In this document: one piece after another, positions 1-64,000 of the stretch | How the letters are laid out: each line of letters begins with the position of its first letter | How positions within the stretch are numbered: the first letter of the stretch is position 1 | NCBI RefSeq assembly: GCF_964199755.1 | Contig: NC_133906.1 | Span: 13,365,378 to 13,429,377 of the forward strand | Reading direction: 5' to 3' | DNA: 64,000 nucleotides | Source: Larus michahellis | Lineage: Eukaryota; Chordata; Aves; Charadriiformes; Laridae | Position numbers and translations under genes: made by a program | Notes under the pieces: model-generated | Database searches by the model: none | The model's input: only the letters and a program-made list of their open reading frames with translations | What the model was told of the DNA's origin: nothing

Positions 1-1770
1 GCTACTTCTCCTCACAGGTTTCTTTAATCCCTCTCTCTACTAGGAAGAACCTAATTAATATGTGAATGCTGTGTGGACCCTCTTAAAGGGATCTGGATTT
101 GCTCTCTCTGATTGTATTTCTCTGCCTTTTCTTGTCTCACTTGCAATAAAGGGCCAAATAACATATCTTCTGCGGATGTGGTTTGTGGGCGGCTGCGTGC
201 AGTGTTGCTGCCTGTGCCTGCGGCGATGCTGCCCCCTGTGTCCTTCCAGCCCCGCAGTCCCACTGCATGGCACGGCCCTGCCGTGGATGGGCTTGGGAAG
301 CTGATGTGGGTTTGAAATGCTGTTTTCGGTTGCCTGGGCAGCTTCGTGCTGGTGTGGCCTCAGGAATGGGCCAGCGTGCCATCATGCATCCCAAGTGCAT
401 CCCCAGCCTCCAGCAGAGCGTGGCCACCAGCCGGGGTGGCTGGTGCCTTACAGCAGGCTTGAGGCACTATGTTTGGAGGTTTCTTTTTGGTTCTCATGGT
501 GCTCAGCTAAGTGTGGCCATGTGTGCTACCAAGGGCACATCTGTCTGTCTGCTGCATGCCAGGAGAAGGGTCCTGTGACGTAGCTGTGGAACCAGAGCCA
601 AAGATCGATTTCCCTCCGGGGTGGCTGTTCCCGTGGCTGTGCACCCCGATGCCATTTGTGCGCCTGTTGCCTTGACAGACTCTGCTTCTCGGCCCGGCCA
701 GAGCATCTGTGAAAATGTTTAAAGGACTTTGGATTAATAAATTCTGCTCTGACCTTCTGGTGACTCTTGTTTCCCACAAAATTCCAAATTCAAAATACAA
801 ATCATCCCCTTGTCTCTCTGCTTCAAGCCCTGAAGATAAGCTCAGGGCACAGAAGGTCTTCGAAGAACACATTCAAAGGCACCCAGTAAAACCCTGGTAG
901 CTGCCCATCATTGGATGCCATTAGTGACCCAAGAACGTTCAGGGCCGCAGTGGTTGTTCGTGGTGGGAGTTCACACTCGGAGCCATCCCGGACTCTTAAT
1001 TATCATGTTGCAAAATGACCAAATGGGCTTCAGGAAAAGTTGGCTGCCTCATGGTTATTTGCAGCCCCAGGATGAGGTCTTGCCTGGTAAGAAGCAGGAG
1101 AGTCGTCTCTCCAGGCTGTGAGATGAGGAACCTAATTCTCATGGGGCGTTGTGGAGGGCGGGGGTGTTGCGGAGAGCAGTGCAACTGGAAAGGGCAGGGC
1201 TGTGTTTCTGCCTGGCTCTCGCCATAGCCGATCCCATCCAGCCCTGCCACGTAACCTGCCTGCTCCCGTCCTGCAGGGCAGGCGCATTGCTGGCACCAAA
1301 GGTGGAAAAAGTCCTACTGAAATTCCTAGCTCTTGTTTAAAACAAAAACAACAAAGAAACCCCACGTTGCTGTGTTACTGCTGCCCTCGTTTATTCCAGC
1401 ATTTGTATTCTGGATTGATTATTTATGCTGAGCGTTGCAGGCTGGCTGCTTCTGCTGGAAAGAATTCAATTTTGTGTGTGACCTTGTTGTCTTTACTAGT
1501 AGGTGAACCATGTCAAGCTGTCCTTGAGCTACCCTGGGCGAGCGGGAGCTGGCTAAAAGGGTTTGTCATCCGGGATGAGACTAGCAAATCAGTTGCAGGT
1601 AGATGCAGGAAGAAGTGCCAGTGGTTGCTCATCGGGGTGGTGGGTCAGTTCCTCTGCAGGGCAGGTCAGCACACCAAACAACACAAGAGAGCAGAAAAAT
1701 TGGTTGTGTTCGCAAGGCTGTCAAGTTTGTGAGCTCAATGGATTGGAGGGAAAGAATAAAACAGAGAAAA

Positions 1771-1800
1771 CTTTCTTTCTTTCTTTCTTTTTTTTTTTCC
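1771..1800 (+). repeat. (TTTC)n/poly-T pyrimidine tract
   Basis: ctttctttctttctttcttt followed by a T run and cccg. Simple repeat in SEPT8 intron 1. Confidence 0.85.
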
Positions 1801-2206
1801 CGTTCTTTTCTTAGTCTTACTACTTTCCAGTAGTTGTTGCCATTGTCTGTCCTAACATAGCAACAATAGCAAAATCCTTTTGGAGGCTGAATGACAGCTG
1901 AACGCACTGCAAGCACAGCAAATGGTTTTCTGCTTTGGTATCAGCAGTGTCTTGGATTTGAACCAGATTATTATCGCTGCTTACAGAAATAAAAGGAAAC
2001 TGTGCATTTCAAGGTCACTGACAAAAATATTTCACTGAAGTTTGGCTCGTTGGTTTAGCCGCTTTAAGAGATGGCGAGCAGTTTTGAGTAAGCGTATTCT
2101 TGTCCCATAACGAAGAGTGACCAAACATCAAAAAAAGAAGAGAAAAAGAAAGCCCTGTGCGAACGCGTTTGGGTTTCCTCCGGCCGAAGCATGACTGAGT
2201 TCTCAA

Positions 2207-2272
2207 TGCAGCCTTGCCTAGCTGGAGCTTATTTTAAAATGCAGCCTCGCCGAGCTGGAGCCTATTTTAAAA
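2207..2272 (+). repeat. Tandem duplication, 33 bp x 2
   Basis: tgcagccttgcctagctgga plus gcttattttaaaa is followed directly by tgcagcctcgccgagctgga plus gcctattttaaaa. The copies differ at four positions. SEPT8 intron 1. Confidence 0.85.
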
Positions 2273-4580
2273 TCCCGAGCAGTGGTGCTGCCTGTTGCCT
2301 GGAAACCTCTTCGCAGCCTCGGGCACTCTCAGCCTAATCATAGCCATCGGCAGCCTTTATTTATTTCCCTTCCAAAATGTCATCCCAGGCTTCTGGTTTG
2401 TGTTTTTGTTTGCTTGGTTTTGTTTATGATTTAAAATGAAAAGACACAAAGTGTAACCGTCAAACTCGGTGACTTTCTGTGGGAACGGCTTGCTGGGCTG
2501 TCACTGCATTGCAGTGGTGGGAACTGGCATTTGAAGTTCTGTAAGGTGGTGGCTCGGAGGGACATGGGGGGAGAGGAGAAGCGAGGGCTGAGAGCCCGAG
2601 GAAGCCCCCCGAGCCGTGCTGATACACGCAGTGGCCTCCTGCGCCTTGTGATAGTCTCCTGCTTAAGAGGAAAACCAAACTTGAACAACTCTGAGCCCTT
2701 TCCCAGCACACGTGCGTCCACAGTCCCCTTCCTGGTGCGGCTGCACCATCCTGTGCCGGATCTGCGGTTCAGCGTTGGGCTGGCCAGCTCAGCATGGACT
2801 TGCTGTTCTCCCTGTGCCGGGGAATCATCCTGCCATTGGGGTCTGGCCCTGCAGAGGTGTTAGTCTGAGCTTGAGCATCTCCGTGTGGTGACAGATGAAC
2901 AGAAGAAAGTGTAACTCAGAGGTTTCCCTGTCTTAGGGGTCCTTTTTTATTCACCTAAGCTCTTGGCCACCTTAAAACCTTAATTGATGCTGTCTCTCCC
3001 ACAGGAAAACCTTAAATGATTGCTATTTCCGCTTAGTTAGTGAGTGTGATGGATCCTGATGGGATGAAACAGAATTGATCGCAGGAGCCCAGCTACAATT
3101 TGATTGTGTTTCTGTCCAGGGAGTCTCCTGGGAGAGCACTGGGCTAAAATAATCTGAAAGTTGGTAACAAATGTTAACCAGGACATCCAGAAGGTTTGTA
3201 TGTGAGGCATGGGAGCTGCTTCAGCTGTTCACGAGTTATTCTTTTGATTTAAATGGTTTATTTTACAAACCTGAGAATATTTGTTCTACCAAAGGCAGAA
3301 CTAAAGGAGGCTTTGACCGGAGATGCGGTTGAACAAAGGTTTGTGTTTTTTTTAGCAGGCAGAGAGCAATACTCAAGGCTTGTCACGTCATTTCTTTTAT
3401 TTTCCTCTTGAGTTAATTTGAAGTTTGACAGCCAGCTTAGGATTTTCTCAGGATATGCTCTTGTCATGCAGTCTTAGTGCTGGGACATAAAGTCCGAATT
3501 GTCAGGGACGGACAGAAGAGCCAGAGCCAGGCAAAGGGCAGACACTTTTTCCATCCCCATCTTCCACTGCATGCTGGTGGTTAAGAAAAACAGAGTGGTT
3601 TACCGAAGAAACTATGAAGGTGAATGAATCCTGCTCTGAAATCATGTATCCTTGCTTCTCCATGGAAGGATAAGAGTGCTTGAGAGGCTGCAGGGACAGT
3701 GCTCCCATCCCTGGGCTCAGACAGCATTGCTTATTTGCGTTGAGAAGTGGCAACATCAGTTGAAATATTTGTGCAAATCCAAACTCTCCCCTTCGTAACT
3801 CCTAGAAACAGAAACGACCCTTCTGTCAACTCCTCTGTTCTGGAACTGCAGCAGATCCGGGTTGCCTCTCTGTATGAGGCAGGGCATAGACCTGTTGTCT
3901 CTTTGGATGTTTATTGTCTTAGTACAGGTGATCGGCTTAGCCTTCGTCTGGGGGAGGGAGGAGACAGAAGGAAGAACAAAGTGCATATGGGGAGGCAGGA
4001 ACAGGAACAGCAGAGAAACGGTGGAAAACCGTGCGGTCACAGATGGTAAAGCGAGAGGGTTCCTCACGCTGCCTGTGTGACCAGCACCCCTGGACGCGTG
4101 AGCGAATGAAACCATGCTGCTTATGGCAAGAGCAAAGGAAAAAAATCAAGTACTCGGGGGGTGAAATACAGAGTGTGTTGAGCTGAATTCAGTGCTGGAG
4201 GGTTTAAGAAAATAAAATAAAAAAGGATGAGGAGAAATGAGTGCTAAAACATGTGGTGGTGGGTTTTTCTTTGCTAATCTCTCCCAGCTGCGTATAGTTG
4301 GAGCTCATGCCGGTGTTTTCCTTGTAGCCTGGTAGCTTGGTTCTCCCGATTCCCCATTAAGATCGGTATTTTTCCCCTCTCTTTTCTGTTGGTGGTGGCT
4401 GTCAGAGGGTTTGCACTGTGGCGTGCTGAAACACAAGCTCTTGTGGGCAGCATTAGGGTTTGTGTTGGTGGCTCTGTAGTGCCCGGGGGCGTGGTCATTT
4501 CTTGGGCTTGGTGGTTCCTCTCATCAATCTGACTTGCCATCTCAGTGCAGTTTGCTAATCTGTCTTCTTCTCCCTACCAG

Positions 4581-4695
4581 AATGAAGAGAAGAGGAACCT
4601 TTCCCTGGGGGGCCATGTGGGCTTCGACAGTCTCCCCGATCAGCTGGTCAGCAAGTCTGTCACACAAGGCTTCAGCTTCAACATCCTCTGTGTGG
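4581..4695 (+). CDS. SEPT8: SEPT8 exon 2
   Basis: Acceptor tccctaccag, donor gtgagc. It starts in phase 0 ([15 protein letters not shown]) and ends one base into the P-loop Gly (CVG). It contains the [12 protein letters not shown] and GFSFNILCV strand typical of septin N-termini. Confidence 0.95.
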
Positions 4696-7600
4696 GTGAG
4701 CACAGTCCTCTGCAAACAGGCGTGGGCTGGGCAGGCGGCATGGTGACGTTGGGACCGGCATTTCTTGTGTGTCCTGCTGCACCACGGGGCTCGGCAGTGG
4801 CTTTAGCAAGTCAGAAAGTCCTACCTCTCTTAAATATGTTTTAATTTCAGTGAATTTGAGCTCTCTGGAGCTTGATACTTCTGAGTTGTGACTTTCACAA
4901 GTAACTGTTGGAGACTCATTGCCAAAAATTAGAGAGTTTTGGGAAAAGCTTTAATATATCAGCTTTCTGCCTTTGGTTAGGAGGAAGGGGGAGGAAACAG
5001 GTGTGGGACTGCCCAGCTGTGCGTTGAGCTGAGCTACCGCTGCAGGAGCTGCAGGGAGGTCCAAGTGGCTGAACTAGAGGAATTTCCGCAGTCAGTGAAG
5101 TGTTGCTCATCTCCTCCGCTGCAATAGCTTTTCAATAGGAAGGATTAAGGGAAGACTGTGTGTGGCAAGTTAAATATTTCCCTTTGCAAACCGGGGTGGC
5201 TGGTATGAGCAGCTTCTTGGTGAACGCGGTGTCCAAGTAGATGCATCAGAGGCACCATGTGTTAGCTGGGAGCTGCTGGCAGTAACTCGGTCATTTCTGA
5301 GCATCAGCCTGCACCCTGAAGCTGGGGATGAGAGGGTTGTATCTGAGCTGTGTGTGCCTGGTTAATGATTTCCCAGGGCAAGTCAAAGGGCCTGAAGCAT
5401 GACCATCTCTGTGCTAGGAAAAGGGAAGGGAGTGTTCTGTTTTTATTGATAGTAAAGTATTTACATTGAAGATTGTGAGCAGGTACGAGAGGTTGTCTTT
5501 AAAATACCCTCATTATATTCTTATTTTTTACTTTTGGTATTGGCATGATCTAGTAGACGATGCTGGCTAGACTACTGGAAACCAATTCCTTCCAGTGATG
5601 AGATGAGCATTATTTTTACTTTGGCTGGTTCTTGTATTGTGTGTGAGGTCTGAAGTATTGTAACCTGCTAGACCAGCAGAAATACATCTAGAGACAGCAG
5701 ATCCCTGCCTGGCCCTCATCTGCCCGAAGAGAATATGGCTCTGTACAGACTGTGCAGTGAAACCCTGGCAGCTTGCACAAGGTGCTTGAGCCATATCTAA
5801 GCCACTTCTGCATATCCAACCGCAAGTAAAAAGCATGGCTGAAATCACAGTTGAACTTCATAGACCTGTTCCTTAGCAGAAGGCAGTATGTTCTTGGGGA
5901 CACCAGAATGGATACACCTGCATTCTCACCTGGCCATACCATTTGTAACGCACTGGAAAAAAATTACTGCAATTTTTTTTTTTGGATAAGAGGAAAAAAG
6001 AAACGGTACCCCTGTTTGCCAGTTCCTGCTCCCAACTGTGCCTACAACTGAACAGGAGAATTCCTATCTCCATATGAATTTCCTTTCAGATTAATCTGGA
6101 GCACCAAGCTGTTTTTATTTCCTTGCATGACTCTTAGGCACAGCTGGTAGGAAGCAGTGTGTTCCTCTGCCCTGTTCTGAGCACCATGAGGTATTTATTC
6201 TCTAGTGAAGAGCAGAACCTGCGGTTTTTGAAGAAGAAAAAAGCCCAGACTCCTTGGCAGCAGGTATGGCACCTCCCTCAAACAGATACTCACTCACCTT
6301 CCTGCTCTCTCATCGGCGTGTCCACTGTAGGACTCCTTGGAGGTGGCCAGGTCCAGCGAGAGGGGCTGCACTCAGTAGAAGGCTGTCAATGCCAAAGGTG
6401 TAATACGATGGACTGCCTGGGAAATGAGCAGGGAGTCGAAGGCTGTTTCCTTGGATTTTTGCCTCTCTTCACTCCCTTGGCCAATAGGGCTGCTTGTAGT
6501 GAATGAGGAGTTTAAATGGGGCCCCTAGAAGGCCAATCTGGAAAATGTCAGAGTCTCATTTTGTTACCAGGAGCAGCAGTTCAAAGCTTTTCTGTCTCAG
6601 AAACAGCCTGAGAGCCAAATATTCTGGGATGGAGCTTGGTTTGTGATGCATCCCAGGTGTCATTCAATGGCTGTTGGAACAGGGGGGCTGCAGATGGGAA
6701 ACTTCTAATCATGCCCCTACTGGTTTTCTAAGAACGATTCTCTCCCCATCAAGTTTCTCTGCTATCCCCTCATGACTCCACGTTCTCTCCCTCTGCGTAT
6801 CTCAGAGGTTCAAATTGGCAGAATTTTTTCTGCTATTGGAAAGATGAAGATGCCTTGGAAGTGCCCTGCTTGAGCCCAGCGATCTGCTGACGTCTGTAGT
6901 AAAAACGCACCGTGGAACATGGCCTCTGAGAACATTGTCATGCTTTGGCCTCTGTGTCACAGATGCTATATAGCATTTTGGTATTGGTTTCACTGTGTTT
7001 TCCCCTAAAACAGAGTTCTTGTCTCCCCTTGGCTGATGTGGTGTGAAGAATCATGAGGCCACAGGGCAGCCTTGAAGGAAGCAGAAATACTAAAGGGAAA
7101 CTCCAGAAATCAAGAGTGATACGAGATGAAACCGACTATGTTGAAAACAAACACCATCATCTGGCCTGGGTTGCAAGATCTCCCTCTGCAGCTGGAGCTC
7201 TTCAGGGCAGAGCAGCACCTCTTGCTCTCTGTCAGACAGCTGCCGTCTTGCTGAGATGGTTTGGATGCCTGTGGAAGCTCATGCTTGATGTGATGGAAGA
7301 GTTTGTTGCTTATTTCCTCCAGTTTGGCCAATTCTGGTTGCTGCACGGGTGGCCCCATCATCTCAAAGCATAGACATGCTGCCTGCGATGTGTCTGTGCG
7401 GAACAGGACCATCTTGGACAGTTTGCATGTACCGAGCCAGATCTCAGCAGCTCGCTCAGTGCCTTGTGTGGAGCTTGCGGTGCTTTTCAGAGGGGAGAGC
7501 AAATGAGCCACAGAGCTGGCTTTGGTGTAGCTGCTGTGTGGATGGAGTGGGAAAGGGTTACAGCAGAATGGGCTTTAGTCCTTCGGCAGTTATTAATGGG

Positions 7601-10600
7601 ACATGTGGGACTGCAGGGTTGAGGCTGTGGAAGAGGGACAAGCTGCTTTAAGGCTTCCAGGCGGACCAAAGTTCAGCTGCACAGTGAAATCTTGAAACCT
7701 TCATCCAGCGTCTTTTCTGCTGTGAAAAGATATTTTTTGGTCTGATGGCAAGTTGTCCCAGCAGGTCCGGAGCTATGTGCCTGTTTCTCTGCACTGAAAC
7801 AGGCCCCCAGATTCCCTCCTCACAGAGATCTCCACTTTCAAAAAAGGCAGGTCCCCGGAGACTTTAATGCCAAGATAAAGGAAAGAGAGAAAATGGTAGA
7901 GAAGCCTGTTAAAGTTGGAATCTCACAGAAAGGAGTGAGAGGAATCCTCATTGTCAGACTTCCCTGTCCCCTCCACAGCCCACCAAACACCCCTGGCTTC
8001 ACGCTGAGCTGCGGTGTTACCTGGAGCTGTCGCTGTGTTTGGGACAGCCAACAACTGACCAGATAGTCCTTGTCAGTAGGAGCAGCTGAGTTTTATTCCT
8101 TCTCATCTGAAGACACAAAAGACTGTACTAAAATTGTGCGCTCCCCAGCTTCTCTGGTGCAGAATCCCAAGCAAAGTCAGGGTACGTGGAAAGGAGAATA
8201 GCATGTTTTGCTGTGCTGTAAGATCCTCACTGGGGAGATGAGACCAAAGTGCTCTGCGTTAGCTTTGCATTAAGCGTGGGAGGCCTTCAAGAATGCAGTT
8301 ACATTTGTGACAATTACATGTCTGTCCACAAGCAGTTTGTAGTAACCTTTCACAGTATAATTTAGTTCTGCTCTGTAATTAATGTTCTTTGAAGTACTTG
8401 TGACAAATTCATGCTGCAGTGAGCTGATGATTTCTCCTTCCTAGGTGAGACCGGCATTGGGAAATCCACACTAATGAATACCCTCTTCAATACCACATTT
8501 GAGACGGAGGAAGCCAGTCACTATGAGAGCGCAGTTCGCTTGCGGCCACGGACCTACGACCTGCAGGAGAGCAACGTCCACCTGAAGCTAACAATTGTGG
8601 ACGCGGTTGGATTTGGGGATCAGATAAATAAAGATGAAAGGCAGGTCTCGTGCCATCTGCTTGGCATTTCTGGGCTGGCCTTTGATGCTTAGATGTGAGC
8701 TGCTTGCAGTGTTGCAGAGGCGGTGTCCATGTTTCTGTAACCGAGTAGCTCCCTGCAGTGGCTCTGGTTCTGGGGGCTGAGTGTAGAGGGAGTTGGGTGA
8801 GGACCAGAAAGAGAGGTCACAGGAGGTCTTTCCAGCAGGGAATGGTGTCCTCCAGGAGCATCAGCAGTTAACAAGCTGTCCTCAGTGCAGGGTTGGGAAT
8901 TATCTGTTCTGGCAATGACCAGTGTCTCTGGACCCGTCTCATTTAATTACACAGACATCTTGCTCAAGCCCCAGGTAAAGGCTTTCTGGGACTCCAAGGT
9001 CTCTCCTTGGTCATGTTGCATTGCTACAGCCAGATGGCTCGGCCCTGAGATCTGGGCAAAGTCTGTTCTGTGGAAGCAGTCATCTTTCCATGCTCTGCTG
9101 TCCTTAGGCTTTGCAGTGCAGCCTCAGGAGACTCCAGCAACCTTTGGATTATAAGGTCTGTGTGTAAATGCCACACTTTTCCTGTGGTAAGGCTAAATTG
9201 TTTGAGTCTTATAACTACTTTTTAAATGATAGCATGGTATGTGTAGGAGAACTCCTTAAGCCTTCACATTGTGTAATTTTGAGGTCCAGTATCTGGGTTG
9301 CTAATTGTATGGTTTTAGTTACAGGCCGATAGTTGAGTACATTGATACGCAGTTTGAAAACTATTTGCAAGAAGAGCTGAAAATCCGCCGATCTCTCTTC
9401 AACTATCATGACACGAGGATTCACGTCTGCCTGTACTTCATCACCCCAACCGGACACTCGCTCAAGTCCTTGGACCTGGTGACAATGAAGAAGTTGGATA
9501 GCAAGGTAAGGGGTTGGAGACCCTGGTCCCTCTTTCTGGAAGTGGTGATACTTCTATTTATATTGGTTGTCATGTGGAAGGTTTTGTTCCTTACATGTAA
9601 GTGCTGGAGTCCTTCTTGCACGATAGCTGACCGGTTTTTAGGACTCTGCTAGAACTTTGTCTGCCCTGATGGGTTGCTGAAGTCCTGTGCTTTTTTTCTC
9701 ACCGGCTTTCCTGAAAATGTCAGGTGAAAAACTTGTTTTCCAGCTAGCTGTGGGAAATCTAGAGTGTCCATCACTGTTTAGTTTATATTTATCAAAGCCA
9801 TCAACTGCATTTTTATTAGCTCTTCTTTACAGGTGTGCAGGTAAGGATGTGTTCCAGCTCCTGCAGTTGAAGTGTGGAATCTGCGGAGCCACCTCTGCTG
9901 TCCTGACCAGGGATGGAGGGGCTGAGAGCAACTAAAGCTGTAGGCGTCCTAAGGTGGTGGTCAGTAGGGAGGAGACAGGGGTTGAAGAGGAGCGTTGGCT
10001 GTGCATGCTGGCACACAGGGAGTATATGAGCCGTCACTGCTGGTAGTGCCGGATGATCTGAATAGCAGATCACAATGTCCTCTGAAAATGTAAATATGGT
10101 GAGAAGTTCTCAAGGTCATAGGGATCCTGAAAGTGGGTCATGAGAGGGTCTAGCTGGGGGTTGTTTCTTTGTGCATAAGCTATTCTGCCTTAGGGGGCAG
10201 TGGGTTACTTAACTGGTTACTGCTGGTATTCCTGTAGCTCGGAGGAGGTTTCTGACACACTTCTGGCTGTTCCAGCTGGCTTCCAGGGAACTGCAGGAGG
10301 CTTCAAAGGTCACTAGTGGCAGCAGTATCTCTTCTTTTCTTTGCAAGAATTTCCTGTCTTTCAGAGCAGTATTTTAGCAGCAAAGTGGTGGTTCCTTTCA
10401 GATGGCAGATGCTGCCCAGTTTACAGAGGGGGCAGGGAAGGTGGCTGGGACCCTGCAGTAGCTGGGGATCCCCTGGATTACATTTAGGGAATGGTCTCTT
10501 CTCTGTCTGTTGTCCACGTGCAGCTCTATCGGACTTTCCTGGCGGGTAGAGTTCCCCCTCGCAGAGTCCCTGCTGTTTGCCCTGGCCACCCGGGGCTGTT

Positions 10601-13600
10601 GGCCTGCTTTTCCTTGGCCCCGCTCCAGAGCAGGCGCTGGCTTCCCACTGCAGTGGGCTGTTTGTAACCGTGGTGGCTGTTACACTGACTTCATCAGGAA
10701 TCTGAAAACTTTCCCTTAATAAACTCTTGTCTCTTGGTGCTGTGCCAGCATTACAAGTTCCCAGAAATATGTTCGGAGGAAAGCTTCTGCACGATTCCCC
10801 TTGGTGCTGGTGGTCCCACAAAGCTTTTCTCTTCCTTTCCTTCTGCGTTCCCTACTTTTCACATCTCCCTGTGGCTGTCTTTAATGTGGTCCTTGGGTAG
10901 TACCAAAATAAATCCTTTGGACTTGTGCAGAGACGGGAACTTTGTGCGCACACGAGCTTTTTATACTTCTAAACTTCCACTTAAATAGTTGTCTCTGAAG
11001 TCATTTTATCCCTTTGCTCTCATCTCCCTTCTTACCACAGTCTGAGACCATCTTCGATTTCATCGTGTGGTGGCTTCACGCACGTGGAAATGAACAAGCG
11101 AGTAGAGACCGTTGATATTTTCTGGGTGTCAGGGGCTTGTGTTGCATTTCTGCATCAGTGTCATCCCAGGACATCAAGGTGCTTTCCAGGCCCTCCTTAA
11201 AGATTTGTATGTGACGATGCTGTGCACCTTTCCCAGTACACATGAACCATTCGTGCTTGGGGGCCAGCGTGTGTGCAGAGTGAAGTGGGGTGTCAGCAAA
11301 CCCCAGGCAGCGTTCTGTCTGCTCCAGACTGGTGACAGCGAGTGGCTGTCGCGGCTGAGCAGAGCGGTGACGTGCTCTGACTCACGTCTGCAGTCGTGTG
11401 AGCACACCTGAACCTGGCTTTCCTCTGGAAAAGCTTTACATGGCTGCTGGCTCCTGTTTTATGGTTGAGGAGTGGAGTCCATGGAGACAAAAGGTGTATC
11501 AGAGGCAATGCTTTGCTGCGTGCTCAGCTGCTGAGGCTAGTTTACCGAGGTTTCGGTAGGAACCAGGCTCCGTTGCACCTTTGCTTTAGCACACCAGTGA
11601 CATGGCATCAGGGGTTGGGCAGGCTTTTGAATCTGCGTGACAATTTCAGTGATGAATCTTGCTTTTAGTGTGAAGTTTACAAAATCCTTTCTGAGTAAAG
11701 TTGTTTTGTAAATAAAATCTTCCATTGTACTGTAACACAATATTTGTTTGGCTGAGCTCATGGGCAGCTGTTGTCTAGGGTATTTAATTACAGACAGAGA
11801 GCTAGAAGCATCTTCAGAAGTGGTTCTAGGTAGGTGAAATGTGGCTGGCAGGTGGGAAGCACATATGACCTGGCAAGGGTTAGCTCTCCATTGGATTTAA
11901 CCTGGGAAAAGGAGGGGACAAATAAATAAGATAAACAAAATTGCATCTGTATCAGATGAGAACAAGATTTATTGATTTAAAACACAGCCCTGCCCTGCAA
12001 AGTGATGGCACAACTGTGTGCTGGCATGGGCATCCTGGGGCTCCCTGGGTGCCGTCCCTGGATGGTTTCCAGTCAGCGTGTGCTGTTTACGAGCTGTGGC
12101 TAATTGCTTGCCCTTCGTGCACTGACACATCCTAGGCGGGTCACTGGCCAGTGGGGATGCTTCAGGCTGGTTTGTGCCTCTGCTGTTTGGTTTCCAAGGT
12201 GGGATTTGCCTTTTGGCTTCACTGGGACTTGCATTCAGGACCACTTTGGAGATGCAGAAGGATCCAGCTGTATTTTATGTGGTGAAAATGCATGTACCCT
12301 TGTTATATTAGCAAAATTATTTTCTACCAACTGACTTATTTTGGCTTGTTCTTTTAAGTTTTATTTTTGGAGATGAGAAATAACTCTGTGGTCAGAATGA
12401 CTTGAGAATGAGGTGCATTTTTTGTGTGTGCCTGTAAATTCACTGTCTTATTTGAAGCATAGACTTCCTCTGGTCATAATTTCAGCTCCAGCAAAGACTT
12501 CCAGCATGTGAACTGACAGACACTGCATAGACAGTGGGCCTTTGCATAGAAATGGATGTGTGGAAGGTGCTGCAGGAGTGCAGGATTAGACATGCACTTT
12601 GGTTTGGTAGCATCTCATATCTTGTTTGGTTTTTGTTTCCAAACTTTTCCATCCTTTCTCCTTATTGGAAAGGGATGAGCTCATTCTAGACTTAGGCAGC
12701 TTTTGGGTGCGCATGCTCAAAATCAGAGAAGGGAAAACAGGAAGATAATTAAATGGTGCTCCAGGTGTCACTTGTTAACTGTGGCATTCCAGCTCATGGT
12801 TTTCCAAGGCATGCATGAAATCAAAATAAAAATAGTAATAATTTAAAAAAATAAGGAACTCACAAGGGAAGAAGAGAGGAGGAGAGAGATACACTCAAAT
12901 GTCATTTCCAGGACTCCACAATATGGATGCTGGCTATTGATTACTGGAAATACGAGAACTTGTAAAATCCTTTTGGGTTGTAAACTTTGTGACTGAGTTG
13001 CCTTTTCAAAGCATGAGGAGCACATGGTTGGAGGGGACTTGAGTTAACCTCAGTTTGCACCTTGTTTGAGTACTGCTGGGGCCAGCAGCTGTGACCCCAG
13101 GGCCTGCCTTCTGCTGCTGGGAGAGCCGTGCCAAGCTCCAGGCTCTGTATCCCTGCCTTGCCGTAGGCAGGGCTGAGCTGGTGATTTTTGGAAGGAGAGG
13201 GGGAATTGCTTAGACCATCTGAAAATGGACTAAAATCGTCTCTTGTGCTGGTTTGTCAGTGTGCCTGGCTGGCTGGGGTGCGCGAAGCCCTGCAGACAGC
13301 AGCTCCCTGGCAGTGCCTTTCCCTGAGCAGGTGGTACGTGAGCCCTGAGCTGACCCTTTTCCTGTGGGAGATGGTGGATCCAAGCCTCCTCGCCTCTTAG
13401 CAGGTCAGCGAGGCACCCAGCTGTGGTCATGGCCCTTTTCACTTTTGTAATGAGGCCATCGGCCTGCTGACGAGTGGAGTCAGCAGCAGACCTTGTTCTG
13501 TGTGGGCTTGTGGCCCTTGGTAAAAGAGGTCGTATCAGTGGCTGAGAAAAAGAAGGAATTTATCCTCTCAGATAAATTTGCAATGAGCAAATTAAGACTA

Positions 13601-16600
13601 TTTTCTTTTGGAGCAAGTAAATGCTCTTTTATTTAGTGAGTGCTAAACCAGGGTGTGTGGGGGGTGAGGGTGGAAACAAGAACTGTGGAAAAAAGGCTTA
13701 GCTACAAAGAGAACTTGAGCTGGGAAACAAGGTTATTTATTTTAATGGGCACCCATTGGAGACCAAATGGCTGCTATGAATTTCTGCTCTGTAGGACAAA
13801 AAGCGTTGGCTGTTGGGAAATGTTCGATGGCAAATCAGACTTTCCCCTCATTTGTCTGAATTCTTGTGTTTTACTGCTCTGAATTTGGCCGCTGTTCAGA
13901 CAGACGAGTTCTGTTGTTGTTTGTTTAAGCAGGTTTGCAGTTTTGCACTTGGCTTTTCTGGTCACAGCAGCATTGTCTAATAGAGGTTCCTGTGACAGAT
14001 CCTGCCCCACTGTAGCTCTCCGAAGCACAGGGTCATAGCGCACCACATCCCTCCTGAAGGATGTGGGACGTGGCCCTCGTTTGCTGTAAGTACCGAGCAC
14101 AGGGGTGACCTCCCCACCCTGCGGGTGGCTTTGTGAAACCTGGGTTGATGAAGCTGTGCACTGTGGTGTGCGTGGTGTCTGCTGGTGTGAAACCAAAGCT
14201 GAACAGCAGCAGCATGAAAATAAATCTCCCGCCTGCTGTGTGGCACCCTGCACCTTTCCCAGCTGGTCCATGTAATCTGCACAGCACGCCTGAATTGTGA
14301 TCCTCACGGAGAGGCCCGGGGAGTCCTCGAAGGGATCCACAGCCGCTGTGAAAGTGTGTAAGGAGTCCCTGCTCCTTCTGCTTAAGCATGGGAAGGCTTC
14401 ACATCAGCTCGCTGCAGCGTTTCATCCTCGCACTTGTCTTATAAAACGGCTTGTCAGCACAGCCAGGAGTGGATAGGTGATAACTCGAGATGTGACAGTT
14501 ACGCTGTCTCTGCCTCCCTCGAAGTGTGTAACAAAATACATAGGCAAGAGCAGAGGCTTTGATCTGCTCGTTGTGTATTTATTGCAGGGTGTTTGTCTTC
14601 GGTTTATCTGGAAGTCTCATAGACAAATTAGTCCTGGAAAACGCTTCCCTCTAGTGTTCATCTGGGCTTGTGCTGCAGCTCACATGCAAAACGTAGCAGC
14701 TTTGTCGTTTTATGAAATGTAAAGTAGCCAGAGGGATAGGACCCGGGTCACCCCGCGGGCACCCACGCTCCCAACAGAGCTGCTTGCCCCACTGCTCACC
14801 TGGTTATTTTTCCTTCCTTCCTTCCTTCTGCTGTAGGTGAACATCATCCCGATCATTGCCAAAGCAGACACCATCTCCAAGAGCGAGTTGCACAAGTTCA
14901 AGATAAAGATAATGAGCGAGCTGGTCAGCAATGGCGTGCAGATCTATCAGTTCCCAACGGATGACGAAGCAGTCGCTGAGATCAACTCTGTGATGAATGT
15001 GAGTAATGCTGCCAGTGGCATTGATGCCAGAAGTTGTGACAAATTAAATTGCTGCACAAAAATGCATTTGAAGGGCAAGTTTCACTGGGATTGTCCAGAC
15101 GCTAAATCTGTTTGAAAGTTGAGCTGTGGATCTGACAGATGCTTAAGGCTATTACATACAGAATTAATTAAAATGTGGCTCTTGTTTAATCTGTGGGCTC
15201 TCTGGAGAAAGTCAGCTCAGCTCTAAATTTTTTTTTATCGAATTTTTGAAAAATACTTTCTTTGAAATTCATTCTGTCTGCTTTTAGGCTACTTTTCACT
15301 TGAGGAAGGATAAACTCTGAATAAAAATTTTACAGTTAAGATTTACATTAGCCTTCTGACTTCTGAACACCCAATTTAAAATAAAGAGGAAAAATTGTTA
15401 GACTCTATTTTGTCTTCTTTGAAATTCAAAGATCAAATTCAGACCTGGCTGAAGCATGTGCAAAACATTTTCAAGTTTCCTGCCTCCCAAATCAAGAGTG
15501 CAGCTATCGCAATAGAAACTGATGAATGTTAATTTTTTAAATAAAAAGTAGCTTTTTCATCAGAATGAACATTTTCCTGCATAGCTGTTTCTGATTACAT
15601 GCTTTGTCTTTTCTTTCACGCACACCTCTTTTTTTAAAAAAAAAAAAAAACAAACCACCAAGCCAAAACCAACCAACTTTGAATAACCAATTCATTTCTG
15701 GGTCAACTAGGTACGCGTTTTCACTATAATAGTGCTTTTTTTGTGGAATTCATGAAAACTTTGGAGGATGCACTCTTTTTAAAAATAATTGCAAGCTGCG
15801 TGCATCGGGGACAAAAACAAGAGCCACGCTTGCTTGATCCCGTCCCCGTGTCCCGTGTCCCCCTGTCTCTCCGCCCCAGAAAAATATTTTTTGGCCACCT
15901 CTTTACTGATTCCTCACTTCTGGATCCATGTTATCCTAAGTGCGAAGGATTTTGTCAACCTCGTCCCACTGAAGCACCTGTTCCATGGCTCCTCTCCTGC
16001 AGTGCTTGAGGACGGTCCCCTGCTTCCTTTCTGTGCCCGATGCTTTGCAGACTTGGCGAGCAGCGAGCACATGTTGTATCCTGCACATGTCCCCTCCAGT
16101 GCCCACACGCAAACTGCTGTGCCAAGCCCTGTTTACGGATGTCTTTGCTCGTGCTTTCTGCAAGGCAGGGAGCGCCCTGCTCTTGGCATGTGGAGGGACT
16201 GCAGCTGCAAGAACAACCTGACAAACGGATAGAGGGAGATCGGTATTGATCATGGTGTTCCTACAATATTTTCCTCATCTAGTTCAGTCCAGGCAGCATT
16301 GCTAGTAAGCTGTGATATGGCCCTATGCTGCTCTCTGTTGTAATATCCCAGTTCATAGTAGAAACTGGTCTGAGTATTGGAGATTGTCAGCTTCAGAGGA
16401 AGGACTTTTTGAAGTAGATCCTGTGTCTGGGTGAGGGGGATCCTAATGGTCAGGCTGATCTCTGAGGGGTTCACCCGTGCACTGAGTCGCTGGCCTTGGC
16501 TCTGTTTCAGGCTCATCTGCCCTTCGCTGTGGTCGGCAGCACAGAGGAGGTGAAGGTTGGGAACAAGCTGGTGAGAGCTCGGCAGTACCCGTGGGGAGTG

Positions 16601-19600
16601 GTGCAAGGTAAGGCGCTGTGAGCCAGGCACCCCCCACTCCCTTGTGTGTGCGCACACTGGCACCCTCTGCAGCTCTGCCCTCCTGCCAGCGCGCGTGCAT
16701 GAAGGTGCTAAACTGTGCAGAAATGTCTTGTGCAGCCTTTGTGGGTTGGCCAATCTTTCCTTTGAATTCCCATTCCTACTGGCAGGTTGTAATGGTCAGC
16801 AGGAATCCCTGCATGATTCCTGTGTTGTGCCCTGTGCGGGACGACAGGTAGAGGTCTTTGGGAGGGGAGTCTCTGGAGTGAATCTGTGTGTGCGTTTGTG
16901 CTCCCCCGCCATGTGTGCAGTTTGCTGACTTCCCCCTTTGCTTCCATCAGTTGAGAATGAAAGTCACTGTGACTTTGTGAAACTGCGGGAAATGCTGATT
17001 CGAGTCAACATGGAGGATCTTCGGGAGCAGACTCACACCCGCCACTACGAGCTGTACAGGAGGTGCAAACTGGAGGAGATGGGCTTTAAGGACACGGATC
17101 CAGACAGCCAGCCCTTCAGGTGAGCGGCCTACACATCTAGCATCAATTTAGGGCAATAGTTTGGTACTGACGCCCCCCAAAAAAGGTAGGTTTGTAGGTG
17201 GTATCCACGATGCTGGGCTGCAAAATACTAGCACTGGGTTTGAACTTTGCAGCTGACTTTGTTGGCATTCCCTTCCCTGCCTGTTTGTCTTTAAGCGTCA
17301 CAGAGAGGCGTGCATTTCCCCATCCCTAACTCATTGGTGTCCAAAGAGTCTGGATTTCGTTTGCTTTCTTCCCCAGCCTCCAAGAAACATACGAGACCAA
17401 AAGGAAAGAGTTCTTGGGTGAGCTCCAGAAGAAAGAGGAGGAAATGAGACAAATGTTTGTTAACAAAGTCAAGGAGACAGAGGCAGAGCTGAAGGAGAAG
17501 GAGAGAGAGGTGGGTGTGCCAAAAACCTGTGAGAGGAGCCTAAAATACAGCCAGCATAGGGTTTTGGTCTGGGCAACATATGAATCCTGGAAAGCACATG
17601 CAGCTCTTGAGCACACCTCACCAGCCAAAGCACAAACACACACACAACTTCCCCCACTCAGAGGAGGGGACACGGGGTAATGTTTTCAAAACAGCATCAC
17701 TGCTTTAGGTGCCTCAGGAACAACAGTCTTCCCCATCCTGTGTAGTGTGTAGGAGATTCATCCGCCGCTTGGTGAGTAAAGGGCAATGCGGGACGTTTTG
17801 GTGAGCATCAATGTCGGGTAGACTTCACCCCGGATGCTCACTGGATAGTGCATAAAGGGGGCAGCTGGGCTTAAGTCCCCCAGGTCAGTGCTGTGAGGCC
17901 ACGGGCAGCTGCTGTGACTGGGGAGGAAATGAATGGACCATCTTCAAAATTAGTGAGGAATGAAAGAGCCCGCAATGCCCACAGCCCCGTGGCAGGGCTG
18001 CAGACTGAGCCGAGATCCTCAGTGCGCTTATCCAGGGCTTATGCAGGGGCACTGGCTGCTGTACCCTGCTAGCTGGTCGGTGTCTGTAGAGTGGTGGGAT
18101 TCATGCGGGAGGTGTGACTTTGGCTCCGGACGGTCCTGCTGCATGTGATGCTCAGAGGATCTGTCTCCTACCAGCTGCATGAGAAATTTGAGCACTTAAA
18201 AAGGATACACCAGGAAGAGAAAAGGAAGGTGGAGGAGAAGAGGAGGGAGCTGGAGGAAGAGATGAACGCCTTCAACAGGCGAAAAGTAGCGGTGGAAACC
18301 TTGCAGTCCCAATCCTTGCAGGCTACCTCACAGCAGCCGCTGAAGAAGGACAAAGACAAGAAAAAGTAAGTGTCTCAACTTGAGTCTTTCTCCTCTGCCG
18401 CTGGGAAGCTGGGTGGCTGTTCAGACGCTTTAATGTCTGGTCAGTTACTTAGACAGCAAATGGAAAAGGGAATTTTGGAACCCTAATTCCTACTCGTCTG
18501 ACTCATTGCTTAAAGTAGAGAGAGACAGGGTCCTCCTGTGCTCGGGCACTGCCCTGTGGGAGTCCTGGTGGGTGCAGGTGGGAGGGATTCGCACTTTGGG
18601 GCCATTTCCTAAGGGCTGAGAGTCCTGTGGGGTTTGCCCTTGGCTCTGTGACGGCCAGCTCAAGTGACCCTGCGAGACGAGACATTTCCTCCTGGAGACA
18701 GCCGGGAAGGTGACTAGAAATAAACTGCATCTTCTCCCCAGCAGAGAGGAGTTGGGGACAAGTGTGACACGGTTGTAATGTCTTACAGATTAAGTCCCCC
18801 CTCATACACTACCTCACTGTGATCTCTGGGCTTGGGGCCCTCTTTGGAGGCTGCGCTTACTTTTTTTTTTAGAGGCCGAGCTGTAAAGAGGGAAACAGCA
18901 GCTTAGAGTGAAGATGCATTCGAAATTCATTAGAGCTCCATGCGAAATAGGGCTCCAAGACACAGTTCTGCTTACGAGAAAGCTCTTTTCCCCTAAAGGC
19001 AGAATTCTTATCTTAGCTTGCTGCAAGTTAATTGACATTGCTGAAGCCAGCAAGAACATGGAGCGAGGGCATGTAAATAATGCTCTTTCAGCTGCCTGGT
19101 TGTGTAATGATAGAGCAGGAATGGGGCAAAGAGGTTTAAAAAGAAAAGGTGGGGGGAAGCGATCCTGCTTCCATTCAAGCCAGTCTTCAAGGAACAGTGG
19201 CTAGGGGCTGAAGAGTCTGAACTGCACTCTGTCAAATCCGGAACAGGCTGGTGGCAATGCTTTCTGAGCCTTTTAGTGATGAAAAGAAAAAACGACCATC
19301 AAGAATAGCAACACCCGAGGCTGCTCTTGACAGCACAGTGTTCGGCTTCACGTTGCTGATGAGGTCTTGTGCTCTGTCATTTCTCTGCTGTGAACTGCAG
19401 CACTGGAGCAGCTCATGCTGCGTACTGACATGAGAGTAATTTGTGTCTTCCTTTGGAAGATAACAGTGCGTATTACTTCACCTGTTTCCTTGGAATGAAA
19501 AGTGTTGGTGTTAAAACAAAACCAAAGCACTCTCTCCCTGCAGACCTCTCAGCATGCTCTGGGCATGTCCCACCGCACGCATAGACTCCAGAACGGTTTG

Positions 19601-22600
19601 TTCTGGACTCTATTTTGCTGAAAATAGGGTATAATCCAGTTAAACTCAGACATGAATTAGGGGCTGAATACCAGGGCAGCCTGGGGCTCAGGTCTGCCTT
19701 GAAGAAGGTGAGGACACTAAGCCACACGCTGTTCCCTTGCACGAGCAGTGCCGGTCGCTGGAATGCTCCAGCGGTGATGCACTGGGTGCGCTGGCCTGGT
19801 GGAAACGCTACAGCTGCCCCTCTGCTCCGTCTGGCTGCGATAGAAGTAAGTTTCCTGCGCTTTGCTGGTTTTAGGCCACCTGCAGCCATGAGCCGGACGC
19901 CCTTCCTCTTCTAGGTGGTGATTAGAGAGCAGCCACGGTCAGAAGCGGGGCCAGGAGAAGGCAGCGTACGAAGGGCCAAGGGGCACCCACAGTGTGTGCT
20001 CTGTGCGGTGGGGACCCCCGCGCGGCGCTGGGGCGGGGGCTCTCTTCAGCTCTGGAGCACAGCTAGAGGAGGTGCACTGTCACCAGGAAGAAAATTAATA
20101 AATTAGGGAGAGGAAGTGGCTTTGGATTGGGTTTTGGGGTTGGTTGGTTTGTTGGGTTATTTTTGCAAATCTGTGAGCTATTTCAACATGTGGTATTCGG
20201 GGGTTTCTGCTCAAGCAAGATAACAAAATTTGTAATAAAATATTCAAAGGAAGGTACCTCCCCTTGGCCTTGGCAGTGACCTGTCTTCCCAGACCCCCTC
20301 TTCATCTGGGGGCCTCAGAAGGAGCCGGGGAGGTCTCGTGAAACCTGTGTGTCAGAGAGCACAGCCTTAACCCATCCCAGGCGTTTGATGCGGACCCCAC
20401 CGACTGCTTGAGTGTTATGAGGATCTGCGTATTCCCTGGGAAGCAGCAGGAATGTCTTTGCCAGCTTTCTTATCGAAGTCTTCCAACCAAGCCGGGCTGG
20501 AAGGCAGCTGGGATTTGGGGAGCTAGTGGCAGGAGTGTCGTGTCCTCCTCCAGGACCCCCCCGGCAGAACGCAGGGGTCAGGCTCCGCCCGGGGCTTTGG
20601 TCAGCGAGGAGCCGGTGCTGCGGGGGCCGGGTGTGATAGGAGTTGGGGGCTGGCACTGGGGCAGGCGCCCACCCGGGGCGGTGCCAGGGAAGGGGGACCC
20701 AGAGGGTGCCAGGGGAGCGTCGCTGCTGAGAGAGGCCCTGCAGTCCCCCAGGGGATGGGGATGCGGGTGGAGACGCGTTCTGGGCTTATGGGTGAGATGT
20801 TGGGACCTGGGAATATATTGGGGAGGGGGAATAAAGACAGGGATCTTGGGTGGGGGGTGGTGTTTTCCTGTTTCAAGTTTTAGGAGAGCTAGTTGAACCT
20901 TTTATCGTCTCCTTTTTCAACACAGTGTTTTTAGTACCTTAATAAGTAAAAAAAAATGGAGCTGGAAGAATTGCAGGTGTGGAGGGGAAATGAAAGCGTT
21001 GGTGCTGAGACTCTTGTGCCTGCAGCTCTCGGGCAGGTTGTGCTCTGCCATGGGGCTCTGCGTGCCAGGGGGTACTCTCCTCTGTGGGTCTCCAGCTGCC
21101 CGAGCAGTGTTTGCCCTTCTCTTCCTTTTTTTCTTTTTAACATATTTCGCTACGTTTTGCTTTAGTTTAATTTTCATAACTTTAATTCATGCTTTTTTTT
21201 TTTTTATGTTTCTTTCAGTTAATCACACACAGACTTTCAGGCCAAGAGTGGACTTGGTGCTTTCATGTGTTAAGTTGCTTGAGTTTCCCACCCTGTGACC
21301 CTTCTCATAACATTGTGTGAGTGGACCAAAGTGAAAGAGAAAATGAGCATCTTCGGTGGTTGCGGTGTAACGACTCGCTGTTATCTGTACAGAATTTATC
21401 AGGAGGTTTTAAGGAAGTAACCTTACCATGTACATTTTGTTAAACAAAGTCAACTAATCCCTAAAGTAAGATGTTCTAAACCCAGTGATTGAGCAGCTGT
21501 GTATAAAGTGACCATAACTGTTTGTCTGAACTCATCCACCAGCTAAATACTCGCTTTCTAGATTTATTTTCTTTTTAATTGGCTAAGGTGGCTGCTTGAG
21601 GCTCATCTGTCTTCCTCTGTACATGCACAAGTGTGAGGAGTGGTATGAAGAAAGCTGAAACGTTTATTTTTCTAACAAAATTCTTGATTTGAATAAGTTT
21701 TTAGAATGGGTAGAAAAACACAGTACTTTCTGCCTGGGGAATCTTAGTCAGAGTAACCCTTATTCCAGTGATTATATATTTTAATCCTGAATTACTCTAA
21801 ACACTTTCTACATCATTTATAATATATATATATATATATATAAAAAGAGAGAGTGGTTAATAAAATTCATGGGACAATGTTTTGAATTTTCTTTACTGCT
21901 AAAGTAGAACACTTATATAGAAAGATTTTTTCATAAGAGTTTGTTGTATAATATGGAACTACAGGATTTGTGTAACTTTTCAGTTGTCATTTACCAATGT
22001 ATTTTACTGTTGTGGAAAAACTATTTAAGCGGTCATCTTTACTTTTACTCTAACCTTAAACTTATTGTGTGCCTAATAAGGAGAATCCCCTGCTCTTGAG
22101 CTATGCACTGTATTTATGCTGTTGGGCTCTATTCCTCTTAGCAGGTGCTTCCTTTAACACTCCTCATGCTTAGAAATCGTGGCCTTGTTTTCCTGAGCGA
22201 CTGACCTTGGAGGAATAATTAGGATCAATATTATTTTTTTCCATTCAAACCATTTTGTGATAAGGCAGGACGATAACTAAATAGAAACTAAAGAGCTATG
22301 TTGTCATGGAAAAATAGTTGGACCCAATTCCATCCATCCATCAGATAACAGGCTAGATGAAAGCAAATATTTTATATTAACCCCCACATAGTGTCTTTGG
22401 AGTTTATAAAAACACTGGCTGGCTAAGTGTTAGTTGTGAGTGTGTGCATTTTTATTTAGTTATTAATGTTACAGGATTTCTCTGATAGTTTTTTTTTTTT
22501 CTTAAAGATTTGTCTTTAAGCTGTCAGCAAATTCCTTACTTGACTTGCAGGTGGCGGTGCACGGCCTGGCATCCGAGCCCTACGGCTCTGTGCGAGGGTA

Positions 22601-25600
22601 GCGTTTTGCAGGACTTGAAAATGAGGTTCTTTAACTTGCATATCCTATTAAAGCAGCTTTTTTTTTTTCCCTCTTTCTTTCTAAATACATTCTCAGGTGT
22701 TAAACTGTTTTCTTATGGCCATTGGCCTTTTCTCTGGATATACTGCAAGTCATGTCAGTGTTACTTGGTGCACGTAAGAACCTCACGAAGAGCTCACAGG
22801 TACCTTTTGGAACAGGCCGTTTTTCAAAGACTAAAAATTATGTGCACTTGTTAGGAGTCTGCTGAAAGCCGGACACGTAATTTTTAAGGCTGTGCCTCCA
22901 GGTTAGGTGTATTTTAAAGAGTAACTGTCAAACGTTAGGAGGGTTAATGTGTTTTTCTCAGAGAACCGTACGAGGAACCCAACCTCCTGTTACATGCAAG
23001 AAGACAATTGCGGCTCACTACTGACTCCAGTCCAGACATGTAGCAAATTAGTGGCAGGATTTTCATTTCTGCTAATGAGAGAAACTCTGGTGCACTAATT
23101 GCACAAGTAAGCAGCGCTATTTGGTTTGTTGTTGTGCTTCTTGAGGCCAGTGCTACGAAAGCTGGGATGAAACAGTAACTGGTGGTACTGGGTATGCAAA
23201 GAGCTGCCTTGCCATCGCTTTTCCAGTCGATAGCTTTCTCCCGATCTCGTGCTGCTGCCAGCAAGATCCATGCACATCACTTCCATCTGCCCTGGCTCGT
23301 CAGAGATCAATTCTTTTTTCCTAGAATAACAGGTAGTTACAAATAATGATAACAATGGAAGAGTAAAAACCTTCAAATCCGTGGGCATTGTGGAGAAATT
23401 TCCAGCTTTTTCTGATGAAGACATTCAGAATGTATGTAACAATATTTTAATATGATGATTATTATATATACAACGACTTTATGTTGTGACAAAGATACCT
23501 TTTCCTTGTAGTTACTTGTTCCTTAGAGCAGTTGACATCATAATCGCCCCGATGGGACTCAGTCTTTTTTTTTTTTTTTTTTTCCTCTCGTACTGATTTT
23601 TCCTTTTGGCTGCGACAAGGTTTAAGTATGTGTTCTATAGGGTAGCTCTGTATCTTACTTTTATTTAACAAGTTACAAGTGCATGGTGATGCTATTCTCA
23701 CTCCAGTCCGAAGATTTACATCTCATAGGCTAGAAGTGAAAGAAAAACCCTTCAGAAATGACTGAAGCTGTTCAGTTACGTGTCTTTCCACTGTTTATAC
23801 ATTTATCTGTAAAAGGTTGGTATTAATGGGAAAAAGTATCCATTTTTTTTAATCATTTAAACATTTACCATCATGTATGTTGTCTACTTTCTAATTTAAA
23901 ATGTGTTTTGCGGGGCTCTAAGCTCCGTGGGCTTCGCATCTGGCTGTGGTGGGTGCCCCGGGGGTGGAGATGGGGTGGTTCGGAGCAGGTGGAGGTGACT
24001 TGGGGACCTGCCCGGGGGGCGGCAGCCCCTCGGACGCGCTGTGTCCGTTCACTTCGTCATTCCAAATGTGTTGGGGTTTTTTGTTTGGTGTTTTTTTGGG
24101 TTTTTTTTTTGACTTTCAGTTCTTTCCACTCACTTTGTACTTTTTTTCTTTTATTAAATCTCACATGTATTTTGAGTTTTTGTGGTGTCGTTTATTTAGC
24201 GGTGGATTTCCTGTCTTACCTAGTGCCCCTCTGTTGAAATAATGGCATGTGATGATTGAAAGCTTACCAGTCACAGGATGTCTTATGACTATTGGGAATG
24301 TTCAAAAATAAAATTAGCTAATTAATTAACAACTAGCTAATCGTACAGTATGCCAAGAAGCACCTCATCTGTAATCTGGGGAGAAATTCTAAGGTATTAA
24401 TTCAACTGCCATCCCTATTTGGGCAAAAGTTGCCTTTAAGCTTGTTTGTACTTCCCCTTTGGGATCTGGTGACTGAGCGGGTGGATTTACCAGCAGTTTC
24501 GCTGTTGTAATGATGCCCAAAGAGGTGATTTAAGGGTAGGATGGGAAGGGAGCAGAGATGGAGGGTGCTAGTTTCCGAAGGGTACTTCCAAAGCTCTATG
24601 CTTTTTCTGGAGAAGCACGTCATACACTTAGATCAAGGCCAAAAAAAGAGCAGAGCTTTAATTTGGGGTTCTCTTTTCAGAGCTGCTGGAGCTCTCCCTG
24701 AAGGCCTGTTCTTGCTGTCTGTTCCGTGGGCCATCGCTACGTGTCACGTTATGTTCAGTTATCTTTGGGTGTCTGTGTCTCTCGGGTTTATTTTGGTATT
24801 GGACTGAGATCAACGCTGCATTTCAGGCAAAACCACCGAGTGGAGTTTGATGCCGGTGTTTGCTGAAGTGGAACTTCTCATGAGAGCTGCTCCTGCAGCC
24901 CCAGTTTCAAGAACAAAACCAAGTCGGTGATACTGGCTGCTTCTGAAATCTTCTTAGAAACAAGCAGTGGGACTGTGCTGTTGCTGCAGGAGTTGGCTTG
25001 TGTGCCACAACTCTGCTTTTTGTATATAATACACAGCTTGCGTAAAAGGCAGAGGGTGGTTCCGGTCATCTTCTGTGCAACCTCTTTGCATCCCACCTTC
25101 CTCCAAGGCCGGGAGGGTTGTCCCCTGCGGTACCGTGCTGTGCGGACGCTGTACGTCCCCCTGCAGAGCGCTGCCGGGGGCAGTGGCTGGAACTAGGGTG
25201 ACGTTGCCTGTAGCGGTCACTGACAAAGTGCAGGAGAAAGTCTGCATCTGCACTGGGTTAGAGGTGTTGCTTAAGCCCATTAAATTTTTAGGATAAGCCT
25301 ATCCTAAGGAAGGATAAGCCTTAGTGGGGACTTCACAGCTGATACCAAGTGGTTTGTATGAAATGTTTTACAACTTTCCCATCCCAATACTTTTTAAAGC
25401 CAAATTAGGAGGCCACAGAAGACAAAGTGCATTCAGGTACATGCGAATGGGGAAACTAAGGTGGCAGAGTGGCTGGTCATCTTAAAGGTGGGGCCACCAG
25501 CTGATTCAGGATGATATACACTGGGAATTTTTCCACAGGAGTGGAAAAATTCAAATATCATGATATGATATTATGATATCAAATATCACTGATATTTGTA

Positions 25601-28600
25601 CAAAGCTCCTAGAGATGCTTGCAAGCGCACGGGAAGTGCAGAGGGTTGTTACAGAGGCAGTTGAGCGCTGAGGTAGATGCTCTCCGTGTGCTGCAGTTCC
25701 AGACATGAAGCCCGGTGACACAGGCCCTAGGACGTGTTGGTGCTTTCCGTTCAGGAGACAACCCAAACCCAGCCTCGTCTCCTTGTCCGAGGCTGCTCCA
25801 TGGGGAGACCCATGCGGCTGAGAGGGACGTGGCCGGCCAGGCGAGGACAGGGCAAAGGCCTGGCTCGGGCTGCCCGTCATGGTCGGCGGCGCCTATGGTC
25901 TTGGCGGGGCTGGAGGCGCTCCCCACATCACCCCATCCCGCATCTCCATAGCACAGGACTTCTCGGGTTTTCCCAGTCAGCGCTCTTGCCTCATTCAAGT
26001 TTTACATCAGTCCTCCGATGACCAGTTCCAAACCAGGTCTTGGCAGCCGTGAGAGTGTCTCCAGGCTGCAGTGGTTCAGATTGGCATGTCCGTACCCAGC
26101 CCCGCGTGCTGCCAGGCGGCACGTGTTACGTTTGTACTTCGACCTCTCATGCTGTCTTTATGTAATGTAAATAACTGAAACTTAAACACTGATTCTCTTT
26201 TGTTCTTTCTGTAGCTTTTTTAGTCTTCCCAGTGCGTGCTCCATAACATCAGGAAGACATGTTAATTAGAAGATTTATTAAGGCCAAAACATCTCATGCA
26301 GAAGAAATTAATTGGTGCTTTCACCTTTAAGCTTGCAATATATTGCACAGAAGAGATTAAATAGCAAGGACTAAGATGCACCGTATCTTTTGATTGGGAA
26401 AAGTTTGCTTGATCAGGTTTCTTGATAAGGTTGAAATCTAAGATACTTGCCAAAAGATAAATTGCTAATTAAGGCTGCTGCATGGCTTGCACTAAACCAA
26501 AGCGCTAATCTCCGGGCGTGAGCCCGTGCAAAGCAGTTTGCACTGACGGGATTTTGGGGAGAGCAGGGACTCAGCCGGGTTAGCACCAGGTGAGTTTTCA
26601 CTTGCTGCTTGTGCTGCTGCTGGAAGGGGGTTTCCGCGTGTCCTCTCCTCCGTCTGGCTTTGGGGTGTAACTGGAGAAGCTCCTAACGTCTCTAATTCCG
26701 CTGGATTCTCACGTTTCTTAGCAATAACTCTTCCGGGCAGCTTTTTTTTCCCCATAGACTTACGGGTTTTGTAACCAAAATCCCCCAACCCTCGTTTGTT
26801 CAGTTGTCCCAGGGCTGCAGAGAGGTGTCTCACCGCTTACCCCTCCGCCCCGAGCTCCCTGCCCACCTCCCCGCTGGCTGCCTGGGGTCGGTTCCGCTGC
26901 CTGGCCCGTCCCCGCGCCGCCACGTCTCCCGCGCTGTGGTGGGGTGAAGGGAACCATTCTGAAGGACAACTAAATGTTACGTGTTAATGGAGGGGAAGCG
27001 GTTTAAATCTGGAGACTCAACGTTCCTGGTCATGGGTTCTGTGTTTGTGACTGACTTCCCCTTACACAAATACTTGTTTAAAAAAAAAAAAAGAAAAGGG
27101 GAAAGAAAAAAAGTGTGCTGTCTGTGCCCCTGTCTAACTTCACACGGGAACAGGGAGAGGCCCCGGTTGATCTTTGTTTTAAAACAACCTTGTAAATGAA
27201 TCTCAGGAATGACCTGCTTGTACGAAAGCTGGGTTTAATAAAATCAAAGCTGACTTGTTTAACAAACATCTGTTAAAACCACCTTTTGTGTGTTAGTTAT
27301 GTTCACTGGAACCACAGAGTGCTGTGTCCAAATTCACAACCCTCGCTGTTATTCCAGTTTCTCTCTGTTAACCCCCTTACCCTGTGTATCTGTGGTTAGT
27401 GTGATGTCCCCTGTGTGTCCCTATACATTTGGGGGGGCTGCTGCCAGCAGACCCCCCTCCCCTTCCCCAAGCGGCTGTTTGCCCCCGGGTGCCCTGACAC
27501 GGTGCTGGGGGCGTAGGGCCAGCAGAAGACCAGCCCTCGGGCAGAGGTTTGGAGGACGCTCGCCCCCCGCACCCCCGCCTTGTGTGGGGTGACCGGGGTG
27601 GGACACGGTCTGGCTGTGAGCAGCGGGGTGGGTGACAGGAGCCCAGGGGGGTTCCCGCTGAGCAGGCTGGGTCTCCATCACCACCCAGGAGTTCATTGAG
27701 ACTGAGAGGATGGTGTAGAGGCACTGGCTGCCGCAGGCACTGAGCTCCCGTCCCCGGGGTGCGTTGTACCTAACAGTCACCGAAACCTCTGGATGCCCTT
27801 GGCATAAATTAGAATTTGGGAATAAATCTTGGTGAGTAACAGGTATGTGGTCTGAAAATAATGAAACTGGGCACATGGGGAAGTTCTGGAAACTCCTGCC
27901 GCTTGCAGGCAGGAGGCACTAAGCCCCCTGACAAGTGCGTCCACGCCACACGGCTCGTCCCTGCCTGTCCCCGCTGCTGCAGCCCGCGGGGCCGAGGCAT
28001 CATGGCCATCAGTGGGACCAAGTGAGAAGCAGCCGGGGTCTGACCAGGCTGTCTCTTGGGGGTTCAGGGCTGGAAGTCCACCTCTGGTGGCTCTGTCTGC
28101 CTGCGTGTCTGTTGTGCCTGCGCCAAGCAGGAGGAGAGCTGGGGCAGGCGGTGTCCATCGGGCTGAGCTGGGCAATGAGACGCCCTTTGCTGCTGCTTTG
28201 ATGGCCGTTTGAAACTTGCCTCTGTTCTCTCTTGAGGCAAATTCCCTTGGCAAAACTTTAATCCACTTTGGAGCTATTGTCAAGTTAGATTCCCATCCAG
28301 ACAGGTGAATTGGGTCTCCCTCCCCCCAGATTGCTCAGGAGATTTGATTAAGTTCTCTTTGCCATGACCATTGTTTGGTCACCGGTGGGATTCAAGTTGC
28401 ACGCCTTGCCGAGGAAGAGCGAGGGGGAGCTGCTGAGAATGGCTGGGAGTTAATGCATCACTCGATCCAAGTGCACTTTTCTGCATTCTTAAAGAATTGA
28501 ACTGTAAGTACTCGTCAAATTGAATTTAAAACACTAAAGACAATTAGGAAACAAATCCCAAACAACCACATAGAGGCAACCCCACAAAGGAGATATAAAG

Positions 28601-31600
28601 GCTTTATACGTGTCTGAAAGCACTTGGTACCGGTGATGTGCCGGGGTGGGCTGCTCTGGAGGGGCTTCCTGTGCCCCCGGTGCTGGTTGCTATGAATCGC
28701 TTCTCTGCGTTTCTTTGATGTATCAACGAATTTTGTCAGAAACCTGTAATACAGTAAAATGACGATTGAGTATTACTCTTCCCTCTGCTGTTTTCTTCTA
28801 TCTTGATCAATTCTCTGACCACAGAAGTTTCTTTATTTGTGCAACTGTGTAAATGAACTCTTCTTCTAGGTCATCGCACGCCCACCGTAAGTAGCAGTGC
28901 TGAGTCAGGTTTATTATCTGAAACGCGGTGGTGAACGTGGGTCCGCAGTGAGGCAGCTTCATCCTTCCTCGTAATGGTTCTTATTAATTTATCTGTGACA
29001 CGTTTCCTTTTGGTGGTGGTTTATGAATCGGAGATGCGGTGGTAACTGGAGATAACTCTAAATTGCTTTGCTGTTTCTGAGGATGATTTAATGTTTGGTT
29101 TATGTCTTGGTTCTGATTCAGCATCTGAGCAGCAGTGGTGTCTGCCAGGAAACTTCTTGAAGGACGAAACAATTCCATGGGTACTTAGCGTAGGGGATTT
29201 CGGATGTAACTGCAGCTTTGTTTACAGGGTGGCGTTAACTTCAGGCATCTGGAAATCTGTCCTGAAGTAAGGCAGCAGCAGAGGGAGGCTGGGCTGGAGA
29301 GAGACGGGTGCCTCGGGGTCTGGGTTGGAGAGAGACGGGTGCCTCGGGGTCTGGGCTGGAGAGAGACAGGTGCCTCGGGGTCTGGGCTGGAGAGAGACGG
29401 GTGCCTCGGGGTCTGGGCTGGAGAGAGACGGGTGCCTCAGGGTCTGGGTTGGAGAGGTGCCTCACCTGGGCTGAGCCTCTACTGGAGATGGGCTCCTGCT
29501 ATTGCTGACATGAATCTCCCCTCACTTCTCTGCCGAGGGCCGGGGAGTTGCGCTGGGCTTGTGCCCAGAGACGGGGAGGAAGCAGCCGTCCTTACCAGGT
29601 CAAGATGGGGCACCCTAAGAACTCTTTGAAATACTCTGTAAATGTTCTCTGGACTTTTACAGGGACTGAATCTTCCCCAAAACAGCAATCCTCACAAAAT
29701 TAGCCCTAAATATGTCTAATCTGTGCCAGCACTTGCTGTGCCGGCTGATCCTGGCTTGTTCCTGCCAGTAACTGGTGTGTAGCAAAACGGTTATGGGACC
29801 CCCAGGGGTGAGTTTAGCTGCAGGTGTCTGCAGCGTGCAGGCTGTGCGCCGTCCAGGCAGGCGCAGAAGTGGGATATTCATCACCTGTGAAACTCAGCTG
29901 GGCAAAATGCTTGCTCCTGTTACTGCTGTGACCCGGGCGTGTGGTGTGTTGGTCTTGTTACTGGTACCTGTCCAGGCGGAGAGGGGAAAGATGTTACCAG
30001 CCTAAGACTCTGTTCTGCCAGTCCGAAGGGAATTTGTGCAGCTCTTGCTGTCAAAAATGCTTTTTCTGTGACAAGAATGATCCCTTTGCAACAGCAGCTT
30101 TGCAGCTTGTTCTTTAGGGCAGGAAGCTCCACTCTTGACGATGACGGGAACGCAAAGGTAAGCGGCACTTCTAAGCTGCTGAGACCAAGCCACAAACGTT
30201 AGCTCCTTTATGGTATCTCCGGCACGGGAATGGGTGTGCAGGAAGGACCTGTGCTGCCAGAGAAGCAGCAGCATGTCCCGGGAGAGCAGCCAGGCTCCAG
30301 ATTTACTGTTCCCATCCCAGTATGGCACCTCGCACCCTGACTGGGAACACAGGACTCTGGTGGGCCTTTCAGCACTGACTTCATCTTCTAGAATGAACCC
30401 CCTGTTAACGTATCCTTTTGAGTGTTGATCATACAGATGTGCAGAGGTTTGGAAAAGCGGGTTTGTTCATGGCTTGTAATGTGTCATCCAGTTTATGGGC
30501 AAGAAACCATGTTATGTAGGCTCAAAGCTGGGGGGAGAAACATCACATGTGGTTGTTGTGGTATAAAGTTACAGTATGTTAATTACTGCGTGTGGATTGT
30601 TTCTGCTAGCACTTCCACTGGTTAACGCAGCTGGTGGTGGTGCTTGAGACAGGGCAAAGGGATGGGAGGAAAGCAGCACCAGACACACGCCCCAGGTTGA
30701 CCTTTGTGGGCTTTTGGCTGGACTCTTCAAGCAGCACACCAAGAACGTGCAGACCAAACTTGTATTTTGTGTAATGAAAACTACAAAAGACAACTTGCCT
30801 CCTTCAAAAAATCAGGCAGTCAAGTCACAGCTTGTGATAGAAAAGGAAGGTGCTGCACTGGGGGGAGAGGAGAGCCCTATTACACAATCAAAACCCCTGT
30901 GGTCCATAGGCAGGATGAATAAATATGCTGCCGCCTGTCTGCCGGCTGCGCAGGTACCTGTTGAACCTCGTCTGGTCTAAAACTGGGCGCTGGTTCCTGG
31001 TCCTGTGGCATCCCCGTGCCAGGGCAGAGCTGCCCTGGCAGCACAGCAGTCACAGGTTGTGTTGGCTTTGCCTGGCCTGGTGGGATCTCCTTCAGCGCTG
31101 GTTCAAGTCACATCTGCTCACACGTGGCATCTGCAATGAGTCTCTACTACTAAATGTTTCTTTCTGGAACACTTGGCACCACTTTCTTTGCGGTTTAAAA
31201 AGAAAAGCATGGCTTTTTCCCTGCACACACACAAAGCTCGCTCTGTTCTCGGTGCCAGTTCTGGCAAACATAATACTTTAGGAAGCGTTATCTGTCAGTG
31301 GAGCTGCGCGGGACATCAGTCCTGCTCAGCCCGGTGTTCGGGAATTCCTCTCCTACAAGGTAAGATGATGAGCAAGGGGAGGAAGGCCAGAAACTTTATT
31401 CCTGCGCTAATGAGTGCTGCTGTAATGCAGCATGAGGGTCTCCTTGCTCCTGTCTCATCCCTGTCCCATATTTATTTATCCTGTGTCATTAGGTGAGACA
31501 CCTGCTCAGCATTTAGCCTGTGCCGGTCCCTATGAAACCCTTTCCTGCTCTGTGACAGGACTGGCAGGTGTGGTGGTGTTATTCATCCAGTACTGTCTGG

Positions 31601-33412
31601 ATTGCACCTTCACGCTAGGATAACAATCACCTGAAAATGCTGGCCCTATTGTGTAAAACAAGAACAGAAACATAAAAACCTAAAGAAAACACTTATCTTA
31701 AAAGAATGTGTAAGGCTGATTTTAAGAAGTGCAGTAGAGGTTTAAACTGACCTTTGTAACTTATAAAAATGCTTTGCTATGGAGATTAGCAGTTAATAAA
31801 ATCTAATGTGGTGGTGGGGAATTAATTAAAGGCATTTTGTATTGTCTAGTCTGGTAAAACAGAATAAATTCAAAAACCCCTGAATGGCACGTGCTGGTTG
31901 GTGAGGGCCCAAGGCAACAGTGATTGTGGACAAGAAGCGATTTCCCACGGCTGTAGGAGCTGGGATTGGGTCTGTAATGGTGTAAGCAGGAAGGGGCACA
32001 GACCTCAGACCTCTGGGATTCCAGAGTAAGGCTCTAAGAAAAACTGCAGGGTTTGGTTCTCAGTCTTCTCACTGTGAATCCAAACCTTGGTTCCACCTGA
32101 GGACTGCTCTTACCGAGCCAGCAGCGGGAGCTCCCCCTTCCTCGGAAGCAGCTCTTCTTTACTCTCCCATGGGGCAAGTCAATTAGCTCTAATTAGAGAG
32201 CAATGGACTGAGCTGGATGAAAGGCTCAGTCTGTCGCCCTTCATCACAAATAAAGTTAACGCATTAAGTAAATTCTGAGGTGTTTGGTTCTCCCTGGTGC
32301 AGTTCATAGCCTCCTGCGTTGGACGGCTGCCAGCACATTAACTCTTGAGCCACACGCTCTTGGCGGTGGATGATTTCAGTGCTGTTTGTTAACCCCTAAG
32401 GAAAGATGCAGGGTTTTTGTAAGTTGATGATAAATTACTCTCTCTTCTGGCCACTGCTCCTGTATCTCTGTAATTAGAGGGAGGGCAGGGACAGGCTGCA
32501 CTGGATGCCTCCATAGATGCATATCGGCAATATGTGTGTTGGCCTTGGTGCAAAACGCTTAAGCAGGAGCTCCTGAACCTCCACAAAAAAGGTGGGCAAG
32601 CACTCCCTCTTCTCAGGAGGGGACAACAGTCCAGAGGGACGGCAGGAGGCTGGGTTATTCCACGCAAATTCAAGATCACAAAATGGGTCGAGGGTAAGCT
32701 GCCAGCCTGGGTGTTCGGCCTGACAGGTATGCTCTCTTAAAAGGTGTGTGTCTTATGAAACCAGAGAAAAGCTTTAAAAAAACCAAACCAACCAACCAAC
32801 AGAGCTTGCCTTTAATGTGTGTCATCAGAAGCCAAATTGATTGTATTTTAAGAGCAATGTAACTGTACTTGGAAGTTTTTGTAGTGTTCAGTGGGAGGCT
32901 GGGGACAGTGGGCAGGTTTTTAGGTGCTCCCGGACGCGCCACTGGGAGAGAATCTCGCCTTGCGCAGCAGGCAGGGGCTACCTGCGGCCGAGCAAGGGGG
33001 AAACCTGCCTTCCCTGCCAAAGGCAAGGCCCTCTCCCCGATCCCAGCCCTTAACTGCAGTTTTATTCCCTTTTGTTGGCACTAGCAAGGTCTGCAGCAAA
33101 GGCAGAACATGGACACGCGCTTCTCAGGCGGCTGCTGAAGTGCAATGTTGGTTGGAAATACACGTGCGCTGTATTAATTTATCGGTGTTCCGGCCTCAAG
33201 ATTTGTGACCAAAGGCCATTTTGATTCCTACCTGTGCTTTTTTTAGCAGATCAGTAATAACAGGAAACCATTCAGGAGTCAGCCTCTCCAGCTCCAAGGT
33301 GATGATCACCAAAACCAGTGTGGAGCCCTTAAACTGCACTAGTTGGTGGCACGCCATACAGTGCTGTAGCTGTTTGGTCAAGAACGCGACATGGCGGGAA
33401 GGATTCCTCTGA
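4581..33412 (+). CDS. SEPT8: Septin-8, gene span (exons 2 to last; exon 1 outside window)
   Basis: Septin of the SEPT6/8/10/11 group, a GTP-binding subunit of hetero-oligomeric septin filaments at membranes and cytoskeleton. Nine coding exons are visible: 4581-4695, 8445-8640, 9319-9505, 14837-14998, 16511-16607, 16951-17119, 17377-17509, 18175-18365 and 33247-33412, about 471 codons with all phases matching. Seen: P-loop [10 protein letters not shown]3 VDAVGFGD, G4 AKAD, septin-unique element around [13 protein letters not shown], then a charged coiled coil ([16 protein letters not shown]) ending in KKDKDKK. Family knowledge: this septin group lacks the catalytic switch-I Thr and stays GTP-bound. 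Two C-termini are predicted, a short one stopping at 18369 and a long one using the exon at 33247. The residues before LSLGGHVGF differ from what I recall of mammals, and the first roughly 10 codons lie upstream of the window. Introns are GT-AG except intron 3, which is GC-AG. It could be a closer SEPT6-group paralogue, but the tail WREGFL and the neighbours argue for SEPT8. Confidence 0.96.
4696..8444. other. SEPT8: SEPT8 intron 2
   Basis: 3.7 kb without exon or clear repeat. Several 90-130 codon ORFs on both strands look like chance frames. Confidence 0.7.
8445..8640 (+). CDS. SEPT8: SEPT8 exon 3 (P-loop and G3)
   Basis: Acceptor cttcctag. It encodes ETGIGKST, the switch region ([20 protein letters not shown]) and G3 [14 protein letters not shown]. 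It must end at 8640, where the intron starts with gc. The nearby GT at 8645 would shift the frame and put a stop in exon 4. Confidence 0.95.
8641..8644 (+). promoter_or_regulatory. SEPT8: Non-canonical GC 5' splice site of SEPT8 intron 3
   Basis: The exon/intron junction reads GATGAAAG|gcaggt. Only this position keeps frame with the exon at 9319 (AG|T = Ser, then YRPIV). The GT at 8645 would add four bases and produce a stop within a few codons. The flanking AAG and following aggt fit the minor GC-AG class. Confidence 0.8.
9319..9505 (+). CDS. SEPT8: SEPT8 exon 4
   Basis: Acceptor ggttttag, donor gtaagg. The split Ser codon (AG|T) is followed by [20 protein letters not shown], then the [19 protein letters not shown] strand and [12 protein letters not shown]. 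Length is 187 bases, phase 2 in and phase 0 out. Confidence 0.95.
9506..14836. other. SEPT8: SEPT8 intron 4
   Basis: 5.3 kb. Long minus-strand frames near 10303-10821 and 13774-14340 show no recognisable domain. A (TTCC)n stretch precedes the exon 5 acceptor at about 14811-14828. Confidence 0.65.
14837..14998 (+). CDS. SEPT8: SEPT8 exon 5 (G4 AKAD)
   Basis: Acceptor tctgctgtag, donor gtgagt. It encodes [14 protein letters not shown], the base-specificity G4 motif, then [17 protein letters not shown] and [16 protein letters not shown]. Length is 162 bases, in frame at both ends. Confidence 0.95.
14999..16510. other. SEPT8: SEPT8 intron 5, with an unexplained minus-strand open stretch
   Basis: The first 700 bases are AT-rich. 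Between 16250 and about 16500 the minus strand is open and protein-like (see findings). The ORF containing it runs on across exon 6 to 16753, where it is a shadow of the septin frame. Confidence 0.5.
16511..16607 (+). CDS. SEPT8: SEPT8 exon 6
   Basis: Acceptor tctgtttcag, donor gtaagg. It encodes [19 protein letters not shown] and [13 protein letters not shown], the start of the septin-unique element. Length is 97 bases, ending in phase 1. Confidence 0.95.
16951..17119 (+). CDS. SEPT8: SEPT8 exon 7
   Basis: Acceptor cttccatcag, donor gtgagc. It encodes [40 protein letters not shown] and [16 protein letters not shown], completing the GTPase domain. It ends on AG of a split Ser codon. Confidence 0.95.
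17377..17509 (+). CDS. SEPT8: SEPT8 exon 8 (coiled-coil start)
   Basis: Acceptor cttccccag, donor gtgggt. It encodes [40 protein letters not shown] and EKERE, the first heptads of the C-terminal coiled coil. Confidence 0.95.
17510..18174. other. SEPT8: SEPT8 intron 8
   Basis: 665 bases, no feature seen apart from a short CA-rich run near 17634-17646. Confidence 0.7.
18175..18365 (+). CDS. SEPT8: SEPT8 exon 9 (coiled coil; alternative stop in the donor)
   Basis: Acceptor tcctaccag, donor gtaagt. It encodes [20 protein letters not shown] through [10 protein letters not shown]. Splicing to 33247 turns the last two bases (AA) plus C into Asn. Without splicing the reading ends at once as Lys-stop, the TAA at 18367-18369 being part of the donor itself. 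This gives the short isoform. Confidence 0.93.
20830..20870 (+). terminator. SEPT8: Candidate poly(A) site for the short SEPT8 isoform
   Basis: AATAAA at 20830-20835 is followed within 20-35 bases by a GT-rich run (tgggtggggggtggtgtttt). It is 2.5 kb past the short-isoform stop at 18369. Other AATAAA hexamers occur at 20097, 20234, 21859 and 24307. Which one is used cannot be told from sequence. Confidence 0.4.
21823..21842 (+). repeat. (TA)n microsatellite
   Basis: About ten uninterrupted TA dinucleotides in an AT-rich part of the long SEPT8 intron. Confidence 0.9.
25525..25566 (+). repeat. Perfect 12-bp inverted repeat plus adjacent palindrome
   Basis: GAATTTTTCCAC (25525-25536), a 4-base loop AGGA, then GTGGAAAAATTC (25541-25552) form a perfect stem. 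Two bases later comes the 12-base palindrome ATATCATGATAT (25555-25566), and more gatat repeats run to 25596. Confidence 0.75.
29289..29462 (+). repeat. 31-bp minisatellite, five full units plus a partial
   Basis: The unit begins ctgggctggagagagacggg and continues tgcctcggggt. Five consecutive copies differ by single C/T or G/A changes, and a shortened sixth follows. Because 31 is not a multiple of three, long open frames appear on both strands with a 31-residue period; these are not genes. It lies in the long SEPT8 intron. Confidence 0.92.
32264..32395 (-). CDS. CCNI2: CCNI2 terminal coding exon
   Basis: Acceptor catctttccttag joins the previous exon in phase 0. It reads [40 protein letters not shown] and EFT, with TAA at 32264-32266. 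The [13 protein letters not shown] stretch parallels LIHCRELVAHHL of cyclin I, which identifies it as the true last exon. The tail after it is divergent and short. Possible poly(A) signals on this strand (TTTATT on plus) lie at 31471-31476 and 31395-31400. Confidence 0.75.
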   Translation of the reverse strand, partial: GLTNSTEIIHRQERVAQELMCWQPSNAGGYELHQGEPNTSEFT

Positions 33413-36400
33413 GGCAGCCCATGTAGTAGATGGGGCCCGTTGGACATCACCATGGCATGGAACTGGAGAGAAGATAAAGTATATATATATTTAAAAAAAA
33501 AAAAAAAAGCAGAGGTCAGTGAACTTTGTATGTTTTCATATGTTATCAACCAGAATAGAGACTAATTTCATCTCGTATCAGGAACACTAAAGGGTTCCTG
33601 CTCCCTTTTTTTTTTTTTTTTTTTTTTGTGTTCTGTGTTTGTACTTGCCAACCACTGAACTGGTTTTTTTGAGCTTATAATGAATGTACAAGGTCTGTGT
33701 TTCCTAACGATTTCTGAAGTTTCTACGTTATCCAGATTGCTATCCAGGAGATTCAGTTCAGGCCAGCAGATACGAGTAGAGTAAAACCAATAATAATGAC
33801 TGCGCTCTGAATTTGCTGAGGAAACAAGCACCTAAGAGAAGCAGTTTTCACAATCAGCAGCCTAAGGTGGCTTAATATTTGCACATAACTTTAAAAAAGG
33901 GATCCAGGACGTGTTCGTATCACATGATTTTTGCCTTACTAGCACATGATCGTTTCTTGAAGACAAAGTTTAATTGTTTCTATCAAATGTTTAGTAACTG
34001 CAGCGTGAACCAAGTGCCAGATTGGGGTAGTCTCATTGCCTAAAACAAGGGGGAATAATTAGTGGGATGAAAAGTAAAATGGTTTAAGAAAAAACCTGTG
34101 TGTGAAATGTAGCAAAACTCTGACAGCTTTCTATGTACAGTATTACTAGAATGGAAATAGTTAGAAATATTTTTGCAGTGTGTATTTAAAAAAATAAAAA
34201 TGGCGTATAGTTGTGCATTATGAGAATCTTTTTAACGTCTGTTTTAGTTGTCCTTTAAAGATGAAAGTAATTTTTTTGAGAAAAATGAAAGGTTTTAAAT
34301 ATTAGAAAATTTTAAAAAGAAATTTTAAAAAAAATCACTGTAACATTCTTTAAAAGACTTGCAGATCGCTAAGAACAGGTAGTTTGCAAAGCATCTTGGG
34401 GAAGGATGTGTGGGGGTGTGTGTGTGTGCATCTGTGTTTTCTAGTCTTATTTGATAATGAGCTGTTTCTTTAAAGAAAAAAAATCAGCAAAACTTAGTGC
34501 TTACAATGTTTAAGAAATCCATTGGTGTTGCTGTGTAAAAATCCCAGTGAAGCTTATCTAGTGTAATTCTTTCCATTCTCAAGATCTCAGCTGGAGAGCG
34601 TTTACAGCCACTCTGCACTGCGAGCATCTTCACCGATGGTATTACCTGTAAAAAAAAAAAAATAAAAAAAATAAAGAAGCCAACATCCTGCACTGTGTCG
34701 TGTGTGTTTCTCTGCATAGCGAAGGGATCTGACGAGTTTATACACATCCCAAAGTGGTGAGCGGAATGCTGGTTCAGGAGGCCGCTTTCCTGGATAACTC
34801 CCATCCTAAATGGAGACTGACAGGCGCTCGCCACAGGGCAGCTGGCTACGAAGCCAGCCCGCGGCAGGAATGATGCTGTTCACCTCCCTAGCACCGTGAA
34901 GCTCCTCAACGCTGCATCAGTGACACGCGTTGCCCGCTGCCAGTCTCATCAGTCTCATGAGTTTTGCTCCTCTGCCAAGGAGGCGGCTTCCTATCGGTCT
35001 GTTTTATGGGGCCTTCTGTGGTCGTCTTGTTTCCTGCGGTCATGGACTCAACTTCTCATTTTTAGCTGAGGGGAAAAGAAGAATAAGCTCCGTGTGATGC
35101 ATCCTAAGAACGGCGATGAAGAGCATTGCACCGCAGCAGGGGGTGTTCGACGAGACCTGCGTGTCAGACCCCACCTCCTCGGTTTCCTGTTCTGTTTCAG
35201 AACAGAATGAAGGCAAGTGGAGAAATGCAATCTGAAATACTTTTGGCTCATGTTTGTGGATGTCTGAAGGAGTCTATCAGTGGTTGCTGATTTTACATGC
35301 TCACCTTGAGGTGCAGAACTGAGTCGTTTCCTCACCAGGTTCAGAAACCAGTTTTGACTCTAAGCAAACTCTTCTATTTTAAGCTTCCTCTGAAGAACCT
35401 CTGTCTGTCTTGCCTACCTTACTCTCCCAGGACCTGTAACAAGGGACTACGGCACTCTGACGTTGTGCGCACAAAACTCTGCCTGTGCATCTTGACTGTC
35501 CCCCGTCCCCCCGACCCCAACTAAGCTTTACTGTGAGCCAAGGATTCTGGATAGAGGAGAGACGTCTAAGGGCAGGAGGAGGGAAATGCATCCATTACAT
35601 AAGCAAACACAAGTCCTTCATCCATAAAGGTCACAATTCATGTAAACAACGATGAAACAGGACTGAAAATGTTACTGTCGCCCCTTATGGACCACTCAGG
35701 GTAAACAAGTTAACGTTTCCTCATGCCCAAGTTGTTGAAAGGCTTGGAACAACTTGAGCACAAGAGGTGAATTTATTGTGTTTAAAATTAAACACAGAGA
35801 CCTCATCGTCTTCATTGGTTTTTGCTGCAAGGACGAGGCAGGAAATTGCTATGCACTGAAGATATTTTAATTGGGCCTGAAGGGAGAAGAAGAAAACACT
35901 GAGTAAGGAAGATAAGATAACCGTCTTGGGGAAAAATAATTGTCATTCTGCGACAGATGCAGAAGTTTCAAGCTTTCATTTAAGTTACAGTTGCTTCTGA
36001 ATTAGTTTAGCTGCAGAAAGATTCATTTGAAGCTGGAAATAGAGCACAGAAATCCAAAGTGAAACAAAATAAATCCTCTTGGTGCAATTTTTATTCATGT
36101 ATCCCACAATTTTTAGACTATGCAATGCCACAGTATTTACAATGCAATGTTATTCCTTTTCTCAGATGAAATATTAATTAATATGCGTTTGCCAAATGGT
36201 AGTATGGATCTAATTGAGAGCTGCAAGGTGCAGTTCAACTCATAACTTTGCTGTTGCTTCAACGGCAGAAAATGTTAGCCCCGTGGTTTGGTTAAAAACA
36301 GTAGTTTCAAAACTAAAATATTAAAGTGATAATGCAAATGTTTTCTGTTTAGCAGAGGCAAGCAGATAATGAGTTCTTTGTACTTATCACAGCATTTGGA

Positions 36401-36766
36401 CTACAACTCGCACAAACACTTTTTCCGAGGACTGTAAATCAGTAGAACCTCATCAGACACTGGAGTTCACATACATGGATATGTGCTTAAAAACCTTCCC
36501 CAGCAAAGACCCTGTCTGCTCCCTAAATCTGCTGCCAAACATAGTACCTGCTTTGTGTATAAACTGATTACATTTCCCTTACATCCCCAATCAGTAATCT
36601 AGCCAGGAAAAAGCTGACAGAGGTTCTCTACCTTCACTGGTGCACGTAACCGGTTAAGGATGCTGGTAGCTAAGGCAAATGTTTCAGGGTAAAAATGGAA
36701 CCGAGAGCTTATTTCTGCAACCCAGAGAACTGCTTTCTTGTAACACGACAGAGAGGTATCTGTGCC
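32264..36766 (-). CDS. CCNI2: Cyclin-I2-like protein, gene span (last five coding exons; 5' exon not found)
   Basis: Atypical cyclin of the cyclin I family. Five minus-strand exons join in phase 0 throughout: 36766-36632, 35876-35802, 34645-34505, 33462-33232 and 32395-32264, giving 237 residues. Seen in order: cyclin box ([32 protein letters not shown]), then [20 protein letters not shown], then [20 protein letters not shown] and [10 protein letters not shown], then the second half ([40 protein letters not shown]), then [13 protein letters not shown] and stop. Remembered cyclin I has matching segments ([34 protein letters not shown]). CCNI2 is preferred over CCNI because the human neighbours SEPT8 and KIF3A flank it here. 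The N-terminal exon is missing from my reading, so the protein is 5' incomplete. Cyclin I-type proteins have no settled cell-cycle role. Confidence 0.88.
33232..33462 (-). CDS. CCNI2: CCNI2 penultimate exon, overlapping SEPT8 on the opposite strand
   Basis: Acceptor cttctctccag, donor gtagga. It is 77 codons, phase 0: [60 protein letters not shown] and [17 protein letters not shown]. All 166 bases of the SEPT8 terminal coding exon fall inside it. If the donor were ignored the reading would end after [11 protein letters not shown]. Confidence 0.92.
33247..33412 (+). CDS. SEPT8: SEPT8 terminal coding exon of the long isoform, antisense to CCNI2
   Basis: Acceptor gtgctttttttag joins exon 9 in phase to read KKDKDKKN|RSVITGN, then [37 protein letters not shown] and WREGFL with TGA at 33410-33412. 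From memory this closely matches the human long-isoform tail ([35 protein letters not shown]). The QCCSC cluster is a plausible palmitoylation site. Family knowledge, not checked: an alternative SEPT8 tail has been described as palmitoylated and filopodia-inducing. The exon lies completely inside the minus-strand CCNI2 exon 33232-33462. Confidence 0.93.
33601..33627 (+). repeat. Poly-T tract in CCNI2 intron
   Basis: About 21 T residues on plus (A on minus), downstream of the SEPT8 stop. This may be a remnant of a retroposed A-tail on the minus strand, or simple slippage. Confidence 0.7.
34193..34675 (+). terminator. SEPT8: Candidate poly(A) signals for the long SEPT8 isoform
   Basis: AATAAA lies at 34193-34198, 34661-34666 and 34670-34675 on the plus strand, 0.8-1.3 kb past the stop at 33412. 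The last two sit in the A-rich complement of the pyrimidine tract of the CCNI2 exon starting at 34645. Inference only. Confidence 0.35.
34505..34645 (-). CDS. CCNI2: CCNI2 exon (cyclin box, helices 4-5)
   Basis: Acceptor tttttttacag, donor gtaagc. It encodes [40 protein letters not shown] and PMDFLNI, with the conserved Glu of EILRME. It is 47 codons, phase 0. Confidence 0.92.
35802..35876 (-). CDS. CCNI2: CCNI2 exon (cyclin box, helix 3)
   Basis: Acceptor cttctcccttcag, donor gtctct. It encodes [20 protein letters not shown] and NEDDE, the cyclin box segment carrying the family Lys (AAKT). It is 25 codons, phase 0. Confidence 0.9.
36632..36766 (-). CDS. CCNI2: CCNI2 exon (start of cyclin box)
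   Basis: On the minus strand, acceptor tcttcccctcag and donor gtagag. It encodes [40 protein letters not shown] and RAPVK. The FYPETFALA and ILNR motifs are the hallmark of cyclin I helices 1-2. It is 45 codons, phase 0 at both ends. Confidence 0.9.
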
Positions 36767-39700
36767 CTGAGGGGAAGAAAAAGTTAGAATACACTTAGCG
36801 CTTTGATGATTTTGTTAACATATCTCCAAAGGAAGACTCAAATCATTCTAAGTAAGTGCTCTAATTAACATTTCAGATGTCTGGAGGCTTGAAATGGAGA
36901 AAGTTGTGGGCTGTGTCTGCAGAGCGAGGGCAAGGGTGAATTTCGGAGCAGTTTAAAGCACTCATTGGTGTTGCCCACCCAGTCAGGCTCCAGTGGGATG
37001 CTGAATGTACTGGGCTGCACTGGAGTTCTGAATGGGGAAGCACCCAGCCCTCCCCTTGCACAGCACGTGTGAGCCACCAAACCGAGCTCTTACAAATGAA
37101 GTGCTGAGTACGTTCATTATTACGTGAAGCCTTCGAGGCACCATGTGTTTCATTCCCATGGCCTCCACAGGGAGAGAGAAACTGGAGCTGGGAGCAGGTT
37201 TTGATTTACTCTTCAAGAGTTCTTTTTTAACAGCCCTTGAATTTGCTTAGCGTTTGGACAACAGAGGCAGGTTTTTGACTCCCCCAAGGCACAATGTACT
37301 CAGTTTTTTCTTTCTGATATTTTATTTGAAGATGCATTCAGGTGAGAGGAAGGACTTGACTGTGGCTGCCGTTACAATGTCATGCGTGACCCATGGCACG
37401 TATTTGGACATTATTGCTGACCTGAAAGGGCCAAGTAGCTGCACAGAACAGACAACATTTACCACCAGTTCATTTAATATTACTCATTACATTATCCCTG
37501 TCACTATTTTGCTTTATTTGGTAGTAAAAATACTTGGTAAAAAATAGCATTTCAACACTATTGCAAAAAAGAGACCAGGCTGGCAGGGCACTTCTGTGCA
37601 TTTCTTCCATGGATCCGATGCACTTCACAGGAGCAGCTGAGCGTAACTGTCCCCATTGTGCGCAGAAGCCAGTAAGTGTTGCAGCTTCCTAAGGTGGCAG
37701 ATAGACTCACCTCAGCAGCTGGGAATGGGACTGCATTTCTGTTAGGCTTCAGTGAATTCCCTCTTCTCCCATATGAATAGATGGGACTCAAAGATGGTGT
37801 TGAGCACAATTAGCTCTAACGTAACATCTTTATGGCTTTATCATCGTCTGCTCTTTCCTGCTCCACTCGATTTCCCAAAACTACTTGAGTCAAAAAAAAA
37901 ATGCAAAGCACCTGGTTTACAAGGGGCATTAATAAGATGTAAGATGGGACAAATACAGGCCCTCCTCCGCCTCCATTCCTTAAGCTTAGTCCACACGGGA
38001 TGATTTTTGCATTCAGGTGGATTAGATGGCAGGACCAGAGCTGCATCTGCAGAGGCCCTTAGGCACTCCCAAAGAGGACAGGGGAGAATATCTTCAGGGT
38101 GAGATTCTGCTAAACTGACACTTTCCAAATCCTAGCCCCTCTGGCTAAGGCATTTTCCAGGAAGAAGGTGAGTCTTGAGCTCTCTGGAGGCCCAGGGCAC
38201 GTGGTGGCAAGGCTTTGAGGCAGTTTCCCTGATGGGAGCTGCTGTCAAAACCAAAAGAAGAATTACAAAGCAACATCCCAGCTCCTTGTGCTGAGTCTGA
38301 TTTCCTCTCGTGATGCTTTTCCAACGCTGAGAACTAAGTTGGGAGGAGCCATACGACTTGTTTGTTTGCAGACAGAGCAATCCTGTCATCGATTTTCCCC
38401 AGGGGAAGCCCATGATGAAAGCAAACGTCAGATGGCTAAACAACAGTGCAGTCAAGCTTTTTTCCTCCCAGGCTGTGGAAAGGCTTGCTTGAGTAACCTT
38501 GGGTCAAGCAGTGTGTATTACTCCCCTTACCTTGTTTCACACATTCAGCTCTCATTTGGTGTCTCTTTAACAGCAGAAAAAAGATGTTACTAGATATAAC
38601 ATTTCTGCTTTTCTTTGTAGAGTGCTGGATGTGGGTTTCCTCACTGGTGATTTTAGGAAGCTCACACCATTATCTCTACAGGTCCATTAAAAACCCCAAA
38701 GTGACATGAATCCTCTGGAAACTGTTCGACTTTTCTAAAGCTGAAACTGTGTTGTGTGTGTTTCACTGAAAGCAGGACTTTGGGGTGATCTCGTGGGGAA
38801 TGGCTCCACTGGATCATCAGGTCACTGCTCTCCCAGTCCAAACCGCTTGGCATTTCCCAGGTGAACATTGTCTCAGCCCACGTGGGTCTGTCTCACCTGC
38901 ACAGAGATCATTGTGTCAGGCAAAGCCGTACGTTCCTGGGATGGGGATGAAGTTTTGCCACGGTGCAAAACATGGTAACCTTCAGCATAGCCCCCAGCTC
39001 CACCCCGTCCCCTTTTACTGGCATCAGTTATTGCCTCAACAAATGCACTGCCCCATCTGGACACTTGCCATGTCCAAAATACCCTTTTGCTGCATCCACA
39101 CCACCCCCAACACCTGTCAGGAGCTGTTTTCCTGCCAGACACTGGGAAGGATCCTTGATTTTGTGTTTCATGGAGCATATGCACCCCTGTCCCCTCCCAG
39201 GGCTGGGCTGCTCTGCCAGCATTTGTGTTTCACCCCACGTTTGCTTCCAACCAGAGTCTCTCCACCTCTTGCAACCGCTCTCCTCAGCTTTACCCTTGGC
39301 TCCTTGTTCCCTTTGTTTTTCTCATGCAGCATTTTCTACTGGGGAGCCAGTTCCAATATATTATGTTAAACCTTTTCTTGTTCCTCAACTTTGTCTGCCC
39401 ACACACGACTCCCTGTTCTCTCACTAGACTTCTGGGTTATACATTTTTTGGTGCTAATTTACTCTATTAGTCTACAAATCTTTGGATACAGTACAGCTCT
39501 GAGTAATACTGTGGCAATGTATAAATAGCAAAGTGACTGTATTTGCTGAACACCTTGTCCTTAAGCTTCCTGACTCACCTGGAGACACTCAGCTGGGTGT
39601 GAGGGAATGGCCCCATCCTGTCATTACCGGCATGTTCCCAGCCCTGTGATACACCAGAGAGTGTGGTGGGGGAGATCAGAAACACTTCTGAAAGCTCCAC

Positions 39701-40019
39701 ATCAATCCTGTCCACATTCCTGCTCTCACCTACAGCCCTCTGGCAAAAATATGGCACAACTGACTTATAGCTCTCAGTTTGTTTGTGCTTGATGCTCACT
39801 GCTGGTTATTCTTGGCCTTGCTCTGGGATCGCGGGCCTCGGTGTCCAGAGCAAAGGCAGTGACTCAGGTGTGCAGGATTTGCAAACACTTGCCAGGATCT
39901 GCGTGTGCAGAAATGCCAGGGAGGGACATGAGACACTGATCAGGGGCCAGGAAAAGAAGGAGATGGATTTTCTGCCTGTGTGGAGAGCAGGCTGGGGCTG
40001 CAGCCTGGTCGGCTCTGGA
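36767..40019. other. CCNI2: Upstream CCNI2 sequence; 5' exon unresolved
   Basis: The cyclin I N-terminal motif (a REAxxWK-type segment) was not found on the minus strand. Strong minus-strand donors exist at about 37710 (GAG|gtgagt), 38537 (CAAG|gtaagg) and 38896 (CAG|gtgaga), but the sequence before them shows no cyclin similarity. A 194-codon plus ORF at 38785-39369 has no family resemblance. Confidence 0.5.
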
Positions 40020-40230
40020 GCAGCTCTGGAGCCCCGTCAGACCCACTGGACCTCTGTCAGAGCCTCTGGAGCCCTGTCAGCTCTGGAGCCCTGTCAGATC
40101 CCCTGAAGCCCTCTCAGAGCCCCAAAGCCCTGTCAGCCCCCTCAGAACCTCGTCAGATCCAGAGCCCTGTCAGACCCGCCAGAGCCTTGTCAGCCCCACG
40201 GAGGCCTGTCAGTCCCGGAGCCTCGTCAGG
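40020..40230 (+). repeat. Degenerate minisatellite with CCTGTCAG core upstream of KIF3A
   Basis: About ten imperfect units of roughly 15-20 bases built on gagccctgtcag or gcctcgtcag. It directly abuts the CpG island. Related units occur again inside KIF3A intron 1 at 41050-41088. Confidence 0.7.
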
Positions 40231-40341
40231 CCTAAACCGGCGCCCCCCCGCAGCCCTGTGCCGGAGCCCCGGGCCCACCGGGCCAGGCCTCCGCCGTCGA
40301 ACCGCAGTGACACCGGCGGCGCCCCGCCCTGCGGCCCCGCC

Positions 40342-40355
40342 GTTCCCATGGCGAC
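40342..40355 (+). promoter_or_regulatory. KIF3A: Degenerate X-box-like site upstream of KIF3A
   Basis: GTTCCCATGGCGAC fits the RFX X-box consensus GTNRCC-N(0-3)-RGYAAC with two mismatches and a 2-base spacer. RFX factors control many ciliary genes, so the position is suggestive. Chance occurrence is quite possible. Confidence 0.3.
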
Positions 40356-40369
40356 GCCCCGCCCGCCTC

Positions 40370-40597
40370 TCTCATTGGCTGAGGCCTTGTACCTATGGCC
40401 GCGCGGAGCAGGCCGGGCCCCTCCTTTCCTCGTCACCTATTGGCTACGCGGCCTCCGCAGCGCGCGGGGATTGGCTGAAGGCCGTGGAGGGGGGCGGGCT
40501 CTGGGGGCGGGCGCAGGCGCGGTGCTGTTATTGTTCCGCTGTGCCGCTCGGCGGCTGACTCGCGCCCGGCGCCGCTCCCTGCCCGCGCGCCGCCGCC
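40370..40597 (+). promoter_or_regulatory. KIF3A: KIF3A CpG-island promoter with three inverted CCAAT boxes
   Basis: A GC-rich, CpG-dense segment just upstream of the start codon. The heptamer ATTGGCT (inverted CCAAT) occurs at 40374-40380, 40439-40445 and 40470-40476. GGGCGGG boxes follow near 40493-40512, and there is no TATA box. This is the typical architecture of a housekeeping, TATA-less promoter. A degenerate X-box-like element sits just upstream at 40342-40355. Confidence 0.6.
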
Positions 40598-58539
<17,942 letters not shown>

Positions 58540-61500
58540 GTGTGACCTGTCAGAATTGCCGTAAAAATCAGTGAGTGTGTAAGATTTGGCCAGAGTTTGG
58601 AATTCAAGAGGTGGCACAGTTTGACATGGCTGTAAAATCCATGCCTTGCTGGTATGGAGCTTTATTTAAAAAAAAAAATGTATTTTTCCTTAGTTGCCCA
58701 TATATTGTATGTTATATTAACATAATATTAAACTGGTATATAAGATGGTTGTGAAATTCCATGTGTTAAATGTGTTGTGCAGGGAAACTGTTGTTGGCAC
58801 TCCTTGTTGAAATGTATAGAAAATAAGGGTTCTAGATGTGTGTTGAAGTGCTAGACATGTTAGCTCAAAACGGTTGATGAAATCCTACAATTTAAGGCTG
58901 GTAAATCTGACTTATGCCCTGCTTTGCACATAACTGGCAGCTTTCACTCGTGTCCTCTGTTGCACTGATCTATGTTTGAATGTGGTTGCTGCAAACCTTT
59001 GAATTAAGAGCATCAAACCCTTTTATTTAAATATTCCTCACTGTGGCTATTAACCCGATCGTGGTGTGTATCAAATACACAGTCCTTTCCCCTTAATTTG
59101 CCGTCTTGCTGTACAAAAAGTAGTTGGGTAGTGGAAACACAAACTACAAAAGTCTGAGACTTCTGGGAAGGGACCACACTCTGTTTAAGTGCAACAGAAA
59201 ACAAGTGTGTCTAAGTAGTGCTTTTGTTTTTGCCTATTTGCTTGTGATCTGCTGGCACTGTGGAGAATGAGGCCTTTGCAGAGGCAAAAGAGTGCTTTTT
59301 TTCCCCCCCTCCTTTTAGGGCTGTGTTGCAGCATTGCTTTGGCTGCTTTTTATGCTTCTGAGCTGGAATTTTTTAAATATATGTGAATTGTTTTGTAATC
59401 TGAACAGTGGAGATTACTTACGGGGAATGCTATAATGCTAGGACTTGGCTTCAGCCTTGGGACTGTGAGCGTTATGGCTCCATTTTCTCATCCCTGGCTA
59501 CCAGGGCACTGGACCAGTGCTCTAAACTGAGGGTAGATTTGAGTCTCCTGTATTTAATCAGCCATGAATTGCCTGATTTTCCCTAGAACGGTAACATCCC
59601 CTGAAACAACTGATGCCATTTGTGTTCCTGTGTAGATTACATCATCTCGGGTTTCTGGCTATGCTCCGGGAGGAGAAAAATTCTGGTCTCTGATGATAAC
59701 CATTTGATTTGTGGTGGCTGCTCATTTTCTTTGATATTTATGCTGCTAATAGACACATATCACTTTAATACATTGCTTCTGTGTCGCAGAGAAAATGCAT
59801 CTCGTTTGGTTTGTGTGTGCTTTGTAACTCATGCTGGAGCACATCAGCTGCAGGCATCGTAACAGTTCCCACGCCGGGGTGGTGGTAATTAGCTGTAACT
59901 TCATCTAATCTTAGTGTTACCTAGAGGTTTAAAAAGCTGTGATTGCTCTTAAGAGAAATTGAGTCCTTAGGCATGCCAGAAAGAACAAGACAGCTCCTTA
60001 GGTGTCCTGAGTTCTCACTAGTAGCCACGTTTGCAAATACCAGAATGTTCTTGTGAAGTACTTAAAGTAGTTAAAAGTTGATATTCCATTCTTACTGTTG
60101 TGATGCTTAACTGGATGTTACTCTGTAACAGGATCTGTAATAGTTAAAACTGGTCCTGTAAGGGCATATTTTGCTCTGGAGATATATTCAGAGCTATTCT
60201 AAATGAGTTGTAAGCTTTTCCGTGTTTTTTTTAAATGTGTTTTTCAGGATCATGACCTAGGAGAACAACATACTGCCCTCAGTTTTTTGGGGAGGGGGGG
60301 AGGGAATGTCTCCTAAGTTCATACAAGATCTGGCTTTGTCACCTGAGTTCATACAAGATACAAATACAAAACTGGCATTTGTTTTCTCTAGCCTAGCATT
60401 TACAGAGGTAAATACTCAGAATTGTCTGATCTAAGCTGTGGTTGGCTTTGCCCTTGAAGAGCTGACCTTACTTTGAATGTGCTTGGAAAGGGTTGGGTGA
60501 TCTCGTGTTACGTACTTCTCATCAAACAAGACAGACTGAAAATGGCTTAAATGCTCTTTTGTCTTAGGCCTTGTGTCACTTCTCAGTCCAAGCAGATGCA
60601 TAATGTTGGGATAACTGTTGTATTTCCCTTTGTGTTATGTCTTATGCCAAGATTGGTTGAGTGATCTGTTTTTAAGGGAGTTTCTCCTGAACTGTGCTTT
60701 CAAAAAGACTATTGAAAAGTCTTTTACCTGACAGACATCAGTGGCTTAAAGATACTACTGTGAACATGACACTGCATTTAAAATATTTAAAACTTAACTA
60801 TAAAGGCATATGCTTTATGACTTAATGTTACAGTCCTGCTGCTGAAAACAATAGTACTCTACGTATTTAACTGAGCCTTGGGGCAGAGAAAACACTTAAT
60901 AAATAATTGCTTGCACACCTTCGTAATTGGCAGATTGGAGAAACTGGTTGTAATCTCCTGTTACAAGGGCTTGGAGAACAAATTGTATGCTCTTCCAAGA
61001 GGACTTTAAGTGGAACACTATCATGGTCGTGATGTTCTGTCAGCTTAGCTTACCTTTTAACTGGTGTGTTTTGTTGAAGTTCTGGGAACTTTCTTTTAAA
61101 ACCGGGGAGTAGCTTGCAGGGTTACCGTATGGGCCCTCTCTGCAGCCCTGGACAATCTGTGAATGTCTAATGGGTCCAGGACATGTTTTAATGTGGAAGG
61201 GGTTTGATTCATGTGGGTTTAAGAGCTTAATACAGCCATTCTCATCCCAGGTCAGTACATGCTCTATAGTATTTATCAAAAATCATATTACCATAAAATA
61301 TATTGTGCGTGCTCATCTTTGCATATTGCTACTAGAAAATTCCTGTCATTCCAGAACATCGACCTTAACATTGAAGTCTTTGACGCTTTGTTATTTGATG
61401 TTGTGTAAATTAATTATTTCATATTTAACTTGTTCCTGATCCTTTCTTTAAGAGGAGGGGAAAACGGTCCTTAGTGCCTTTCACTGACTTAACACTGTCT

Positions 61501-61730
61501 GCACATGTCCAGCTGTCACCTTTCTCAACAGTTCTGCTTAGCCAGTCCTGTACGCAGGAAAAACTGCTCGTCGTGTATAATTTGTCTTCCTATTTATTGG
61601 TTTTCTAACTGTTTATTTCTGATTATTTTTTGTTTTATGATTAAACTTTATTCATTACACTGTATATATCAGTATTGTGTCCCTGGAGCATGTTCATACC
61701 ATGAAATAAAATTCTTGATTCCTAGTTCCA
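58540..61730 (+). other. KIF3A: KIF3A 3' UTR (extent inferred)
   Basis: AT-rich sequence without convincing coding potential. Poly(A) signal candidates are ATTAAA at 58727-58732, AATAAA at 60898-60903, and AATAAA at 61705-61710 followed by a T/GT-rich stretch. The last is the most likely distal end, giving a UTR of about 3.2 kb. The extent is inference and would need transcript data. Confidence 0.55.
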
Positions 61731-63430
61731 CCTCTGTGCATGTTTTTCAAATAACTTCATACTACAGCATCTTTCCGACTCAGTTGGGTCAGAAGGTGCG
61801 GCAGGGGAAGGGTAGCTGGAGTAGGCTGGGTAGCTCTGTGGTAGACAGCACTCACTGGAGAAGCCCCAGGGCAGCGGGCAACGGGCAACAAGCTCCTGTG
61901 GAGCAATGTGGATGGGCAGAACAAAAGAGGACCCTTTGCAAGGCTTCAGAGAAGGTTGGTGGGATGAGGCCAGGATGCAGATGATATGTACCCCGAGGAG
62001 CCGGTGAGCCCCTTGTTCAAGCCCATCCTCTGCTGGGGTTGTCCCAAGCTGCCCTTGGGGAAGAGGGAGCCCAGCGGAGGCAGAGCACTGCGAGAGCAGC
62101 TTCTCCTCTGCTGCAATAGTCGGTGCTGCTGTTGTTCTGCCTCTTCTCGCGTGTGTGCACTCACGGGTGGTACAGCTGGTGGGGAGGAGGCCTTTCATGC
62201 TGCTCTGGCTTTAAGTGTCCTTGTGCGACACAGCAAGCCTGTCCCACCCTGTATTTGTGCAGATGGTGTGAATTTTCCTGCATTGACTGGAAATGCTCAT
62301 CTCTGTTTCCTTTGCTGTATAAACTGTGTTGCGCTGCAGTGCATTTCTTCCTCTGGAAGATGTTTCAGCCTGCTCGTGTAGTAGGTAACAGGTTTTTTGT
62401 GGTCTGCTCACTCTGCAGCTCCCCTGAGTACTGTGACTCAGCTAATGCACGAACCAAACCCTGCACAGTCCTGGGACTTTCCAAAGTGCTCTCCCACGCT
62501 GTGCCAAAGTAAGTTGCAAAACAGTAGACACCTAAATACCTGCAAGACTCCGGTCCCCTGCTGCTGGAGAGACTTTAACCACCACCTGTGAGTGCTGCAG
62601 GCTGGAGTCATGCCTTCAGCAGGAGACTTTGGCTCCCTGTTGCTATACCTTTCACTGCTGTTGCTGCTGGAGCATCTTTACTCCTGGGCCACAAAGGGTT
62701 GTGCCATATATAAATGGCATATGTATAAATACACGGTTATAATATAAATATAGGCTATAACTAGATATAAAGTGAGGGGAGAACTAAGGGCCTGCTTAGC
62801 TGAAGGACTTGGTATCTCCCTTTTCAGCTCTAGCGCACGCTTTTGAGTTCTGCTCACAGAAGCAGCCTCTCTTCATGGCTGCTGTTCTCCACTCTGGCTT
62901 TTCTTGGGCTTTTTCCTCTGCTCAGACCTGCTTTCCTCGTCTCAGTACAAGCTTTACCCCATAGCAGGACAAATTATCTCTTGCAGCATCTCTTGCCAGC
63001 ACCCCCCTTGTGCCAATGGATTCTGGAGTCTCTTCACTGTAGCCCCATGTATTTCTAGCAACTTAAAAGTCACTTTTGTTACTTTGCCATATGGCTCATG
63101 GTTTTAAATGCCCAGCTAAAGCCCCTGCTCCGCTCTCCAGAGCCAGCGCTGCCCCTCCATGCCCTGGTTGCCAACCCAGTCACAAACTTGCCCCTTTCCA
63201 ACAGCGTGGATAGAAAATACCCATCCCTCCTTCCCTGCCCTGCGGTTTCCCTCTGTTGCCATCAGCCTGGTCCCTGTCACTCCTGGGCATGGTGTGTGTC
63301 CCAGCTCTAGCGTCATCTTGGCCCCTGGCTGTTTCTGCTGGGGGTGGTGGGAGAGGCCTGAGAGGTCTTGCTCCTTGGCTTCTCACCAGTGTCTGGCCAA
63401 GAAAGATCTTGTGCAACATCAGCTAATTTA
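61731..63430. other. KIF3A-IL4 convergent intergenic stretch
   Basis: Between the inferred 3' ends of two tail-to-tail genes. There is an AT-rich patch at 62704-62780 (tatataaa and atataaat runs). I see no exon, tRNA or clear repeat. Small ORFs on both strands here lack family resemblance. Confidence 0.5.
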
Positions 63431-63541
63431 GTCCAAAAATACATTTATTTATTTATTTAAGAGTTATTATAAATAATCTTTGAAAAAAATACAGTGTCAT
63501 AATAGTTTAAAAACAAACAAACAAAAACAAACTGTGTTTTT
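63430..63541 (-). other. IL4: IL4 3' UTR with AU-rich element and poly(A) signals
   Basis: Read on the minus strand, the UTR has the nonamer TTATTTATA at 63468-63476, which matches UUAUUUAWW, and overlapping AATAAA hexamers at 63444-63457. AU-rich elements of this kind make cytokine mRNAs unstable. The UTR is only about 110 bases. Confidence 0.65.
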
Positions 63542-63646
63542 TCACTTCAAACTCTGGTCTTTTACTAATTGCCGGAGGAGTCTGTGTAAATCCTCTTGGA
63601 ACTGATTCAGGGAGGTAGTGTTTCCTGCTGCCACGGGACACGGGGC
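63542..63646 (-). CDS. IL4: IL4 exon 4 (terminal)
   Basis: Acceptor cttccccatcccag. It has 34 codons plus TGA, beginning APCPVAAGNTTS and ending KDQSLK, and encodes helix D. The CPV motif after the junction parallels mammalian IL-4. Confidence 0.92.
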   Translation of the reverse strand, partial: APCPVAAGNTTSLNQFQEDLHRLLRQLVKDQSLK

Positions 63647-63952
63647 CTGGGATGGGGAAGAGAAGGCTGTTAGGATGCATCCTGGGGGAGGGATGTGGTG
63701 CTGCAGCCTGGTCCTGGCCGCTGCTGGTGCAGGAGAGGAGGGGGCAAAAGCAAAAATGTGAAGGTGGGTGTGCAGAAAGCCTGAGGGCTGTGCGGCGGCG
63801 AGGGTCGAGCTTTTTCTTACCCTGTAGACTGCGCTTTCCCTTCGGACCAGGCTGAGCAGGTTGAGGTGGATGCCCTCCAGCTGCTTGTGGCAGCTCCGGC
63901 CCTCCAAAGCGACCGTGCTGGCTTTGCATAGCATCTCCATAGCGTCGCCTTG
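63542..63952 (-). CDS. IL4: Interleukin-4, last two exons (5' part beyond window end)
   Basis: Secreted four-helix type-2 cytokine acting through IL-4R alpha. Two minus-strand exons are visible, 63952-63821 and 63646-63542, separated by a 174-base intron and joined in phase 0. They encode QGDAMEMLCKASTVALEGRS, CHKQLEGIHLNLLSLVRRES and AVYR, then APCPVAAGNTTSLNQFQEDL and HRLLRQLVKDQSLK with TGA at 63542-63544. Seen: three Cys (MLCK, SCHK, APCPV) in positions compatible with IL-4 disulfides, and one N-glycosylation sequon (NTT). The wording resembles remembered chicken IL-4 (KASTVALEGRSCHK). Its position next to the 3' end of KIF3A, in opposite orientation, is as in mammals. IL-13 is the alternative, but IL4 is the KIF3A-proximal cytokine. 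The signal peptide and exons 1-2 are outside the window. Confidence 0.93.
   Translation of the reverse strand, partial: QGDAMEMLCKASTVALEGRSCHKQLEGIHLNLLSLVRRESAVYRVRKSSTLAAAQPSGFLHTHLHIFAFAPSSPAPAAARTRLQHHIPPPGCILTAFSSPSQAPCPVAAGNTTSLNQFQEDLHRLLRQLVKDQSLK
63821..63952 (-). CDS. IL4: IL4 exon 3
   Basis: On the minus strand, acceptor catccttttccag and donor gtaaga. It has 44 codons, phase 0 at both ends, covering helix C with Cys residues in MLCKAS and RSCHKQ. Confidence 0.92.
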
Positions 63953-64000
63953 CTGGAAAAGGATGCACGTGGCTTTTTTTTAGAAACCCTTTTGTACAGG

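Follow-up and report, generated by a model that had tools for sequence, protein, structure and literature searches.

The window, by which we mean the whole 64,000-nucleotide stretch analysed here, is part of contig C15 in a genome of 1.4 Gb and carries the septin 8 gene (SEPT8) on its plus strand and the cyclin I2 gene (CCNI2) on its minus strand (Table 1). Joining SEPT8 exons 2–9 in frame to the plus-strand segment 33247–33412 yielded a 471-aa septin, which matches the septin GTPase domain of Pfam (Septin, PF00735; 328.8 bits) and, against solved GTPase-domain constructs, is closest to septin-8 (592 bits, versus 524 for septin-11 and 505 for septin-6). The added segment consists of 54 codons preceded by the final base of an Asn codon that the intron splits, follows exon 9 (donor AA/GTAAGT at 18365/18366) across an intron of 14.9 kb, and opens at the acceptor CTTTTTTTAG/CAG; the C-terminal tail that it encodes includes two adjacent cysteines (CysCys, 33362–33367), and the 3′-untranslated region presumably continues past this coding part. 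An earlier note on this DNA had described the exon as in phase with exon 9 and ending in WREGFL, and the in-frame join and the splice sites bear this out.

On the opposite strand, CCNI2 exons 2–5 have open frames flanked by AG and GT, and the gene matches a cyclin domain (Cyclin_N, PF00134; 65.5 bits), with cyclin-I2 records as its top protein matches. Exon 5 runs from the acceptor CTCTCCAG to the donor GTAGGA, and its length, its phase and its homology to bird cyclin-I2 agree with the 77-codon, correctly phased exon described before. The last exon assigned at first (VQELLL...) was dropped, since comparison with other birds places it elsewhere (Table 1).

Table 1. Features of the two genes, in window coordinates
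Feature	Position	Strand	Basis or remark
SEPT8 exons 2–9	4581–18365 (4581–4695, 8445–8640, 9319–9505, 14837–14998, 16511–16607, 16951–17119, 17377–17509, 18175–18365)	+	assembled and translated
SEPT8 pyrimidine tract and tandem TAGCAG acceptor	33233–33249	+	sequence; opposite the CCNI2 codons for LLKKAQ
Coding part and stop of the SEPT8 alternative last exon	33247–33412	+	in-frame join to exon 9; homologous tails
First AATAAA 3′ of the SEPT8 stop	34193–34198	+	possible poly(A) signal; pattern only
CCNI2 last exon	32264–32395	-	shortened relative to most other birds listed
CCNI2 exon 5	33232–33462	-	77 codons, phase 0; open frame, splice sites, homology
CCNI2 exon 4	34505–34645	-	homology, open frame, splice sites
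CCNI2 exon 3	35802–35876	-	homology, open frame, splice sites
CCNI2 exon 2	36632–36766	-	homology, open frame, splice sites
CCNI2 exon 1 remnant with border	38090–38205	-	comparison with bird records

CCNI2 exon 5 completely encloses the coding part of the last SEPT8 exon. In the DNA sequence, both frames are open and provided with splice sites over the shared stretch, confirming the antisense coding overlap of about 55 codons claimed in the earlier note. SEPT8 codons begin at coordinates equal to 2 modulo 3 and the third positions of both frames fall at 1 modulo 3; first positions of each frame face second positions of the other, and wobble stands opposite wobble. As a result of this shared wobble, preserving one of the proteins largely preserves the other as well. 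The septin CysCys codons are antisense to Gln-His of the cyclin, and the pyrimidine tract and tandem acceptor of the septin exon, which read GCTTTTTTTAGCAG, lie opposite cyclin codons for Leu-Leu-Lys-Lys-Ala. The 231-bp segment had itself as its single match in its own genome, and the overlap pieces alone had no match in Pfam or PDB. An open antisense frame is by itself unremarkable, as it arose in 13–27% of random synonymous recodings of the window's CCNI2 exon.

Condition of the cyclin gene

In most of the complete bird CCNI2 records, exon 1 starts with MKCPG or similar and runs through KVPVFQNLTLK or similar into exon 2. The corresponding minus-strand sequence here has ACC (38205–38203) where other birds carry ATG, an in-frame TAG (38112–38110) and, after the conserved exon end, AT (38091–38090) where a GT donor would be expected (the ancestral GT itself is not among the sequences compared). 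At the other end of the gene, the last exon aligns with other birds over ~24 residues and then diverges. The razorbill (Alca torda) record, labelled LOW QUALITY PROTEIN, has the same changed start and altered end, the Cariama record also has no ATG, and the 14 matches in this genome include no further, intact CCNI2 copy. In this genome we thus found no CCNI2 coding gene that is intact from its start codon and exon 1 through to the C-terminus, and an alternative first exon is conceivable. The earlier note's phrase "two real coding exons" is not supported as it stands for this species, given the exon 1 lesions and the shortened C-terminus, although exons 2–5 are open with good splice sites. Together these changes suggest that CCNI2 may be a shortened or dying gene in this bird, and they make a cyclin-side product, and with it the reading of two proteins from one segment, doubtful in this genome, although comparison of sequences supports that reading well for the locus in vertebrates.

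Only SEPT8 might therefore be functional in this bird, with CCNI2 a recent pseudogene whose exon 5 survives as the carrier of the septin tail; we give this slightly less than an even chance. The altered start, stop and donor of exon 1, the shortened C-terminus, the matching razorbill record and the absence of an intact copy among the genome matches all speak for it, as does the distribution of differences from Alca (0/55 residues in the overlap, compared with 5/44 in exon 2 and 5/40 in exon 6). However, exons 3–4, which lie outside the overlap, are likewise conserved (0/72 differences from Alca, 2/72 from Glareola), exons 2–5 retain their frames and splice sites, and a start outside the canonical exon 1 is possible, with Cariama also short of an ATG. 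The near-identity of exons 3–4 points to recent damage or, alternatively, to a shortened product that is still maintained. The matches to Alca and Glareola suggest that the bird is a gull-like shorebird.

Apparent constraint on both frames across vertebrates

Both frames matched public proteins from other species. Protein searches recovered the septin tail in 42 cluster representatives (20 at first and 22 more in a second search), drawn from birds, Gavialis, echidna, placental mammals, a caecilian, frogs, teleosts and the skate Amblyraja; the searches return tail-bearing records only, so that tail-less lineages are invisible to them. The conservation beyond birds proposed in the earlier note is thereby upheld, and the age given there, the bird–mammal ancestor, looks too young in view of the tails of amphibians, teleosts and skate and of a pair of Leptobrachium proteins that can be co-encoded (see below). 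For comparison, we used 31 tails, those of 30 representatives and of the window (selected ones also entered the null test for skate, fish and Hyla described below). The 12 left out were P0009 and P0010 (species and tail identical to P0008), P0014 and P0015 (shorter by one residue at the acceptor), P0150 (longer by one), P0151 and P0152 (tail within an unannotated ORF), P0154 and P0156 (fox), P0160 (Xenopus laevis, with a three-residue deletion), P0161 (short) and P0162 (other last residues). Eighteen of the 54 tail positions were invariant among the 31, including two K, E, WW, CC and the last W. Per-exon conservation did not single out the overlap in birds: relative to exon 4, the overlap was more conserved in non-avian reptiles and amphibians and barely so in fish, and less conserved in parrots and in the group "other birds". 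We do not take this measure as proof, since it is mixed across groups.

Given the coupling of the two frames, tail conservation was judged against a null in which the CCNI2 protein was held fixed and synonymous codons were drawn at random (4000 trials). Bird and frog tails share 37–41 of 54 residues, compared with a null mean of 28–31, and the observed identity was reached in 0 to 9 of the 4000 trials. For skate, Hyla, cyprinid and clupeid, relatives' CCNI2 sequences served as proxies with GC3 set to 0.58; with these, the observed identity to the window was reached in 12/4000 trials for the skate tail and in none of 4000 for Hyla, the cyprinid tail was weakly above the null (81/4000), and the clupeid tail was no more bird-like than the null (808/4000, not significant).

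A second test considered the 13 septin codons whose residue is set by a third base at which the window's CCNI2 tolerates all four nucleotides. Across skate, cyprinid, frog and baboon, the base class of the window was kept in 37 of 42 informative comparisons (5 changed, a further 10 uninformative), giving P = 2e-7 under independence and a one-half chance, a value that is optimistic because the lineages share branches; the per-lineage P-values were 0.03, 0.09, 0.0005 and 0.006. Over the 30 tails, 316 comparisons fell in the same class, 17 were changed and 57 were other. The reciprocal view, of CCNI2 residues set by bases that SEPT8 leaves free, showed E in 120, L in 119, M in 118 and I in 117 of the 120 listed cyclin proteins (many of them from birds), and others down to 104. 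The LLKKAQ end was present in 101 of the same 120, and the Gln opposite the second septin Cys in all 120 CCNI2-type proteins, while this genome's CCNI has Leu there. Judged by these protein-level proxies, both frames appear to be constrained.

For pairs of proteins from one species, we tested whether a single DNA segment in the window's register can encode both the SEPT8 tail and CCNI2 exon 5. The CCNI2 sample comprised the 120 listed of 511 cyclin matches, of which 108 gap-free sequences, with the window, entered the cross test. Five of six same-species pairs gave 0 conflicts, as did the window: four birds (Baryphthengus, Pardalotus, Pterocles and Corvus moneduloides) and the frog Leptobrachium. 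In Baryphthengus, Pardalotus and Pterocles, both records give equally long contigs, probably one contig each. No CCNI2 other than that of its own species was compatible with the Leptobrachium tail (at best 5 conflicts among the remaining 108 entries), and controls gave at least 44 conflicts upon shifting the register and at least 40 in 300 shuffles per CCNI2. The sixth pair, Xenopus laevis septin-8-B with the CCNI2.L record, failed with 8 conflicts in 51 scored positions; this septin-8-B tail is without three residues, one of them a Cys that all 31 compared tails have. As X. laevis is tetraploid, the two records may come from different subgenome copies. The same-species pairs thus cover birds and frogs; for the skate tail, the best partner was a bamboo-shark CCNI2, with 6 conflicts. 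Sequence conservation and co-encoding in other species exceed chance, and co-encoding together with wobble retention rules out an antisense frame open by mere accident. The overlap itself appears to be common to other species, on the evidence of their proteins.

The paralog CCNI offers an internal control. CCNI (plus) stands tail to tail with a septin of the SEPT6 group (minus), presumably SEPT11, on contig C9, as CCNI2 does with SEPT8, and the corresponding CCNI exon has the same phase and 48/77 residues identical to CCNI2. Unlike at CCNI2, its antisense frame contains two stops and has CS instead of CC (26/54 resemblance to the SEPT8 tail), and the counterpart of the SEPT8 acceptor stretch reads GCCTTCTGGAGCAG, without the T run. 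Among the matches listed from a whole-genome search with a long SEPT8 protein, the tail appeared in just two places, in the window and, in broken form, on the strand opposite CCNI. The closed frame indicates that an open tail does not follow automatically from cyclin sequence. One could also suppose that the tail is older than the genome duplications of vertebrates, so that the CCNI/SEPT11 pair lost it and it did not originate at CCNI2/SEPT8, as the shared convergent arrangement and an antisense frame of tail-like sequence interrupted by merely two stops might suggest; cyclin conservation alone predicts such a resemblance, however, and we regard this history as unlikely.

Proposed origin and known parallels

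The closest functional parallel is mouse Sept8 exon 10b (isoform X1), an alternative last exon that is joined after exon 9 and whose use NOVA promotes (PMC6092797). Its only predicted palmitoylation sites, a pair of neighbouring cysteines, are palmitoylated, and the isoform promotes dendritic branching. The text of that paper mentions neither Ccni2 nor a gene on the opposite strand. Rodent and baboon SEPT8 tails are homologous to the gull tail, and we equate exon 10b with it because rodent SEPT8 ends in a homologous tail with one CC pair. The two share their position after exon 9 and their Cys pair; in mouse, palmitoylation and dendrite effects were tested, whereas the bird tail is described here from sequence. 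That the tail is a non-functional by-product, with selection on CCNI2 alone and coincident wobble lending its antisense frame an appearance of conservation, is highly improbable: the geometry does by itself yield 28–31 matching residues of 54 between bird and frog and an open frame in about one trial in six, and the clupeid tail falls within the null, but wobble retention, the frog and skate identities, the closed CCNI frame, the spliced, palmitoylated and active mouse exon (PMC6092797) and the persistence of the tail in this lineage despite damage to CCNI2 all stand against it.

We consider it very probable that the locus harbours an ancient antisense coding overlap, in which an alternative last exon of SEPT8, encoding a membrane-tying tail, was overprinted on CCNI2 exon 5. 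The two genes are convergent neighbours, and the acceptor, frame and stop of the septin exon most likely arose on a cyclin sequence that was already there, at a time preceding the last ancestor that skates share with bony vertebrates; we infer this direction, as well as the physical overlap in fish and mammals. The long SEPT8 isoform would thereby gain a C-terminal tail whose Cys pair, by analogy with mouse exon 10b, may be palmitoylated and tie the septin to the membrane, so that membrane anchoring is also the likely role of the tail in this bird, with its use and palmitoylation here taken from the mouse. Shared wobble couples conservation of cyclin and septin, with third positions additionally held for SEPT8, and where CCNI2 is damaged, SEPT8 may now preserve exon 5. 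A bolder version, which we find possible and somewhat less probable than not, is that this is perhaps the oldest antisense coding–coding overlap of nuclear vertebrate genes, with a cyclin segment and a septin anchor locked together since before the skate lineage split off, CCNI2-specific residues (such as the Gln opposite the second Cys) kept at least partly for the septin, and the cyclin of gull-like birds a fossil preserved by it.

A locus that sets a functional motif against an antisense cyclin segment, and that can be followed through frogs and birds and probably also through skates and mammals, permits direct tests of mutual constraint between overlapping genes, with lineages whose cyclin is decaying as natural experiments. 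Edits or variants in CCNI2 exon 5 can alter SEPT8, and unstranded expression data at this exon are ambiguous.

In its arrangement the locus resembles the TRalpha2/Rev-erbalpha pair, where an alternative last exon also overlaps the 3′ portion of a gene that converges on it from the opposite strand. According to PMC4569393, that overlap arose before the eutherian–marsupial split and is absent from platypus; it is thus confined to therian mammals, whereas the SEPT8 tail is also present in amphibians, teleosts and skate. The rarity of such overlaps asserted in the earlier note accords with genome surveys: of 13,484 orthologous pairs, 51 in human and 28 in mouse had overlapping coding regions (PMC2335118), conserved exon–exon overlaps numbered 1 between human and fugu and 5 between human and zebrafish (PMC2151771), and overlaps involving coding sequence were under-represented, coding overlap between animal genes being selected against (PMC2330155). 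However, coding coordinates overlapped in 108 (human) and 82 (mouse) of 282 human–mouse conserved pairs (PMC2330155) and coding sequence was involved in 417 of 634 human exon–exon overlaps (PMC2151771), which speaks against extreme rarity. We found no paper describing the SEPT8–CCNI2 overlap in the open-access literature, supplementary tables aside; papers pairing CCNI2 with SEPT8/SEPTIN8 were, judged by title, association or methylation studies. Antisense overlap of coding exons is thus already recognised, and the SEPT8–CCNI2 case stands out because it appears so old and because its splice acceptor doubles as coding sequence on the other strand.

Irregular CCNI2 records in passerines

Among the public passerine CCNI2 (cyclin) records P0051, P0079, P0091 and P0136, exons 1–2 look irregular, yet the segment overlapping the SEPT8 tail exon (the last coding exon of the long isoform) aligns without gaps. 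Three of the four carry the label LOW QUALITY PROTEIN, and P0136 is short. Judging from these records, the gene may be decaying in more than one bird lineage.

Variation among SEPT8 tails

Comparison of the proteins P0160 and P0084 showed that the tail of Xenopus laevis septin-8-B is three residues shorter and in conflict with the CCNI2.L cyclin record of that species; septin-8-B is possibly a homeolog whose cyclin partner was lost. An additional stretch between exon 9 and the tail in the Gavialis SEPT8 record P0006 suggests a further alternative exon. The beginning of the tail, where the window has a tandem acceptor, also varies among other SEPT8 records (KKN-RS, KK-KS or KN-S); two fox records display both KKN-RS and KK-KS.

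Splice sites and intron of SEPT8

Several public bird SEPT8 records (e.g., P0001, P0007 and P0017) contain the additional residues RQV at the exon 3 junction, as if the GC-AG intron had been overlooked by annotation.

SEPT8 features located in the window
Feature	Position	Strand	Description
Exon 3 donor	8641-8642	+	GC type, AG|GCAGGT in window sequence
Minisatellite	29289-29456		31-bp unit, 5.4 copies; in intron preceding tail exon
Tail exon acceptor	33244-33249	+	Tandem TAGCAG in window sequence
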